From assembly GCA_002483145.1 (NCBI GenBank), contig DLHJ01000003.1, positions 248,001 to 312,000 of the forward strand: DNA of 64,000 nucleotides, read 5' to 3'. Under the pieces are notes generated by a model, which saw nothing but the letters and a program-made list of their open reading frames with translations, was not told the origin of the DNA and made no database searches. Position 1 is the first letter of the stretch. Every line of letters begins with the position of its first letter. The position numbers were made by a program, and so were the translations under genes. Of the stretch, positions 1 through 64,000 are shown in pieces. This DNA is from Cellvibrio sp. UBA7671 (GTDB lineage Bacteria > Pseudomonadota > Gammaproteobacteria > Pseudomonadales > Cellvibrionaceae).

Positions 1-201
1 CAGGCGGTGCGGCGCCAAGGCCTGCTCTTGTGCCGAGGGCTTGGCTGAGCCGATATCCATACCGCGATAGACCAACGCAGAATCCACACTGATTAGTTCA
101 ACCGGCAAATGTTGGCGCAAGGCGATCGCAAGATCGGTTTTGCCTGAGGCAGTTGGCCCCATCAAAAAAATCACGGGTAATTTTTGCGCAGAGCTGTTCA
201 T
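1..201 (-). CDS. miaA: tRNA dimethylallyltransferase MiaA, N-terminal part
   Basis: This is the first 67 codons of MiaA; the gene runs off the window at base 1. MiaA transfers a dimethylallyl group to N6 of A37 in tRNAs that read UNN codons. The start is the ATG at 201, and the P-loop GPTASGKT lies at residues 15-22. It is followed by the family signature [16 protein letters not shown], in which the more common form is [16 protein letters not shown]. It starts 5 bases after the mutL stop codon, so the two genes are probably cotranscribed, as in E. coli and Pseudomonas. Identification rests on motif and position; only the N-terminus can be judged. Confidence 0.95.
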
Positions 202-206
202 GTTCA

Positions 207-2099
207 CTATTGTCCGCGCATAAACATTTTGTCGAGTTCATCAAGCGATTGCAGCAACCAAGTTGGGCGGCCGTGATTGCATTGGCCGCTGCGCTCGGTC
301 GCTTCCATATCACGCAATAGTGCATTCATTTCGGGAATTGTCAGTTTGCGATTGGCGCGCACTGAACCGTGGCAGGCCATGGTGCCGAGAATTTCGTTAA
401 TGTGATGCTGGATACGCTCACTGCTGCCATGCTCGATTAAATCCGACAATACATCGCGCACCAATTGTTCGACTTTGGCGCGATTTAAAATTACCGGCAA
501 TTGGCGGATCAATAATGTCTCTGGCCCAGCGCGCTGCAATTCAAAACCGAGCGATTTAAAAATATCGTAAAAATTTTCAGCGCAGTCAGCTTCTTTTTGG
601 CTTACAGCAATACTCTCGGGCACTAACAGTGGCTGGGTTTGGATACCCCCGCAGGCGAAGGATTCTTTCATACGCTCATAGGTGATGCGCTCGTGCGCCG
701 CATGCATATCCACCACAATTAAACCCTGTGCATTTTCCGCAAGAATATAAATTCCTTTGAGTTGCGCGATGGCATAGCCCAGCGGTGGAATATCCTCGCT
801 GCCGGAATCAGGCATCGCATAAGTTGCTGTAGGATTCGCAGGGCGATGCAATTCGCCATAGCTCGCCATTTGTTCGCGCACAGCACCGGGACTAATTGCG
901 GCTGGCTGATAATTGGATTGATAGCCGGATGAATAATTCACGTTGGCAGCTGCGCGAAAGCCTATACTCTCCTGCCCTTTAAATTCGCCGGCGGCAATAC
1001 CTTGAATCGGTTTGGCAGATGAAAGCGCGAACGGATTTACACCAGCAGCTTCATCGGCGCCCTCGCCCAGTTCGCGTTTTGCCAAGGTATCTTCCGGACG
1101 AACTCTTGCTAAGGCGTGATGCAAACTCGAATAAATAAAATCGTGCACACTGCGATTATCGCGGAAACGCACTTCGTGTTTGGTGGGATGCACATTCACA
1201 TCAACGGTTGATGGATCCAATTCCAGATACAACACAAACGCCGGATGACGGCCGTGATACAAAACATCCTGATAAGCTTGGCGCACGGCGTGGCTGACGA
1301 GCTTGTCGCGAATCGCGCGACCATTCACATAAAAGTGCTGCAAGTCGGCCTGGCTGCGTGAAAACGTCGGCTGCGCCACCCACCCCCACAGACGTAAACC
1401 ACTACGCTCCATTTCAATATGCACTGCATTTTCCATAAATGCAGGACCACACACTTGTGCCACGCGACGCTCTTGCTCAAGCTGCGAATCACCGGCGCGC
1501 CACGAATAAATCGCGCGGCCGTTATGGCGCAAATTAAACGCGACATCAAAACGAGAGAGAGCCAAACGTTTTACAACATCTTCGAGATGTGTGTATTCCG
1601 TTTTATCGGTGCGCAAAAATTTACGGCGTGCGGGTGTGTTAAAAAATAAATCCCGTACTTCAACGGTGGTACCGCGCGGGTGAGGTGCGGGAGACAACTG
1701 TGTTTCCATATCGCGCCCTTCCGCAACCACTTGCCAGCCCGCGCTTTCTTCATTGGTGCTGCTGATTAATGCAAGGCGCGCAACCGAGCTTATACTCGCC
1801 AAAGCTTCGCCACGAAATCCTAAAGTCGCGACTGCTTCAAGGTCATCCAACTCATAAATTTTGCTGGTGGCATGGCGGCTCAGTGCGAGCGGCAAATCAT
1901 CTTTGTCGATACCGCCGCCATTATCGCGCACGCGCATTAATTTGATGCCGCCCTCTTCCACATCGATTTCCAAGCGCGTTGCACCGGCGTCGAGGGAATT
2001 CTCCAGTAATTCTTTAATCACTGAAGAGGGGCGCTCCACTACCTCACCAGCAGCAATCTGGTTGGCGAGGCGCGGGCTGAGCAATTTAATTTTTCGCAT
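207..2099 (-). CDS. mutL: DNA mismatch repair protein MutL (endonuclease-type)
   Basis: MutL links MutS mismatch recognition to strand removal. The 630-residue length is normal. The N-terminal GHKL ATPase shows the catalytic-glutamate region [10 protein letters not shown] (E33), DNGGGI (59-64) and TLGFRGEAL (92-100). A variable linker (about 340-435) leads to the C-terminal dimerisation domain. That domain carries [12 protein letters not shown] at 464-475, which fits the metal-binding motif DxHA-x2-E-x4-E of MutL endonucleases with Gln replaced by Met. ACHGSVRAN (575-583) and CNHGRP (607-612) are the other two metal-site motifs. E. coli MutL lacks this set, so repair here is probably MutH-independent. 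The gene lies between the amidase gene and miaA on the same strand. Confidence 0.97.
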
Positions 2100-2124
2100 G
2101 GGGGAAACCGGTAGCCTGAATCAA

Positions 2125-3855
2125 TCAGGACGTTGGAATTTTGAGGGTCTGGCCAATTTTTACGGTGGGATTTTTCATATTGTTGTGTTTAATAAGCTGC
2201 GGCACAGTAACCCCATAACGCACAGCAATACGCGATAAAGTATCGCCCGCCACTACACGATGCTGGCGCGGCAGCGCAGGTGATGGAGTATAGGTTGGGC
2301 GAGCGACTGGTTGGCTGGCAACAGTGGTAGCAGCAACAGCATTACTGCCGCCGCCTGGAATTTTTAACGTCTGCCCCAACTTCACGGTGGTGCTGCGCAA
2401 ATTGTTGTACTGCATCAACCGCTGCGAACTCACACCATAACGCGCCGCAATCGCCGATAAACTATCACCCGCCGCGACTGTATGTTGCCGTTCGAAATCT
2501 TTAATCGCACCCGATTCCAATTGCGCCGCAACATAAGTGCCCGCCGGTGGATGCTGATAAAAATGTTGTTTAATCCCTTTAAATACCGATTGCGCCATTT
2601 GTTTGCGATACGCAGGCGTCGCTAATTTGCGCGCTTCTTCAGGATTGGAAATAAATCCCGTCTCTACCAAAATCGATGGCACATCCGGCGATTTGAGCAC
2701 CATAAAACCCGCTTGCTCGACATGGCGTTTATGCAGATGCGCAATGCCACCCATTGAATTCAATACGTGATGGCCGACTTGCAAACTGGAGTTCAGCGTT
2801 GCCGTCATCGATAAATCCACCAACACTCCCGCCAACACCTGGTCTTTATCGTCGAGGCTGATATCGCCCACACCGCCAATCAAATCTGATTCGTTTTCGC
2901 GCTGCGCTAAAAAGCGTGCAGTTTCAGAGGTCGCACCGTTTTGTGAGAGCGCGAATACCGAAGCGCCGCGCGCGCTCGCTTTAGTAAAAGCATCGGCGTG
3001 AATGGACACAAACAAATCTGCTTTCATGTTGCGCGCAAGATCGCGGCGTTTTTTGAGCGGGATAAAATAATCGCCGGTGCGGGTTAATTTTCCGGTAAAG
3101 CCCGGCTGCGCATTAATCGCTGCGACCAATTCTTTAGCAATGGAAAGTGTGACTTCTTTTTCGCGGATGCGATTCGGCCCCATAGCGCCAGGATCTTCAC
3201 CGCCGTGCCCGGCATCAACTGCAATCACGATAAAACGCTTGCCACTCAAATCTGCGCGCGCGACCGGTTGGGTGGTAGTTGCTGCAGTGGGAGTTGATGC
3301 AGAAGGAAGCGGCGCGGCTTGAGACGTTGATGGCGCAGCGGCCGGTTTGGCGACCTGCTGGGTCACAACCGGCTTATTGCTGGACGCTGGCGCAGTTGTC
3401 GCTGGTGCTGCCGGTAGTGTGGCAGTGACAGCAGGGGCCACTTCATCGTACAGGTCGATCACCAAGCGGTCATGCATACCGGCACTGGCTTTGAGCGAAA
3501 AACTGTTGGGGGCAACCTTGGCTTTTAGATCCAACACCAAGCGCAGATCGGTTTTGTTGTGCACGTAGCTGCGAATGACAGTCACTGGAGTATCAGCCAG
3601 TGGCAGCTTGGCTAAATCTCCCAACAATTTGCTGTTGGGTACATCGAGAATAATGCGGTCGGGGTTACCGGCGAGAGTGAGGCTGTGTTGCACCGGCGCA
3701 TCCAGATCCAACACGATGCGGGTGTGGTCAGGCGCGCGCCACACGCGCACACCATTGACCGTCGCAGACTGGGCGACCTGGGCAACCAACACAATGCCCA
3801 AGCAGCAAATAGCACTCAGCCAGCGGAAAAAAACCATACGCGATCTCAATAACAT
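2125..3855 (-). CDS. N-acetylmuramoyl-L-alanine amidase, AmiB/AmiC type, with AMIN and two LysM domains
   Basis: This periplasmic zinc amidase cleaves the peptide stem from MurNAc during septum splitting. A signal peptide (about residues 7-33 of the longest reading) precedes an AMIN peptidoglycan-targeting domain (about 36-140), a Pro/Ala/Thr-rich linker and an Amidase_3 domain (about 212-433). Likely zinc and catalytic residues are H219 (AGHGGEDPG), E235, H288 (SIHADAF) and E400 (VETGFISN). Two LysM repeats follow near 459-502 and 534-577. E. coli AmiB has one LysM and AmiC none, so the name stays generic. The start is uncertain: ATG at 3855 or 3837, both leaving a complete signal peptide; residue numbers count from a TTG at 3861. 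It is upstream of mutL, the position amiB holds in E. coli. Confidence 0.93.
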   Translation of the reverse strand: MLLRSRMVFFRWLSAICCLGIVLVAQVAQSATVNGVRVWRAPDHTRIVLDLDAPVQHSLTLAGNPDRIILDVPNSKLLGDLAKLPLADTPVTVIRSYVHNKTDLRLVLDLKAKVAPNSFSLKASAGMHDRLVIDLYDEVAPAVTATLPAAPATTAPASSNKPVVTQQVAKPAAAPSTSQAAPLPSASTPTAATTTQPVARADLSGKRFIVIAVDAGHGGEDPGAMGPNRIREKEVTLSIAKELVAAINAQPGFTGKLTRTGDYFIPLKKRRDLARNMKADLFVSIHADAFTKASARGASVFALSQNGATSETARFLAQRENESDLIGGVGDISLDDKDQVLAGVLVDLSMTATLNSSLQVGHHVLNSMGGIAHLHKRHVEQAGFMVLKSPDVPSILVETGFISNPEEARKLATPAYRKQMAQSVFKGIKQHFYQHPPAGTYVAAQLESGAIKDFERQHTVAAGDSLSAIAARYGVSSQRLMQYNNLRSTTVKLGQTLKIPGGGSNAVAATTVASQPVARPTYTPSPALPRQHRVVAGDTLSRIAVRYGVTVPQLIKHNNMKNPTVKIGQTLKIPTS

Positions 3856-4104
3856 CAACAATTGTAATTATGGGGCGGAGCTTAGGTGCATCACCGCAGG
3901 CGCCATCGATAAGAGCGCCCTATTTGGCACAAGTTCGCACTTTACCGCAAAACCCTGTTTTCGCTCTAGCACAATTGCCTTTGCGTTCAATAAATGACCA
4001 GAAAAACAACCTGGGATTTACCCCGATTTTGTGAACCAGACACGGCTATACTCAAGCCAGTCTCTGCATTATGGCGACACAAAAACATTATTTCGGTGCC
4101 CGCT

Positions 4105-5457
4105 ATGCCATCAACCATCCGCATCACCCCACTTCGTCATCCGCTTGCCGCCGCCTGCTTAACCTTGATGAGCATGCCCGGCATGGCAATCAGTTATGGC
4201 GTATACGATTCCCGCGCGCTGGCGATGGGCGGTTCGGCCACCGCGATTGGCAGCCATGCGCAGGCAGCATTTTACAATCCCGCCCTGCTCGCCTTTCACG
4301 ATAAGGAAGAGGAGGCCGGGCGCGATGGCCGGGTGTATCTGCCCAGTATTGTGGTGCAGGTGTCCGATGCTACCGAAGCAGCCGTAGATGCCATCGACGA
4401 TGAACTGGACACACAGCTCAGCAGCGCGATTAACGCGTTTAACGCAGCACCGACTACCGAGAGCGCCGGACAAGTCGCCGCTTCAGCGCAAGACCTGAGC
4501 GATGCGCTGGACGATATCGCCAATCAAGATTTGAACATCGACAGTTTTATCGGCTTCACCATCAGCGAACCCAGCAACCGCGAAGGTGGTGCATTTTATT
4601 TCGGCACACGCCTGATCGGTGGCGGCCTCGCCAATGTCACCGATGCCGATAACGCCCTGCTCAATGACTATATCGACTCCATGAATCAAGTCGCCGCTGG
4701 TGCTGATCCCGCCACCGTCGCCGCGCAATATCCACAGCTGATTAACGCCAATGGCCAGTTAATCGATCCCACCAGCACGCTCACGTCCAATGCTGATATC
4801 AGCGCGCTTGCCATCAGCGAATGGGGCATGGCGATGGCAAAACAATTTGAATGGCGCGACTACACATTAGCTGTCGGCATCACCCCCAAATTGATGCGCG
4901 TCGATGCGTTTCGCGATACCGCCGACTTTAATGACAGCCTGGATTCTGCCGATGAAGGTGTTGATGAATTTTCAGATACCCAGGCAACCCATATCACACT
5001 CAATGCCGATTTCGGTGTAGCCGCCACCATCAAGGAACACTACCGCGTCAGCCTCACGCTCAAGGATGCATTTGAAAAAAGTTTTACCACCATCCAAGAC
5101 CCAGATCCCGTTACTGGCGAACCAGCACCTGATCTTAGCGTCACGCTCAGCTCGCGCTCGCGCCTCGGTGTTGGTTATGTGAATGAAAAATTCAGTGTGG
5201 GATTGGATTACGATTTAGGCGAGGCAAAACCCATGGCCAATGAAGCGGGCACGCAAGAGTTAAGCCTGGGTGCGGAATATGTATTATGGGATTCGCTCGC
5301 ACTGCGCGCTGGTTATCGCAACGACCAAACTGGCCTGCGCGACAATTTAATTAGCGGCGGTATCGGTTATCAGTGGAGGCGTTTTGTGATGGATATCGCC
5401 TATACCAGCGGCGGAGATTATCGCGGTGGCGGCTTGCAATTAGGTTGGACATTCTAA
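4105..5457 (+). CDS. Outer-membrane beta-barrel protein of the TraF_2 type
   Basis: The protein has about 450 residues. An N-terminal signal peptide (roughly residues 1-28) is followed by the segment YDSRALAMGGSATAIG and then YNPALLA, as in TraF-like/FadL-like barrel proteins (Pfam TraF_2, recognised by eye). The second half alternates strands and turns, for example LSLGAEY and LALRAGYRND, and ends in a terminal aromatic, GLQLGWTF, typical of an outer-membrane barrel. The start at 4105 is preferred over an in-frame ATG at 3994 because it puts the signal peptide at the N-terminus. The family name comes from conjugation TraF, but nothing else conjugative is present, so that role is unlikely. 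A terminator follows. The substrate is unknown. Confidence 0.7.
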   Translation: MPSTIRITPLRHPLAAACLTLMSMPGMAISYGVYDSRALAMGGSATAIGSHAQAAFYNPALLAFHDKEEEAGRDGRVYLPSIVVQVSDATEAAVDAIDDELDTQLSSAINAFNAAPTTESAGQVAASAQDLSDALDDIANQDLNIDSFIGFTISEPSNREGGAFYFGTRLIGGGLANVTDADNALLNDYIDSMNQVAAGADPATVAAQYPQLINANGQLIDPTSTLTSNADISALAISEWGMAMAKQFEWRDYTLAVGITPKLMRVDAFRDTADFNDSLDSADEGVDEFSDTQATHITLNADFGVAATIKEHYRVSLTLKDAFEKSFTTIQDPDPVTGEPAPDLSVTLSSRSRLGVGYVNEKFSVGLDYDLGEAKPMANEAGTQELSLGAEYVLWDSLALRAGYRNDQTGLRDNLISGGIGYQWRRFVMDIAYTSGGDYRGGGLQLGWTF

Positions 5458-5475
5458 CAAAAGGTACACCACACT

Positions 5476-5518
5476 CGTTGGCAAGTAGCCTGCAGCCACT
5501 TACCAACGATTTGTTTTT
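5476..5518 (+). terminator. Rho-independent terminator after the beta-barrel gene
   Basis: The imperfect 13-bp arms CGTTGGCAAGTAG and CCACTTACCAACG (5476-5508) are followed by ATTTGTTTTT. It lies between the barrel gene and the convergent small gene, whose stop codon begins at 5519 on the other strand. Confidence 0.7.
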
Positions 5519-5978
5519 AGCAATCAACAATCGAAAAACTTTTTAAATTTTCTGCCGCTTTGCGCAAAATTCCCTGATCCTGCTCTCCGCGCACACCGCT
5601 GAAGGCTACCACCAAACGCTCACCACTTGCGGTGCGCGCTTCAAGCCCACCGAGCCAGCCAATATATTCCGGGCGCGCCAAACCATATTTTTCTTCATCG
5701 ATTTGGCCAGCATACGCCAGCTTCTCAAAGGTGCCGGTAGCAAAACCGGTGAGCCAAACTTGATTGGCCTTTTTCCACACGACCATTGCCGACTCGCGCT
5801 GGCGCGGTGGAAAGTCTCCAAACAAACGGCCATAAGATTCACCCGCCGCATTCATAATGGCCAGCGCACAATTGCCGCGCGCGATATTGAAATCTTCAGG
5901 TACTTGTAAAAATTCCGGCAGCAAACGCGCTACCTCATTGCCAATGCTATTGCACAATGCCTGAAATTCAGTGGTCAT
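5517..5978 (-). CDS. Small HbpS/GlcG-like protein of unknown function
   Basis: This is a 153-residue soluble protein without a signal peptide or membrane segment. The core (about residues 35-110) has NCALAIMNAAGESYGRLFGD followed by a helix rich in Lys/Ala and TGFATGTFEKLAYAG. That beta-turn-beta-then-helix pattern recalls the HbpS/GlcG (DUF336) fold, whose members bind haem or small molecules, and a late VVAFSGVRGEQDQ segment fits the same fold. The match is by pattern only, and no haem ligand can be assigned. It may be monocistronic. The start ATG at 5978 has only a weak AGAG upstream. Confidence 0.5.
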   Translation of the reverse strand: MTTEFQALCNSIGNEVARLLPEFLQVPEDFNIARGNCALAIMNAAGESYGRLFGDFPPRQRESAMVVWKKANQVWLTGFATGTFEKLAYAGQIDEEKYGLARPEYIGWLGGLEARTASGERLVVAFSGVRGEQDQGILRKAAENLKSFSIVDC

Positions 5979-6101
5979 GATGATTTCTCTGGTTATTAGT
6001 AGTGAATTCGGAGCGGGGAATTATAGGGAGCGCGCGTTTATAGCGAGGAGATTTAACAAAACTTTTCGAGCAGAGAACCCTCCAGCTTTACTGGTGAAAC
6101 C

Positions 6102-8318
6102 CTATTTCATAAATTGGCTCATATCAAATACCTGCGCCGCGTGGGCGCGCATAAATTCGATAAATTCTGCCTCTGGCAATGGCCGCGCAATAACATAACC
6201 CTGGGCGATATCGCAGCCGTCTTTTTTCAACATTTGCAATGTCTGGTCATCTTCCACACCTTCGGCGACAGTCACTAATCCAAGTTCGCGCGCCATTAAA
6301 ATTGTTGAGCGCACTATGCTGTGATTGCGCGGATTGCCAAGCATATCGCTGACAAAAGTGCGGTCGATTTTTAATTCGCGGATAGGGAACATGCTTAAAT
6401 AGGAGAGCGATGAATAACCTGTACCAAAATCATCAACTGAGGCATAGATACCCAACTCGCTCATTTGCGTAAGCACTTGTTTTACGCGCTGCGGATCTGA
6501 CGCAACCGAGGTCTCGGTGAGTTCTAATTTAATATCGCTGGATAACCCCTGATAACGCACGAGTGCCTGACTTACGATACCGGCAAGATTGGTTTCAATT
6601 AAATCATAGGCGGCAATATTGATGCTAATGCAACAGGGCAAATCGCGTTTGCGCAAGATTACCGCCACACGTACTGCTTCGTCGATCATCTGCTCAGTCA
6701 CTTGCTCGATCAAGCCGGAATTTTCCAGCAGCGGAATAAATACATTGGGTGGCACCAAACCCAAGCGCGGATGCTGCCAGCGCACTAACACTTCGGCTGA
6801 GGTAATTTTTCCTGAGCGCAAATCCAATTGCGGTTGAAACACAGGGAAAATACCCTGCACATTGCCGTCGATAAAAATTGAAATAATATCCAAATCAACA
6901 CGGCTGGGTTCCATCGCTGCTTCATAAGCGAGCCAGCGGCGGCGGCGCAATTCGCTCATCGCCAGTGCAGTTTCGGCGTGCCGCATTAATTTCCCCGCTG
7001 AGCGTCCATGCTCTGGCCAGTAGGCCGAACCGCCGACAAATTGCGAATTTAATCCCGGGTCTGATACGGCCATAGCGCTGCTCAGGCGATCGAATAATTC
7101 GAGCGCGTTGCTCTTATTAATGAACAACGCAAATACACCGCGCCCTAAATAAGCGGCCAAAGCATCGTCCAATTTGAGCAGATGATTCGCAAATGCGCTC
7201 ACAATCATTTCCGCGCGCGCGAACCCGAAAGTACGCACAATTACATCGAGATCAGCGAGTTTTATTACCAGGATTTCTTTTTCTTGTTTAACCGGCTGTT
7301 GATGAGCGTGAAAATAATCATCCAGCTGATCGATAAAATATGGCAGCTTGGCAAGGCCAGTCTGTGCATCATAATGGGCGACGCGGAGCAATTCCTGTTC
7401 GGCAATTGCGCGCTGCGCCAGCGCTTCGCTCAACTCCTGTGTGCGCTGCTCCACCTTGCGTTTTAAACTCCAATACCAGCTGCCGCCCAGTACGAATGCC
7501 GCCAACAACAGCGCAAATGCGCTGGAAAAAAATGGCAGCCAACGGTTGTCGGCTTGCGCTGGCTCCAGATCGTTTTGCCATTTTTGGTAAAGCGTTTGGT
7601 AATTGCCATTGGCAATGGCGGTACTCAGGGAATCCTGCAGCCATTCTGCCAATTCCGGTTTATTTTTATCGACTGCAAACGCGTAACCGCGCGACCAAAA
7701 TGGCGGCCCCATCCGCGCCAATTCCCACTCGTGCTGACGCAATAAATTATCGGCCGCCAGGCTGGACAGTACTGCGTAATCGGCACTGCCCCGCATGACC
7801 GACTCTATCGCTGAGAGTGTATTCGAGGTCAGCACCAAGTCCGGCTTTTTCGCCAGATGGCGCAGCTGCTGATGGGCGAAAGATTCCTCTTCTACCGCCA
7901 CTTTTTTATCAGTGAGATCGCCAATCGATGATACGCGCGCAGTGGTGGGCAGCGCATAAATCGCATGCGAGGAATAGAGGTAAGCCTGGGTAAAGATAAA
8001 CTTGCGCGAGCGCTCCAGTGAATAGTACATAGGCACTACATCCAGATGCCCTTGTTCCAGCGCACGCATGGTATCCGGCCAGTTGCCCAGGTGATGCTCC
8101 GCCTTGCTGCCGCCAACTCGAGCGACCTCGCGCGCCAGATCAACGTTAAACCCATTGACTTGATTTTTTTCCATCCACTCCAGCGGAGGATAAGCAAGAT
8201 CACCGCCAAATAAAATTTGGGGCGGAGGCTCATAGGCGTAAACGGTGGGCGCAAGGAATAAACACAAGAATAAAAAAAAACTGGCGCTGCCCGCCGGAAG
8301 TCGATGACTCAGGTACAT
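6102..8318 (-). CDS. Membrane c-di-GMP phosphodiesterase with periplasmic SBP_bac_3 sensor, degenerate GGDEF and EAL domain
   Basis: The 738-residue sensor enzyme has a signal sequence (1-28), a solute-binding-protein type 3 domain in the periplasm (about 34-248), one membrane segment (about 261-283), a short coiled coil, a GGDEF fold (about 315-460) and an EAL domain (about 485-725). The GGDEF signature is replaced by LGRGVF (391-396), so cyclase activity is not expected. The EAL domain keeps its catalytic landmarks: E509 in EVLVRW (EVL instead of EAL), N567, ELTET (599-603), DDFGTGYSS (629-637), K650, AEGVE and QGY. It is probably an active phosphodiesterase regulated by a periplasmic ligand. 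The ATG at 8318 is the only start: an in-frame TAA lies two codons upstream. It sits between tsaE and the amidase gene, which are neighbours in related bacteria. Confidence 0.88.
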   Translation of the reverse strand: MYLSHRLPAGSASFFLFLCLFLAPTVYAYEPPPQILFGGDLAYPPLEWMEKNQVNGFNVDLAREVARVGGSKAEHHLGNWPDTMRALEQGHLDVVPMYYSLERSRKFIFTQAYLYSSHAIYALPTTARVSSIGDLTDKKVAVEEESFAHQQLRHLAKKPDLVLTSNTLSAIESVMRGSADYAVLSSLAADNLLRQHEWELARMGPPFWSRGYAFAVDKNKPELAEWLQDSLSTAIANGNYQTLYQKWQNDLEPAQADNRWLPFFSSAFALLLAAFVLGGSWYWSLKRKVEQRTQELSEALAQRAIAEQELLRVAHYDAQTGLAKLPYFIDQLDDYFHAHQQPVKQEKEILVIKLADLDVIVRTFGFARAEMIVSAFANHLLKLDDALAAYLGRGVFALFINKSNALELFDRLSSAMAVSDPGLNSQFVGGSAYWPEHGRSAGKLMRHAETALAMSELRRRRWLAYEAAMEPSRVDLDIISIFIDGNVQGIFPVFQPQLDLRSGKITSAEVLVRWQHPRLGLVPPNVFIPLLENSGLIEQVTEQMIDEAVRVAVILRKRDLPCCISINIAAYDLIETNLAGIVSQALVRYQGLSSDIKLELTETSVASDPQRVKQVLTQMSELGIYASVDDFGTGYSSLSYLSMFPIRELKIDRTFVSDMLGNPRNHSIVRSTILMARELGLVTVAEGVEDDQTLQMLKKDGCDIAQGYVIARPLPEAEFIEFMRAHAAQVFDMSQFMK

Positions 8319-8442
8319 CCTTTAACACTCGATTAATGGTATTCCGATTGGTCACACAGGAAAGATCCACTAAGCCTAGGGCATGAATGAATTTTTCACC
8401 AATTGAACAATGAACCGGAGTGTATGGGGGGATAAGAAAACG

Positions 8443-8919
8443 TCAGGCGGAGGGAAGCAATCTGGCCAGGTCAGCAGAGTCAGTGCGCACTTCAATGCGG
8501 CGCCCTTCGCCAGCGACACTGATATCAACCACCAGATCCGGCGTGGGTAAAACGCCTGCACCGCGCGTTGGCCACTCAATCAAACAGAGTGTGTTAGCGG
8601 CAAAATAATCGCGGATGCCCATGTACTCCAACTCTTCCGCATCACCGAGGCGATAGAGGTCGAAGTGGTAAACAGTACGCACTGGAAATTCATAGGCTTC
8701 GACCAAGGTATAAGTCGGGCTTTTCACCGCGCCCGTATGACCAAAAGCGCGCAGGATTCCGCGTGTGAGCGTCGTTTTGCCTGCACCGAGATCACCGAGC
8801 AAATGTACGGTAAGCGCATCGGGATACAGGTTAAAAGCGCGCCCCAGCTGCTCACCCAGAGCAACCATTTCAGTTTCGTTATTTGCGAGATAGGTCTGCA
8901 CGGCAAGATAGGTTGTCAT
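8443..8919 (-). CDS. tsaE: tRNA threonylcarbamoyladenosine biosynthesis ATPase TsaE
   Basis: TsaE is the ATPase that works with TsaB, TsaC and TsaD to make t6A37 in ANN-decoding tRNAs. At 158 residues it has the family length, with a Walker A GDLGAGKT at 42-49 and the typical VKSPTYTLVEAY and HFDLYRL motifs, followed by LIEWPTRGAG. It begins 14 bases after the nnr stop codon on the same strand, reproducing the conserved nnr-tsaE pair. The amidase and mutL that normally follow are displaced by about 4.5 kb of accessory genes. Confidence 0.97.
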   Translation of the reverse strand: MTTYLAVQTYLANNETEMVALGEQLGRAFNLYPDALTVHLLGDLGAGKTTLTRGILRAFGHTGAVKSPTYTLVEAYEFPVRTVYHFDLYRLGDAEELEYMGIRDYFAANTLCLIEWPTRGAGVLPTPDLVVDISVAGEGRRIEVRTDSADLARLLPSA

Positions 8920-8933
8920 AGAGGGTTTTGACC

Positions 8934-10433
8934 TTAGAGCAATTGTCCAAGATAGGGGATCAAATCAGTCGCCAGCAGGCTGCGCTGGCCGAGGTCTTCA
9001 GCGGCCAGATCCGCTGCGCAAGCATGGATGACAGCCCCCAACCGCGCCGCATCATGCGCGCTCAATCCCTGCGCCACCAAACCGCCCAAAATACCGGAGA
9101 GCACATCACCCATACCGCCGCTGGCCATGCCGGGGTTGCCGTCGGTCACTACACCAATCAGGCCATCGGCAGAAGCGACCAAACTGCCTGCCCCTTTTAA
9201 AATCACGCTGGCGTTATAGCGCGCGCTAATCGCCCGCACCGCCGCAAACCGATCAGCCTGCACTTCAGCGGTGGTGATGCCGAGCAAACGCGCGGCCTCT
9301 GCCGGATGAGGGGTGAGTAACCAGGGACTGTGTTGCTGATGACCGGCAACCGGAACAACACGACCTTCAGCGAGGATATTCAACGCATCTGCATCCAATA
9401 CCAGTGGCAAGCCGGATTTGATGGCCTGTTGCAGCATCTGCTCCGACCAAGGCGTGCGCCCCAAACCCGGGCCAACGACCAGCAGAGTCGGACGTGCCAA
9501 CAGCGGTTCAAGCTCCTGCCCGGAGACCACACCACAGGCCATAATTTCTGGACGCCGCGCGAGAATGGCAGACACATGTTCAGGGCGCGTGGCCACGCTA
9601 ACTTTGCCGGCGCCAGTGCGTGCCGCTGCCTCGGCCGCCATCAGTGCAGCACCGCCGTAACCAGTATCGCCACCAATCACCATCACATGGCCAAAATCGC
9701 CTTTGTGGGCATCTGCAGCGCGCGGTGCGAGTAGTGGTAATAACGCATCCAAGGTCAAGCGTTCTACGCTGGGGGAAACTTCATTATAAGTAACGGCGGG
9801 GATATCCAGATTAGCAAGGACTAACTCACCACAGACCGCCGGGCCACGGCCAGTCAGTAATCCGCGCTTTAGAGCGATATAAGGGATGGTGATTTGTGCT
9901 TGCACGACAACACCGGCAACCGCGCCGGTATCGGCATTTAAGCCAGAGGGAATATCCAGCGCCAACACGGGTAAACCCGTTTGGTTAATCTGCGCAATCG
10001 CCGCCGCAAACTCGGCGGTTGGCGCGCCGCGCAAACCTATACCGAGCAGGGCATCCACTATCACGCCACTCGCTGGTGCTGCTGCTTGGGCAAACGGCAG
10101 TATGTTCACGCCTTCTTGCACGGCAAAATCATAGGCCTGACGCGCCTCACCGGTTAGCTTTTCAGCAGCGGTCAATTGGATCGCCTGTACCGGCAACTTG
10201 CGCTGTGCCGCCAAGGCCGCGAGCACATAACCATCGCCGCCATTTTTGCCCGCACCGCAATAGACACTGATCAATTCCGGCGCAGGAAAGCGCTCGATCA
10301 GCAACTCAAACCCGGCCCGGCCCGCGCGCTTCATTAACTGGATAGAGGGAATACCACCGGCAATCGCGGCTGCATCCAGTGCATAGACTTCACTGGCGGT
10401 GTACAGATAGGGGGATGAAGCGGTAATTTTCAT
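8934..10433 (-). CDS. nnr: Bifunctional NAD(P)HX epimerase / ADP-dependent NAD(P)HX dehydratase
   Basis: The 499-residue two-domain protein repairs hydrated NAD(P)H. The N-terminal YjeF_N epimerase domain (about 10-215) has CGAGKNGGDGYVLA and VDALLGIGLRG. The C-terminal ribokinase-like dehydratase domain (about 225-495) shows VIGGDTGYGGAALMA, VVGPGLGRT and GNPGMASGGMGDVLSG, the ADP-binding region. The ATG at 10433 is preferred over a TTG three codons upstream. The gene leads the nnr-tsaE pair. Its usual neighbour queG lies 7 kb away in the opposite orientation. Confidence 0.96.
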   Translation of the reverse strand: MKITASSPYLYTASEVYALDAAAIAGGIPSIQLMKRAGRAGFELLIERFPAPELISVYCGAGKNGGDGYVLAALAAQRKLPVQAIQLTAAEKLTGEARQAYDFAVQEGVNILPFAQAAAPASGVIVDALLGIGLRGAPTAEFAAAIAQINQTGLPVLALDIPSGLNADTGAVAGVVVQAQITIPYIALKRGLLTGRGPAVCGELVLANLDIPAVTYNEVSPSVERLTLDALLPLLAPRAADAHKGDFGHVMVIGGDTGYGGAALMAAEAAARTGAGKVSVATRPEHVSAILARRPEIMACGVVSGQELEPLLARPTLLVVGPGLGRTPWSEQMLQQAIKSGLPLVLDADALNILAEGRVVPVAGHQQHSPWLLTPHPAEAARLLGITTAEVQADRFAAVRAISARYNASVILKGAGSLVASADGLIGVVTDGNPGMASGGMGDVLSGILGGLVAQGLSAHDAARLGAVIHACAADLAAEDLGQRSLLATDLIPYLGQLL

Positions 10434-10483
10434 GGAGCGCAACCAATAGGGGGCAGGAATGGGGCGCGATTATACGCAACTTA

Positions 10484-10536
10484 TCTGGATGGGGTTAAGG
10501 CTTCGCCGGTCTGGATGGGGGTTAAGGCGTTGCCGG
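10484..10536. repeat. Tandem duplication of a 26/27-bp unit
   Basis: Two adjacent copies begin TCTGGATGGGG and end TTAAGGCTTCGCCGG (10484-10509) or TTAAGGCGTTGCCGG (10510-10536). The second copy has one extra G plus two substitutions. It lies in the 207-bp divergent spacer between nnr and the DUF1631 gene. Confidence 0.75.
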
Positions 10537-10640
10537 AATGGCAGAGAAAATGCAGCAGCTCCCAGCCAAGTTGACTATATTGAGCAGGAGATTCTATTTA
10601 CTGATGCCACTGCTGCCTTATTCTACGACCACGGAACTGC

Positions 10641-12458
10641 ATGTCTGAATTTACCCTGCAAGCGATTATCGACGGCGACTCACTGCAACTGAGCGAAGTC
10701 TTTGCCAGTATCGCCGCGGCCGAATCGGTCGATCCCGCTGGCCTGCGCCTGCAATTAGCGGCTGAATTGTTGCGCGGATTTATCCACACCAATTCTTGGG
10801 ATACACGCCTGCAACCGTTGTTAGACGAATTCACATCCGCGGCGCGCGCGCAGATCGCCAAGGACGATGAATTTTACTGCAGCGCACAGCATCCGCTGCG
10901 CGTGTTTTTTTCTACCATCACACCACCCGCCAGCCATTGGTGCAAGCGCGATTCCAAACCTAACCAGCAATTGTTCGATAAACTCAGCGCTTTGTTGGCA
11001 TTCGCCACCACTTATTGGTCCGCTAGTGAAGAGCAGCAGATCGCCGGTGCCGCCAATTTGCAGCAACAGCTAGATGACTTTACCAACTGGCTCGCCGCCG
11101 AAGACAAGCGCGCTACCATGCTTGAAGCACGCCTGTGCGAAACCGAATTGGCCAACCTGAAATTAATCAGTGCTGAAGCGCGCGTCGCCGAGGCCATCAA
11201 CCATAATCTGGCCGAGCGCCCACTGCCCGTCGAATTACACAACACTATCGCTATTACGCTCAAAAGCGAATTGCAATATTGGGCGTTTAATACTGATCCA
11301 ACCGAGCTATCGCAATTACCCCTGTGGAAAAGCTGGCAGCGCCTCTTACCTGCGCTGGGGCAATTATTTTCTGGCGATGGGATTGAGGTTGATGATCAAC
11401 TGCTCTACGACCAAATCCCCTTAGTGTTCGCCGAATTGGAGCGCAGCCTGCAATACCCGAACAGCAACGCGCAAGCTTATGTGCAATTGGTCGAACAATT
11501 AAACCATTGCTTGATGAGCGCAATCCAAAAGCAAGCGCAAGAGTGTTCACTGTTTTCCGAACTCGCCAATCCCGGCGGGCAGAGCGATATGCACACTCAC
11601 ATTCCCAAAACACTGTTGCAGCAAACCGACAGTATTAATGTTGGAGACTGGATTATCTTTAACGTGGATGGTGCAGACAGTATCCGCTGCAAACTTGCGC
11701 TAAAAAATCCGGCCATCGACCAACTGTTATTTGTCGATCACACCGGGCGCAAGGTGATGAACAAAAACACCAAGGATTTTGCCCTGTGTTTATCTACCGG
11801 CATTGCGCGCCCGCTGCTGACACAAGACCTTGCTGCCATCATTCGCTCGCTCTTGCCGCCCTTGATCGAACGCGCTAACCGCAGTGTGCAGGCGCAATTA
11901 TTGCTGCAAAAAAACAAAGCCGAACAAGTCGTGCGCGCACTGATTGCCCAACAACAAGCGGCGGCCGCTGCAGCCGAGCGCGAGCGCGCCGCCGAACAAG
12001 CGCGTATAGAAGAACAGCTTGAGGCGCGCCGCGCCGCTGCGCGCAAAGCCATGATGGAAGCGCGCGCTCTAGCCGATGAAAAAATGCGACGCGAAGCCGA
12101 ACAAGCCGCCGAAGCCGAGCGCCTGCGCATTGAACAAGCGGCAACCCAAGCAGCAGCAACTATTGCCAAACACCAGCAAGCCAGCCAGAGTATTAGTGAA
12201 TTGCAAGTCGGTGCCTGGCTGGAGATCAACAGCGAGCAAAATGCCGACGAAAAATTGCGCGCGAAGCTCTCTGTGATCATCAGCTCCACCGGAAAATATA
12301 TTTTTGCCGATCAAGTCGGGCGCAAACTGGCCGAATATACACGCGAACAATTAATTACCTTGATGGTAGAAGAGCAGATAAAAATTTTGCGCAACGGCGA
12401 CAATTTTGAAGACCAGTTGGCCAAAGTGATTCGCGGTTTGCGCCGCGACGTCTCTTAA
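10641..12458 (+). CDS. DUF1631-family protein with a duplicated C-terminal module around an Ala-rich coiled coil
   Basis: The 605-residue protein lacks a signal peptide and membrane segments. Residues 1-300 are largely helical and include HPLRVFF, a DUF1631 hallmark. A module at about 331-402 reads VGDWIIFN, then RCKLALK and LLFVDHTGRKV. A second copy at about 520-600 reads VGAWLEIN, then RAKLSV and YIFADQVGRKL. Between them lies a highly charged Ala/Glu/Arg coiled coil (about 420-510). The family has no settled biochemical function; the module resembles regions that accompany PilZ-type c-di-GMP signalling, and a PilZ gene lies 50 bp downstream. A role as a cytoplasmic regulatory scaffold is inference. 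GC-rich low-complexity DNA in the coiled coil produces a false 183-codon antisense frame. Confidence 0.75.
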   Translation: MSEFTLQAIIDGDSLQLSEVFASIAAAESVDPAGLRLQLAAELLRGFIHTNSWDTRLQPLLDEFTSAARAQIAKDDEFYCSAQHPLRVFFSTITPPASHWCKRDSKPNQQLFDKLSALLAFATTYWSASEEQQIAGAANLQQQLDDFTNWLAAEDKRATMLEARLCETELANLKLISAEARVAEAINHNLAERPLPVELHNTIAITLKSELQYWAFNTDPTELSQLPLWKSWQRLLPALGQLFSGDGIEVDDQLLYDQIPLVFAELERSLQYPNSNAQAYVQLVEQLNHCLMSAIQKQAQECSLFSELANPGGQSDMHTHIPKTLLQQTDSINVGDWIIFNVDGADSIRCKLALKNPAIDQLLFVDHTGRKVMNKNTKDFALCLSTGIARPLLTQDLAAIIRSLLPPLIERANRSVQAQLLLQKNKAEQVVRALIAQQQAAAAAAERERAAEQARIEEQLEARRAAARKAMMEARALADEKMRREAEQAAEAERLRIEQAATQAAATIAKHQQASQSISELQVGAWLEINSEQNADEKLRAKLSVIISSTGKYIFADQVGRKLAEYTREQLITLMVEEQIKILRNGDNFEDQLAKVIRGLRRDVS

Positions 12459-12508
12459 ATAAAAAAACCAGGCACCCATAAACAGGCACCCATATAGGTA
12501 GCAGTGCG

Positions 12509-12871
12509 ATGGAAAAACCTATGAATAATAATGATCAGCGCCAGGAATACCGGCTCGATAATCAACTCACGGTGATTATCGAGCTCGACTCATCTGCCAA
12601 CGGCGAACCAACCCTGGTGGTGAGCAAAAGCCTGGACATTTCCGCCAATGGTTTGCGTGCGATTGCCCACGAAGCGGTTGCTACCGATATCATCCTGCGC
12701 TGCTGCATTCGCGATGAAGCCAGTGACCGCCAGTTTTTGCTCGTCACTGAAGTTAAATGGTGCCGCCCCCATGAGGATGGCGACTATCTAATTGGCCTCA
12801 GCCTGTTTGATTCCGATGGCACCGATATAGTGAAATGGAAGGAATATATTGCGCAGAGTTGTGCGGACTGA
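12509..12871 (+). CDS. Single-domain PilZ protein, candidate c-di-GMP effector
   Basis: This is a 120-residue PilZ domain with little else. The c-di-GMP contact motifs are visible: RQEYR near residue 11 (RxxxR) and DISANGLR near residue 43 (DxSxxG). Stand-alone PilZ proteins act by docking on partner proteins after binding c-di-GMP. The partner here may be the preceding DUF1631 protein, 50 bp upstream on the same strand; this is inference from position. The start may be ATG 12509 or ATG 12521; neither has a strong ribosome-binding site. Confidence 0.88.
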   Translation: MEKPMNNNDQRQEYRLDNQLTVIIELDSSANGEPTLVVSKSLDISANGLRAIAHEAVATDIILRCCIRDEASDRQFLLVTEVKWCRPHEDGDYLIGLSLFDSDGTDIVKWKEYIAQSCAD

Positions 12872-13032
12872 ACCGTTGTTACAATCCACACTGACTGCCC
12901 TACCGCTCGCCCTTTTTTTTGACCGCTAGCCACGGCTCACAACCACTGTCACGAAACCCGCCCACACTTTTTTACACAGCTCATATAGTGATGTTGAGTT
13001 AATCAAACCAACCTCAGGATAAGGAGCAATAT

Positions 13033-13944
13033 ATGTTGTGTAAAAAAAATGGTGGACTTATGGCGGTCATGATCGCCGTACTGGTCTGCATGGTGTCAGC
13101 TAACCAAAGCCATGGTGAAACCTCATTACCAATCAAAGGTTCACTCTCCGTTGAAACCAAAGGCAGTGGCCCGGCGCTGATTTTTATCCCCGGGCTTAAC
13201 AGCGGCAAGGAAACCTTCCGCGCTACCTGCGATCACTTCCAAAAAAATTACCAGTGTCATCTGTTGCAATTGCCCGGCTTTGCTGGTCATCCTGCAAAAC
13301 CCGGCTTGCAACAGGATTTTTTAATCGCCATGCGCGACGAGATCCTGGCTTATATCAACACGCATAAATTAAAAAAGCTCACGCTGGTGGGGCACAGCTT
13401 AGGGGGTACACTCAGTTTGATGCTTACGCTGAAGGCGCCGGAATTGGTTGATAAGCTGGTAATTGTCGATGCGCTGCCGTTTTATCCCGCCATTCAAAAT
13501 CCGGCCTTGACGGCCGAGTTGATGCGCCCGCAAGCGGAGCAAATGCGTGTGATGATGAACAACCAAAGCCAGGTAGATTATGAAAAAAATGCCACAGCCA
13601 ATATGCAGGGCATGAGCAATAATCCTGCGCGCTTACCGCTTTTGATCGAGTGGAGTAAAAATAGCGACCGTGCAACCACCACCCAAGCGATGATCGCCCT
13701 AATGACCACCGATCTGCGCAATGATATAGCCGCAATCAAACAACCCACATTGGTGTTAGGTGCGTGGGCCGCATATAAAGCCTACGGGTCAACCAAAGAC
13801 AGCACAGCCGGAATTTATCAACTGCAATATGCAAAACTGAAAAATGTTGATATACGTTTGTCCGATACTGGCTACCACTTCTTAACCTGGGATGATGGCG
13901 ATTGGGTCAACCAACAAATAAGCGAATTTTTGAGCGCAAAATGA
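13033..13944 (+). CDS. Secreted alpha/beta hydrolase
   Basis: The 303-residue protein has an N-terminal signal peptide (about 1-28) and an alpha/beta-hydrolase core. IFIPGLNSG is the oxyanion-hole region, GHSLGG the nucleophile elbow (Ser near residue 122), and a late GYHFLTWDDGD holds the probable catalytic His. A good AAGGAG ribosome-binding site at 13021-13026 fixes the start. Its stop codon overlaps the start of the next gene in ATGA, a LytS-type histidine kinase, so the enzyme is translationally coupled to a signalling system. The substrate is unknown. Confidence 0.85.
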   Translation: MLCKKNGGLMAVMIAVLVCMVSANQSHGETSLPIKGSLSVETKGSGPALIFIPGLNSGKETFRATCDHFQKNYQCHLLQLPGFAGHPAKPGLQQDFLIAMRDEILAYINTHKLKKLTLVGHSLGGTLSLMLTLKAPELVDKLVIVDALPFYPAIQNPALTAELMRPQAEQMRVMMNNQSQVDYEKNATANMQGMSNNPARLPLLIEWSKNSDRATTTQAMIALMTTDLRNDIAAIKQPTLVLGAWAAYKAYGSTKDSTAGIYQLQYAKLKNVDIRLSDTGYHFLTWDDGDWVNQQISEFLSAK

Positions 13945-14999
13945 ATCAAGGACACGTTACGAACTACCCGCGCCAGTATCTGCTGGCGCAAGGTTTTTTT
14001 TGGGGCAGCTATTTGCTGCTGAATATTATTTTTGCGGTGCTCTGGAATAGTTTTTCCAACGCGGCAATCGGCATTTTTGTCACACTGTCATTTATGCTGT
14101 TATTCACCAGCCACCAATTACGTGCACTCTATTCGCGCGCACAGTCGCAGCTCACTTTTTTGCGCACCTGCCTGCATTTAGGTTGGTTGATTCCGCTTGC
14201 GGCACTGACTATACAAATAGTATTACACCTACTGATTTATGCAGTTTTCGCGCTAGCGCCAGAACACAGCGCCGGCATTCACCCGTTTAGCGCCAGCAGT
14301 TTTGTTTTATATACGTTTAATACGGCATTTATGTTAGCGCTCTGGTCGATGCTGTATTTATTGCGCAGTGAATTTAAAAAACGGCGCGAAACAGAAATCG
14401 CCCACTGGCGTGACCAAGCGAAATTGCGCGAAATTGAATTACAATTTTTGCGCAGCCAAATCAATTCCCATTTTTTATTTAATTCACTCAACAACCTGCG
14501 TGCATTAATTCTGGAGGATCCACACGCAGCGCGGAAAGGCTTGGCCGATTTAGCGACCTTGCTGCGCGGTTTATTGCAGGCTGAAGCGCATACCACCGTG
14601 CCATTGCGCGAAGAACTGGATTGGGTGCGCGGGTATCTCGCATTGGAAGCATTGCAATTTGAGCAGCGCTTGCAATACGAATTTGCAATTGATGATTCGC
14701 TACTGGATGCCAAAGTGCCACCACTGCTGGTGCAGACACTGGTGGAAAATGCGATCAAACATGGCATTGCCGGTCGTCGCACTGGTGGCTTGGTGAGCCT
14801 GCGAGCACAGCGACTAAATGACAGCGAGTGGCAATTGGAGGTGGAAAACCCTGCTGCAGAATTACCCGCGCTACACCAAGGTAATGGCATTGGCCTTGCG
14901 AATGCGCGCGAACGACTGGCAATTGCCTTTGGCGAGCGGGCAACACTTGAGTTGCAACTCGGTGAACACGTTGTCGCCCGCGTCTGCATGCCATTGTAA
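13941..14999 (+). CDS. LytS/AlgZ-type sensor histidine kinase (His_kinase family PF06580)
   Basis: The 352-residue protein has about four predicted membrane segments in the first 150 residues and no separate periplasmic sensor. The kinase part has QINSHFLFNSLNNLRAL, with the phosphoacceptor His, ENAIKHGI (N box) and GNGIGLANARERL (G box), the architecture of the LytS/AlgZ family. The ATG at 13941 overlaps the hydrolase stop codon, so it is preferred over a TTG at 13902 that lies inside the hydrolase. The LytTR regulator follows 40 bp downstream and is the obvious partner. The signal may be membrane state or a product of the hydrolase; the latter is speculation. Confidence 0.9.
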   Translation: MNQGHVTNYPRQYLLAQGFFWGSYLLLNIIFAVLWNSFSNAAIGIFVTLSFMLLFTSHQLRALYSRAQSQLTFLRTCLHLGWLIPLAALTIQIVLHLLIYAVFALAPEHSAGIHPFSASSFVLYTFNTAFMLALWSMLYLLRSEFKKRRETEIAHWRDQAKLREIELQFLRSQINSHFLFNSLNNLRALILEDPHAARKGLADLATLLRGLLQAEAHTTVPLREELDWVRGYLALEALQFEQRLQYEFAIDDSLLDAKVPPLLVQTLVENAIKHGIAGRRTGGLVSLRAQRLNDSEWQLEVENPAAELPALHQGNGIGLANARERLAIAFGERATLELQLGEHVVARVCMPL

Positions 15000-15039
15000 A
15001 AAAAAATGTGTCGCGCCCTAAAAAATTGGAAGAGTTAGC

Positions 15040-15765
15040 ATGAATATAATCATCGTTGATGACTCACGCCTTGCACGCAAAGAATTATGCGGTTTGTTAG
15101 CAGAGCATCCGCACTGTAACGTTATTGGGGAAGCGGGTGATGTTCAATCCGCACTCGCGCTTGTCAATGAGTTACAACCGGAATTTCTGCTGTTGGATAT
15201 TCACTTGCCTGACGGTAGCGGTTTTGATTTGCTCGAACAATGCGATTACACCCCCAAGGTTATCTTTACTACTGCGTATGAACAACACGCGTTGCGCGCA
15301 TTTGAAGTGAATGCGCTCGACTATTTACTAAAACCGGTAACACAAGAACGGCTGGCAATTGCGTTGGAAAAAATCGCACCGAACGCAGCCCGGCCGCATG
15401 CAAAAATGGAATCCACTCGCGCACCTAACCAGGCGTCACCGGAACATGTATTTATCCGCGAAGGTGAACGCTGCCACTTTGTAAAATTCCGCGATATAAG
15501 CCGCATCGCAGTCGAGGGAAATTACGCGCGCGTGTTTTTCCATAGCCAAAGTGCACTATTGCCGCGCTCGCTAAATTATGTGGAGGAACGCCTTGAATCC
15601 AATACCTTTTTTCGCGCGAATCGCCAGGAAATAATTAATTTGAATTTTATCGTCCGCATAGAACCCTGGATCGGCGATGGATTGAGGATTGTGATGCAGG
15701 ATAAAACTGAAGTAATCAGCTCGCGCCGACAAGCACGCGAGCTGAAACAGAGAATGGAGTTTTAA
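15040..15765 (+). CDS. LytTR-family response regulator (AlgR/LytR type)
   Basis: The 241-residue protein has a receiver domain (1-115) and a C-terminal LytTR DNA-binding domain (about 138-238). The acidic pocket is D7-D8, the phosphoacceptor D53 lies in LLLDIHLPDGSG, and conserved Thr (FTTAYE) and Lys (LLKPV) are present. The LytTR region shows ISRIAVEGNYARVFF and FFRANRQEIINLNFI. It is expected to be phosphorylated by the kinase encoded just upstream. GGAAGAG precedes the ATG. It converges on the SIMPL gene with an 18-bp gap and no obvious terminator. Confidence 0.93.
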   Translation: MNIIIVDDSRLARKELCGLLAEHPHCNVIGEAGDVQSALALVNELQPEFLLLDIHLPDGSGFDLLEQCDYTPKVIFTTAYEQHALRAFEVNALDYLLKPVTQERLAIALEKIAPNAARPHAKMESTRAPNQASPEHVFIREGERCHFVKFRDISRIAVEGNYARVFFHSQSALLPRSLNYVEERLESNTFFRANRQEIINLNFIVRIEPWIGDGLRIVMQDKTEVISSRRQARELKQRMEF

Positions 15766-15783
15766 ATCATCACTGGCGGATAT

Positions 15784-16521
15784 TTATTTCAACAGATAAA
15801 CCACATACACCTGTGCACTGATTTTCATTACACCCGGCTCAAAAGGTTCCGCTGAATCGGCCATACGCATAGCGCCCACTTCTTTGGCAGAACTTCCCAT
15901 CAACTGGCGATTGGGGGTCAATTCCCAGCGCTCATTGCCGCGATTATTAAATTCTGAAATAGACCAGGGCGCACCCAGTGTTTGCCCTTGCGATTTTGCC
16001 AAGCGACCAGCGCGGGCTTTGGCATCATCCATTGCCGCAGTTTGCACTTTTTCTTCCACGGCTTTTTTATCGGCTAGGGTTAAATTGGTATTGATGGTCT
16101 CGGAAATTTTGGCATCGACCAAAGCTTTCATCATCTCCGGATATTTTTTCAAATCGCGCAGATTGATATCCACCTGACGCGATACATTGTTGCCGGTCAA
16201 TACACGTTGGTTTTCTTTGTATTCGTATTCGGGGCGGATATTTAATGCGGTAGTGGCAACATCATCGGCTTTGATACCAAATTTTTTGACGATTTCAATG
16301 AGCAAACGCGAGCGCGCATCCACGTCGGCTTTCGCTTTGGCAAGATCAATATCGACGGTTTGGATACTGAGCGTAAAGGCCATCATATCCGGCTCGACCT
16401 CGATCTCCGCAGAGCCTTCAACATATACGTGAGGCTGTGCAGGTAAGGGGGTTGCCACTGCAGAAAAACTGAACATTCCCGTCAACACACTTATCAACAA
16501 ACCGGAGATTGCGTACTTCAT
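15784..16521 (-). CDS. Periplasmic SIMPL-domain protein (DUF541)
   Basis: The protein has 245 residues: a signal peptide (about 1-23) and a SIMPL/DUF541 domain over the rest, as in E. coli YggE. Typical features are VYVEGSAEIEVEPDMMAF near the start, DINLRDLKKYPEMMKALVDA in the middle and a conserved ARAGRLAKSQG. Family members are linked to resistance to oxidative or envelope stress, but the biochemical role is not established. The ATG at 16521 is chosen over 16530 because AAGG sits 9 bases upstream of it but directly abuts the earlier ATG. It appears monocistronic. Confidence 0.88.
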   Translation of the reverse strand: MKYAISGLLISVLTGMFSFSAVATPLPAQPHVYVEGSAEIEVEPDMMAFTLSIQTVDIDLAKAKADVDARSRLLIEIVKKFGIKADDVATTALNIRPEYEYKENQRVLTGNNVSRQVDINLRDLKKYPEMMKALVDAKISETINTNLTLADKKAVEEKVQTAAMDDAKARAGRLAKSQGQTLGAPWSISEFNNRGNERWELTPNRQLMGSSAKEVGAMRMADSAEPFEPGVMKISAQVYVVYLLK

Positions 16522-16617
16522 AATAAACATCCTTCAAAAAAATGAGTCCCGACTATAACAAAAGCGGCTGAACCGCTGCCCAACAAAACTGTGAAGAATT
16601 GTGCAGCGTGCACCAAG

Positions 16618-17490
16618 TTACTGCAGATTATTCACATCCAACCACAATTCTGGCCGATCAACCGGTGTTTCTTCAGGTAATTGCGGATTTTCCAATTGAA
16701 AGACCAGACGATTCTTCAAATCTGCTTTTTCCACTGCAGTGCGGATCGCAGGGTCGCTGAAAAAAGCCTTGTCAAAGCTACCATCAGCAATTGCGCGGTT
16801 TAACCCCAATTCAAGATCTTTTGCTAATTTTTGATTGTTTTTGCTAACAAAAAAATAGAACGGCATTTTGTACACCAGCATTATTCTTTTTTCGACCTCT
16901 AACTCCAGACCGGAAATAGAATTGACCTCTGTCCATGGTTCCTGCACACCGCGCGGAAACGCATCAAATCGGTTGCCGTCGAGCATGTACAACAGACTCG
17001 GGTATTTATTGGTTTTTACTACGGTTAATTTATTCGCCTCAAGAATTTTGGTATCGGCCCAGGTAGTGCCCTGACCTAACTTGAGATTCTGTAAATCTGC
17101 AAAGGTTTTCACCCGATCAAATTTGGCTTGATCATTTTTGTGGATCAAAAAAATGCGGTGCCCCAACAATCCCTTTAGCAGTGGAATACGCACCGGCTGC
17201 AGCTTATTTTCAATGTCCCGATCCGTTGCCGCCCACATCAAATCCACTTTCCCTGAGATCACATCATCTACATAACGACCTTGCGTGCGCTGCTCACCGG
17301 TATCTGGCTGGACTTTGTAGGGTGTATCTAAATGGGACAGCGCCAGTTCCAACATTTTGAGCGAATAGCGATCCATATCCGTTGCATGGGGAATAGTGTG
17401 AATAACACTGGACGTTTGCGCCTGTACAGACGTCGTAAACCACAGAATCAAAATTGCAGCACTGCCGATAATTGCTGACTTGGAGAGCAT
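16618..17490 (-). CDS. Orphan periplasmic solute-binding protein (SBP_bac_3-like)
   Basis: The 290-residue secreted protein has a signal peptide (about 1-24) and one type-3-like binding domain. Recognisable parts are RYVDDVISGKVDLMWAATD in lobe 1 and FADLQNLKLGQGTTWADTKIL at the lobe crossover. No transporter membrane or ATPase subunit is nearby, so it more likely feeds a sensor or has another periplasmic role. It resembles the product of 56380-57258 in length and layout (EPxTxxSLLxML against NKYPSLLYMLDGNRF). GAGG precedes the ATG at 17490. It is divergent from queG. Confidence 0.8.
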   Translation of the reverse strand: MLSKSAIIGSAAILILWFTTSVQAQTSSVIHTIPHATDMDRYSLKMLELALSHLDTPYKVQPDTGEQRTQGRYVDDVISGKVDLMWAATDRDIENKLQPVRIPLLKGLLGHRIFLIHKNDQAKFDRVKTFADLQNLKLGQGTTWADTKILEANKLTVVKTNKYPSLLYMLDGNRFDAFPRGVQEPWTEVNSISGLELEVEKRIMLVYKMPFYFFVSKNNQKLAKDLELGLNRAIADGSFDKAFFSDPAIRTAVEKADLKNRLVFQLENPQLPEETPVDRPELWLDVNNLQ

Positions 17491-17617
17491 GTTGACCTCG
17501 GGATTTATTGGTTTAGTTGTGTACTTTTCAGTCTAGCCAATATCAGAATTGGCGCTTATTACACTTGTGTCTATTAATTCTGGCAAAATGCACAATCCAT
17601 CCTTTCAGTTGCAGCCC

Positions 17618-18736
17618 ATGTCAGATTTCGATCTCCATCAACTTGCCGCGAATATCAAACTTTGGGGGCGCGAACTCGGCTTCCAGCAAGTGGGTATTAC
17701 CGATATCGAACTGGGGGACGCCGAAACGCGCCTGCAAGAATGGCTTGCAAAGGGCTATCACGGCAGCATGGAATGGCTCGCCGCGCATGGCAATAAACGC
17801 TCGCGCCCGGCGGAACTGTTGCCCGGCACTGTCCGGGTGATTTCTGTGCGCATGGATTATTTACCGGGCGATACCCAGCAGATAAAAATCCTCAAAGACT
17901 CAACCAAAGCTTATATTTCACGTTATGCGCTAGGGCGCGATTACCACAAGCTGATCCGCAAACGCCTGAGCGTGCTCGCGCAAAAAATCGATTATGCACT
18001 GCCGGAGGACTATCCCCACAAAGGCCAAAACCGCGCCTTTGTCGATAGCGCCCCGGTCATGGAGCGCCCGCTCGCTGAAAAGGCCGGCTTGGGTTGGACG
18101 GGCAAACACACGCTGATCATTAACAGCAGTGTGGGTAGCTGGTTTTTCCTCGGCGAGATTTTTACCTTTGTCCCGCTGCCGATTGACCAACCCGAACAAA
18201 TCAATCAGTGCGGTGAATGCACAGCCTGCTTAAAAGTCTGCCCTACCGATGCCTTCCCGCGCCCCTATGAACTGGACGCGCGCCGTTGCATTTCTTATCT
18301 CACCATCGAAAACAAAGGCAGCATCCCCGAAGAGTTCCGCGAACCCATGGGCAACCGCGTATTCGGCTGCGACGACTGCCAAGCGATCTGCCCCTGGAAT
18401 AAATACGCGCAATTCACTGGCGAGACAGATTTTTTGCCGCGCCACGGTTTGGCCGATAGCGATTTGGTCGAACTGTTCAATTGGACAGAAGACGAGTTTT
18501 TAGCCAGAACCGAAGGCTCGGCGATCCGCCGGATTGGCTATGAGGGATGGCTAAGGAACTTGGCGGTGGGCTTGGGCAATGCTCCGAGTGAGGAGCGCAT
18601 CATGGCCTCATTAACCGAAAAAAGACGGACTGCGAGCCCATTAGTGCAGGAGCATATCGATTGGGCCTTAACGCAACAGGCCACGCCCAATCGCCGCCGT
18701 AAACGCAAGATCCAACAGTTACGCCCCTCAAATTGA
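17618..18736 (+). CDS. queG: Epoxyqueuosine reductase QueG
   Basis: QueG performs the last step of queuosine synthesis, reducing epoxyqueuosine in tRNA with a cobalamin cofactor and two [4Fe-4S] clusters. The 372-residue product contains CGECTACLKVCPTDAF and, further on, CDDCQAICPWN, the two cluster-binding segments. The ATG at 17618 is preferred over a TTG at 17549 and an ATG at 17588 because the protein then begins MSDFDLHQLAANIKLWG, matching the usual QueG N-terminus. In E. coli and Pseudomonas queG lies between orn and nnr. Here it keeps its orientation relative to both but is separated from each by accessory genes. Confidence 0.96.
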   Translation: MSDFDLHQLAANIKLWGRELGFQQVGITDIELGDAETRLQEWLAKGYHGSMEWLAAHGNKRSRPAELLPGTVRVISVRMDYLPGDTQQIKILKDSTKAYISRYALGRDYHKLIRKRLSVLAQKIDYALPEDYPHKGQNRAFVDSAPVMERPLAEKAGLGWTGKHTLIINSSVGSWFFLGEIFTFVPLPIDQPEQINQCGECTACLKVCPTDAFPRPYELDARRCISYLTIENKGSIPEEFREPMGNRVFGCDDCQAICPWNKYAQFTGETDFLPRHGLADSDLVELFNWTEDEFLARTEGSAIRRIGYEGWLRNLAVGLGNAPSEERIMASLTEKRRTASPLVQEHIDWALTQQATPNRRRKRKIQQLRPSN

Positions 18737-18983
18737 GCAAAACAATCACCAAAATAGCCATAAGTTTTCCCCATTCAGCTGTTTTTTTGGCGCACAAACG
18801 GGAATAATACGCACCCCTTCAAGAGCGCAGCCGTTAGAGCAGCGCCGTTACATAGAAATCGGTCAATCACTGCTCCCTGGAATTTTTCAGGTCAGCATTC
18901 GGGTGACATTGGCGACCGGAACTGTCCTGTTGAATTGTCCGTGCGGGTCAGGACATCAACCACAACGATAGGCTATTACTACT

Positions 18984-20435
18984 ATGAAACCACTTTCCGA
19001 TATAGGCTTAGTTGGCTTGGCTGTGATGGGTGAAAACCTCATCCTCAATATGGCTAGCAAAGGCTATACAGTTACCGCTTACAACCGCTCAGTTGAAAAA
19101 GTAGACAGCTTCATCGCTGGCCGCGCTGCAGGCAAAACCATTCGCGGCGCCCGCTCGATTGAAGAGCTGGTGCAGTCACTCGCCAAACCACGCAAAATTA
19201 TGCTGATGGTTAAAGCCGGTAAAGCAGTAGACGATTTCATCGAACAACTCATTCCGCATCTTGAAGCTGGCGATATCATCATCGACGGCGGCAACACCCA
19301 CTTCCCCGATACCGACCGTCGCACTGCTTACCTTGAAAGCAAAGGCCTGTTGTTTATCGGCACCGGCGTTTCTGGTGGTGAAGAAGGCGCATTGACTGGC
19401 CCATCGATTATGCCCGGCGGCTCACCGGCGGCATGGCCACACGTTAAAGACATTTTCCAAAATATCTCCGCCAAAGTTGCAGACAACAGCCCATGCTGTG
19501 ATTGGGTGGGTGAGAAAGGCGCAGGCCACTTTGTGAAAATGGTGCACAACGGTATTGAATACGGTGATATGCAATTGATTTGTGAAGCCTACCAAATCAT
19601 GAAAGAAGTGCTCGGCATGAGCACCGACGAAATGCACGATGTATTTGCCGAGTGGAACAAAGGAGAACTCGAAAGTTATTTGGTTGAAATTACCCGCGAC
19701 ATTCTCGGCTACAAAGAAAATGGCGAAGCCTTGGTTGAGAAGATCCTCGACACCGCTGGCCAAAAAGGTACCGGTAAGTGGACTGGAGTTATCGCACTGG
19801 ATTTAGGCGTGCCTCTCACCCTGATTTCTGAAGCGGTATTTGCACGCTGCTTGTCATCACAAAAAGACGAGCGCGTTCAAGCATCCAAACTAATCAGCGG
19901 CCCAGCGGTTAAATTTGACGGTGACAAACAAGCGTTCATCAATGATCTGCGCAATGCATTGTTCGCATCAAAAATTATTTCTTACACCCAGGGTTATTTG
20001 TTAATGCGCGAAGCTGGTAAAGAATACGGCTGGCATTTGAACTACGGTGGCATTGCCATGATGTGGCGCGGCGGCTGTATTATTCGCTCATCTTTCCTGA
20101 GCAATATCAAAGATGCTTTTGACAAGAATCCTGAATTGAACAACTTGTTGCTCGACGATTATTTCAGAAACACCGTAGAAGCAGCGCAAGCTGGCTGGCG
20201 TCGTGTTGCTGCAGCGGCGATTGTAAACGGCATCCCTGCTCCAACAATTACTTCTGCCCTGACCTACTTCGACGGCTATCGCACTGCCCGCTTGCCAGCA
20301 AACTTGCTGCAAGCACAACGCGATTACTTCGGCGCGCACACCTACGAGCGCACCGACAAACCACGCGGTGAGTTCTTCCACACCAACTGGACCGGCCGCG
20401 GCGGCCACACCTCATCATCGACTTACAACGTGTAA
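18984..20435 (+). CDS. gnd: 6-phosphogluconate dehydrogenase, decarboxylating
   Basis: This pentose-phosphate enzyme oxidises 6-phosphogluconate to ribulose 5-phosphate and CO2 with NADP. The 483-residue protein has the N-terminal nucleotide-binding GLAVMGENLILNMASKGY, the substrate-binding GVSGGEEGALTGPSIMPGG and the catalytic KMVHNGIEYGDMQL segment with Lys and His-Asn. The family length and the C-terminal helical domain are complete. A 247-bp leader without a gene precedes it and contains the 7-bp arms TGTCCTG (18923) and CAGGACA (18949). A strong terminator follows. Confidence 0.97.
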   Translation: MKPLSDIGLVGLAVMGENLILNMASKGYTVTAYNRSVEKVDSFIAGRAAGKTIRGARSIEELVQSLAKPRKIMLMVKAGKAVDDFIEQLIPHLEAGDIIIDGGNTHFPDTDRRTAYLESKGLLFIGTGVSGGEEGALTGPSIMPGGSPAAWPHVKDIFQNISAKVADNSPCCDWVGEKGAGHFVKMVHNGIEYGDMQLICEAYQIMKEVLGMSTDEMHDVFAEWNKGELESYLVEITRDILGYKENGEALVEKILDTAGQKGTGKWTGVIALDLGVPLTLISEAVFARCLSSQKDERVQASKLISGPAVKFDGDKQAFINDLRNALFASKIISYTQGYLLMREAGKEYGWHLNYGGIAMMWRGGCIIRSSFLSNIKDAFDKNPELNNLLLDDYFRNTVEAAQAGWRRVAAAAIVNGIPAPTITSALTYFDGYRTARLPANLLQAQRDYFGAHTYERTDKPRGEFFHTNWTGRGGHTSSSTYNV

Positions 20436-20463
20436 GTTTTTAGATGTGGTGAGAGAAAAACCA

Positions 20464-20496
20464 AAACCCGAATCAGAAATGGTTCGGGTTTTTTGT
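20464..20496 (+). terminator. Rho-independent terminator after gnd
   Basis: The arms AACCCGAA and TTCGGGTT enclose a short loop and are followed by TTTTGTTT. It ends the gnd transcript 30 bp after its stop codon. Confidence 0.9.
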
Positions 20497-20530
20497 TTAA
20501 CGTCATTAATTCAAATAACGAGGCTTAATC

Positions 20531-20956
20531 ATGCGTTCAATAATGATCTGTTTATTTGCAACACTACTGCTAGCAGGCTGTATGCAAACGGCTCCAACCA
20601 AAATTACACGCCATACAATTAACTCTTGGGAATCAGACATCGGTTACGCAGCAGTTGTCCAAACGGGAAACACTTACCACATCTCGGGGGTGACTTGCGG
20701 GGGCGCCAATTATCAGGAGGCGGTAAGTGTTTGCTATAAAGAACTTGGCGGAATTCTTGCCCGCTACCAGCTGACATCACAGAACGTGATTAAAGAAAAT
20801 ATTTATGCTTTGGATATTGAAGCACTGCAACAACAAATTCCTGAACGTAAAACGTTTTATGTAAATGGTCAATTTCCAGCGGCAACCTGGGTACAAGTTT
20901 CACGCCTTTATAGCCCTGAACACTTAATTGAAATTGAATTAATTGCAGTGAAATAA
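20531..20956 (+). CDS. RidA-family lipoprotein lacking the catalytic arginine
   Basis: The 141-residue protein has a lipoprotein signal with lipobox LLAGC (Cys17), followed by a Rid/YjgF domain. Family features include HISGVTCGG, YKELGGILARYQLTSQNVIK and the closing IEIELIAVK. In the active RidA deaminases the segment is FPARxxVEV; here it reads FPAATWVQV, so the Arg that binds the imine/enamine carboxylate is missing. It is therefore unlikely to be a 2-aminoacrylate deaminase and is membrane-anchored rather than cytoplasmic, which is unusual for the family. GAGG at about 20520 precedes the ATG. The frameshifted fosA-like gene begins 3 bases after its stop. Confidence 0.8.
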   Translation: MRSIMICLFATLLLAGCMQTAPTKITRHTINSWESDIGYAAVVQTGNTYHISGVTCGGANYQEAVSVCYKELGGILARYQLTSQNVIKENIYALDIEALQQQIPERKTFYVNGQFPAATWVQVSRLYSPEHLIEIELIAVK

Positions 20957-20959
20957 ATC

Positions 20960-21357
20960 ATGCTACGCGGCTTAAATCACATCACTATTGCAGTCGGCGA
21001 CCTTGATACCTCTTTTGATTTTTACATCCAGCTATTGGGTTTTAAACCCCTCGCCCGTTGGGATGCAGGCGCTTATTTAAGTTTGGGGATTTATGGCTCT
21101 GTTTATCTTGCGATACAGCAATCCCCAGCCAGGACTATTCGCATATTGCGCTCGACTGCGCAGAAGATAAATTCAATCTAATCGCCGCGCAATTACGTGA
21201 AGCTAAAGTGGTTGAATGGAAGCAAAACACCAGCGAAGGTGATTCTTTGTATTTCCTTGATCCCGACGGACATAAATTGGAAATTCACTGTGGGAATTTG
21301 CAAACCCGTTTGGACTCATTGAAAGAAAGCCCCTACAAAGGGTTGGTGTGGTTTTAA
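20960..21357 (+). pseudogene. FosA-like glyoxalase/VOC gene with a -1 frameshift
   Basis: The first frame (20960-21088) encodes MLRGLNHITIAVGDL through LARWDAGAYLSLG. The matching continuation DLWLCLS, YSHIAL, VEWKQNTSEGDSLYFLDPDG and KLEIHCG lies in another frame up to the TAA at 21355-21357. Adding one G to the GGGG run at 21085-21088 restores a continuous 132-residue protein of the fosfomycin glutathione/thiol transferase type (VOC fold). The metal ligands expected for FosA (His near residue 7, a His in YSHIAL, Glu in LEIHC) are all present across the two frames. As written, the product would stop after 73 residues. Either a one-base homopolymer error or a genuine inactivating deletion explains it. 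Fosfomycin activity itself is inferred from similarity. Confidence 0.85.
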
Positions 21358-21480
21358 CCGTCATTCCTCTTTTTGATAAAAACTAATCCAGCTGTCGAAT
21401 TATCTTTGGCTCAATCGACTAGTAATGAAACTTGCGATTTAGCAAGCTTGATAAATATCATCAGACTTTAGGAGACTCCA

Positions 21481-21696
21481 ATGTCCAACACTGAAAAAGT
21501 AAAAGGCCCTGCATCCTATTTCCCGGCCATCGAAGCCAAATATGGCCATCCGATTGAACATTGGTTCAAGCTACTTTCTGCGCAAAAGCAGATGAAACAC
21601 ATGGAGATGGTTAATTGGCTGAAGCAGGAACACGAGCTGGGGCATGGCCACGCCAATGCGTTGGTGGCTTATTTTCGGGATAAGGAAAAGTTGTAG
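21481..21696 (+). CDS. DUF4287 small protein
   Basis: The 71-residue cytoplasmic protein has the DUF4287 layout: ASYFPAIEAKYG at the front and VNWLKQEHELGHGHANALVAYFR at the back, a helix-rich module also found fused to DUF5655 proteins. Its biochemical role is unknown. AGGAG precedes the start (21470-21474). An inverted pair of REP-like elements begins at its stop codon. Confidence 0.85.
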   Translation: MSNTEKVKGPASYFPAIEAKYGHPIEHWFKLLSAQKQMKHMEMVNWLKQEHELGHGHANALVAYFRDKEKL

Positions 21697-21855
21697 TCGT
21701 AGGTTGCTGGTGAGCTTGCGAACCGCAACACTCACCATCACAAACGGCACATTGTTGTATTTGCACGAAAGATTAACAGCACACGAATTGGGTATTGGTG
21801 GTTGCGGGCATATGGTCATGTTGCGGTTCGTTCCTCACCGGCAACCTACAGTCGC
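21697..21855. repeat. Inverted pair of REP-like hairpin elements
   Basis: The unit at 21697-21730 contains GTAGGTTGCTGGTGAG and CGAACCGCAACA. The unit at 21819-21855 contains the reverse complement of both halves, TGTTGCGGTTCG and CTCACCGGCAACCTAC. Each arm can also fold on itself, giving a BIME-like arrangement around an 88-bp centre with no gene. No transposase of the RAYT type lies in the window. Confidence 0.75.
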
Positions 21856-21890
21856 AATAAATAATTAATCGAAAACTTTAAAGGAATACC

Positions 21891-22490
21891 ATGAACAACC
21901 CCTGGCTTTACGAAACCACATTAAAAGGTGATCTCGTCACCCTCGCTCCACTAAATCGTGAGCATGCCGATGCATTACTCGCAGCAGCCAGCGATGGCGA
22001 ATTATGGAACTTGTGGTTCACATCCGTTCCCAGCAGCAACTCTATTGGTGCTTATCTTGATCAAGCGTTTAAAGATCAGAGTGACGGCCGCGCGTTGGTA
22101 TTTGTGGTGATTGATAATGCCACACAAAAAATTATCGGCAGTACGCGCTATTGCAATGCAGATACACTGAATCAGCGTGTGGAGATTGGTTATACCTGGT
22201 ATGCAAAATCGTTTCAAAGAACCGGTATCAATACTGAGTGCAAATATTTGCTGCTAACTCATGCATTTGAAACGCTCGATGCAATTGCCGTTGAATTTCG
22301 CACTCACTGGCACAATCACGCATCGCGCGCAGCGATTGCGCGGCTGGGCGCCAAGCAGGATGGGATTTTACGCAACCACCAGAAGAATGCGGAAGGCGTT
22401 TATCGGGATACAGTAGTGTTCTCGATTATTGATCAGGAATGGCCTTGCGTTAAAAAGAATATGGAATACCAAATAAGTCGTTATAGCTAG
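21891..22490 (+). CDS. GNAT-family N-acetyltransferase (RimJ/RimL-like)
   Basis: The 199-residue protein has the Acetyltransf_3 layout. It starts with GDLVTLAPLNREHADALLAA, continues with IGSTRYCNADTLNQRVEIGYTW (beta strands 3-4) and carries FQRTGINTECKYLLLTHAFE as the acetyl-CoA region. It ends with NHASRAAIARLGAKQDGILRN. The substrate may be a protein N-terminus or a small amine; nothing in the context decides this. AAGGAA sits just upstream of the ATG. A bidirectional terminator separates it from nitH. Confidence 0.85.
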   Translation: MNNPWLYETTLKGDLVTLAPLNREHADALLAAASDGELWNLWFTSVPSSNSIGAYLDQAFKDQSDGRALVFVVIDNATQKIIGSTRYCNADTLNQRVEIGYTWYAKSFQRTGINTECKYLLLTHAFETLDAIAVEFRTHWHNHASRAAIARLGAKQDGILRNHQKNAEGVYRDTVVFSIIDQEWPCVKKNMEYQISRYS

Positions 22491-22527
22491 CTTTTGCTGT
22501 TTAACAATTACGGCAGAAACACCGAGC

Positions 22528-22561
22528 AAAAAAATCCGAACCAGCAATGATTCGGATTTTT
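22528..22561. terminator. Bidirectional terminator between the GNAT gene and nitH
   Basis: AAAAAAATCCGAA and TTCGGATTTTT form a stem that has a T-run on either strand, so it can end both the plus-strand GNAT transcript and the minus-strand nit operon. Confidence 0.85.
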
Positions 22562-22579
22562 CTGGGATTTCACTAAAAT

Positions 22580-23857
22580 TCACGCACTGACTTTCATGTC
22601 CTTATGTTGCATAACCATAACTTCACTCAAATATTCTGCATCGCGCCCGACCTGATAAAAACGGCCTGAGCCCCAGGTGTGCATCCAGTTCAAACCGATA
22701 AAATACAAGCCAGCTGTATCAGTGACACCGCGTTTTTGTTTGGGGTGACCCGATTCATCAAAGACCGGCAGATTAATCCAATCAAAACGCATTGCGAAAC
22801 CGGTAGACCATACCACTGAGTTAATACCGGATGATGCAAGTTCAAGTTCGGTCACGATATCTGGTAAATAGTCGCTGTGGACATTGTCGTCCTCAGGAGC
22901 CGCAATGCCATTTTTCTGAATATATTCTTCAATACTTTTTACGATACGCGCAGCGACTTGATCAGCGTAATCCAGATTTTGTTTTAAATCGTCTTTAAAA
23001 AATAAGCGCTCACCATCGGTGTCTTTTAACACGCCGTACAGTTTCATGCCTTGCTCGGCAAAAATACGCAGATTCAAATCGCGGCCACCATCGCGACCAG
23101 TGACGTAGTGATTGGTGGAGTGAACTGCATTTTTTCCATCGGGATGGGTTTCCAATGTGGTGGTGTAATAGCCCATATCGTCTAGCCAATTCACCACATC
23201 CCTGCCGCGATAGCGACGGTTGACGCGCGGCGCTGGGCCAACGCACAAATGCACCTTGCGCCCAGCCAAATGCAAATCTTCAGCGATTTGGCAGCCCGAT
23301 TGACCAGTGCCCACTACCATCACTTCACCCGGTGGAAGTTGGGCGGGGTTTTTATAAAAATTGGAATGCACATGCGCGATATGTGCTGGCATTTTTTTGG
23401 CGAGTGTAGGAATACGCGGCTCGTGATAACTGCCGCAAGCGATTACCACCTGATTGGCAGTGTAAATAGTGTCAGCCGTAACAAGGGTAAACAATTCGCC
23501 ATTTTTACTGAGCGAGATAACCGGGCTGTTAAAAATAATCTGTGGATTGAAAAAAGCGCGATAGCTTTCCAAATAGTCCACGATTTCGTCCTTTACCATA
23601 AATCCATCCGGATCATTTCCCCGATAGGGAAATCCCGGCAACTGGCATTGCCAATTGGGTGTGACCAGACAAAAGGTATCCCAGCGCTGGTTGCGCCAGT
23701 TATCGGCAACCTGGCTGGATTTTTCCAAAATAATATTGTCGATTCCCTGCTGTGAGAGACAGTAGCTCATGGACAGCCCCGCCTGCCCAGCACCTATAAC
23801 AATCGCGCTGTGATGTTTGCGCAGTGGGGATGAGTGAATATTTGCTGCCATGTTCAT
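22580..23857 (-). CDS. nitH: Nit1C cluster flavin-dependent oxidoreductase NitH (MSMEG_0569 family)
   Basis: The 425-residue flavoprotein monooxygenase-like enzyme has two dinucleotide-binding motifs: VIGAGQAGLSMSY near residue 21 for FAD and VMVVGTGQSGCQIAEDL near residue 182 for NAD(P)H. NWRNQRWDTFCLVTP is typical of the family found only in nitrilase clusters. It is the last gene of the minus-strand nit operon, 21 bp after nitG. Family knowledge places it in Nit1C, which in pseudomonads supports growth on cyanide as a nitrogen source; its own reaction is not known. The start may be the ATG at 23857 or 23851. Confidence 0.9.
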   Translation of the reverse strand: MNMAANIHSSPLRKHHSAIVIGAGQAGLSMSYCLSQQGIDNIILEKSSQVADNWRNQRWDTFCLVTPNWQCQLPGFPYRGNDPDGFMVKDEIVDYLESYRAFFNPQIIFNSPVISLSKNGELFTLVTADTIYTANQVVIACGSYHEPRIPTLAKKMPAHIAHVHSNFYKNPAQLPPGEVMVVGTGQSGCQIAEDLHLAGRKVHLCVGPAPRVNRRYRGRDVVNWLDDMGYYTTTLETHPDGKNAVHSTNHYVTGRDGGRDLNLRIFAEQGMKLYGVLKDTDGERLFFKDDLKQNLDYADQVAARIVKSIEEYIQKNGIAAPEDDNVHSDYLPDIVTELELASSGINSVVWSTGFAMRFDWINLPVFDESGHPKQKRGVTDTAGLYFIGLNWMHTWGSGRFYQVGRDAEYLSEVMVMQHKDMKVSA

Positions 23858-23878
23858 ACTATTTCCTATAACAATAAT

Positions 23879-24166
23879 TTAATTAACGTGCGAGACGCGT
23901 ACATCGCCAGCAATTTCTTGCTCGCGTAAAAATTGCAATTTGCACTGGATTCTTTCCAGCTCACCGCTGGCGGCAGTGCAGTAATAACCAAAGCGTTGAT
24001 ACACTCGCTCGGAAGCGGCGTTGAGCGCAGCCTGAATGCGCTCATCAAATTCGCGCTGACTGTATTCGCTGCCCGCCGTTAAATGTTCACGCACTATGGT
24101 GGAGGGCGAGTAGTAAGTGACTTTATCGCCGTCGGGCCAGATCACATTAAAATTAACCGAGGGCAT
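23879..24166 (-). CDS. nitG: Nit1C small protein NitG (MSMEG_0570 family)
   Basis: The 95-residue protein begins VNFNVIWPDGDKVTYYSPSTIV and continues with EHLTAGSEYSQREFDERIQAAL, the layout of the MSMEG_0570 nitrogen-starvation family, which occurs almost only beside nitrilase-cluster genes. It is soluble and has no catalytic motif I can name. Its start overlaps the end of nitF by 14 bases and has an excellent GGGAGG ribosome-binding site, indicating coupled translation. Confidence 0.88.
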   Translation of the reverse strand: MPSVNFNVIWPDGDKVTYYSPSTIVREHLTAGSEYSQREFDERIQAALNAASERVYQRFGYYCTAASGELERIQCKLQFLREQEIAGDVRVSHVN

Positions 24167-25202
24167 GCTTGCCTCCCATGGCGGTCAGTGGTTGTTGGTT
24201 AACATTCCAAAATTCGGCGGTGGCGCCGAGGTAGTCGAGCTGAATTTTTCCATCGCTGGTGAAGCTCCCAATAGGCGCACAACTTAAATGTGAGTGCTGA
24301 AAATAATTCAGCAGAGCCGATACTTTTTCTGGTTCCACCGCGAGCAAAAAACCAAAGCTTTGAAAAGCGCGCAGCCAACGCAACAAATTCCCTTCAGGGC
24401 GCGGGATTGCACTTAAATCCAACAGGGCACCGCAACCGGTTAATTCCAACATCATGATCAAGGTGCCAAGCAAACCACCGTTGCTAATATCTTTTGCAGC
24501 AACGGCTAAATCCGCCTCTGCCAATTCCGCCGGTACATTCCACTGCGCGCGAATCTGTTCCGGTGTTTTACCTTGCACGCAACCCCAGTAGGGCAAATCG
24601 CCATGCCAACTGCCGGTTAAATCCGTCAACATAAATAAACGCTGACCGGGTTTGATGTGATGACAGGACAACAATGTTTTCGCCTGCCCGGTAATCGCCA
24701 CCGCCAGATGCGGCGTAAAACCCGGCTGAATACTGCTATGTCCGCCCGCAAAATGAATTCCAAAAATATCGCAGGCGCGCTTCATGTGTTTTAATAAAAT
24801 TGCGCTGGCTTCTTCATCGCTATGCCAATAAGCATTGACGATTGCGGTTGGCCTGCCGCCCATTGCGGCTATATCGCTGATATTGACCATCACCGACGAC
24901 CAACCTGCTGCACGCGGATCATTGCGCACAAAATCCGGCAACATGCCTTCCATCGCCAACAGCTGAAAACCTTCTGCATTTTTAAATGCAGCGCAATCAT
25001 CACCCGGCATTGCATAGCGTTGCTCAAGCGATAAATCGGTTTGGTCGCTGCAAAAACTGGCAGCCAATTTGATCGCCGTTTTTGCAGCAATTTCAGGTAG
25101 TGCGCGTAACTCATTGCACAGCGAATCCAATTCACTTTGTTGGTGATGCCCCCAACTGCTGCACACGGATTTTTTGTTTTTGACGGTTGCAAGGCTATTC
25201 AT
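24153..25202 (-). CDS. nitF: Nit1C AIR-synthase-like protein NitF (Sll0787 family)
   Basis: The protein of about 349 residues has the PurM/SelD/ThiL-type ATP-binding fold: GDDCAAFKNAEGFQLLAMEGM (acidic phosphate-site segment), VNISDIAAMGGRPTAIVNAYW and AVAAKDISNGGLLGTLIMMLE. Family members bind ATP and phosphorylate or activate small substrates; the substrate of the nitrilase-cluster branch is unknown. GAGGTG sits before an ATGGTGATG run; the ATG at 25202 gives normal spacing, with 25211 as an alternative. It overlaps or directly follows nitE and overlaps nitG. Confidence 0.88.
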   Translation of the reverse strand: MNSLATVKNKKSVCSSWGHHQQSELDSLCNELRALPEIAAKTAIKLAASFCSDQTDLSLEQRYAMPGDDCAAFKNAEGFQLLAMEGMLPDFVRNDPRAAGWSSVMVNISDIAAMGGRPTAIVNAYWHSDEEASAILLKHMKRACDIFGIHFAGGHSSIQPGFTPHLAVAITGQAKTLLSCHHIKPGQRLFMLTDLTGSWHGDLPYWGCVQGKTPEQIRAQWNVPAELAEADLAVAAKDISNGGLLGTLIMMLELTGCGALLDLSAIPRPEGNLLRWLRAFQSFGFLLAVEPEKVSALLNYFQHSHLSCAPIGSFTSDGKIQLDYLGATAEFWNVNQQPLTAMGGKHALG

Positions 25203-25207
25203 CACCA

Positions 25208-25750
25208 TCACCTCAAATGCCTTGGCATAAACGGATAGTGTTCCAACTCTGCCTGCATACGCACATGAGGCCGACCCGCAACCTCAATAGTGCCCAAGGT
25301 TTGCCAATGCACTGAGCGAAAATAAGTTTCATTTTGTGGCTGCACGTTGGCGAGAAAACGTGTGCAACCTGAATCTTTTGCGCGCGAGACAGCTTCATTA
25401 ATCAAGGCTTTGCCGATGGATTGATGACCGCGATACGCGCGTGCAACACACAAGCGGCCGCCAAACCAGAGATTGTCGTGTTCATCATCGACTTGATAAA
25501 TACGCACCGCGCCCACTACGTCGTCGGCTACTGCACAATTAGTCGCGAGTGCAACAATAGCGATAGCGCGAAAGTCCTGTCCGTCTTGTTCATTGTCCGG
25601 CAGGATCTGTTGCTCCTGCGCGAACACCGATTTACGCAGTGCAAAATACCGCTGCTTTTCCCATGAGCTTTCAGCCACTTTTACTTGAATATGTTGCGAG
25701 CGGAAATCGGTAAACTGTTGATCATCAAACGCATACTGGAGCCGGGCCAT
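25208..25750 (-). CDS. nitE: Nit1C GNAT acetyltransferase NitE (MSMEG_0567/Sll0786 family)
   Basis: The 180-residue GNAT domain has the acetyl-CoA loop ARAYRGHQSIGKALINEAVSRA and a leading EKQRYFALRKSVFAQEQQIL. An AGGAGGT ribosome-binding site 6-8 bases before the ATG at 25750 fixes the start, so the longer reading from 25840 is rejected. The start lies 26 bases inside nitD, which implies translational coupling. In Nit1C the acetyltransferase, nitrilase, radical SAM enzyme and AIR-synthase-like protein always travel together, but the molecule acetylated is unknown. Confidence 0.88.
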   Translation of the reverse strand: MARLQYAFDDQQFTDFRSQHIQVKVAESSWEKQRYFALRKSVFAQEQQILPDNEQDGQDFRAIAIVALATNCAVADDVVGAVRIYQVDDEHDNLWFGGRLCVARAYRGHQSIGKALINEAVSRAKDSGCTRFLANVQPQNETYFRSVHWQTLGTIEVAGRPHVRMQAELEHYPFMPRHLR

Positions 25751-26849
25751 GAGCCACCTCCTGTTCGTAACTTTTGAGTGATGAGCAGGCGCCGCATTTC
25801 GCGCAACCTGCTTTAAGTGAATCTGATTGAATACCCGCACGCACTAACGCTGGGCCAAGCTGGCGAAATAATCGGTCGAGCATTTCTGCACTGGGCATGG
25901 GGTGACGTTCCAGTGGCGTGCCCGCGACAGGCACAAACGGAACCACGAAGGGATATACACCGAGATCAATTAATTGTTTGCTCATCGCAATAATTTCACC
26001 TTCGGTATCACCTAATCCCGCGAGAATATAAGTGCTGACATTGCCGCGCCCAAATACCGCAACCGCCGCTTTAAAAGCCGACATATAACGGCTGAGCGGT
26101 ACTGTTGCTTTGCCCGGCATAATATTTTTGCGCACGCGTTCGCTCACCGCTTCAAGATGCATTCCGAGCGCATCTACACCAGCCTCTTTTAAACGCTGGA
26201 ACCACACATCATCATCGGGCGGCTCGCATTGCGCTTGAATCGGAATATCCACTAGCGCACGCACTGCTCGTGCAGATTCGACTAACACTGCCGCACCGCG
26301 ATCCAATGTTTTGGGTGTACCAGTGGTCATAATCATTTGGGTTACGCCATCCAACTCCACTGCGGCGCGCGCAACTTCGGCTAATTGTTCTGGCGTTTTG
26401 TGCGCGATGGTTTTTCCGTTTTTTAGCGACTCTTCAATCGCACAAAATTGACAAGAGGTATCGCGGTTGCGATAGCGTACGCACTCTTGCAACACGGTAG
26501 TCGCAAGCACATCTTTACTGTGCAAGGTGGCGATCTTCCAATAGGGAATACCGTCGCTCGTCGTTAATTCATAAAATTTCGGACGCCCCGGCATAGCCGC
26601 TTTGGCAATTAATTTTTCGTTTTCGAATATCAATACCTGCTCGTGATTCGCATCCGCTTTGGCACTAAATGGCGAGCGCCGCACCTGCTCGTTAAACACC
26701 GGAATCATGCTGGTCTGGCTGACAAAATCGAACGCCTTGTGATCCGTTGGCCCGGCACCGCCAGTGCGCGTTAAGCCAAGATTTTTTTCATCGACCCAAC
26801 GCAACCCCTGAGTTTGGATTTGCGTTAATTGCTGACTGCTCAGTGCCAT
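25725..26849 (-). CDS. nitD: Nit1C radical SAM protein NitD (MSMEG_0568 family)
   Basis: The 374-residue radical SAM enzyme has a cluster motif C123-x9-C133-x2-C136 (the fragment RDTSCQFCAIEE carries the last two), which differs from the usual CxxxCxxC and is characteristic of this biotin-synthase-like branch. MTTGTPKTLDRGA and QAQCEPPDD are typical SAM-barrel segments. Near the C-terminus GCAKCGACSSL supplies three more cysteines (CxxCxxC) that could hold an auxiliary cluster. It lies between nitC (12-bp gap) and nitE (overlap). The reaction is unknown. Confidence 0.9.
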   Translation of the reverse strand: MALSSQQLTQIQTQGLRWVDEKNLGLTRTGGAGPTDHKAFDFVSQTSMIPVFNEQVRRSPFSAKADANHEQVLIFENEKLIAKAAMPGRPKFYELTTSDGIPYWKIATLHSKDVLATTVLQECVRYRNRDTSCQFCAIEESLKNGKTIAHKTPEQLAEVARAAVELDGVTQMIMTTGTPKTLDRGAAVLVESARAVRALVDIPIQAQCEPPDDDVWFQRLKEAGVDALGMHLEAVSERVRKNIMPGKATVPLSRYMSAFKAAVAVFGRGNVSTYILAGLGDTEGEIIAMSKQLIDLGVYPFVVPFVPVAGTPLERHPMPSAEMLDRLFRQLGPALVRAGIQSDSLKAGCAKCGACSSLKSYEQEVAHGPAPVCV

Positions 26850-26861
26850 GACCAGAATCCT

Positions 26862-27899
26862 CTAATTGCTTGCGCTGGAAAGGTGAGTATTTGCAACAGC
26901 GGACACCAGCGTTAAACCCGTAGCGCTTTCATCCGGCGATTTTTTCTCATTCGCTGCGCCGGGTTTTTTCAATGGATGGGTGTGACTTGTGGGTGTTTTA
27001 TCGATTAGTAAGCTCAATAATTCGGGGCGACTGTAGTGCCCCACGGAATCCATCATGCGTTTGCGCTTGTTGATGAGATTAAAATCCAATTCAGCAATGC
27101 ATGCGCCTTCACCTGAATCACTGCGCAAGGGCGAACCGAGTAATTTTCCTTCCGGTGAAACAATCGCGGTAAAACAGCCGCCACTAATCGCAGCGATTGG
27201 CCCGCCGGTATCCGCAACAATTTGCGCTTGCTGCTCCGGCGTTAACCAACCGGTGGCATTCACAACAAAACAGCCGGACTCCAACGCGTGATGGCGAATC
27301 GTAGCTTCAATTTGTTCCGCAAAAATTTCGCCGACCAATGAACCAGGAAACATACTCACGTGAATTTGTTCGCGGTCCGCCATCAGTGCGTAACGCGCGA
27401 GCGGGTTGTAATGCTCCCAACAAGCGAGCGAACCCACGCGGCCAACGGCGGTATCCACCGCGCACAAACCGGAACCATCGCCCTGCCCCCACACCATGCG
27501 CTCATGAAAGGTCGGCGTAATTTTGCGCCGATGCTGTACAAGCTGGCCGTCGGCATCAAATAACAATTGCGCGTTATAAATCGAACCGCCGTCGCGCTCG
27601 TTGATGCCGACAGAGACCACCATCTTTGCTGCTTTGGCAGCAGCAGAAATTTGCTGCGTGTAAATAGAGGGCACCTCTACCGATTCTTGCATCAGCAACA
27701 AATGCTGTGCGCCCATCGCGCAGGGTGCCTGGATAAATGAAAAATACGGGTAGTAAGGCACCAGGGTTTCTGCGAACACTGCCAGCTCGACTCCTTGCTT
27801 GCCGAGATCTGCAATTAATTCGCAAATTTTATTTACAGTGCCGGCGCAGGAGTAAAGCACCGGGCTGCACTGGACGGCAGCAGCCACGACTTTGTTCAT
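26862..27899 (-). CDS. nitC: Nitrilase NitC (Nit6803-like)
   Basis: The 345-residue C-N hydrolase has the nitrilase catalytic triad: E44 in VFAETLVP, K126 in RRKITPT and C160 in [21 protein letters not shown] is the signature of true nitrilases, which convert nitriles to acids and ammonia, as opposed to amidases. Within Nit1C clusters this enzyme is required for cyanide-nitrogen growth in the pseudomonads studied; its natural nitrile is uncertain. It is the second gene of the operon, 59 bp after nitB. The C-terminal tail past about residue 305 is low-complexity. Confidence 0.95.
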
Positions 27900-27958
27900 A
27901 GGTAACCCTGATTGTGTTGAGTGTTAATGAAAGAACAGGTTAAACATCGGCAAAAAAA

Positions 27959-28441
27959 TCAGGTCGTCCAGGTGTGAACAACAAACGCATTTTCACGTCG
28001 CATCAACAATTGCAGATCCATCACATCGAGCGGATTGATAGGACGGATACCTTCGATCAAGGCTTTTTCGGTTTGCCCATAAAGCGCTTGCAAAGCAAAA
28101 CGGCAGGCATAGACCTCGCCACCTTCTGCCATAAAGGCTTTCAGTTGCGCGTTGTAGGCAAGATGCCCAGGGAAAGCTTCTGCACCCAGCGTTGGGAAAC
28201 CGCGCTGCACACCCAACAACACACCTGGGCCGTACAACAGGATTTTGGTTTCAAAACCTTTGCGCAAAATACGTTTGGCTTGCAGCAAATTCACCAGGCC
28301 AATCGAGCCTTCAAAGGCCACGGTATGAAAGGTCAGCAGCGCTTTTGCGCCGGGTTCAGCTTGCACATCCTCAAACACTTTTTCTTCGTAATCGACCAGA
28401 AAGTCACCGGTTTGATAATGGGGGATATCCACGACTGGCAT
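27959..28441 (-). CDS. nitB: Nit1C first-gene protein NitB (MSMEG_0572/Sll0783 family)
   Basis: The 160-residue soluble protein is the first gene of the nit operon. Family features include [40 protein letters not shown] and [19 protein letters not shown], a Rossmann-like DsrE-type layout; Sll0783 of Synechocystis is induced by nitrogen starvation. No catalytic residue can be assigned. GAGGAAACAGCT precedes the ATG, and a sigma54-type promoter lies 77-92 bp upstream. Confidence 0.88.
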
Positions 28442-28517
28442 AGCTGTTTCCTCAATGTTGGTAGTGCGATAGACGCGGTTAGGTTGAGCGACTTCGGTTA
28501 AGTCGTACTACCCCTAT

Positions 28518-28533
28518 TGCGATAGACGTACCA
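28518..28533 (-). promoter_or_regulatory. Sigma54 (-24/-12) promoter for the nit operon
   Basis: Read on the minus strand the site is TGGTACGTCTATCGCA. It has GG and GC at exactly the N10 spacing of sigma54 promoters and matches TGGCAC-N5-TTGCA with two changes. It lies 77-92 bp before nitB and a sigma54-dependent activator gene is divergent, so it is the probable nit promoter. The start point would be near 28507. Confidence 0.75.
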
Positions 28534-28673
28534 GCTTTGAAAGAAAATCCCGTGCGTCGGACAGCTAATTTTTTTATTTAATCAATTCAATGAGTTAAAT
28601 CGGAAAAAATATAGGCAATGAGGAGCCTGAGCACGCACGGGCTTAAAAACTCACAACGCAATTGCATAGTAAT

Positions 28674-28708
28674 ACTCAAGTGCGTAGCATTGAGTTACGC
28701 ATTTGAGT
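28674..28708. promoter_or_regulatory. Probable NitA binding site (inverted repeat)
   Basis: ACTCAAGTGCGTA (28674-28686) and TACGCATTTGAGT (28696-28708) match as an inverted repeat at 12 of 13 positions, with a 9-bp spacer. The site is about 150 bp upstream of the nitB sigma54 promoter, the usual distance for an enhancer-binding activator, and 37 bp before the nitA start, so it could also serve autoregulation. Confidence 0.65.
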
Positions 28709-28744
28709 AGAACCATATGCCAATTCACCCAAGAGAAAACCTTC

Positions 28745-30649
28745 ATGTTTGATGCTGATTCATCTGAAGAGTGGGGCCGCCTCGCCTATTGGATGCGCAA
28801 TGCCGCGTTTGAGCAGTGCCCCGAACCGCTGATGCTGCTCGACCCGCAGGAAAACAAATATATCGACTGCAATATCGCGGCCACGCAGATGCTGGGGTTT
28901 GACCGGCAAGACATCCTGAAAATGCCCATCTCTTACATCCACGGGCGCGAGCTGGGTCAATTGATTGTGTTCACCCAGGAGGCGCTGCAACGCGGTCACG
29001 CCAAAAGCAAACGCATTTCCTGTCGATTAAAAAACGATATGCATATTCCGGTGGAGCTATCGGCGTCGCGCACAGTGATTAAAGGGCGCGAATATTTGGT
29101 GGTGTCGATTAAAGATATTGATTCTGAAGAGCGCCAGCGCGATAAAGCCGATGCCGATCGCCTCGCCCGCAACGGCATTCTGGAATGGAAACATTTGCAA
29201 TCGATTTTTCAGCAAGGCGAGCGCGATAATTTATTAATGCTCACATCCGTCGGCGACGGTATTTATTGCGTGGATACCAACGGCCTTTGCACCTTTATCA
29301 ACCCCGCCGCGAAACGTTTGCTGGGCCGCACGGATGGCGATGTGCTCGGGCAAAATATTCACTATGTACACCATCACACACACGACGATGGAACTCATTA
29401 TCCGGTTGAAGAATGCCCTATCTATGCCGCCATTCGCGATGGCGTAGTGCACGAAGGGATTCAGGAAGTATTTTGGAAACACGACGGCACGCCCTTCCCG
29501 GTTGAGTTCACCAGCACCCCGATTATTTCTGGCGGCAGCATTATTGGTGCCGTGGTGGTGTTTCGCGATATTAGCCAGCGCATGGAAACAGAAAAACAAT
29601 TGCGCGATGCGTTAAAAGAAGTCAGCGAATTAAAAGCGCGTCTTGAAGATGAAAACGCCTACCTGCAACAGGAAATCTTAATCGAGCAGCGCTACCACGG
29701 CATTATCGGTGAAAGCACCGCCATCAAACGCATCCACCAACAAATTGAATTAGTAGCGCAAACAGAAGCCAACGTATTAATTACCGGCGAATCGGGAACC
29801 GGCAAAGAATTAATTGCGCGCGCGATTCACGATGCCAGCAATCGCAAAGACAAACCCATGATTCGGGTTAACTGCGCCGCAATTCCGCATGAACTTTTTG
29901 AAAGCGAATTTTTTGGCCACATTCGCGGCGCATTTACCGGTGCTGTGCGCGACCGCATTGGCCGGTTTGAATTGGCCAATGGCGGAACCTTATTTTTGGA
30001 TGAAGTGGGCGAGATTCCGCTCGAATTACAAAGTAAATTATTGCGCGTATTACAAGAGGGACAACTCGAACGTGTGGGCGAAGAAAAAACCCGCAACGTG
30101 GATGTGCGCATCATCGCCGCCACCAATAAAGATTTGAAAAAAGAAGCCGAGGCGCATCACTTCCGCGAGGATTTATATTTTCGCCTGAATGTATTCCCTA
30201 TTCACTCACCCCCATTGCGCGAGCGCGGTAACGACATCACCCTGCTTGCGACACACTTTCTTGAACAGGCGAGTCAAAAGTTCAGCAAGAAAGAGTGCAA
30301 GCTGCGGCAGAGCGATCTCAAACCCCTGCTGACTTACAACTGGCCGGGCAATATTCGCGAACTGCAAAATGTGATGGAACGGGCGGCAATCACTTCACAT
30401 CAAGGTCGCGTCACCATCGACCTGCCGCTCACCGCATCCGCGACCGAAATGACCATCGCAAAAGAATCACCAAGTGAGACCGGCATTATCGGCGATGACG
30501 AAATGCAGGAGCGGGTAAAGCGCAACATGCTTGCTGCATTGGAGCGTTGTGATTGGAAATTGTTTGGCGATGATGGGGCAGCGGCTTTGCTGAAACTAAA
30601 ACCCACCACCCTGGCATCGAGAATAAAACGGCTGGGCCTGAAGCGATAA
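28745..30649 (+). CDS. nitA: Sigma54-dependent activator NitA with PAS sensors
   Basis: The protein of about 634 residues has two PAS-like sensor regions (roughly 15-130 and 165-285), a coiled-coil linker and a sigma54-interaction AAA+ domain with GESGTGKE (Walker A), GAFTGA (sigma54 contact) and GGTLFLDEVGEIP (Walker B). A C-terminal Fis-type helix-turn-helix ends GAAALLKLKPTTLASRIKRLG. It is divergent from nitB, exactly as nitA is in described Nit1C clusters. The ATG at 28745 is preferred over a TTG at 28703, which lies inside the inverted repeat. What the PAS domains sense is unknown. Confidence 0.92.
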   Translation: MFDADSSEEWGRLAYWMRNAAFEQCPEPLMLLDPQENKYIDCNIAATQMLGFDRQDILKMPISYIHGRELGQLIVFTQEALQRGHAKSKRISCRLKNDMHIPVELSASRTVIKGREYLVVSIKDIDSEERQRDKADADRLARNGILEWKHLQSIFQQGERDNLLMLTSVGDGIYCVDTNGLCTFINPAAKRLLGRTDGDVLGQNIHYVHHHTHDDGTHYPVEECPIYAAIRDGVVHEGIQEVFWKHDGTPFPVEFTSTPIISGGSIIGAVVVFRDISQRMETEKQLRDALKEVSELKARLEDENAYLQQEILIEQRYHGIIGESTAIKRIHQQIELVAQTEANVLITGESGTGKELIARAIHDASNRKDKPMIRVNCAAIPHELFESEFFGHIRGAFTGAVRDRIGRFELANGGTLFLDEVGEIPLELQSKLLRVLQEGQLERVGEEKTRNVDVRIIAATNKDLKKEAEAHHFREDLYFRLNVFPIHSPPLRERGNDITLLATHFLEQASQKFSKKECKLRQSDLKPLLTYNWPGNIRELQNVMERAAITSHQGRVTIDLPLTASATEMTIAKESPSETGIIGDDEMQERVKRNMLAALERCDWKLFGDDGAAALLKLKPTTLASRIKRLGLKR

Positions 30650-30855
30650 CACGCATCATTGACTCCTAACTAGCCTTGCGCCTTTTTGAGGCCTGCAGCC
30701 CAGCGGCAAAACTGTACCGCCCGCCTTACAAAATCCACCAAGTCCGCTAGCACCTGCTATAACTAAACCAGCTCAGCCAAACAGAGCCGCGCCCGGACAA
30801 GCAAGGTGTGCGGTCGGCTAGCAGGACGCCCACCACTACAGCTAACGACATAAAA

Positions 30856-33800
30856 ATGAATAAGAGCTTGGTTTTACTCCTGACAATTGCCATCGCGCAG
30901 TTTGCGCTGATCCCTGCCAGCTATGCGGACAATACGGCTGCAGCATCTGACTACCCCAAAAAAATCCACTTTCGCAACATCATGCAAAACCAGGATATCG
31001 CGCTGGGTGAGGTGGAATCAATTATTCAGGATTACCAAGGCTTTATCTGGCTGGGTGGGCGCAATGCGCTTTTGCGCTACGATGGCTACGAGTTTTTGCC
31101 TATTCCCGCCGCCAAGGACCCGGCGAATGTGACCGATACAGAACCAGTCAATCAGGTATTGGAATTGCTGGAGGACAAACAACAAACCCTTTGGGCGGCG
31201 ACCCGCTCGGGGCTGTATCGTTATGATCGCGACCATGAGGTTTTGCTGCCGGTCAGTATTCCAGGCAACTTGCTGAACGAGGGAGGGGCGATTAACGCGA
31301 TTGCCGAAAGCCTTGCGGGCGATATCCTGATTGGTACTGCCAACGGCTTTGGCATCCTCAACCAAGTCAACGGCAACGTAGAAGTGTTAACCCTGCAAAA
31401 TGGTGGCCTGCCAAGCAATCTGGTCAATGACATAGTGGTGGAGAAAGACAATCTTATTTGGCTGGGGTTGGATACCGGTTTAGCGCAGCTGGATCTGGTA
31501 AGCAGAAAAATCACCTTGCATATTCCCAAGCCGGAAAACCCCAAATCCACACTGGAAAACAGCATCAGGACCGTGGCAGTGGATCACTCAGGAAGAATCT
31601 GGGCGGGCAGCGACAACGGCATTTATCGTTTGGATAGGGTGACAAACCAATTCACTCATTACCAACACAAAGCCAACGACCTGACCAGCCTACCCAATAA
31701 TTTTTCCTGGCAAATTTATGTGGATCGCAATGGTTGGATATGGACGGGGAGTGATGGCGGAGGCTTGAGCCTGTACAACGAACCGCACGATAACTGGATT
31801 CTGTTTGACCGGGGCGACGGTGGTGCGGGCAAGCTAACCAGCAATACCATCCGCCGTATTTATGAGGATCGGATTGGCGACCTCTGGATAGGCACCTATC
31901 CCTCAGGTGTACATATTTATGATCGCTCCAGCGCAGCAATCCGCGTTTATCAGAAATCGATCATCGCGAACCAGGGGCCAATGGACAATAACGTCGAAGC
32001 GCTGGTGGAAGATAAAGAGGGCAACCTCTGGATAGGTTCCAATGGTGTTTCCCGTTTTGATCCCACCACTGATTTATTTACCCACTACCAGCACACCACC
32101 GGTGAAGATTCGCGCGTAGGCACCACCGCCATACTCAATGGCACTATGGATTCCCGGGGCCATTTATTATTTGGTACCTGGGGTGCGGGGGCACAGCAAT
32201 ACAATCCCACCACCGATCGCTTCGATACACTTCCGGTGGACCCGGACCAAAGTAAACGTGGTGAGCAAACCGGTCGCAAATTAAATGATTTGATGGTGTG
32301 GAATATTCATGAAGACCGGCAGCAAAACCTCTGGTTCGGCACCCATTACAACGGTCTCACCCATTTTGATCGCAAGACCGGGACTTACCATTTTTATCCT
32401 CACAGTGAGACCGGGCCACAGAGCGTTTCCAGCGCAGTCGTTTGGGTATCCTACGAAGATTCGCAAGGGCGCTTTTGGGTCGGGACCGCATACGGTTTAA
32501 ATCTGTTGAATCGCACTGACGGCACCTTTAAACGCTACCTGCCCGACGCCGATAATCCACGTAGCCTGGCCAATGGCTCAGTGCTCGCCATTCGCGAAGA
32601 TGGTAAAAAGCGCCTATGGTTTGGCACCGATATGGGGCTTCACCTCTACCACCCCGACACCGACGATTTTACCCGCTACGACACCAGCCACGGATTTGCC
32701 GATCAGGGTATCCGCGCCATCATTGAAGACCGCCACGGAATTTTATGGTTGGGCACCAATAACGGTGTAGTACGCTTTGACCCGGATACGCTCGCCGTAA
32801 AAAACTACACCCGTTTTAACGGCGAGCTAATTGGCGGTATTGCCACGGGCGCTGCGTTGGTAACCCATTCGGGCCTGCTGGCATTTGGTTCGCGCAACGG
32901 CTTGTATTTCTTTGATGTTGATAAGCTCGAAAGCAACCAAAACAAAATACCGCCTGCGGTTGCGATTACAGATTTCCGCTTATTCACCCAGAAAGTTGCG
33001 ATTCATGGTGCAGATAACTTATTAGAAAAGGTAATTACCCAAACCGACAGCATCACGCTGGATTACACCCAATCGATGATTTCATTTAGTTTCGCCGCTC
33101 TGAATTACCGCGATACAGAAAAAAATCAGCACGCTTACAAACTTGAAGGCTTTGATAATGATTGGCGTGAGGTTGGTAACCAACGCACGGCGTTCTATAC
33201 CAACTTGCCCGCAGGCACTTATCAGTTTCGGGTGAAAGCCAGTAATAACGATGGCGTCTGGAACGAGCAAGGGCGCAGCATTCAGGTGACTGTGTTGCCA
33301 CCACCCTGGAAAACCTGGTGGGCCTACAGTATTTACGCCGCCACCATCATCGGCATGCTGCTATTGTTTGTGCGCAGCCAACACCAAAAAGTGCTGATCG
33401 CGCGCAAGATCAGCCGCGAGTTGGAACAGAAAGTCGCCGAGCGCACCGCTGAATTACAGCATAAAAATGCTGAGTTGGAAGGTGCTTACGCACAGCTGGA
33501 AGCGATCAGTTTGTCCGACCCACTCACTGGATTAAATAATCGCCGCTACTTACAAAAATTAATTCCGATGGACATCGCCAAAGTCCAGCGCGAATACGCA
33601 CCGCCAACACCCGATCGCCAACCGCGCAAAAATACCCGCGACCTCACATTTTTTATTCTGGATGTGGATTTTTTTAAATCCGTTAACGATACACACGGCC
33701 ATGCGGCAGGCGATCAATTATTGGTTCAGCTTTCAGATGTGCTGACCAAAATCTGTCGCGAATCCGATTGCGTGGTCCGCTGGGGCGGCGAAGAATTTTT

Positions 33801-34188
33801 AATTGTGAGCCGTTTTGCCGACCGCGATGAAGCACCACTTATGGCCGAGCGAATCCGCAACAGTATCGAGCAGTATAATTTCACCTTGCCCGATGGCGGC
33901 ATCCTGAAAAAAACCTGCTCGATGGGTTTTGCCAGCTTCCCCTTCTTGCCCGAGCAGCCTGCAACCTTATCCTGGGAGCAAGTGATCGATATCGCCGACC
34001 GCGCGCTTTACGCCGCGAAAAAATCGGGACGCAACCGCTGTGTTGGCATTGCTGCCAATGCCAAAACGATTATCAACACTAATAAAGACCGTTTGTATCT
34101 ACGCATCAGCAGCAATCTTCCAGCCATGATCGAGAACAATGAATTAACCGTGATCTCAACAACCGAGAAATCATTAGTGTGGGATTGA
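30856..34188 (+). CDS. Periplasmic beta-propeller (Reg_prop/Y_Y_Y) diguanylate cyclase
   Basis: The sensor enzyme of about 1110 residues has a signal peptide (to about residue 25) and a two-component-regulator propeller of many WxGTxxGLxxxD blades (for example GNLWIGSNGVSRFDP and RFWVGTAYGLNLLNR). A Y_Y_Y domain (about 730-800), one membrane helix (about 810-830), a short coiled coil and a GGDEF domain (about 885-1050) follow. The active site is GGEEF, preceded by RESD five residues before it, the inhibitory I-site. Cyclase activity with product feedback is expected. Such sensors often read oligosaccharides in Bacteroidetes and Cellvibrio-like bacteria, but no ligand can be assigned here. The ATG at 30856 gives a complete signal peptide; an earlier in-frame start at 30808 does not. 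Confidence 0.88.
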   Translation: MNKSLVLLLTIAIAQFALIPASYADNTAAASDYPKKIHFRNIMQNQDIALGEVESIIQDYQGFIWLGGRNALLRYDGYEFLPIPAAKDPANVTDTEPVNQVLELLEDKQQTLWAATRSGLYRYDRDHEVLLPVSIPGNLLNEGGAINAIAESLAGDILIGTANGFGILNQVNGNVEVLTLQNGGLPSNLVNDIVVEKDNLIWLGLDTGLAQLDLVSRKITLHIPKPENPKSTLENSIRTVAVDHSGRIWAGSDNGIYRLDRVTNQFTHYQHKANDLTSLPNNFSWQIYVDRNGWIWTGSDGGGLSLYNEPHDNWILFDRGDGGAGKLTSNTIRRIYEDRIGDLWIGTYPSGVHIYDRSSAAIRVYQKSIIANQGPMDNNVEALVEDKEGNLWIGSNGVSRFDPTTDLFTHYQHTTGEDSRVGTTAILNGTMDSRGHLLFGTWGAGAQQYNPTTDRFDTLPVDPDQSKRGEQTGRKLNDLMVWNIHEDRQQNLWFGTHYNGLTHFDRKTGTYHFYPHSETGPQSVSSAVVWVSYEDSQGRFWVGTAYGLNLLNRTDGTFKRYLPDADNPRSLANGSVLAIREDGKKRLWFGTDMGLHLYHPDTDDFTRYDTSHGFADQGIRAIIEDRHGILWLGTNNGVVRFDPDTLAVKNYTRFNGELIGGIATGAALVTHSGLLAFGSRNGLYFFDVDKLESNQNKIPPAVAITDFRLFTQKVAIHGADNLLEKVITQTDSITLDYTQSMISFSFAALNYRDTEKNQHAYKLEGFDNDWREVGNQRTAFYTNLPAGTYQFRVKASNNDGVWNEQGRSIQVTVLPPPWKTWWAYSIYAATIIGMLLLFVRSQHQKVLIARKISRELEQKVAERTAELQHKNAELEGAYAQLEAISLSDPLTGLNNRRYLQKLIPMDIAKVQREYAPPTPDRQPRKNTRDLTFFILDVDFFKSVNDTHGHAAGDQLLVQLSDVLTKICRESDCVVRWGGEEFLIVSRFADRDEAPLMAERIRNSIEQYNFTLPDGGILKKTCSMGFASFPFLPEQPATLSWEQVIDIADRALYAAKKSGRNRCVGIAANAKTIINTNKDRLYLRISSNLPAMIENNELTVISTTEKSLVWD

Positions 34189-34318
34189 TTTCCCCCAATC
34201 CCGTCTAAACTGGCGTTCCCGCTCTTGTGCGCCTGTGCCGTCACAAAACTGTAAAAAACCAGCACACCAAAAACCGCTATGCTTTGGGAAACCAAGGATT
34301 TATCGCATCGGCATTCAC

Positions 34319-35416
34319 ATGACCAACCTGAACCACACGCCACCTGACGTCACCGCAACGGGCGATATCACCTCATCCTCATTGCGCAGCGCTGAATTAC
34401 GCAAAGATTTCAAACAAAAAATTCCTGAACTGCTACAACTTGAACGCTTGATGCGCGAACACAACAATCTTCTGCACGCCAACTGCGAAGCAAAATTGTA
34501 TTACGAGAATATGGAGTTTCCACTCTATTCACTTACGCTCGGTTCGCGTGCACCCAACGCACCTACAATGTTATTTACTGGCGGAATTCACGGCATTGAG
34601 CGGATTGGCAGCCAGGTATTGATCGCCTGGCTACAAACGCTGTTGGAGCGCTTGCAGTGGGATGCAGGTTTGCAGCAGCAGTTGCAACAACTGCAATTAG
34701 TAATTGTGCCGATTATGAATCCGGTTGGCATGTATTTAAATCAGCGCGCCAATGGTAATGGGGTAGATCTAAACCGCAACGCGCCGATTGACGCCGAAGG
34801 CCCCGTGCCCCTGCTCGGCGGTGGCCATCGCCTCGGACCGTTTCTGCCCTGGTATCGCGGGCGCAAACGCGGGCAAATGGAAGCAGAAAATATCGCACTG
34901 GAACATGTAATCCAGCGACAAGTTTTTAATCGACCTTTTGCGGCAGTACTCGATTTGCATTCAGGCTTGGGCATGCAAGACCGGCTCTGGTTTCCGCACG
35001 CCTACCGCAAAAAAGCCATTGGTAATATCGCCGACTATGTTGCATTGAAGATGTTGTGGGAGCGCAGTTATCCGAACCATACTTATTTATTCGAGCCACA
35101 GTCGATTCATTATTTATCCCACGGCGATTTATGGGACTACTTTTATTACCAATCGCGCGCGCAAAACCAAGCGCACTTTTTACCGCTCACATTAGAGATG
35201 GGTTCCTGGCTGTGGGTGAAAAAAAGTCCCCGCCAATTATTCAACATGGCAGGATTATTTAACCCACAAATTCAGCATCGCCATACGCGGGTGCTGCGCC
35301 GCCATATTGTGTTGCTGGATTTTATGTTGGCTGCCACACTCAATCACCACAACTGGTTGCCCGATGAAAAACAAACCGGGATATTAAATCAAACGGCCAA
35401 GAGCCTGTGGTTTTGA
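34319..35416 (+). CDS. M14-family zinc carboxypeptidase-like protein
   Basis: The 365-residue cytoplasmic protein belongs to the M14/succinylglutamate desuccinylase-like superfamily. Zinc ligands are suggested by GGIHGIERIG (HxxE) and LDLHSGLG (second His), and a catalytic Glu by LTLEMGSWLW. MNPVGMYLNQRANGNGVDLNRN is the substrate-binding segment shared with MpaA-type peptidases. The ATG at 34319 is favoured because the 28 residues added by the upstream GTG reading do not look conserved; ribosome-binding signals are weak for both. The next gene begins within its last codons. The substrate may be a peptide or an acyl amino acid. Confidence 0.75.
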   Translation: MTNLNHTPPDVTATGDITSSSLRSAELRKDFKQKIPELLQLERLMREHNNLLHANCEAKLYYENMEFPLYSLTLGSRAPNAPTMLFTGGIHGIERIGSQVLIAWLQTLLERLQWDAGLQQQLQQLQLVIVPIMNPVGMYLNQRANGNGVDLNRNAPIDAEGPVPLLGGGHRLGPFLPWYRGRKRGQMEAENIALEHVIQRQVFNRPFAAVLDLHSGLGMQDRLWFPHAYRKKAIGNIADYVALKMLWERSYPNHTYLFEPQSIHYLSHGDLWDYFYYQSRAQNQAHFLPLTLEMGSWLWVKKSPRQLFNMAGLFNPQIQHRHTRVLRRHIVLLDFMLAATLNHHNWLPDEKQTGILNQTAKSLWF

Positions 35417-36216
35417 AAAGTGCAGTTCTGAAAAGTGCGGTTCTGAAAAGTGCAGTTTTGAATGAGCATCGAATTGTGAAAAAACATTTGGTTTTATTGC
35501 GCGGCCTTGCGCGCGAAGCGGCGCACTGGATGGACTTTCCCCAGCAACTGGCCCAGAAACTGGGCAGTGACTGGACTATTCATTGCATTGATTTTCCCGG
35601 CTGCGGCAGCCAGTTTCAGCAGCCAGCGCTGGCCTCAATCCAACAGATGACCGACTACGCGCGCGCGCAAATCAGCGCATTAAAAATATCGCAACCCGTT
35701 TATGTGATCGGCATTTCCATGGGAGGAATGATCGCGCTGAATTGGGCCCAGCAATTTCCGCAAGAGCTTGCCGGCACAGTTCTGATTAATTCAAGTGCGG
35801 GCGATCAGCCCCTGCACTGGCGTTTGCGCCCGCGCGCCTGGCCGGCGATTATCGCTGCGCTCTTACTACCCATTCGCTGGCGCGAACACCTGGTGTTGCG
35901 CCATGTCAGTAATAACCGTGTGAATTTCAATGCCCATTTGCAGCAGTGGCTTGCGATTCAAACGCAACATCCGGTTTCGCGCGCAACCATCATTAGCATG
36001 CTGGGTGCCGCTGCGCGATTTCGCCCGCAGCGAGATTGCACGGTGCGCGGATTAATTATCGCCAGCGCGGGTGATCGCTTTGTTAATTGCAACGCAAGCA
36101 AAGACCTCGCACAGCGATTTAATTGGCCACTAGCGTTGCATCCGGATGCAGGTCACGACTTACCAATAGACGATCCCGAATGGCTCTGCCAAGCATTAGG
36201 AGCCTGGCTCAGTTAA
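35407..36216 (+). CDS. Alpha/beta hydrolase with repeated N-terminal leader
   Basis: The hydrolase core starts at about residue 25 with HLVLLRGLAREAAHW, has the nucleophile elbow GISMGG and ends with HPDAGHDLPIDDP, the probable catalytic-His region. If translation begins at the GTG at 35407, the protein opens with three LKSAV repeats from a 15-bp minisatellite; a later GTG near 35476 would remove them. It overlaps the end of the M14 gene and converges on the halogenase-like gene below, whose 3' end overlaps its own by 21 bp. The substrate is unknown; the core resembles lipolytic or thioesterase-type enzymes. Confidence 0.8.
   Translation: MVLKSAVLKSAVLKSAVLNEHRIVKKHLVLLRGLAREAAHWMDFPQQLAQKLGSDWTIHCIDFPGCGSQFQQPALASIQQMTDYARAQISALKISQPVYVIGISMGGMIALNWAQQFPQELAGTVLINSSAGDQPLHWRLRPRAWPAIIAALLLPIRWREHLVLRHVSNNRVNFNAHLQQWLAIQTQHPVSRATIISMLGAAARFRPQRDCTVRGLIIASAGDRFVNCNASKDLAQRFNWPLALHPDAGHDLPIDDPEWLCQALGAWLS
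35411..35455. repeat. Three in-frame copies of a 15-bp minisatellite
   Basis: The unit is TTyTGAAAAGTGCrG, repeated at 35411, 35426 and 35441 with one or two changes. It straddles the stop codon of the M14 gene (35414-35416) and the start region of the hydrolase, where it is read as LKSAV repeats. Confidence 0.85.
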
Positions 36217-37740
36217 TTTTCTGTCATTCATCAACAGCGCTTTATGTGACGGAAAATTCAGCGCGCAGCCCTCAACAAAATTAGCGACTTCGCATTCGCG
36301 ATAAAGATCACCTTTGCCCTGCCCCGGCTGATTGGGCGCAAGCGGCGGAAACGCCCCGTAGCCTGCCAGTAGACAATGCCAGGATGCGGCATTGAAGGCG
36401 GGTTTGATTTTTCGTTGCGCAAATTCCTCCTCCAGATCACCGCAGCGAAACCACACATCCAATAATTGCAGCAAGGATTCGGGCATGTGTTTATTGTCGC
36501 GGTTCGCGCGCCAATAACCTGCGTCGTCCCCCGCGCCATTAACCAACCCACGCGTGTTGAGTTTGTAATGCGCGAGAATGTAATCGCGCACGCCTTCAAA
36601 ATGATTATTCACTGTGCGATTAAATTGTTCGCGCCCACCACAGGTGAATTGATGCTGGTCCAGCGCATCGATTAAAGCTTCAATCGTCAATTGCACCAAA
36701 TGTAATGCGGTGGCTTCCAGCGGTTCGATAAACCCTTGCGACAATCCCAAGCCAACGCAATTGTAGGCCCAGTGTTGCTCCAATTGCCCTACACGCATTT
36801 TCAGATGACGGCACTCCTGCGCCGAATCACTCACCCCCAGGTGCGCGCGTAATTCTGCCTCTGCCTGATCCTTGCTAATAAATTGACTGCTGTAAACATA
36901 GCCATTTCCGCTGCGGTGCCTCAGCGGAATATGCCAACACCAGCCTGCAGTTAATGCGGTAGAACGGGTCTCCACCGGAAAATGTTGCGCGGCGGCACTG
37001 GGCATAACCACGGCACTATCGTTAAATAATTGCTGTGCGTAAGAGCGAAACGGCACGCCCAAACCCTGTTGCATTAACAGCGAGGCAAAGCCCGTGCAGT
37101 CGATAAAAAAATCACCGTCGATCACATCGCCGGCGCGGGTTTGGAGCGCGCTAATATCTCCCGCGTCATTGCGCAGCACCTGCGCAAAGGTTGCCTGGCG
37201 ATGCACTACACCGCGCTCTGCAGCAACCCGCGCCAGATAGCGCCCGAGCAATTGCGAATCAAAGTGATAGCCGTACTCCATGTGAAAGGGAAAACTTTTT
37301 GGTGCAACAGGCGCTTTGCCTTGCCGCGCCAATTCACCATTAACAAAAAACCGCTCAGGCTCCGTTACCACATTCAGACCCAGACGACGTGTGCGGCAAT
37401 TGGTAAAAAATGCGCGCTCGTTAAAAACATCCGGCTGGGAATAAAAGGGATGGGAATAATTGCTAAGGCCGGAAGCGGGGCTCCAGCCAACAAAGCGAAT
37501 ATTGGCTTTGTAAGTCGCCTGGCATTCCGGCATCCATTCGCTCTCGGGAATGTCGAGCGTTTTAAAAAAACGCTTCAGCGAGGGAGTAGAACCTTCGCCT
37601 ACACCAATAATAGGAATTTCCGGCGCTTCGATTAAGGTTATCTGGACTTGCTCACGCGGCCATTGTTTTGCAAATAAATTCGCTGCCATCCAGCCAGCAG
37701 TGCCACCGCCGAGGATTAGGATGCGCCATGGTTTATCCAC
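36196..37740 (-). CDS. Tryptophan-halogenase-like flavoprotein (second of pair)
   Basis: The 514-residue protein is of the flavin-dependent halogenase family. The FAD motif is GGGTAGWMAA (near residue 11), the WxWxIP halogenase signature is WCWHIP, the lysine proposed to carry the hypohalite appears in TYKANIRF, and GFIEPLEATALH covers the glutamate region near the chloride site. Free FADH2 would have to come from a reductase that is not in the window. The gene starts 8 bp inside its partner, so the two are cotranscribed from 39250. Such paired genes commonly accompany Caulobacter-type TonB receptors; the molecule halogenated is unknown. Confidence 0.88.
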   Translation of the reverse strand: MDKPWRILILGGGTAGWMAANLFAKQWPREQVQITLIEAPEIPIIGVGEGSTPSLKRFFKTLDIPESEWMPECQATYKANIRFVGWSPASGLSNYSHPFYSQPDVFNERAFFTNCRTRRLGLNVVTEPERFFVNGELARQGKAPVAPKSFPFHMEYGYHFDSQLLGRYLARVAAERGVVHRQATFAQVLRNDAGDISALQTRAGDVIDGDFFIDCTGFASLLMQQGLGVPFRSYAQQLFNDSAVVMPSAAAQHFPVETRSTALTAGWCWHIPLRHRSGNGYVYSSQFISKDQAEAELRAHLGVSDSAQECRHLKMRVGQLEQHWAYNCVGLGLSQGFIEPLEATALHLVQLTIEALIDALDQHQFTCGGREQFNRTVNNHFEGVRDYILAHYKLNTRGLVNGAGDDAGYWRANRDNKHMPESLLQLLDVWFRCGDLEEEFAQRKIKPAFNAASWHCLLAGYGAFPPLAPNQPGQGKGDLYRECEVANFVEGCALNFPSHKALLMNDRKLTEPGS

Positions 37741-39250
37741 CTTGGGTCACCTCGCGCGTGACACCGGCGTACTGAAATAAAAAATCGTCATGGGTTGGCA
37801 ATTGCGCAAGAGGCTTGCGCTTGGCCGTCGCAATTTGCTCAAGCATCGCGCTCAATTCACTGGCGGGAGGCAAATCAGCACTGGGGTGATAATCGCGCGG
37901 CACGATTCCCTGCCCCAGCATGACTTGCAGCCAGGAAGAATCGAGAAAAATATCGCCTGCATCATTGACCACTGAGCCAGTCTCGCGAAACAGCGCCATT
38001 TTGTGTGCGAGCCGTTCCGGAATCGGCATGTTGCGTAAATACCGCCAGAAGTCGTTATCGTCACGCTCGTTCAAGTGGTAATGCAAAATAATAAAATCGC
38101 GCACGGTTTCGTATTCGCGTTTTGAGTCCTGATTGTATTCATTAACCTGCGCAGCGCTGAAACCTGCATTGGGAAAATTTTTGGCGAGGCGCACTATGGC
38201 TGATTGGATTAAATGAATACTGGTGGATTCAAGTGGTTCCAAAAATCCGCTCGACAGGCCAACGGCAATAACATTTTTATTCCACTGTTGCAGTGTCCGC
38301 CCGGTTTTAAACTGAATGGGTTTGGGATCGGCAAGCGCAACTGAATCAAGGTTGTTCATTAAGATATGCGCAGCTTCATCGTCACTTAAATACTGCGAGC
38401 TATAAACCAATCCATTGCCGTTGCGGTGGGTCAGTGGAATTCGCCACTGCCAACCCACCTTATGGGCGATGGCGCGAGTATAAGGCAAGGTTTTTTCAAA
38501 GCGCTGCGAGGGAACTGCCAGCGCGCGATCACAGGGGAGCCAATGTCCCCACTCTTCGTAACCGGTACGCAGCGCGCCCTGAATCAGTAAGCCGCGCATA
38601 CCGCTGCAATCGATAAATAAATCGCCCGCAATTTGCTGACCATTTTCCATCTGCAAGGCTTCAACAAAGCCGGAATCCGGATTGATTTTTACCGAACTGA
38701 TTTTCCCCTCGGTGCGCACCACACCAGCCTGTTCGCTCAACTTGCGCAGATAGCGGCCATAGAGGGCAGAATCAAAATGATAAGCATAAGGGAGCTGGTA
38801 GAGCGGATCGTTGCTATTAAATTTTCCAAACACACCTGCGTTACAACACAGGTAATTTAAATCAAATTCCCACAGCGCAGCGGAGCTCAACCCCTGCTGA
38901 CGCGCGCGCAACCAATAGTGCTGGAATGAACTGTAGCCAAGGGTAGCTCCCGGCGCACCGAAGGTGTGAAAGTAGCTCTCGCCGCGCTGCTTCCAATTAT
39001 CGAAACGTATGGCCATTTTGATGGTGGCCCGGGTCTCGCGCAGAAACTCTGCCTCATCCAAGCCCAGCACCGCATTGAAAGTTTGTATCGGCGGAATTGT
39101 TGCCTCACCCACGCCGATGATACCGATTTCCTCTGATTCAACTAATTCAATATCAACGCGCTGCTGCAACATTTTTTTTAACAGCGCAGCACTCATCCAC
39201 CCCGCTGTACCGCCCCCAGCAATAACTATTTTTTTGATTGGTTTATTCAT
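37733..39250 (-). CDS. Tryptophan-halogenase-like flavoprotein (first of pair)
   Basis: The 505-residue flavin-dependent halogenase-like protein has AGGGTAGWMSAALL (FAD), WQWRIP (halogenase signature), the proposed catalytic lysine in ATIKMAIRFDNW and GFLEPLESTSIH. An ATG at 39250 with AAGGAATT upstream is preferred over a start at 39304. It follows the TonB-receptor terminator on the same strand and overlaps the second halogenase by 8 bp. Full-length motifs argue for an enzyme rather than a decayed copy. Regulation by the LacI protein is not visible at its own promoter region. Confidence 0.9.
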   Translation of the reverse strand: MNKPIKKIVIAGGGTAGWMSAALLKKMLQQRVDIELVESEEIGIIGVGEATIPPIQTFNAVLGLDEAEFLRETRATIKMAIRFDNWKQRGESYFHTFGAPGATLGYSSFQHYWLRARQQGLSSAALWEFDLNYLCCNAGVFGKFNSNDPLYQLPYAYHFDSALYGRYLRKLSEQAGVVRTEGKISSVKINPDSGFVEALQMENGQQIAGDLFIDCSGMRGLLIQGALRTGYEEWGHWLPCDRALAVPSQRFEKTLPYTRAIAHKVGWQWRIPLTHRNGNGLVYSSQYLSDDEAAHILMNNLDSVALADPKPIQFKTGRTLQQWNKNVIAVGLSSGFLEPLESTSIHLIQSAIVRLAKNFPNAGFSAAQVNEYNQDSKREYETVRDFIILHYHLNERDDNDFWRYLRNMPIPERLAHKMALFRETGSVVNDAGDIFLDSSWLQVMLGQGIVPRDYHPSADLPPASELSAMLEQIATAKRKPLAQLPTHDDFLFQYAGVTREVTQGG

Positions 39251-39368
39251 TGGTTCGCAATTCCTTAGACTGCGCGTAACGGCGTCGCTATGGGTTAATA
39301 CCAAGCCGGGTCACACTAAAGATAGCCGCTTTTATCGCAGCACATCGCTAAAGTCTCACCCATCAACA

Positions 39369-39403
39369 AAAAAAGCCTCCCGGATTCCTCCGGAAGGCCT
39401 TTT
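39369..39403 (-). terminator. Rho-independent terminator after the TonB receptor gene
   Basis: On the minus strand AAAAAGGCCTTCCGGAGG pairs with the following CCGGGAGGCTTTTTTT side. It lies 14 bp past the receptor stop codon and separates it from the halogenase pair, which therefore probably has its own promoter between 39251 and 39368. Confidence 0.8.
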
Positions 39404-39416
39404 TAATCATCGCGCT

Positions 39417-42314
39417 TTAAAACGAGTAGTTGGCGTTCAACATATAGGTTGGACCAAATTCGCGGCGCGCAGTGACTATGCCCTGATCGCCTACATCTTC
39501 TTCGTCTTCATCGGTCAGGTTGGTACCTTGCAATGACAGACGCAAGCCATGCAGCGACTCCCAATCGGAATCAGAGAAATCGTAGCTGATTTGGGCGTCA
39601 ATCAGTTGCACACCCTTGCGATTGGCATTTTCAATTTTGTTACTGCCACCGCGCTGATAGGTTGCGAAATCACTCCGGTCCGTACCCGCGACACGCACTT
39701 CGAATCCACCGGTCGCGTAGTAGATGGTTAGGGAGTGAACCTCATCCGACTGACCGGGAATGGCGGAACCATCATCCAGTTTGGCGTCAATGAGTGAGCT
39801 GGACGCAGCAAAACCGAAACCTTCCAGTGCATCGCTCACCAAGCCCAAGGGCACGTTAGCAGTCAGCTCCCAGCCATCCACAGTGCCTTTCAGACCATCT
39901 TCAAAGGACGATGAATAACCCATGAATTGGGCAGGAGCAACCACAGTACCCGCCGTCAGGAACACATCATTGGGGCCGTAGGTGCCATCGGTCTGCACCG
40001 TTTTGTTGTGGAACGCCGGTATGTAGTAGTTTGCTCCGCCGTTGGTTGCATCGTTAGTAAAATCGATAACCGTCTGACCTTCGCGCGTCCAGTTGACCAG
40101 ATCTTTGTAGAAGTAGGTCAGGGAGATATAGCCATCATCCGCAAAGTATTTTTCGTAGGCCAGATCGAAATTATTGGACTCTAACGGCCGCAAGCTGGGC
40201 GCCCCCTGGAACTTGGACCAGGGCGTGTCCGCGGTGTAATCCGTAGAGAGCAAAATATCGATGTTCTGATCGTACTTCACAAAACCGGAGGCTTTCATTT
40301 GGTCGATACGCGCGCGGCTAATCGTTTTGGACGCCCCAAAGCGCACAAATTGGGATTCAGCCACTTCCGCACTCAGGTTCAAGCTGGGCAGCACTTTGGT
40401 GTAGCTCGCCCCACCCTCGGCGGTACGTGTTGGATCCACACTGAAGGTTTCATCCACCAGGCCGGTGTAGCCAGTAGAAGCCTGGTCGGTATCCACTACC
40501 TGCACCCCGGCATTACCAACCAGATTGATTCCGCTCACTTCGGTATTGATATCCGCTTGCAGGTAGAAGGTAGTCACCTCTTCTGTGACCACATAGGTGT
40601 CACCCAAGCGATCCGGCTCGAGTTCGGCCGCCGAGGTTTGGTAGTAATAACCGTCTTTGTAAGGGGCATAACCATCATAGGCAACCACTTTACCCAAGCC
40701 CGCCCAGCTCAGATCCGCAAGGCCGAAGCGATATTTCTCGGGAATAACTTCATCCACTTTTCCGGTGCCATTTCCGTAGGGATATGTGGGTGAAGTGGCG
40801 AAGAAGCCATCGTTAATTTTGGATTTTTCACGATCACTGAAATAGGCACCAAAAGTCACACCGCTAAGGAAACTCGTATCCAATTCAACGGCAAGCTCGA
40901 CCTTCACGGTAGTCAGGTCTTCACTGAAACGCCCTGCATTAAGGAAGCCGTCCTGCGCGTTTTCGTAGGTATAAACACCGCCACCGGCTGCCTTTTGCAC
41001 GTTCGAGGCAAAGACATCAGCCTCGGCGGCCAAGGAGCCACCCCACCCTTGCGGGCCGGTCAGCTTGATACTGTTAAAGTCGCTGAAATCCATGCCCGAA
41101 ATGCCGGTGAAGTAGACACCGCCCTGACTCATTTCAAAGTTGCGCGAGCCTAATTGCGCATTGGTCAGGGAGCCGGAGCGGCCCAGACCGGCATAGCTTT
41201 CGCCACGGGTATCGGTTTTGCTGGATTCACTGTCGGCAGCATCCAAATGGAATGACCAGATTTCGTTGAATTTGTACTTGAGGTTTACGCCCACCGTTTG
41301 CAAATCACCGAGGATTTCTTTGGGGTCGGTACGCAATACAGGGTTGGCATTGACCTGAACCCCGGTCGCATCAAATTCGCCCGAACCCGCTGTAATACTG
41401 CCGACCGAGAAGGGTTCGATAAATCCGCGAATCACACCGTAATCGCTGTAATCGATGTCCAGGGCATCAATTACTATGTCCAGATCTTCATTGGGGCGGT
41501 ACTGGAAAATCGCGGAAACGGTATCGCGCTCCAGCACCGATGAAATCGCCATAATGTCGAGGCCCGAGGGCACATAGCGGTCGCTGGCAGCATTTTTGTC
41601 ATAGCCCCAAACGCCATACTTGCGCTGGTTGGTAGGCGATTCAGTAGAGGCATAGGCCATCGCCAAACCTATAGTGTCATCGGCAAACTTTTGCGAAAAA
41701 CCTATGGCGTAGCGATTGCCGTTGTCATCAAACTCGGGGTTATCCGAGCCCTGGGAATTCACTTCGTAAGACCCGTTCAGGGTAACCGTGGGCGCAGAGT
41801 CCAATGGGCGCGCCGTACGCAAATCCACGGTTCCGCCAATTCCGGTAGTGGTCAATTTGGCTTCGGAAGATTTGTAGATGACTGCACCAGACATAATTTC
41901 AGAGGGGTATAAATCGTATTCAGCACCGCGGTTATCGCCAATACCGAGCAGTTCGCGACCATTCAGGGTGGTGCCAACAAAATCCTCTTTAAAGCCGCGC
42001 ACGGAGATACCGCTCACGCGCCCTCCTTTACGCTCACCCGCCAAACCGGGCAAACGTGCCAAAGATTCTGCGATCGATGAGTCTGGCAGCTTACCAATGT
42101 CCTCAGCCGCCAATGCCTCTGATATGGAGGCGTTTTCCATCTTCATTGACTGTGCACGCATCAAGCTTGCGCGGATACCGGTCACCATCACCTCTTCAAC
42201 GTCCGAGGTGGTTTCATTGTCGGAATTTTGTGCATGGACCAGACCAGTGCTTCCGGCAGCCGTCGCCACGGCTAAAGACAAAATCGCGGGCTTGAATATG
42301 GGGTTGTGTTTCAT
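39417..42314 (-). CDS. TonB-dependent receptor, Caulobacter type
   Basis: The 965-residue outer-membrane receptor has a signal peptide (about 1-28), a TonB-box-like EEVMVTGIRAS (about 40-50), a plug domain (about 55-180, with ISVRGFKEDFVGTTLNGREL) and a 22-strand barrel ending in YMLNANYSF. Receptors of this branch usually import oligosaccharides. GGAGAGAG precedes the ATG at 42314. Two palindromic LacI-type operators lie 42 and 166 bp upstream, which places it under the adjacent regulator and links it to the GH97 glucosidase. A maltodextrin-like substrate is the simplest inference. A terminator follows. Confidence 0.92.
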   Translation of the reverse strand: MKHNPIFKPAILSLAVATAAGSTGLVHAQNSDNETTSDVEEVMVTGIRASLMRAQSMKMENASISEALAAEDIGKLPDSSIAESLARLPGLAGERKGGRVSGISVRGFKEDFVGTTLNGRELLGIGDNRGAEYDLYPSEIMSGAVIYKSSEAKLTTTGIGGTVDLRTARPLDSAPTVTLNGSYEVNSQGSDNPEFDDNGNRYAIGFSQKFADDTIGLAMAYASTESPTNQRKYGVWGYDKNAASDRYVPSGLDIMAISSVLERDTVSAIFQYRPNEDLDIVIDALDIDYSDYGVIRGFIEPFSVGSITAGSGEFDATGVQVNANPVLRTDPKEILGDLQTVGVNLKYKFNEIWSFHLDAADSESSKTDTRGESYAGLGRSGSLTNAQLGSRNFEMSQGGVYFTGISGMDFSDFNSIKLTGPQGWGGSLAAEADVFASNVQKAAGGGVYTYENAQDGFLNAGRFSEDLTTVKVELAVELDTSFLSGVTFGAYFSDREKSKINDGFFATSPTYPYGNGTGKVDEVIPEKYRFGLADLSWAGLGKVVAYDGYAPYKDGYYYQTSAAELEPDRLGDTYVVTEEVTTFYLQADINTEVSGINLVGNAGVQVVDTDQASTGYTGLVDETFSVDPTRTAEGGASYTKVLPSLNLSAEVAESQFVRFGASKTISRARIDQMKASGFVKYDQNIDILLSTDYTADTPWSKFQGAPSLRPLESNNFDLAYEKYFADDGYISLTYFYKDLVNWTREGQTVIDFTNDATNGGANYYIPAFHNKTVQTDGTYGPNDVFLTAGTVVAPAQFMGYSSSFEDGLKGTVDGWELTANVPLGLVSDALEGFGFAASSSLIDAKLDDGSAIPGQSDEVHSLTIYYATGGFEVRVAGTDRSDFATYQRGGSNKIENANRKGVQLIDAQISYDFSDSDWESLHGLRLSLQGTNLTDEDEEDVGDQGIVTARREFGPTYMLNANYSF

Positions 42315-42355
42315 GTCTCTCTCCAGTTGAGCTTTTTAGGCTGTAAGAAAATCTT

Positions 42356-42369
42356 TGCAACCGGTTGTA
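42356..42369. promoter_or_regulatory. LacI-family operator O1 upstream of the TonB receptor
   Basis: TGCAACCGGTTGTA is a palindrome with one mismatch, centred 48 bp before the receptor start codon. It shares its core CAACCGGTTG with the two other sites in this divergent region. Confidence 0.85.
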
Positions 42370-42479
42370 ATTTAGAACACTCACGGACGAAAGCCAAAAA
42401 AAGTTCCATTTTTTTTGCGCTCGCTACCAAAGGTTACATTTTAATCAAATACAGCCACTCAAAATCTGCTACCGACAGA

Positions 42480-42493
42480 AACAACCGGTTGCA
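42480..42493. promoter_or_regulatory. LacI-family operator O2 upstream of the TonB receptor
   Basis: AACAACCGGTTGCA repeats the core CAACCGGTTG, 124 bp from O1, a distance compatible with looping between two bound dimers. The 335-bp spacer between the receptor and lacI-like genes otherwise shows only the terminator of the regulator gene. Confidence 0.8.
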
Positions 42494-42596
42494 AAACACG
42501 CCACTAAATAACATTGGTTACATTAGTTGTCATTTGAGAATAAATCGCATAGCAACTTAAGGCAGGTGTTGCACATGGAAAAAGAGGGGAAAGCAA

Positions 42597-42630
42597 CGAA
42601 AAACGGCGCAGTAAAAACTGCGCCGTTTAG
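42597..42630 (-). terminator. Rho-independent terminator after the LacI gene
   Basis: The perfect 12-bp arms AAACGGCGCAGT (42601-42612) and ACTGCGCCGTTT (42617-42628) surround AAAA. On the minus strand a TTTTT run follows. It ends the regulator transcript 20 bp after its stop codon. Confidence 0.85.
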
Positions 42631-42649
42631 TATCTAGGAAGGGGGAAAT

Positions 42650-43684
42650 CTAGCTCAGGGTACTATTGCGAACGATGATATCGGTGGGTAGGAATCCGGA
42701 ATCCACCCGTTCACCATCAATCATGGCGAGCAACTTTTCCACCATTAACCGGCCACCCTGCTCCCGATCCTGACGGATGGTGGTAATCGAAGGGGTGTAA
42801 AAGCGGGCCAGGGAAATATCGTCATAACCAACTACCGCGACATCGGTCGGTACGCGGAGGCCATGCTCGGTAAGCGAGTTAATTGCCGCCATGGCTATGG
42901 CATCGCTCAAGCAAAACAATCCATCAAATTTGTGCCCGCTGGCGATGAGACGCTGCGCCGCCTCCCGGTGGCTGTCGCGACCAACCCCTAATGCCACTTC
43001 CAGCACCGGGTTGGGGGCCAGACCAGTATTCATCAAGGTTTGGTGGTACCCCTCATAACGCAACCGGCCTTCGGGGGTCGACCAATCGCCGATAATGGCA
43101 ATTTGCTGGCGGCCTATCTCGAGTAGATGACGAGTGGCCAACGCCCCGCCCAAGTGGTTATCGCCGCCCACAGTGCAGTAGCGCTGATCCGGCAACTTGG
43201 CTCCCCAGACCACTACCGGTGTATTGCCATCTGCAATGCGGTTTAGGTCCTCATGGCAATCCGCCTGACCGGCCACAATCAGGCCGTCGCAGTTGATCCG
43301 GCGCAAACCATCGTGGCCGCTGGCTACCGCATGCAAGCTCAAGCCAGACAGGAGCATTTCGTGCCCTTGCTCAATCAGGCTAAAAGAGATGGAACCCAAT
43401 AATTCCAGGAAAAATGGATCGGTAATTTGCCAGCGGGCTTCATCCGCCGAGGGAATAACAACGCCGATAGTGAGGGATTCTTTGAGCCGAAAATTGCGCG
43501 CCTGGGTATTCAGGCGATAGTTATGCTCCTTGGCCAGCGCCTGAATTTTCTCGCGGGTCTCCAAATTGACCAGCTCACTGTTTTGCAATGCACGCGAAAC
43601 AGTTGACTTGGAGACCCCCGCCATTTTCGCCAGATCCACCATTTTCAACGCGGTTTTTTTTATCGTTGTAGTTTCTTTTTTCAT
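42650..43684 (-). CDS. LacI-family transcriptional regulator
   Basis: The 344-residue repressor has the LacI helix-turn-helix KMVDLAKMAGVSKSTVSRAL near residues 14-33, the hinge-helix region LAKEHNYRLN and a periplasmic-binding-like effector domain beginning TIGVVIPSADEARW. CLSDAIAMAAI and VVGYDDISLARF are typical of the family. The ATG at 43684 is preferred over a TTG at 43705. It is divergent from the GH97 gene with a perfect palindromic operator between them and two more sites at the TonB receptor, so it is the probable local regulator with autoregulation. The inducer is likely a product of the imported glycan. Confidence 0.92.
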   Translation of the reverse strand: MKKETTTIKKTALKMVDLAKMAGVSKSTVSRALQNSELVNLETREKIQALAKEHNYRLNTQARNFRLKESLTIGVVIPSADEARWQITDPFFLELLGSISFSLIEQGHEMLLSGLSLHAVASGHDGLRRINCDGLIVAGQADCHEDLNRIADGNTPVVVWGAKLPDQRYCTVGGDNHLGGALATRHLLEIGRQQIAIIGDWSTPEGRLRYEGYHQTLMNTGLAPNPVLEVALGVGRDSHREAAQRLIASGHKFDGLFCLSDAIAMAAINSLTEHGLRVPTDVAVVGYDDISLARFYTPSITTIRQDREQGGRLMVEKLLAMIDGERVDSGFLPTDIIVRNSTLS

Positions 43685-43767
43685 CGCCAGCCACTCGTTG
43701 AGCAATTCAGCGGAAACCTGCCGCTACACCAAATTGGCATCATAGTTTGTTTTCCGGGCAATCACCA

Positions 43768-43781
43768 TACAACCGGTTGTA
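43768..43781. promoter_or_regulatory. LacI-family operator O3 between lacI-like gene and GH97
   Basis: TACAACCGGTTGTA is a perfect palindrome in the 215-bp divergent spacer, 84 bp from the regulator start and 119 bp from the GH97 start. It can control both. Confidence 0.88.
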
Positions 43782-43899
43782 AATCGAACCAAAATCCAAT
43801 CTCAAGCACTTGCCCCAATTTAATAACACTGGTTTAATTAGTTGCTAAAAAACGCTCGTTTTACTTTCCGGCAACTGCGATGCAGTGCAAGGGGCTCCG

Positions 43900-45930
43900 A
43901 TGAAACACCTGTATTCCAACCTTGTTATGGGGCTGGCCCTGATCCTTTTGATCTTGCCTGGCAAGGCGGACACTACACAAAGCTACCAGTTGCGGTCACC
44001 CGATAACTCCCTTGATGTGCAGCTAGAGGTGCGCCCGGAGGGGGTGTTCTACAGCCTAAACTACCAACACAGATCGGTAGTAAAGCCCTCTCGCTTGGGA
44101 CTCAATATTAAAGGGCAAGAACCTCTGGCCAGCGCATTTGAGGTCTATAAACACAGCGAGCGCGAGGTGAACCAGCAATGGCAGCAACCTTGGGGAGAAC
44201 AACAGACCATCAGCGAGCACTATCGTGAGCTTCGTCTGGAACTTAGCGAAACCAGCGCCAAGCCCCGGCGATTACATCTGGTGATACGCGCGTTTAACGA
44301 TGGTATTGGCCTGCGCTACGAGCTACCTGATCAGCCGCACCTGAAGAATTTCGTGATCGAGGACGAGCTGACTGAATTTGTATTGGCCGAAAATAGCCAC
44401 ACCTGGTGGCTCCCCGCCTATCGCAACTGGGGCCCGGAATATCAATACCTCAAATCCGCACTCAGTTCAGTCGATGTGGCCTTCACCCCAATGACTCTGG
44501 AGGCGCGCCACTACGCGCTGGCGATTCACGAGGCGGCGCTGGTCAACTACGCGAGCATGACCCTGCGCCTGCAGGGGGATAACAGCAAAACCCTGAAAGT
44601 GGACTTGGTGCCCTGGCCGAACGGCGACAAGGTGCGCACATCTACCCCCATGAAGTCCTCCTGGCGCAGCATTCAAATCGCACCAAAAGCCATAGATCTG
44701 TTGAACTCTCACCTGACCTTGAACCTGAATGAAGCACCCACGCCCGAGGCGCTCGCTAATGCCGATCGCTACCTGAAACCCGGGAAGTACATGGGAATCT
44801 GGTGGGAAATGCATATCGGCGAAAAGGATTGGAGCCCCGGCCCCAAACAGGGCGCCACCACGGCGCGCGCCAAACAATATATCGACTTCGCCGCGCAACA
44901 CGACATTAGTGGCCTGCTCATCGAAGGCTGGAATAAAGGATGGGAGGGTGAATGGTGGCAGCGCCCGCCGACATTTATCTTTGATCAACCGGTGGACGGG
45001 CTGAATTTGGAAGAGGTGGTGCGCTACGGCAGAGAAAAAGGCGTGGCTGTTATCGGTCACCACGAAACCGCGGCGGGCGTTACCTATTACGAGCAGCAAA
45101 TGGAGTCAGCCTTTGGTTACTACCAAAAGCTTGGCATTCACAGCGTAAAAATGGGCTACGTGGGTAAGCGTATCGACGGTGACCAGTGGCACCACGGCCA
45201 ATACATGGTGAACCATTTCCAGCGACTGGTGGATACCGCCGCGCGCCATCAGGTGATGGTTAACGCCCATGAAACCGTCACCGATACTGGCCTGCGCCGT
45301 ACCTATCCCAACTTGATGACCCGGGAGTGCGTGCGCGGTATGGAGTACAACGGCGGTAGCCCTGACAGCGGCAACCTGCCCGATCACACCACCATCATTC
45401 CCTTTACTCGCGGCCTCTCCGGCCCCATTGATTTCACCCCCGGAATCTTCAATTTCGACTACCAAAAATATCGCCCCAATAACCGGGTTCCGTCGACGCT
45501 CGCCAACCAGCTGGCGCTCTACGTGGTGATCTACAGCCCATTGCAAATGGTGGCAGACTTGCCGGAAAACTATGCAGGACATCCCGCCTTTCAATTTATC
45601 GACGATGTGCCCACTGACTGGCGCGAGAGCCGGGCCTTGCAGGGCGAGATAGGTGAATATCTGGTGGTCGCCCGACAAGATAAAAACAGCGCCGACTGGT
45701 ACCTGGGCGCTATCACTAACCAAAAAGCGCGCGCGCTCAGCGTAAAACTCGATTTTCTCCAGCCCGATGCTGACTATGAGGCACAGATCTATCGCGACGG
45801 CAAAGATGCAGATTGGGAAACCAATCCTGAGTCCTACGAGATTGTCCGCCTGCGCGTGAATGTGAAGACTCAACTCCAACTGGATTTAAAGCCAGGCGGA
45901 GGTACCGCTATACGGCTAAAAAAACGCTAG
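43900..45930 (+). CDS. GH97 family glucosidase (SusB-like)
   Basis: The 676-residue secreted enzyme has a signal peptide (about 1-24), an N-terminal beta-sandwich (about 30-285), a (beta/alpha)8 catalytic domain (about 290-560) and a C-terminal sheet. Putative catalytic/calcium residues lie in GHHETAAGV (E389), VNAHETVTDTG (E458) and RECVRGMEY (E476, E482). HHET at the position of the general base is the pattern of inverting GH97 alpha-glucosidases such as SusB, rather than of the retaining alpha-galactosidases, but this is by eye. An AAGGGG site supports the ATG at 43900 over GTG 43885. Controlled by the divergent LacI gene, it likely hydrolyses the sugar imported by the TonB receptor. Confidence 0.88.
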   Translation: MKHLYSNLVMGLALILLILPGKADTTQSYQLRSPDNSLDVQLEVRPEGVFYSLNYQHRSVVKPSRLGLNIKGQEPLASAFEVYKHSEREVNQQWQQPWGEQQTISEHYRELRLELSETSAKPRRLHLVIRAFNDGIGLRYELPDQPHLKNFVIEDELTEFVLAENSHTWWLPAYRNWGPEYQYLKSALSSVDVAFTPMTLEARHYALAIHEAALVNYASMTLRLQGDNSKTLKVDLVPWPNGDKVRTSTPMKSSWRSIQIAPKAIDLLNSHLTLNLNEAPTPEALANADRYLKPGKYMGIWWEMHIGEKDWSPGPKQGATTARAKQYIDFAAQHDISGLLIEGWNKGWEGEWWQRPPTFIFDQPVDGLNLEEVVRYGREKGVAVIGHHETAAGVTYYEQQMESAFGYYQKLGIHSVKMGYVGKRIDGDQWHHGQYMVNHFQRLVDTAARHQVMVNAHETVTDTGLRRTYPNLMTRECVRGMEYNGGSPDSGNLPDHTTIIPFTRGLSGPIDFTPGIFNFDYQKYRPNNRVPSTLANQLALYVVIYSPLQMVADLPENYAGHPAFQFIDDVPTDWRESRALQGEIGEYLVVARQDKNSADWYLGAITNQKARALSVKLDFLQPDADYEAQIYRDGKDADWETNPESYEIVRLRVNVKTQLQLDLKPGGGTAIRLKKR

Positions 45931-45971
45931 TCGATTAGCGGACAGAATTACTTTCTTTATGCCTAATTTTT

Positions 45972-46010
45972 CGGGTTAGATTGCACTTGTGAGCAAAGCC
46001 TTCTAACCCG
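45972..46010. other. Stem-loop after the GH97 gene
   Basis: CGGGTTAGA (45972-45980) and TCTAACCCG (46002-46010) form a perfect 9-bp stem with a 21-base loop. There is no T-run, so it is a weak terminator candidate or an RNA processing/stability element. The rest of 45931-46216 has no gene; it holds the separate operator described next. Confidence 0.5.
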
Positions 46011-46044
46011 TGCAAATAAGCAGAAAATTCGCGTAAAAAGCATC

Positions 46045-46058
46045 TGCAATCGATTACA
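46045..46058. promoter_or_regulatory. Second type of LacI-family operator, upstream of the dehydrogenase genes
   Basis: TGCAATCGATTACA is a near-palindrome (6 of 7 pairs) of LacI-family size whose core AATCGATT differs from the CAACCGGTTG sites at the TonB receptor. It lies 159 bp before the small-subunit gene. If real, it would need a different LacI-type repressor encoded elsewhere. Confidence 0.5.
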
Positions 46059-46216
46059 TATTTACAAATATTGACCCCTCTTAACCGGATCAGCAACTAG
46101 ACTTCAAAGCACATCTCCCAGCAGGGAAAGCCATACACCCACCCAGGAGAGAACGGGTGAAGCAACCGCCAAGGCCGCGCACAACCCCAAAACAATACAA
46201 TAAGCACGAGGCTTAC

Positions 46217-46822
46217 ATGACCCTACCCGCTCTACCGAATGGCGCAACCGGTGTTTCGCGCCGCGACGCCATTAAACAACTTGCACTCGCCTGTGGCCTG
46301 GTACTCTCGGCTAATTCACTCTCAGCGCTGGCCGCTTTTACACCACCAACGGATTTAACGCGCAGCAAAAAGACCCTGCTTAACACCGACCAATTAGCAC
46401 TGGTGCGCGAACTGGGTGAAATCATTATCCCCACTACTGACACTCCCGGCGCCATCGCCGCTGGCGTACACGATTTTATCAATCACTTTGCCGTTTATTG
46501 CGCGAGCAAAGAAGAACAGCAAGGGCTGCTAGCGGGATTGAAACGCATCGATGATTCCGCACAAACGCGCTTCAGCAAACCGTTTATCAGCGCGAACAAA
46601 ACACAGCAAATCGAACTACTCACCAACATGGAAAAGGCAGCCGATGGTTTCACGGCCGATGACCGCACCTTCTTCAAACAATTAAAAGCGCTGGTGACCT
46701 TCGGTTACTACACCTCGGAAATTGGGGCAACGCAAGAATTGGCTTACCTCGCCATCCCCGGCGGCTATAAGGGTAATGTTAAATTCAAAGAAACGGGCAA
46801 AGCCTGGGCGCTCCCGTATTAA
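46217..46822 (+). CDS. Tat-exported gluconate-2-dehydrogenase-subunit-3-like small subunit
   Basis: The 201-residue protein has a Tat-type signal VSRRDAIKQLALACGLVLSA (about 12-31) and a domain of the Gluconate_2-dh3 family (LVRELGEIIIPTTDTPGA...GVHDFINHF). In known FAD dehydrogenase complexes the small subunit carries the Tat signal and brings the folded GMC subunit across the membrane as a hitch-hiker. The GMC gene follows 63 bp downstream and has no signal of its own, which fits this role. The ATG at 46217 with GAGG is preferred over a GTG at 46157 that also has a good ribosome-binding site. Confidence 0.85.
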   Translation: MTLPALPNGATGVSRRDAIKQLALACGLVLSANSLSALAAFTPPTDLTRSKKTLLNTDQLALVRELGEIIIPTTDTPGAIAAGVHDFINHFAVYCASKEEQQGLLAGLKRIDDSAQTRFSKPFISANKTQQIELLTNMEKAADGFTADDRTFFKQLKALVTFGYYTSEIGATQELAYLAIPGGYKGNVKFKETGKAWALPY

Positions 46823-46885
46823 CAGGAATTGCCCCTGATCACCTTTAACCTCGTTGCCCCGTTAATTTCTTAAGAAGTCATCTCC

Positions 46886-48619
46886 ATGGATAAAAATATT
46901 TACATCATCAAAAGCACCGAAATTTTTGATGCAATAGTTGTCGGCTCTGGTATTTCCGGTGGCTGGGCCGCTAAAGAACTCACTGAAAAAGGGCTGAAAA
47001 CATTAATGGTCGAACGCGGCCGCCCGGTAGAACACCGCAAAGATTATGTCGGCGAAGGTGTTAAAGCCTGGCAAATGCCTTTTCGCGGCAAAGTCGAAAA
47101 AGCGATTGTCGATGAACAGCATTACGTGCAACAAAAATGCTACGCCTTTAACGATGCCACCAAACATTTTTTTGGCAACGACAAAGACTATCCCTACAGC
47201 ACGCCCAAAGATAAACCCTTCGATTGGATTCGCGGCAATCAATTAGGTGGAAAATCTCTCTTGTGGCATCGTCAATCCTATCGCTGGAGTGAACATGACT
47301 TTACTGCCAACGCGCGCGATGGCCACGGCGTAGACTGGCCGATTCGCTACAAGGATATTGAGAAGTGGTATGACCACGTAGAAATCCATGCGGGCATTAG
47401 CGGTTCAGCCGAAAATCTGGAGATATTGCCCGACAGTAAATTTTTACCGCCGTTTGAAATGAACGCGGTCGAAAAAGAAATGAAAGCGCGCATCGAAAAG
47501 AAATGGAAAACGCGCAAACTCATTATGGGTCGCACTGCACATTTATCAGTGCCAGCCCCACACCACACCGCACAGGGGCGCATCCAATGCCAGACGCGCA
47601 ATGAATGCCAAAAAGGCTGTTCCTTCGGCGCCTATTTTTCTACCCAAAGTTCAACCTTGCCATCGGCATTGGCCACCAATAATTTAACTATCGCGACTAA
47701 CAGTGTTGTGCACAGTGTTATTTACGACCCCAAAACCAATCGCGCAACCGGCGTGCGGGTGATTGATGCAGACACGCTGGAGACGCGCGAATATTTTGCC
47801 AAAGTGATTTTCCTGTGCGCATCTACCCTCGGCACAACACAAATCATGCTGAACTCAAAAAGCGAAAGTTTCCCTACCGGTATCGCCAATTCATCCGGCG
47901 CACTTGGCCATTATTTGATGGACCATTTGTACGGCGCGGGTGCATCCGGACGCGTGGAAGGTTTTGAAGAAGAATATTATTCCGGCCGTCGCCCCACCGG
48001 TTTGGTGATGCCGCGTTTTACCAACTACAGCGAAATGAATCCCAAGTTCCTGCGCGGCTACCAGATCACCGGCAGTGCTATGCGTCAAGGCTGGGACACA
48101 TTTAGTCAGCAAGACGGTTTTGGTGCAGACTACAAAAAAGCAATCCGCAGTGCAGGCAGTTGGATATTCAATCTGGGCGGCTCAGGCGAAATGCTACCGC
48201 GCTATGAAAATCAGGTTTCCCTGCATCCGACGTTGAAAGATAAATGGGGCATTCCACAATTACATATTGAGTGCGACCTGTCAGAAAACGATTGGAAAAT
48301 GTTTGAAGATATCGCCGACACCTGTGCTGAAATTCTGGAAGGCATTGGAGTGAAAGATATAACGAAAAAAATCGATGCGAAAAAAGATTGGCACCCCGGC
48401 CTTGCCATTCATGAAATGGGTACAGCGCGTATGGGTAAAGATCCCAAAACCTCGGTACTCAACGGCTGGAATCAGGCACATGATGTACCTAACTTATTTG
48501 TCACCGATGGTTCTTCCATGGCATCCTGCGCTTCGCAAAATCCATCACTGACTTATATGGCGCTCACTGCGCGCGCCGCTGATTATGCAGTGCAGCAATT
48601 GAAGCTCGGAAAGATTTAG
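46886..48619 (+). CDS. GMC-family FAD dehydrogenase with a [3Fe-4S]-type cysteine motif, probable glucoside 3-dehydrogenase
   Basis: The 577-residue FAD enzyme has the dinucleotide motif VVGSGISGGWAAKEL (about 18-32), GNQLGGKSLLWHRQSYRW (FAD-binding), and H509 in HEMGTARMG and N552 in SQNPSLTYMALTAR as catalytic pair. C235-x5-C241-x3-C245 is a motif seen in bacterial FAD-glucose dehydrogenases, where it binds a [3Fe-4S] cluster, and argues for a dehydrogenase rather than an oxidase. No signal peptide is present, so export depends on the Tat small subunit upstream. Glucoside 3-dehydrogenase/LacA-type activity (oxidising C3 of glycosides) is inferred from the pair of subunits; the usual cytochrome subunit is not in the window. 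Confidence 0.82.
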   Translation: MDKNIYIIKSTEIFDAIVVGSGISGGWAAKELTEKGLKTLMVERGRPVEHRKDYVGEGVKAWQMPFRGKVEKAIVDEQHYVQQKCYAFNDATKHFFGNDKDYPYSTPKDKPFDWIRGNQLGGKSLLWHRQSYRWSEHDFTANARDGHGVDWPIRYKDIEKWYDHVEIHAGISGSAENLEILPDSKFLPPFEMNAVEKEMKARIEKKWKTRKLIMGRTAHLSVPAPHHTAQGRIQCQTRNECQKGCSFGAYFSTQSSTLPSALATNNLTIATNSVVHSVIYDPKTNRATGVRVIDADTLETREYFAKVIFLCASTLGTTQIMLNSKSESFPTGIANSSGALGHYLMDHLYGAGASGRVEGFEEEYYSGRRPTGLVMPRFTNYSEMNPKFLRGYQITGSAMRQGWDTFSQQDGFGADYKKAIRSAGSWIFNLGGSGEMLPRYENQVSLHPTLKDKWGIPQLHIECDLSENDWKMFEDIADTCAEILEGIGVKDITKKIDAKKDWHPGLAIHEMGTARMGKDPKTSVLNGWNQAHDVPNLFVTDGSSMASCASQNPSLTYMALTARAADYAVQQLKLGKI

Positions 48620-48641
48620 GAAAATCCTGAAAAATATACTT

Positions 48642-48712
48642 TCGTCATACCCGCGAACGCGGGTATCCATAAAATCAACATTCTGGATTCCAGCTTTCGC
48701 AGGAATGACGAG
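48642..48712. repeat. REP-like palindromic element (CGTCAT type)
   Basis: The first unit (48642-48670) contains CGTCATACCCGCGAACGCGG. The second (48683-48712) ends CTTTCGCAGGAATGACGAG. They are inverted copies of the widely dispersed bacterial element whose usual form is CTTTCGCGGGAATGACG. The 180-bp spacer between the GMC and TIM-barrel genes otherwise shows nothing. Confidence 0.8.
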
Positions 48713-48799
48713 TTCCTAGTAAAAAAGCACCACCACAAGTACGACGACTACAGCACTATAAAACACATAACCCGTTCGTTATAAAAAAAGGAAACCACT

Positions 48800-49678
48800 A
48801 TGAAGCTATCCAAAACAATAATGGCCAACGCAATAAAAGCCATCACTATGGCCGCGATTGCGAGTATCAGTGTAGCGACTTTCGCCGCCGATATTGCGCC
48901 CACCTCACCACAGTTGAGCGTGCAGCTCTGGTCAATTAAAGATGATGTCGCCAAAGATTTTGAAGGCACATTGAAAAAACTCAAAGCCATGGGCTTTAAC
49001 GGTGTGGAATTCGCTGGCAACTTCGGCGCTTATGAAAAAGATCCAAAAGGCTTGAAAGCCTTTTTGGAAAAAACCGGATTGAAAGCCTCAGGCGCACACG
49101 TACATTTTGATAAATTGTCGCCCGAAAATTTTGATGCAACGGTTGCCTTCTACAAAGCGATCGATTGCAAATATTTAATTATCCCAATGGACAAACGCGC
49201 ATTTACCCCAGAAGGTGCCAAAGAAGTTGCCGCCGAACTGGAAGTGATCCAGAAAAAATTAGCGCCCCATGGCATGCACACCGGCTACCACAATCACAAA
49301 CCAGAAATGCTCGGCGACATGGGTAAAACACCTTGGGATGTGATCGGCAAAGGCACATCGCACGGCGTAATTCTGCAGCAAGATGTGGGTTGGACAGAAG
49401 TGGCGGGCAAAAATCCAGTGGATTTTGTTAAGGCTTACCCTGGTCGCACTATTACCACTCACTACAAAGCAGCCGCGCCAGATGAAGGCAATAAAGAAAA
49501 CCCGATCCTCGGTAAAGACACCACTGACTGGAAGGCATTGCTTGAAGCCAATAAAACCGTCGGTGGCACACTCTGGTTGGTGGTGGAGCAAGAAGTCTAT
49601 CCAGAAGGTATGACGCCAATGCAAAGCGTAGAAGCGTCACTGAAAGGCTTGCAAAAAATTATCGCCGATACCAAATAA
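48800..49678 (+). CDS. Secreted TIM-barrel sugar isomerase/epimerase-like protein
   Basis: The 292-residue AP-endonuclease-2/xylose-isomerase-like barrel has a signal peptide (about 1-29). Probable metal ligands lie in MGFNGVEFAG (Glu), YHNHKPE (His), LQQDVGWTE (Asp), TITTHYK (His) and LVVEQE (Glu). Exported members next to GMC/Gfo-Idh dehydrogenases include enzymes that cleave or isomerise 3-keto-glycosides; that is the most likely role given the dehydrogenase pair 180 bp upstream. AAGGAAA precedes the ATG. A terminator follows. Activity on sugar phosphates, as the family name implies, is unlikely in the periplasm. Confidence 0.75.
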   Translation: MKLSKTIMANAIKAITMAAIASISVATFAADIAPTSPQLSVQLWSIKDDVAKDFEGTLKKLKAMGFNGVEFAGNFGAYEKDPKGLKAFLEKTGLKASGAHVHFDKLSPENFDATVAFYKAIDCKYLIIPMDKRAFTPEGAKEVAAELEVIQKKLAPHGMHTGYHNHKPEMLGDMGKTPWDVIGKGTSHGVILQQDVGWTEVAGKNPVDFVKAYPGRTITTHYKAAAPDEGNKENPILGKDTTDWKALLEANKTVGGTLWLVVEQEVYPEGMTPMQSVEASLKGLQKIIADTK

Positions 49679-49697
49679 TTTTGCCTTTTATTTTATT

Positions 49698-49720
49698 AAA
49701 ACGCCGCCATGCGGCGTTTT
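49698..49720 (+). terminator. Terminator after the TIM-barrel gene
   Basis: AAAACGCCGC and GCGGCGTTTT around a 3-base loop. It separates the epimerase-like gene from the CE2 esterase gene. Confidence 0.9.
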
Positions 49721-49757
49721 CTATTTTAGAAACCACAATAAAAAAAGTGGAGCAAAC

Positions 49758-50828
49758 ATGAACCTGACACGTTTTTCTATCGCATTAGTTAGCCTTTCTT
49801 GGATTAGCCTGAGCGCACACAGCGCCGAACTGCAGCAATTGCCCACCCATACCAGCAGCCGCGTATTGGTGACCAGTGACGAGGCAGGAAATAAAGCCTA
49901 TGAATATTCATGGCCTGCCATCTATTTTGAAACTGCTTTTAACGGCGATTCACTAACGATAAAATTTGATGATGACCAAAACAATTTTCACCTGATTATT
50001 GATAGCCAAACACCGATCGCAATCAAAAAGCCCGGCAAACAGGATTATGTTGTACCTAACTTAACCCCCGGCAAACATCAAGTAAGGCTGGAAAAAATCA
50101 GCGAGACGCAATCATCCACTGGTCGCTTCCTCGGCTTCTACAGCGACGACAAAGCCGCAAAACTTCCAGAGCGCAAACGCCAAATTGAATTTATCGGCGA
50201 TTCATTTACTGTGGGTTACGGCAATACATCCAGCAGCCGTGAATGTACCAATGAAGAACTGTTCAATACCACCAACTCGCAACTCGCTTTCGGCCCACTG
50301 ACCGCAAAACATTTTAATGCGGACTATCAAATAAATGCCTCGTCGGGCTTTGGCATAGTGCGCAACTACAATGGCCACTCACCCGATAAAAACCTGATTG
50401 GTTTCTATCCATTTACATTGCACAACAACAGTTATATCTATGCTGGCAATTGGAAGCCGCAAGTGATCGTTATAGGTTTGGGCACTAACGATTTCTCTAC
50501 CAAACTCAATGACGGTGAACGCTGGAAAACGCGTGCAGAATTGCAGCAGGATTATGTGAAAAAATACACGCAGTTTGTCAAAACACTGCACACGAAGAAT
50601 CCGAAAGCGCATTTTATTTTGATGGCATCAGACAAGATGGAAGGAGAATTGGCTGCGCAGGTGGGCAATGTAGTCGCCACGCTTAAAGCCGATGGTTTAA
50701 AGAAAGTGGATTCAATTATTTTCAGTGGATTGGATTATCAAGGCTGCCACTGGCACCCCTCGGCAAAAGACGACAAGCTACTCTCTGATTTGTTGATTGA
50801 TTACTTGAGCAAAAACAAAGCTTGGTAG
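49758..50828 (+). CDS. CE2-family acetylesterase (SGNH hydrolase)
   Basis: The 356-residue secreted esterase has a signal peptide (about 1-23), an N-terminal jelly-roll (about 30-135) and an SGNH domain (about 140-350), the two-domain architecture of carbohydrate esterase family 2 known from Cellvibrio and Clostridium. Active-site motifs are IEFIGDSFTVGYGN (Ser149), GLGTNDF (block III Asn/Asp) and GCHWHPS (His333). It removes acetyl groups from xylan or glucomannan-type glycans. GTGGAG precedes the ATG. It is flanked on both sides by terminators and is probably monocistronic. Confidence 0.87.
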   Translation: MNLTRFSIALVSLSWISLSAHSAELQQLPTHTSSRVLVTSDEAGNKAYEYSWPAIYFETAFNGDSLTIKFDDDQNNFHLIIDSQTPIAIKKPGKQDYVVPNLTPGKHQVRLEKISETQSSTGRFLGFYSDDKAAKLPERKRQIEFIGDSFTVGYGNTSSSRECTNEELFNTTNSQLAFGPLTAKHFNADYQINASSGFGIVRNYNGHSPDKNLIGFYPFTLHNNSYIYAGNWKPQVIVIGLGTNDFSTKLNDGERWKTRAELQQDYVKKYTQFVKTLHTKNPKAHFILMASDKMEGELAAQVGNVVATLKADGLKKVDSIIFSGLDYQGCHWHPSAKDDKLLSDLLIDYLSKNKAW

Positions 50829-50846
50829 TTGTGTAAGCAAAAAAAT

Positions 50847-50882
50847 AAAAAACGCCGCGAGCAAAACCAGCGGCGTTTTTTA
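50847..50882. terminator. Bidirectional terminator between CE2 and the molybdenum hydroxylase operon
   Basis: AAAAAACGCCGC and GCGGCGTTTTTT form a stem with T-runs on both strands, ending the convergent CE2 and iorB-like transcripts. Confidence 0.85.
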
Positions 50883-50900
50883 TTTACCCGGTTAAAAGAA

Positions 50901-53114
50901 TTACACTTTATTTCCCAACGGTAATTTCGTCAGCGGCTTCCCTGTGGCGGCAAACAATGCATTCGCCACCGCACCAGCAATTGGTGGTAACCCAGGCTCA
51001 CCGACGCCCGATGGCATTTCAGCTGAAGGAACTATGTGTACTTCCACTTTCGGCATTGCATCAATACGCAGCAGCGGATAATTATGAAAGTTGGATTGCT
51101 CCACTACACCTTTTTTGAGGGTAATGGCTTCGCCCAGTGCTGCGCTTAAGCCCATGCCGATACCGCCCTCCATTTGCGCGCGGATCACATCGGGGTTTAC
51201 GGCAACACCGCAATCCACTGCGCAGACAACACGCTCGACTTTAAAACTACCATCGTCTTTCACACGCACTTCGGCAACTTGCGCAACCCAAGTACCAAAG
51301 GATTTGTGCACCGCAATACCACGCGCTACACCTTCGGGTAATGAATTTCCCCAAGCACTTTTTTCCGCCGCGAGATTTAATACACCCAATGCGCGCGGTG
51401 TATCGGCGAGTAACTTTCGGCGAAAAACAACCGGGTCCTTATTTGCTGCCTTAGCGAGCTGATCAATAAAAGTCTCAACAACAAACGCATTGCCCGAGTG
51501 CCCCACAGAACGCCACCAGAGCGTGGAAACTTTAATGGGAATCTCGGTGGCCTGCACTTGCAGATTGGGAATTGTGTAATGCATGTCCTCAATACCTTCT
51601 GCAACTGTGCCGTCCACCTCACCCTGGATAAATCCTTCAAAGGGTGTGCCGCGCAAAATTGCTTGCGCAACAGCATGATGCTGCCAGGCAACAACCTTAC
51701 CCCGGGACGAAACTGCCCCGCGGATATGATGAACCGCCATCGGTCTGTAGCGCGCGTTGAGGATTTCATCTTCGCGCGTCCACAGCATTTTTACGGCGCG
51801 CCCCGGAATTTGTTTTGCGATATTTGCCGCATCCACCACATAATCACTCGGGCAGGCGCGACGACCAAAACTACCACCAGCATAGAGGGTATTAATTTTT
51901 ACATGCTCGGGTTTAATGCCCGTAGCCGCCGCCACTTGCTGTTGATCTATCGTGGGCATTTGGCAGGCGAACCAGAGTTCACAGCTATTCTTTTCCACTT
52001 TAACAACACAGTTAATCGGTTCTATCGCCGCGTGAGTAACATAGGGCAATTCGTATTTTGCCTCTATGACCTGTTTTGCTTTGGCCAAGGCTGCAATGGC
52101 ATCCCCCGCATTTTTTACACTGATACCCGTTTTACTCGCTGCATCATGACAGGCTTTAAATAATTCATCGCTGCTACGGGTTTCACAGGCCGATAAATCC
52201 CATTCAATTTTTAACAACTCACGCGCTTTTTTTGCCGCCCAAAAATTCTCGGCCACCACCGCAACACCACGCGGAAACTCCACTACGGCAACCACTCCGG
52301 GCGATGCTTTGGCTTTTGCTGCATTGACTTTTTTAACCTTGCCAAACACTTGCGGTGGATAAGCAACTAATGCAGTCAGCATACCGGGCAGTTGGATATC
52401 CTGTGTATAGATTGCTTTACCGCTGGTTTTTTCATTGCTGTCTTTGCGCGGAATGGTTTTGCCAATTAATTGAAAATCTTTTGGATCTTTAACTGCAGGT
52501 TTTTGTGGTACAGGCAAGAGTGATGCTTTCGCAGCGAAAGCGCCGAAGTTACTGCTGCGCGTGCCGTGGGAAATGATTCCATTACTCACACGAATTTCTT
52601 CCGCAGGTACTTTCCACTCTGCGGCGGCGGCGGCAACTAACATGGCACGCGCGGCCGCGCCCGCCTCACGCAATTGCATCCAGGAGTTGGCGATTGATGA
52701 TGAACCGCCAGTACCCTGTGTTGGCCCCCAAAATAAATTGTTGTAGCGGTGATTATCTGCAGGTGCAAATTCCCACTGCATTTGCTCCCAACTTGCATCC
52801 AACTCTTCTGCAACCAATGAGGTTAAACCCGTACTCACGCCCTGCCCCATATCCAGATGTTTTACTATCATGGTGACTTTGCTGTCGGGGGTAATTTTTA
52901 AAAAGGCGTTAAATACCGGAGCATCCGCTGCTGTTGTCGATGCAGCCGCTATTGATTTATCTGCCGCTGCAACTGATGCACTGCCAATAAGAAAACCGCT
53001 GCCAAGTAATAATCCACCACCGGCACTTACCGCTTGTAAAAAAGTGCGGCGCGATAGAGCTGAAGATCTGGAATTTTGTTGCGCTTGGATAGTTTGCCGT
53101 TTGAGGAAGTTCAT
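50901..53114 (-). CDS. Molybdopterin hydroxylase large subunit, isoquinoline 1-oxidoreductase beta (IorB)-like
   Basis: The 737-residue molybdenum-binding subunit has a Tat signal [18 protein letters not shown] (about 22-39), so the holoenzyme is periplasmic. Molybdopterin contacts are suggested by AGGSFGRR and [15 protein letters not shown], and the catalytic Glu lies in [17 protein letters not shown] near the C-terminus. Family members hydroxylate aldehydes or N-heterocycles. Its start codon shares a base with the stop of the 2Fe-2S gene (TGATG), and XdhC- and MocA-like genes lie upstream, forming a maturation-plus-enzyme operon. No FAD or cytochrome subunit is in the window, so the electron acceptor is unknown. 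Confidence 0.88.
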
Positions 53115-53578
53115 CAGGCTTTACCTCCCAATTTGTCAGCGGCTTGATGGATCGCACCGCGGATTCGGTGATAGGTTGCGCAGCGGCAAAGATTACCACT
53201 CATAGCAGTATCGATATCTGCATCGGTGGGGTTTTTATTGGTCTGCAATAGCGCAGTAGCCGACATGATTTGTCCTGACTGGCAATAACCGCATTGCACC
53301 ACATCCAGCTCGCGCCATGCTTGCTGCACCGCTTGAAACGCGGGTGAATTTATGCCCTCGATGGTTTCAATTTTTGCACCCTCTGCAGCGGAAATGGGCA
53401 AGCTGCAGGAGCGTACCGGGCTGCCATTCATGTGCACTGTGCAAGCTCCACAAAGCGCCATGCCGCACCCCAGTTTGGTGCCGGTCATGTGCAATTTGTC
53501 GCGCAGCACCCAGAGCAGAGGGGTATTAGGATCCATATCCAATTTGCGTTTTTTACCATTAATCGTAAGCGAAATCAT
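53114..53578 (-). CDS. 2Fe-2S small subunit, IorA-like
   Basis: The 154-residue ferredoxin-type protein has the two [2Fe-2S] motifs: [16 protein letters not shown] with its three clustered Cys plus the later SCSLP, and [10 protein letters not shown] with [12 protein letters not shown]. It passes electrons from the molybdenum centre of the large subunit. The AAGGAG ribosome-binding site 6 bases before ATG 53578 fixes the start and excludes the longer reading from 53611. No signal peptide is present; it probably crosses with the Tat-targeted large subunit. Confidence 0.92.
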
Positions 53579-53645
53579 GGGTAACTCCTTTGCAATAAAT
53601 TCAGTCGGCAAGCAACGGTTACATTTAGCTGCGCTGATCGGCGGC

Positions 53646-53670
53646 TCCTGCTTTCGCTGGAATGACGATC
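53646..53670. repeat. Half copy of the CGTCAT-type REP-like element
   Basis: CTCCTGCTTTCGCTGGAATGACG matches the second unit of the pair at 48642-48712. It lies in the 131-bp gap between the mocA-like and iorA-like genes. Confidence 0.65.
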
Positions 53671-53709
53671 AATTCAAAAACATCTTGAATAATTACTAAA
53701 TGGTTTTCG

Positions 53710-54336
53710 TTAAATCGCTTTTTTCAAATAGGTAGTGAGATCGGCTGGTGTATCTATATCAAACTCAGCAGAGGGCATAGCAACAGGAACAATTTGCTTG
53801 GTACAACCCAACAGCAAATTTTTTGCACCGCGATCGCCACGACACTCATACAACCGCGCTTTAAAGCGCGCCGGAAAAATCGCGGGCACGCCCAAGGTAT
53901 TGGCAAAACTCGCGCAAGCTATCTTGTCCGGGTTTTTACACCAGGTGCGATATAAGTTGCGCAAATCCTGCGCGCTGATTAACGGCTGGTCGCTCAACAA
54001 TACCAATACCGGATTACTGTTTTGCAAATGTTTAATGCCAAATGCGAGCGAATTTCCCACGCCCAATTTCCACGCGGGAAATTCCAGCAATTCGATCGGG
54101 CGATCGGTAAATCTTTTTGATTTTGCCTCCAGCTCTGGCTGCGCTTGTAATAGCTGGGGATAAAAGGCTCCACCTACAACAAAGATACGCTCGGGTTCAA
54201 GCGTGCGTGCAGTGGCGATACTGGTGGCCAGCAACGGTCGCCCCTGCCAATCCGCCAACTGTTTGCATCCGCCAAAACGGCTCGCGCTACCGGCCGCTAA
54301 TATCAGGCAATCGATTGTTATCTTGTCAGCCATCAT
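53710..54336 (-). CDS. MocA-like molybdenum cofactor nucleotidyltransferase
   Basis: The 208-residue MobA/MocA-type enzyme has LILAAGSASRFGGCKQLADWQG near the N-terminus (nucleotide-binding) and VLLSDQPLISAQDL (metal-binding Asp). MocA makes the cytosine dinucleotide form of the cofactor used by xanthine-dehydrogenase-type enzymes, which fits the iorAB-like genes downstream. The start ATG overlaps the stop of the XdhC-like gene as ATGA, with GAGGG upstream. Confidence 0.85.
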   Translation of the reverse strand: MMADKITIDCLILAAGSASRFGGCKQLADWQGRPLLATSIATARTLEPERIFVVGGAFYPQLLQAQPELEAKSKRFTDRPIELLEFPAWKLGVGNSLAFGIKHLQNSNPVLVLLSDQPLISAQDLRNLYRTWCKNPDKIACASFANTLGVPAIFPARFKARLYECRGDRGAKNLLLGCTKQIVPVAMPSAEFDIDTPADLTTYLKKAI

Positions 54337-55439
54337 AAGGATGCCCTCATGTTCGATAAAATAAAGGGCGCATCTGCTTCGCGGGAAACAATAGAATGCA
54401 TCTGCATTTCGTCTTGAGCCATTTCACTTAAAGGCAACGCATTGCTACCAAAGACTTTTGCATGGCATTCAGCCAATACCGATAGCGCAATACTCTCAGG
54501 TAAATCTCCTCCCAGCGCCAAACCCATAGGCCCTGCGATAGCGTAACGCAATTGTGCTTCGTTCAGTCCTGCTGTCGCCAATACTTCTGCCTTACGTTTG
54601 GCAGGGCCGAGCAAACCTATGTACGGATTTACCAGCTCGCGCGTTTGTAGCGCCGCAACTGCCGCTGCATCCAATCGCAAATTGTGATGGGCAATCACGA
54701 CGCCATCGATTTGGTGCAATAAATCGCTTGATAATTCCGCCACCGATTCATTCAGCGCAGTAATGCCTGCTGGAAAATTTTCGCGCTTACTGGAATTTAA
54801 ACGCTGGTCGGCCAAAGTCACCCGCCACCCCATCACCAGCGCCAAATGGCACAGGGGAATAACATCCACACCACTGCCAAGGATTAATAAATGCGGCAGT
54901 GGATTAATTAAGGTGACAAGATTTTTTTCTTCACTGCCAGCGCTATCAAGCACTACTGGAGGGGATTGCAAACTACCGTGTTGACGCTGTGAAAATTTTC
55001 GCTGGCACGGCGTAAAACCGGCGTACGCCTGATCAAGTTGCAATGCATAATTGCACGCCTGATGCTGTTGCAAACAAGCGAGCACCGCAGGTAATTGGAG
55101 AAAATCATTGCGCGCATGGCAGGGGTGCAACAAAATTTCCGCTGCGCCACCGCAACCTATACCAAGGCGCCAGGCAATATTGCTGTCATCCGCCGCGTCG
55201 TAAACCACACGGCGCGACTTACCCAAAGCTACCACCTTGCGCGCTTGCAATAGCAAATCTGATTCTATACAGCCGCCGCTTAATAACCCTAGCTGATGCC
55301 CCGCATCGCTGAGCAACATGAGCGCACCGGTTTTGCGATACACCGAACCGCGCGTATGAATCACTGCGCCCAAAACCCAATTGGCCTCATCTTTCAGCGG
55401 CAACCAGGAAGCGAGCAGATGGTAAAAATGATTGGACAT
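54333..55439 (-). CDS. XdhC-like molybdenum enzyme maturation factor
   Basis: The 368-residue protein has an N-terminal XdhC/CoxI domain (VLGAVIHTRGSVYRKTGA, LLSGGCIESDLL) and a C-terminal Rossmann domain (LLILGSGVDVIPLCHLAL). XdhC proteins bind the cofactor, promote its sulfuration and insert it into the target enzyme. It heads the minus-strand operon xdhC-mocA-iorA-iorB. No ribosome-binding site stands out; the start at 55439 is set by homology of the N-terminus. Between 55440 and 55639 no gene is visible. Confidence 0.88.
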   Translation of the reverse strand: MSNHFYHLLASWLPLKDEANWVLGAVIHTRGSVYRKTGALMLLSDAGHQLGLLSGGCIESDLLLQARKVVALGKSRRVVYDAADDSNIAWRLGIGCGGAAEILLHPCHARNDFLQLPAVLACLQQHQACNYALQLDQAYAGFTPCQRKFSQRQHGSLQSPPVVLDSAGSEEKNLVTLINPLPHLLILGSGVDVIPLCHLALVMGWRVTLADQRLNSSKRENFPAGITALNESVAELSSDLLHQIDGVVIAHHNLRLDAAAVAALQTRELVNPYIGLLGPAKRKAEVLATAGLNEAQLRYAIAGPMGLALGGDLPESIALSVLAECHAKVFGSNALPLSEMAQDEMQMHSIVSREADAPFILSNMRASL

Positions 55440-55639
55440 AAACAGGCATCCGTATTGTTACAGTTATCGGACTACTGAGCCGACAGATAATCCCACCAGC
55501 GCGGTGATAATGAAAGCGGGATTAACAAAACTAAACAGCACTATGACAATTGGCATCCACAGAAGTTAACTTTGGGCATAATGGGTGGCTGCCATAAAAC
55601 CATAATGCCACCTACAACAATCATCCCCGGAAGTCCCCT

Positions 55640-56221
55640 ATGACCGACAAAATCAGAAATATCAGCAAAACCCTTCTTTCAAATAATTGGTACACCTTGA
55701 ACAAATATTCATTTGAATATCAAAAACCCAATGGCGATTGGGAACAGCAACATCGGGAAGCCTATGACCGGGGCAATGGCTCAACCATACTGCTTTACAA
55801 CTCCTCCAAAGGCACTGTCATACTGACCCGCCAATTTCGGCTGCCCACCTATGTCAATGGCAATAGAGATGGCATGCTGATTGAAACCTGTGCCGGCTTA
55901 TTGGATAAGGACAATGCAGAGGACTGCATCAGAAAAGAAGCCGAAGAAGAAACCGGGTACAAAATTAATCAGGTGAAAAAAATATTCCAAGCCTATATGT
56001 CGCCCGGTTCGGTGACAGAGATCCTATATTTTTTTATTGCCGAATACAGCGATGATATGAAAGTATCTGATGGGGGAGGATTGGAGCATGAACAAGAAAA
56101 TATCCAGGTGCTGGAACTCGAGTTTAATGCCGCTTACCGCATGATTGAGTCAGGCGAAATCATGGATGGAAAAACAATTATGCTGCTGCAATATGCAAAA
56201 TTACATAATCTGTGCTCATAA
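55640..56221 (+). CDS. nudK: GDP-mannose pyrophosphatase NudK
   Basis: The 193-residue Nudix hydrolase closely follows E. coli NudK in layout. It has [20 protein letters not shown] at the start, the Nudix box starting at [10 protein letters not shown] with the metal residues in REAEEET-like [32 protein letters not shown] and [12 protein letters not shown] at the end. The first Glu of the classic box is Asn here. NudK hydrolyses GDP-mannose and related sugar nucleotides. It converges on the orphan binding-protein gene, with a weak CGCCA/TGGCG hairpin between them. Confidence 0.9.
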
Positions 56222-56379
56222 AATTCGCCAGCTAATGGCGCTCCCATGGATTAGATACAGTAGGATAGATAAATAATCAAAACCTTCATCAAGGTGAAGC
56301 CGGAGATTGATTCTACAGAGACAGAAAAAATATTTAGGCTGTAATGATTAGTGGTCACCGCACTATTTTGTAGACAAAA

Positions 56380-57258
56380 TCAGAATTCGCGCAAAAGTGC
56401 GTGGTTGGGCGTTCCTAAACTACCGTCGTCATCGGGATTGGATAATTCAATCAGCGTTCGTTCGGATAAACGCAAGCGATGCAACCGCGCACCGAAATGC
56501 TCTTTGAAAATCGTATCCATTTTTCCACTTTCTTTTATATAGGTTAAACCCACCGTAAGCCGCTCTGCCAGTGCAGGATATTCCGGGCTAACATAAAAAT
56601 AAACCGGCAAGGGCATATAGATCAGCAACGTTTGCTCGGGTACCAGATTCTCTACCCGTGCACCTTCAATTTCATAATGGTCATCAATTTCAATCACACT
56701 CAGTGGCACAAAAAAATAGCGTTTTCCTGCAAGCATTTTTAACAGCGATGTCATAGTGAGAGGCTCGGCCACTGAAAATCCATTGTGTTTGTACACATGC
56801 CCCTCCCAGCCCTTACCAAACCCCATGGGTAATTGGGCTAACTCGGAGAGGGTTTTAATACTGCGAAAGCGCGACTGGTCTTCTTTGCGGATCAATAAAA
56901 CACGGTAACCCATAAAACCATTGAGCACTGGCACTGGCACACGAATCAAACCCACGCGCGCGCCTTTTTGGGTAGGAAAACCAACCAGCCGATCCACATT
57001 CATTTTTTCGCCCGCCACCAATAATTCGTGTTTACGTTCGGAGCTTAGCGGCTCTTGGGTAAACACCAGTTGATAGGCGCCATGACTTGATTCAGTGGCA
57101 TTAAGTGCAGCCGTAATCAGTGCGAGGTAATAATCCTCACTCACCAGATCAACATTATTGCCCAGGTATTTGACCTGCATGGGCTCCTCGGCCAATGCAG
57201 GGCGCATCAGCCAACAAAGAGCGTAAGTTAGCAAAAATACCGCTGTACGGACGTTCAT
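56380..57258 (-). CDS. Orphan periplasmic binding protein divergent from a diguanylate cyclase
   Basis: The 292-residue secreted protein has a signal peptide (about 1-23) and a type-3-like binding fold: VSEDYYLALITAALNATE in lobe 1, a pattern IKTLSELAQLPMGFGKGWEG at the crossover and VEPxTMTSLLKMLAGKRYFFVPL-like AEPLTMTSLLKMLAGKRYFF later. No transporter partner is nearby. It shares layout with the protein at 16618-17490. GGAGG before ATG 57258 is strong. It is divergent from the GGDEF gene at 57466 across a 207-bp spacer, so it may act as that cyclase's periplasmic partner; this is inference. Confidence 0.78.
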   Translation of the reverse strand: MNVRTAVFLLTYALCWLMRPALAEEPMQVKYLGNNVDLVSEDYYLALITAALNATESSHGAYQLVFTQEPLSSERKHELLVAGEKMNVDRLVGFPTQKGARVGLIRVPVPVLNGFMGYRVLLIRKEDQSRFRSIKTLSELAQLPMGFGKGWEGHVYKHNGFSVAEPLTMTSLLKMLAGKRYFFVPLSVIEIDDHYEIEGARVENLVPEQTLLIYMPLPVYFYVSPEYPALAERLTVGLTYIKESGKMDTIFKEHFGARLHRLRLSERTLIELSNPDDDGSLGTPNHALLREF

Positions 57259-57465
57259 AACGTCCTCCCCCTTTGTGGGTGTAGTTATTAATACTCACTA
57301 TAAACAATGCTAGCAGTTGCTTATTACGGCGCCACAGTTTTTGTGGGCACTTGCTTTTTTTGTCTTAAAAGAAAAGATTTCATGGCAGGAGGATATAAAA
57401 CAACAAATGTCAGGCACATTATACTGACCACCTGAGTAGCGCTACCGTCTACACCTGGATTGAAC

Positions 57466-58614
57466 ATGTCACTCTTTGAAACAGTCAACATTATCGGCTA
57501 CACGCTCTACTTCGGTTTTGCCGTGCTGCTGTTATGGCTTAGCCGTATTCCGCGCACCAATGCCGGGGCCGGTTGCTGGGGAGTTGCCATTTTTTTGGGA
57601 TTTTGCGCGCGCCTGGCGCTGTCTTTTTCCGGCTCGCTCTTTACCATTAATGCCGCCGAACATCTCTATGCGTTTTTTATTAGCCTGGAAAAATGTTTTT
57701 TGTTGTTGGGCGCATTCCGCTTTTTTAGTTTGCCACACTACACCCGGCCTTATTTGATCCTTGTTGCGCTGATAATGCTATGGCTTACCAGCAGCTGGCT
57801 TGCCGAATTCAGCCGTCTGCTATTTTCTGTGGGGGTTGGACTATTCAATGCAGCAGCGCTGCTATTTTTTGCTGTTATCGCCTACCGTGAGCGCAACACC
57901 ATTCCGCACAAAGTCATGCTTTGGGTCGCTATTATTTGCGCCTGTTTTGCACTGCACTGGCTTACTTATCCAGTATTGCGCTTTACCGATACTTGGCTCG
58001 TGCCCGGTTTCTTACTGGGCACAACCATGGCGGTACTGCTGTATTTAAGTTTAATTTCGGCGGTGTTATTGCAATTTCAGAAACGTTTGCAAGATGCCGA
58101 AATTTACGCGCTCGATCTCGCTTATCACGACCCACTCACCGGGCTCAATAACAAACGTTACATGACCACACTGTTTGATCAGGCACTGATACTCGCCACC
58201 CGCCCACACCAAATGCTCGCCGTTATTTATATCGATCTGGATAATTTCAAACCCATCAACGATACCGCTGGCCATACAGTGGGCGATGAAGTGTTAAAAA
58301 TTATTGCCAAGCGCTTGGTCGATAACACACGCAGTACCGATATTTGCGCGCGCATCGGCGGCGATGAGTTTGTTGTTATCGCAACACAATTGGAAAACGC
58401 TGAACACGCCAATCAAATTGCCAGTAAAATTTTGCAGCAATGCTGCAGCCCGGTCGAGATAGGACACAGCAATTACCAACTGGGCGCCAGTATCGGTGTA
58501 AGTATTTATCCTACCCACAGCAACGACCTACACCAACTACTACAACTAGCCGACACAGCCATGTACGAAGTGAAGAAAAATGGCAAGAGCGGATTTCAGG
58601 TGCTGGGGAATTAA
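57466..58614 (+). CDS. Membrane diguanylate cyclase with seven-helix sensor
   Basis: The 382-residue protein has about seven hydrophobic segments in the first 205 residues and no large periplasmic domain, followed by a GGDEF domain (about 215-380). The active site is RIGGDEF and the inhibitory I-site is RSTD five residues before it. Conserved DLDNFKPINDTAGHTVGDEVL completes the nucleotide site. The sensor region resembles a MASE-type membrane domain but no named family is certain. ATG 57466 is chosen over a TTG two codons upstream. It is the fourth c-di-GMP-related gene of the window. Confidence 0.88.
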   Translation: MSLFETVNIIGYTLYFGFAVLLLWLSRIPRTNAGAGCWGVAIFLGFCARLALSFSGSLFTINAAEHLYAFFISLEKCFLLLGAFRFFSLPHYTRPYLILVALIMLWLTSSWLAEFSRLLFSVGVGLFNAAALLFFAVIAYRERNTIPHKVMLWVAIICACFALHWLTYPVLRFTDTWLVPGFLLGTTMAVLLYLSLISAVLLQFQKRLQDAEIYALDLAYHDPLTGLNNKRYMTTLFDQALILATRPHQMLAVIYIDLDNFKPINDTAGHTVGDEVLKIIAKRLVDNTRSTDICARIGGDEFVVIATQLENAEHANQIASKILQQCCSPVEIGHSNYQLGASIGVSIYPTHSNDLHQLLQLADTAMYEVKKNGKSGFQVLGN

Positions 58615-58790
58615 ACAATTCAACTCTGCAGTGCCCAGACTTTTCCAGCCAGTTGAGGGATAGGTAATGTCGCGTAATTCACCCCACTGCAAGATTTAGT
58701 GATAATCTAGGACCGCTCAAACATTGACCGTAGGGCGCACCAAGCGCAGTTACCCGCCGCCTCAGCAGTAGGTGGCAAGGAGTAGTATCA

Positions 58791-59057
58791 ATGCGTAGAC
58801 CTATCCTGTTATTGATCATCATGGCAATCGCCTATTCACAAAGCGAACTCATGTCGCAAGACATCGTCAAGGGCGTGATGTTTCCCCTGTTATTTTCTGC
58901 CGCTTTATTGATATTGCTGATCTGGCTTGTGCGTCGATTCCACAGTACTCGCAGAGGCGATGGTGGCTCGGGGGATTCAGGCGATGTTTTTCACTCCAGT
59001 GGAAAAAGCAGTGACAGGGATTTGGGAGATGGTGGTGGGGACGGCGGCGGAGAATAA
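58791..59057 (+). CDS. Small membrane protein with Gly/Asp-rich tail
   Basis: The 88-residue protein has two hydrophobic stretches (about 4-17 and 28-47), RRFHSTRRG after the second, and a tail dominated by Gly, Asp and Ser (DLGDGGGDGGGE). A clear AAGGAG lies 8 bases before the ATG at 58791, which supports real translation. I do not recognise a family. Gene order gives no clue to function. Confidence 0.55.
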   Translation: MRRPILLLIIMAIAYSQSELMSQDIVKGVMFPLLFSAALLILLIWLVRRFHSTRRGDGGSGDSGDVFHSSGKSSDRDLGDGGGDGGGE

Positions 59058-59407
59058 TGGCTCTAGAATAATAAATTTTTCAAAAAAAAATCGTCTAACG
59101 AATCAGCCTATTACAAAAAATTACGGTGATAGAACGAGTGATGCATTTAAGAAAATGCAGTTCTAAAGACAGTAACTCCACATTGACCTCTTAATTTTAC
59201 TTAATACTTATTGCCCAACCAATTTTGGTCTCATCACTCGCCCAAGACACCTCAATCTACATAAAAATATAATTGTTAGCAATTTAAAATCCTTTGAGAC
59301 AATTGTCATCCAAATTAGCCGACTAATGTGCGGTAACCGGCACTCATCGCGCAAAATTGAATGGTATTCTCCTTTTACAAATAAATTCTGAATGTGAAGG
59401 AGGCAAC
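59058..59407. other. AT-rich 350-bp region without a recognisable gene
   Basis: Base composition falls below that of the flanks and no open frame has a supported start. A small hairpin GCATTT-AAGA-AAATGC lies near 59143-59158. It probably holds the promoter for the peptidoglycan-binding-like gene, whose ribosome-binding site AAGGAGG is at 59397-59403. Confidence 0.5.
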
Positions 59408-59722
59408 ATGAAAATGGGGATAAGTGCATCTGTGGGAAGATGTGGAGTAAATAATCAGGAAGATGTTTTGTTCGTGCAATCAGCGTTAAATGCCTACGCA
59501 AAGAAACATGCGAGCAACACTTTTTTATTAAAAATCGATGGGATTTGTGGCGAAAAAACTACACAGGCGATATTTAATTTTCAGAAAAATCATGTGGGCA
59601 TTGCTATTCCGAGTGCCAGAATCGACCCACAAGGGAGAACTTTGCATTATTTGACAGCGCATCAACCGCACCTTAATGCCTCGCGGTATCAAACGCAGAT
59701 TAAAAAATCAGAAGCGCGATAA
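59408..59722 (+). CDS. Small peptidoglycan-binding-domain-like protein
   Basis: The 104-residue protein has a PG_binding_1-like module over most of its length: EDVLFVQSALNAYAKKHAS, KIDGICGEKTTQAIFNFQKN. DGICGEKTTQAIFNFQ matches the family consensus DGxxGpxTxxAvxxFQ. There is no signal peptide, so the module may act inside the cell or be secreted by other means. A textbook AAGGAGG four bases before ATG 59408 overrides a TTG at 59357. Confidence 0.75.
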   Translation: MKMGISASVGRCGVNNQEDVLFVQSALNAYAKKHASNTFLLKIDGICGEKTTQAIFNFQKNHVGIAIPSARIDPQGRTLHYLTAHQPHLNASRYQTQIKKSEAR

Positions 59723-59781
59723 TTGCATGATTAATCTCTGACATTAGCGAACATGTCAATACAGTAAAAAATTACGCAAAT

Positions 59782-59806
59782 AAAAAAAGGCGACTAAAAA
59801 GTCGCC
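59782..59806 (-). terminator. Rho-independent terminator after orn
   Basis: On the minus strand AGGCGACT-TTTT-AGTCGCCT is followed by TTTTTTT. It lies 22 bp past the orn stop codon. Confidence 0.92.
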
Positions 59807-59827
59807 TGCGTTTTACAAAATTTCTGC

Positions 59828-60373
59828 TTACTCCATCTTAAAAAACGTAGCCCGATAATGCTGCAGTTCCGCAATCGAATCCTTAATATCATCCAACGCT
59901 AAATGTGCGCCGGATTTTTTCACGCCGGCGATTACATCCGGTCTCCAGCGGCGGGCTAATTCTTTTACGGTGCTTACGTCTAAATTGCGGTAGTGGAAAT
60001 AATCTTCCAATTTGGGCATGCCGCGCACTAAAAAGCGGCGATCCTGGCAGATGGAGTTGCCGCTGATGGGCGATTTGCCTTTGGGTACCCATTGCTCCAG
60101 GAATTTAATCGTTTCTGCCTCCGCTTGTTCAATGCTGATTTTGCTCTCGCGCACGCGCTGGGTGAGGCCGGATTTACCGTGTTGGTTGGTGTTCCATTCA
60201 TCCATATTTAACATGATGCTGTCAGGCTGATGGATAGCGAATACAGGGCCTTCGGCGAGGATGTTGAGGTCGGCATCGGTGACTATGGTGGCGATTTCGA
60301 TAATCACGTCGGTATCCGGATTGAGGCCAGTCATTTCCAGATCGATCCAGATCAGGTTGTTTTCATTCAGCAT
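59828..60373 (-). CDS. orn: Oligoribonuclease
   Basis: Orn degrades 2-5-nucleotide RNAs, including pGpG from c-di-GMP breakdown. The 181-residue DEDDh exonuclease has [15 protein letters not shown] (first Asp, Glu), [11 protein letters not shown] (Asp) and [13 protein letters not shown] with His and Asp of the last motif. Its start is ATG 60373 with GAGGAA upstream; the frame continues open to 60715 but that extension overlaps rsgA and is rejected. It is divergent from rsgA, as in E. coli and Pseudomonas. Its other usual neighbour, queG, is 41 kb away. Confidence 0.97.
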
Positions 60374-60493
60374 AAGTAATTCCTCGACAACATGGGTTTT
60401 TACTCCGTAAATAGGGCACAATTGCGCGCAGCTTAAAGTAATTAAACAGTCTAGCCAAACATCACCCACCTCACAGGGCAAGTTCATCAACGC

Positions 60494-61513
60494 ATGACCA
60501 AACGCAAATTGACCCGCCGCCAGCAATGGCGCATCGACAAAATTCAGGACGAACGCACCGCCCGCGTGGCGAAACGCGACAAAGTCACCGATGAACAAAT
60601 GCATGAGAGCGATTTGGGGCCTGAGCAGCTGGGGTTGATCATCACCCACTACGGCACCCAAGTGGTGGTTGAGGCGACTGAAGGTGAGCAAGCGGGGCAA
60701 CACCAGCGCTGCCATTTCCGCAGCAACCTCGGCTCATTAGTGACGGGCGATAGAGTGGTCTGGCGCACGGGTAACCCGATGGGTGTGGTAGTTGCGGTCA
60801 TGCCGCGCGACTCTGCCCTGCAACGCCCCGATCCACACGGCGATATGAAAACCGTGGCCGCTAACATTGACCGCATTATGATTGTGGTCGCGCCCTACCC
60901 CGAACCCCATGCGAATTTGATTGACCGCTATCTGGTCGCCGCCAATGCCATCGATATCGAACCGGTATTGGTGATCAATAAAATCGACCGTATTGATGAC
61001 ACCACGCGCGAAAAAGTCACTTATCTGGAAACCACTTATCGCAAGCTGGGTTACACGGTATTGATGGTATCCACCAAAACCGAAACCGGGCTGGACGAAT
61101 TGCGCGAGTACCTTGCCGACTACACCAGCGTATTTGTGGGGCAATCGGGTGTAGGCAAATCCTCACTGGTAAATGCGCTCTTGCCTGAATCGAACTTGCG
61201 CGTGGGCGATTTGTCCGAACGACAACAGGGCACTCACACCACCACCAGCGCCACGCTTTTGCACTTCCCAGGCGGTGGCCATTTGATCGATTCGCCCGGA
61301 ATCCGCGAATTTGGTCTGTGGCATATGGAAGAAGGCGATGTGCTGGAAGGGTTTATCGAATTCAAACCCTTTATCGGCCACTGTAAATTCCGCGACTGCT
61401 CCCATCGCCACGAACCTGGCTGCGCCATTTTAAAAGCGCTAGAAGATGGCACAATCAGTGCAACACGTATGGATTCGTACCGTTATATTTTGCGAACGCT
61501 CAACGAGACTTAA
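60494..61513 (+). CDS. rsgA: Small-subunit ribosome maturation GTPase RsgA
   Basis: This circularly permuted GTPase helps mature the 30S subunit. The 339-residue protein has an OB-fold N-terminus, then NKID (G4), [14 protein letters not shown] (G1) and [10 protein letters not shown] (G3) in the permuted order. A C-terminal zinc module has [17 protein letters not shown] (Cys, Cys, His, Cys). It is divergent from orn with a 120-bp spacer and followed 59 bp later by a rhodanese gene, matching the Pseudomonas neighbourhood where a rhodanese precedes psd. Confidence 0.97.
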
Positions 61514-61572
61514 TTAGTAACAAGCAGCATCGGTCTTGATTTTATTTTTAATACTTATAAAGGAGTAACTCC

Positions 61573-62382
61573 ATGGCACTTCCCTTTGTGATTGAGCCCA
61601 CGCAACTTGCTGCACTTTTAGCACAACCGACGAGCAAGTTATTAATTATTGATATGTGCGCCGAACAAACTTATTTGCAGGGCCATATCGATGGTGCAAT
61701 TCATGTACCGCCGCATAAAATCCTCAGCGGCCAACCGCCGGTGCCAGGCAAGATCGCTCCGATTGAAACACTCAATCGGGTATTTTCCTTTTTGGGTTTA
61801 ACACCCGACACTCACGTTGTTGTGTACGACGATGAAGGCGGCGGCTGGGCGGGCAGAATGATCTGGACACTCGACGCCATAGGTCACAAACACTACTCTT
61901 ATTTGAATGGCGGTTTGCATGCGTGGCTTGCATCCGGCCAATCACTCACCAAAGAAATTCCCGTGCTCACGCCCACAAAAGTTGATTTAAAAATTGACCC
62001 GATTGTGGTGATTGAAATTACCGACATTCTCGGCGAATTGGATCGCGCGGATTTTGTCGTATGGGATGCACGAAGTCCGGCAGAATTTACCGGCGAACGC
62101 ATTACGGCGCAAAAGAATGGCCACATTCCCGGTGCGATTAATTGCGAGTGGACAAATTTAATGGATCGCAATAATGCCTTGCGTATCCGCACTGATGCAC
62201 GCGAGTATTTGGCATCGCTGGGTTTAACCGCCGACAAAAGAATTGTCACCCACTGCCAAAGCCACCATCGCTCGGGCTTTACTTATTTAGTGGGCAAAGC
62301 AGTGGGATTAAATATTCGCGGTTACCACGGCTCCTGGGCTGAGTGGGGCAACCACCCGACCACGCCGGTATCGCAAGCGTAA
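61573..62382 (+). CDS. Two-domain rhodanese-like sulfurtransferase
   Basis: The 269-residue protein has two rhodanese domains (about 5-125 inactive and 140-262 active). The active-site loop HCQSHHRSG has Cys228, followed by GYHGSWAEWGN near the end. Such enzymes transfer sulfane sulfur from thiosulfate or another donor to cyanide or thiols. AAAGGAG precedes the ATG. It lies between rsgA and a terminator, as in Pseudomonas, where rhdA follows rsgA before psd, so it belongs to the conserved core, not to the nit cluster. Confidence 0.9.
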   Translation: MALPFVIEPTQLAALLAQPTSKLLIIDMCAEQTYLQGHIDGAIHVPPHKILSGQPPVPGKIAPIETLNRVFSFLGLTPDTHVVVYDDEGGGWAGRMIWTLDAIGHKHYSYLNGGLHAWLASGQSLTKEIPVLTPTKVDLKIDPIVVIEITDILGELDRADFVVWDARSPAEFTGERITAQKNGHIPGAINCEWTNLMDRNNALRIRTDAREYLASLGLTADKRIVTHCQSHHRSGFTYLVGKAVGLNIRGYHGSWAEWGNHPTTPVSQA

Positions 62383-62409
62383 CGCAAAAAAAATTGCTTT
62401 TTGATGTGC

Positions 62410-62440
62410 AAAAAAGCCGCTGATAATAGCGGCTTTTTTT
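62410..62440. terminator. Bidirectional terminator between rhodanese and aminopeptidase genes
   Basis: AAAAAAGCCGCT and AGCGGCTTTTTTT form a stem with T-runs on either strand between two convergent genes. Confidence 0.9.
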
Positions 62441-62498
62441 ATGCATTCCCCAGCTGGAGCTTGGGAACGAGAAAATTAATCTAATTACAATAAATGCG

Positions 62499-64000
62499 TT
62501 ACAACAATTTTTTCATCTCCACGCAACGCTCATCCTCCTGCACTTCCACACGCAGCATACGATAGGTCAGCGGATGTAATTGCAGTGACTGGTCGCGCGT
62601 TTGTGTTAGCAGAGCAACCGATGCATCGCTACAACCGCGTAAAAAGATTCCACGGAAAAAACCTGCCATAAAACGCTCATAGCGATTTTTACTCATCTCA
62701 GGCAAGGCCGCTAATAATTTAGGCACATAAACACTGCGCAGTTGCGCCTGTGAAAATGGCAAATAATTGGCCATCACCAACCGCATAGTGGCCAGTTTAT
62801 ATTCTTGCTCAGGAGCGATAATGTTGTTCAACCATCGTTCTTTAATACCTGCCTGCGGGCGCACCGCTTCACTCGCCAGTGCCATTTGTACCCCCATGTC
62901 CGAACCGTCTTTTTTCTGTTCAGCAGCAGTCAGCGCGAGATAATCCTGGTATTCGTATTGATTCAAGCGTACCAACAGTGCCCAACGACGGTCTTGATCC
63001 AATACCAAACCGGGGAGTTTTTTATGTTTATCACCGATTAATTGCACGCGCATCCAAGCCAAAGCGTCGTTACTGGATGCAGAATACACATAGCTATCGA
63101 ACCACAACTTTTGCACATCGGAACCTGCAGCTGCGGCATTCATATTGGCGAAAACAAATTGCTCCAATTGCTGCTGTGCGCTGGCTAGATTTTTTTCTGG
63201 TGTATTCATTAACTGCAGGTAATCGCGCACTAATTTTAATTTGGCGGTGATTGCTGCCACCACTTCCACCTGAGTTTCCTGCACACTGTGCCGCTTCGCT
63301 AGTGACAAAAAATCAATCAGTGAAATGCGCGAATCAATCACTTCATCCCACAAATTTTGCCAGAGCATAATGCGCAGGCTCGCGTCAAATAAATGAATTT
63401 TTTCACGTACCACTTGCAGGGATTTTTGATCCAGCTCCACCCGCACATAACCCCAATCATCCAGATTAGCAAAAACCAGATCCGGGCATGCGAGGCCTTT
63501 TGCTGCATCAACACTAGTCGCTGCACCACTGTAAGTGACTGGCAAGCGCTTCACTAACTGCGCCTTGCCCGCATCGATTTTGTAAAAACCCAACTGCACC
63601 CGCTGCTCGCGCAATACGGGCAAATCAACTGGTGAAGATTGTTGGAGCTTCAGCGAAGTAATAGAAGTATTGGTAGAATCGCACTGATATTGCACCTGGA
63701 TTTTATTTAATCCCGCCTGCGCTAACCAGGTGTAGCTCCAACTGGATAAATCCCTTCCCGATGCACGCGCAATCTCATTGATAAAATCATCTTGCTGCGT
63801 ATTTTGATACGCGTATTTTTTTAAATAACTGGCGACACCTTGGCGGAAATTTTCTTCACCCACCAACTGTGCCAGTTGTTTTAATACTGATGCACCCTTG
63901 CCGTAGGTGATAGCATCAAAATTGGTAAACGCCTCTGCTGTATTCAGCACAGGTAACTCAATCGGATGAGTAATAACTTGTTGGTCCATGGTGTAGGCCA
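62499..64000 (-). CDS. M1-family aminopeptidase N, C-terminal part
   Basis: This is the last 500 codons of an M1 metallopeptidase; the start and the HExxH zinc motif lie beyond the window. Visible are TMDQQVITHPIELPV, then FDAITYGKGASVLKQLAQLVG with the conserved YxKG-type tyrosine, and FINEIARASGRDLSSWSYTWL, followed by an ERAP1_C-like helical domain to the end. The arrangement recalls the Streptomyces lividans type of PepN more than the E. coli one. Open reading continues past base 64000, so the apparent ATG at 63989 is internal. Confidence 0.88.
   Translation of the reverse strand, partial: AYTMDQQVITHPIELPVLNTAEAFTNFDAITYGKGASVLKQLAQLVGEENFRQGVASYLKKYAYQNTQQDDFINEIARASGRDLSSWSYTWLAQAGLNKIQVQYQCDSTNTSITSLKLQQSSPVDLPVLREQRVQLGFYKIDAGKAQLVKRLPVTYSGAATSVDAAKGLACPDLVFANLDDWGYVRVELDQKSLQVVREKIHLFDASLRIMLWQNLWDEVIDSRISLIDFLSLAKRHSVQETQVEVVAAITAKLKLVRDYLQLMNTPEKNLASAQQQLEQFVFANMNAAAAGSDVQKLWFDSYVYSASSNDALAWMRVQLIGDKHKKLPGLVLDQDRRWALLVRLNQYEYQDYLALTAAEQKKDGSDMGVQMALASEAVRPQAGIKERWLNNIIAPEQEYKLATMRLVMANYLPFSQAQLRSVYVPKLLAALPEMSKNRYERFMAGFFRGIFLRGCSDASVALLTQTRDQSLQLHPLTYRMLRVEVQEDERCVEMKKLL

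Follow-up and report, generated by a model that had tools for sequence, protein, structure and literature searches.

The 64,000-nucleotide stretch of Cellvibrio sp. UBA7671 DNA analysed here (the window) carries a three-gene operon whose products most likely break sugar chains non-hydrolytically: one sugar is oxidized, and the unit next to it is then eliminated. We consider it probable that the operon provides the periplasmic part of a pathway of the oxidation-elimination (3-keto-glycoside) type with a mannan-type substrate. Pathways of this kind are already known; this version, apparently mannan-linked, is new. A literature search of abstracts, with subscription papers outside its range, gave no publication linking the 3-keto pathway to mannan among the matches listed, and none on a Cellvibrio 3-keto pathway. 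A preliminary description had proposed C3 oxidation and non-hydrolytic cleavage as an oxidative route next to GH97 hydrolysis; the core of that idea finds support, all of it indirect, in homology, the predicted structure, the residues of the active site and synteny, but the coupling to GH97 is not supported.

If this reading is correct, glycan breakdown by the non-hydrolytic 3-keto route would extend to plant-cell-wall specialists, and an exported barrel forming a clade of its own could be present where there is neither a DUF1080 lyase nor a dedicated cytochrome. It would also tie the 3-keto route to beta-mannan through a predicted regulon, making the substrate question directly testable.

Table 1. 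Features of the operon and its surroundings (window positions; a point marks features given without a strand)
Feature	Position	Strand	Basis
LacI-family regulator, to judge by operators probably of the GH97/TonB group and not of the operon	42650..43705	-	
GH97, SusB-like alpha-glucosidase type; neighbour, probably outside the system	43885..45930	+	Pfam, synteny, operators
Predicted LacI-family operator TGCAATCGATTACA, one mismatch to TGTAANCGNTTACA	46045..46058	.	172 nt before small-subunit ATG
Small subunit, Gluconate_2-dh3 (PF13618), Tat-type signal	46217..46822	+	Pfam E 1.6e-35
FAD GMC dehydrogenase lacking its own signal, with the C235/C241/C245 motif and H509/N552	46886..48619	+	Pfam, alignments
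REP-like dispersed palindrome lying between the GMC and TIM-barrel genes	48635..48712	.	genome matches, folding
Exported TIM barrel (xylose-isomerase-like), predicted 3-keto-glycoside lyase	48800..49678	+	profiles, predicted structure, residues
Terminator-like hairpin 3' of the TIM-barrel gene	49698..49720	+	hairpin search
Signal-bearing CE2 acetyl esterase; adjacent in part of the genus, may be transcribed separately	49758..50828	+	

A conserved dehydrogenase pair

The three open reading frames lie where the preliminary description had placed them (Table 1), and their order is kept well outside the genus. We begin the small subunit at its ATG; an alternative GTG 60 nt upstream would make the protein longer. 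Its twin arginines, R15 and R16, bear out the proposed RR signal, and an RR pair falls within the first 60 residues in 58 of 70 small-subunit ORFs of relatives, the remainder shown including KR forms and two doubtful ORFs. The protein matched no NCBIfam family and has no solved relative in the PDB up to an E value of 1; a control search detected PF13618 in Caulobacter vibrioides.

Of the 80 named relatives retained, 68 likewise have a GMC gene in the stretch. The one adjoining the small-subunit gene here encodes both GMC_oxred_N (E 2.7e-15) and GMC_oxred_C (E 1.3e-23). As the preliminary description had read them, the C235-x5-C241-x3-C245 motif and the H509/N552 pair align with both paralogues in the same genome, and they are kept in 68/68 relatives. 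The GMC fold, the three cysteines and the His/Asn pair expected of a [3Fe-4S]-type GMC/Gluconate_2-dh3 pair are thus all present, and the enzyme probably carries FAD and a [3Fe-4S] cluster.

Two further elements punctuate the operon. The REP-like element has 31 matches in the genome, itself counted, and a z score of -6.1 as a folded strand. Terminator-like hairpins such as the one downstream of the barrel gene show no excess in the region (7 found, against a mean of 7.8 in shuffles).

An exported barrel related to 3-keto-glycoside lyases

Pfam places the TIM barrel in AP_endonuc_2 (E 5.5e-07) with 30.0 bits, slightly below the curated cut-off of 31.1. The signal previously ascribed to it is borne out by a hydrophobic N-terminus here and, on a crude hydrophobicity test of the part preceding the barrel, in 74 of 80 relatives; three of the six that fail are ORFs of 746-1056 aa with over-long starts. 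One scan of viral contigs with the protein gave no relative.

In the predicted structure, the fold matches AL1, BT1 and AtOGE: the nearest annotated structures are the 3-keto-beta-glucoside 1,2-lyases AL1 and BT1, followed closely by the beta-eliminase AtOGE. The metal ligands of AtOGE are given as H132, D163, H189 and E233 and its base as H134 (PMC10628242, available portion); the corresponding H164, D195, H221, E263 and H166 of the window protein are invariant in 80/80 TIM proteins. An unrooted tree puts the barrel in a clade with no characterised lyase, a 99/100 branch separating AL1, BT1 and AtOGE from it.

The barrel might instead act on another keto polyol, with the GMC enzyme making an inosose and an IolE-like barrel dehydrating it, or might be a YcjR-like 4-epimerase of 3-keto sugars, but we hold this to be highly improbable: a profile search gives the lyases at 1.6e-35 against 2e-12 for IolE, with YcjR not listed at E 1e-5, both rank below the lyases in structure as well, the score of 47.7 bits is far from the curated cut-off of 290 for IolE (myo-inosose-2 dehydratase, TIGR04379), and the operator is of the mannan type. 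The inositol pathway and the epimerase were dropped on these scores.

A predicted mannan regulon

The operon appears to be under common control with mannan-digesting enzymes, in a predicted LacI-type beta-mannan regulon of Cellvibrio that we newly propose from sequence. Counting the window, 14 of 18 congener loci have the operator with at most one mismatch and at most 350 nt upstream, against 11 of 9000 shuffled regions. Taken alone, the window's operator is not beyond chance at three mismatches (3 matches, 2.5 expected). Three loci (L049, L050, L052) carry it with two mismatches, and it is absent from L059 and from L100, the latter standing outside the 18. The TIM barrel is present in 21 congeners, and the count leaves out two, G099 and G105, whose contigs end before the small subunit. 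An exact operator in 8 of 9 genomes is a biased figure, these having been picked for already showing it upstream of the small subunit; 14 of 18 is the fairer count. Elsewhere the operator occurs at beta-mannanases, at a GH130 cluster and at that cluster's own LacI gene; of 46 sites, ten or so face unlabelled genes, and the GH26 labels rest on 25-33% identity. This sharing of an operator with beta-mannanases makes a beta-manno- or gluco-manno-oligosaccharide the probable natural substrate.

Could the operon and GH97 instead work jointly in the use of alpha-glucan or maltodextrin? Genes for GH97, a LacI regulator and a TonB receptor directly precede the operon in the window, as they do in one congener (G095, locus L050). 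Overall, however, GH97 shares the stretch at just 1 of the 13 other loci from congeners and at 0 of the 80 named loci (partly overlapping sets), and the palindromes at GH97, LacI and TonB (42357, 42481, 43769) are unlike the operon's operator. AL1 and BT1, moreover, are named beta-lyases, and AtOGE is reported to be beta-specific. We regard this alternative as very unlikely; with GH97 seldom linked and marked by palindromes of another kind, mannan is the likelier context. The proposed link to CE2 deacetylation survives in part, the esterase being present in 8/13 other congener loci and 8/80 named loci.

Electron transfer

The cytochrome c noted as missing from the locus is indeed missing: no closed ORF of at least 50 aa anywhere in the window has a CxxCH haem motif, nor do any of 69 GMC proteins. 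This absence is usual for the group and not odd, a crude filter finding one candidate in 80 named loci. The cluster thus lacks the cytochrome c subunit of the three-subunit LacABC/glucoside 3-dehydrogenase complex; a partner may be coded elsewhere. The genome search suggested in the preliminary description found PF13442 matches at 15 places, none on the window's contig (C15), in a list of cytochromes that covers PF13442 alone and is therefore incomplete. The matches nearest a GMC pair sit inside long ORFs: one about 8 kb from the pair on C9 (C9:95455, 1127 aa, below cut-off) and one about 12 kb from the pair on C4 (C4:10503, 1171 aa). A search of the window's own genome with a Hymenobacter cytochrome c as query gave one match, at 38% identity inside a 1190-aa ORF on C11, which is not a credible partner.

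Proposed mechanism

We propose that the small subunit would take the FAD/[3Fe-4S] GMC subunit through the inner membrane via Tat, and that the pair would oxidize C3 of a beta-linked hexosyl unit, passing electrons to a cytochrome or quinone presumably coded elsewhere. The exported barrel would bind the 3-keto sugar at a divalent metal; H166, to judge by the fold, the residues and the characterised relatives, would take the C2 proton, and the glycosidic oxygen would be expelled, giving a 2-hydroxy-3-keto-glycal and a shortened chain or aglycone. The glycal may be imported via an MFS carrier, hydrated by a 349-aa barrel and then reduced to a hexose by a Gfo/Idh/MocA enzyme. These proteins are coded together on another contig (C5) of the present genome.

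Which protein, then, cleaves the bond? The operon's barrel could be the pathway hydratase, with the lyase a DUF1080 protein coded elsewhere, such as that at C15:222k, 26 kb before the window. DUF1080 (PF06439) matches none of seven window proteins searched, the genome's copies falling outside the window, but it occurs in 38 of 41 relatives having the TIM barrel, in the stretch of 25/80 named loci and, where plasmid clusters are annotated in full, in 4 of 5. We nevertheless judge this assignment unlikely. The genomes G072 (99% complete) and G044 (83%) have the small subunit, the GMC enzyme and both barrels yet no PF06439 protein; since the near-complete G072 has the whole set without a DUF1080 lyase, a barrel probably cleaves. 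The operon barrel's nearest annotated structures are, again, named lyases. A second barrel and a Gfo/Idh/MocA reductase are part of the known 3-keto-glycoside pathway set, and such an unexported barrel, beside the reductase in 41-42 of 80 named loci, is the better hydratase candidate.

We also speculate, with considerable doubt, that C3 oxidation and beta-elimination on glucomannan fragments form a stereochemical funnel in Cellvibrio. With the C2 stereocentre lost, 3-keto-mannosyl and 3-keto-glucosyl units would yield the same 2-hydroxy-3-keto-glycal; hydration and reduction would then give one hexose, bypassing mannose isomerisation, while periplasmic electrons would go straight to the respiratory chain and CE2 deacetylation would free the hydroxyls needing oxidation. 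C2 proton removal is syn for a beta-glucoside and anti for a beta-mannoside, and a single barrel may not accept both.

Comparison with known systems

Fructose dehydrogenase and FAD glucose dehydrogenase (7w2j, 6a2u) share the GMC fold, the three-cysteine motif and the His/Asn pair with the window enzyme, at E values of only 1e-37 to 1e-26. They have a hitchhiker small subunit and a cytochrome subunit, the latter absent here, and oxidize other positions. The lyases AL1 (8tcd, 8tcr) and BT1 (8tct), whose entries we take to be those of Nasseri et al. 2024, are 25.6-28.8% identical to the window barrel and belong to a separate clade.

The levoglucosan pathway of Bacillus smithii (LgdA/B1/B2/C) shares oxidation, beta-elimination, hydration and reduction and likewise employs a reductase along with two isomerase-like proteins; its anhydrosugar oxidation is NAD-dependent, and the accessible account describes no GMC enzyme and no Tat-exported pair, unlike the window operon (PMC7676230). 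The lactose 3-dehydrogenase cluster LacABC of Caulobacter crescentus has kinds of gene that also surround window-type GMC genes in relatives. As far as the available text goes, it combines a DUF1080 proposed hydrolase with three dehydrogenase components, whereas the window cluster has neither DUF1080 nor cytochrome (PMC9007349).

AtOGE of Agrobacterium tumefaciens (8bvk), described in the portion available as a beta-specific O-glycoside beta-eliminase, has an additional oxidoreductase and GlycDH in its operon where the window has the GMC/PF13618 pair (PMC10628242). It is 31.6% identical to the window barrel over 187 residues and lies in a separate clade, but shares all five metal-site and catalytic residues, and barrels of Xanthomonas, Ketogulonicigenium and Paracoccus that group with AtOGE hold the same place in their operons as the window's TIM barrel.

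The oxidative operon and its relatives

All three open reading frames of the preliminary description are present at the positions it gave. The small subunit carries SRRDAIKQLALACG close to its N-terminus, and the FAD-binding strand of the GMC protein lies near its very start, as expected for a passenger of the small subunit; such hitchhiker export is known from fructose and glucose dehydrogenases. The GMC residues C235, C241, C245, H509 and N552 had been read correctly and were aligned with fructose dehydrogenase. We still infer C3 oxidation followed by non-hydrolytic cleavage, but not the GH97 context that had been attached to it.

Coordinates of the operon and of other features (window positions unless a locus is named)
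Feature	Position	Remarks
Small subunit	46217-46822	Gluconate_2-dh3, E 1.6e-35
GMC protein	46886-48619	both GMC models passed
TIM barrel	48800-49678	xylose-isomerase-like; 30.0 bits, just below the Pfam curated cut-off of 31.1
REP-like palindrome	48635-48712	separates the GMC and TIM genes; 31 genome matches including itself
ACAACCGGTTGT palindromes	42357, 42481, 43769	no more than one mismatch; beside the genes for TonB receptor, LacI and GH97
Molybdenum-hydroxylase-like set	50901-55439	Xdh/Ior-type large subunit, 2Fe-2S subunit, MobA-like, XdhC-like (assigned by reading)
Two tryptophan-halogenase-like flavoproteins	36196-39304	adjoin TonB receptor (assigned by reading)
Nitrilase run	24153-28441	presumably resembles a nitrilase / radical-SAM / acetyltransferase (Nit1-type) cluster
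Third-type cluster, contig C4	L013:5384-11055	Tat-signal barrel, GMC, small subunit, 760-aa protein
DUF1080 gene, then 1077-aa protein, contig C15	L015:8799-12930	about 26 kb before the window
ORF start ahead of TIM	L168:9863-10846	resembles a Gfo/Idh/MocA N-terminus

Two further GMC/small-subunit pairs lie in the same genome, on contigs C4 and C9, with GMC proteins 52 and 50% identical to that of the window; the C4 pair adjoins another barrel, of the Tat-signal type. The usual cytochrome c subunit had been reported missing from the locus, and indeed no closed ORF of at least 50 aa with CxxCH occurs across the whole window, nor is there any in the C9 stretch. At C4, a glucose/sorbosone-dehydrogenase-like protein (760 aa, two CxxCH motifs) follows the small subunit, and a 64-aa ORF with one CxxCH overlaps the GMC gene on the opposite strand. 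A crude scan of 80 loci from named genomes (the best 80 of 228) gave one cytochrome candidate, and lack of this subunit seems to be characteristic of the group; the genome search proposed earlier for a partner finds other cytochrome c domains elsewhere.

Conservation of the cluster

The small subunit-GMC-TIM order recurs within Cellvibrionaceae. Loci from two other genera (L065, L066) read Gfo-TIM (C5 type)-MFS-small subunit-GMC-TIM, and one from a third genus (L067) keeps this Gfo-to-TIM order up to its contig end. The named-genome scan with the TIM family, which included an 87% match on a Cellvibrio mixtus J3-8 contig, kept the best 80 of 228 relatives, and among these GMC occurs in 68 loci (58 on the same strand and within 600 bp), the small subunit in 66, a second barrel in 42, Gfo in 41, DUF1080 in 25, MFS in 18, a C4-type barrel in 12 and CE2 in eight. 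Of the 12 loci without GMC, four come from pieces no longer than about 11 kb.

Nine plasmid regions were examined. Five of them, from Xanthomonas sacchari, Hymenobacter, Paracoccus, Ketogulonicigenium and Pseudoalteromonas, combine GMC and small subunit with Gfo and two or more barrels; DUF1080 is present in four of the five and cytochrome c in two. In Croceicoccus, GMC and small subunit are accompanied by Gfo, barrels and MFS, and in Novosphingobium by a single barrel and MFS; Catenovulum has TIM without GMC, and the Halomonas region carries no annotation. The slot expected for the window-type barrel is occupied in Xanthomonas, Ketogulonicigenium and Paracoccus by a barrel that groups, with support 100/97, with AtOGE, the O-glycoside beta-eliminase of Agrobacterium tumefaciens. 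The ORF start at L168 is perhaps the remnant of a lost reductase gene.

Lyase or hydratase

Which protein would cleave the 3-keto glycoside? DUF1080 (PF06439) is a rival lyase candidate: three such proteins score above cut-off in the window's genome (one on C11, one on C3 and one on C15, 26 kb ahead of the window), and among 120 genomes, 52 of which have any TIM match and 41 a strong one, PF06439 occurs in 38 of the 41. Three of the 41 lack PF06439: G072 (99% complete) and G044 (83%) have small subunit, GMC, TIM, MFS and second barrel all present, and G007 has TIM and, at the limits used, neither GMC nor second barrel. Cleavage in G072 would thus fall to a barrel or to an enzyme of another family. 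On contig C5, a TIM barrel of 349 aa forms a run with a Gfo/Idh/MocA oxidoreductase and an MFS carrier. The barrel type of this run is unexported and adjoins the reductase, as do LgdB2 of the levoglucosan pathway (PMC7676230) and AtHYD of the AtOGE pathway (PMC10628242), and it is the better hydratase candidate. This placement, together with the gene content of G072 and G044, favours the window barrel as the predicted lyase.

The 1077-aa protein at L015 matches no Pfam family at 1e-5; its translation reads as a putative joining of DUF1080-like, cytochrome c-like and later parts.

A predicted mannan regulon

The coupling to GH97 hydrolysis that had been proposed is not supported: GH97, which here is a SusB-type alpha-glucosidase, seldom lies near the operon (in none of the best 80 of 228 named loci), and the GH97-LacI-TonB group bears a palindrome other than the operon's, ACAACCGGTTGT, three times with no more than one mismatch. 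The ACAACCGGTTGT-type palindromes are probably operators of the window's own LacI protein. Among curated models, CE2 comes closest to that of a bifunctional acetylxylan/glucomannan deacetylase, with a score under cut-off, and its best solved relative is a putative acetyl xylan esterase. Several Cellvibrio loci (L099, L101, L103, L105) keep the molybdenum-hydroxylase-like set downstream of CE2, and flavoprotein pairs similar to that of the window adjoin TonB receptors at other places in the genome (L187, L191).

The palindrome TGCAATCGATTACA lies 172 nt ahead of the small subunit. Sites that differ from TGTAANCGNTTACA at no more than one position occur in the 350 nt upstream of the small subunit in 14 of 18 loci of the genus, the window's own included, against 11 of 9000 shuffled regions; L049, L050 and L052 show two mismatches, L059 has no site, and L100 lacks one at the one-mismatch limit. 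Such a site accompanies 10 of 52 small-subunit regions of named loci, mostly Cellvibrio-type, so the predicted operator is a genus trait.

The exact motif occurs at eight places in the window's genome versus none for the reversed control. A TonB receptor and a first GH5 gene have two each and a second GH5 gene has one; for both GH5 genes the best solved match is a beta-mannanase. Of the remaining three, one separates a pentapeptide-GH26 pair from glucuronate isomerase, another a LacI gene from a symporter-GH130-epimerase run, and the last lies at a triosephosphate isomerase gene. Mannan is a substrate of GH26 and GH130 enzymes, as the GH130 model's name also indicates. In the window's genome the first of the two GH5 mannanase genes and the C5 barrel-Gfo-MFS run are convergent, with about 450 bp between them; no such site stands at the start of that run.

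Nine congeners hold 54 exact sites versus three for the control. Eight are upstream of the small subunit, where G064 has a one-mismatch site. Among the other 46, each of the nine genomes has one that is faced by the same LacI gene (89-98% identical); six sites face GH26-like genes (25-33% identity), three face close GH5 mannanase relatives and three weak GH5 relatives, six face TonB receptors, two UxaC and five TPI-like genes (assigned by reading N-termini), and about ten face genes without a label. From these motif matches, the oxidative operon looks like part of a predicted LacI-type beta-mannan regulon, and mannan is a better substrate guess than maltose, whatever the chemistry.

Relation to known pathways

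Pathways of C3 oxidation and elimination are already described for lactose use in Caulobacter (PMC9007349), where LacABC acts alongside DUF1080, two epimerases, a reductase and a transporter, and for AtOGE (PMC10628242), levoglucosan (PMC7676230) and a C-glycoside lyase (PMC13273386). The available portions of reviews on hemicellulase regulation and Shewanella sugar pathways hold nothing on this operon, and, among the results listed, the open-licence literature searched yielded no report of the exported clade, of a DUF1080-free version or of the mannan regulon. Set against these systems, the window contributes an exported barrel clade, a version of the cluster without DUF1080 and without cytochrome, and a predicted mannan regulon that includes the operon.
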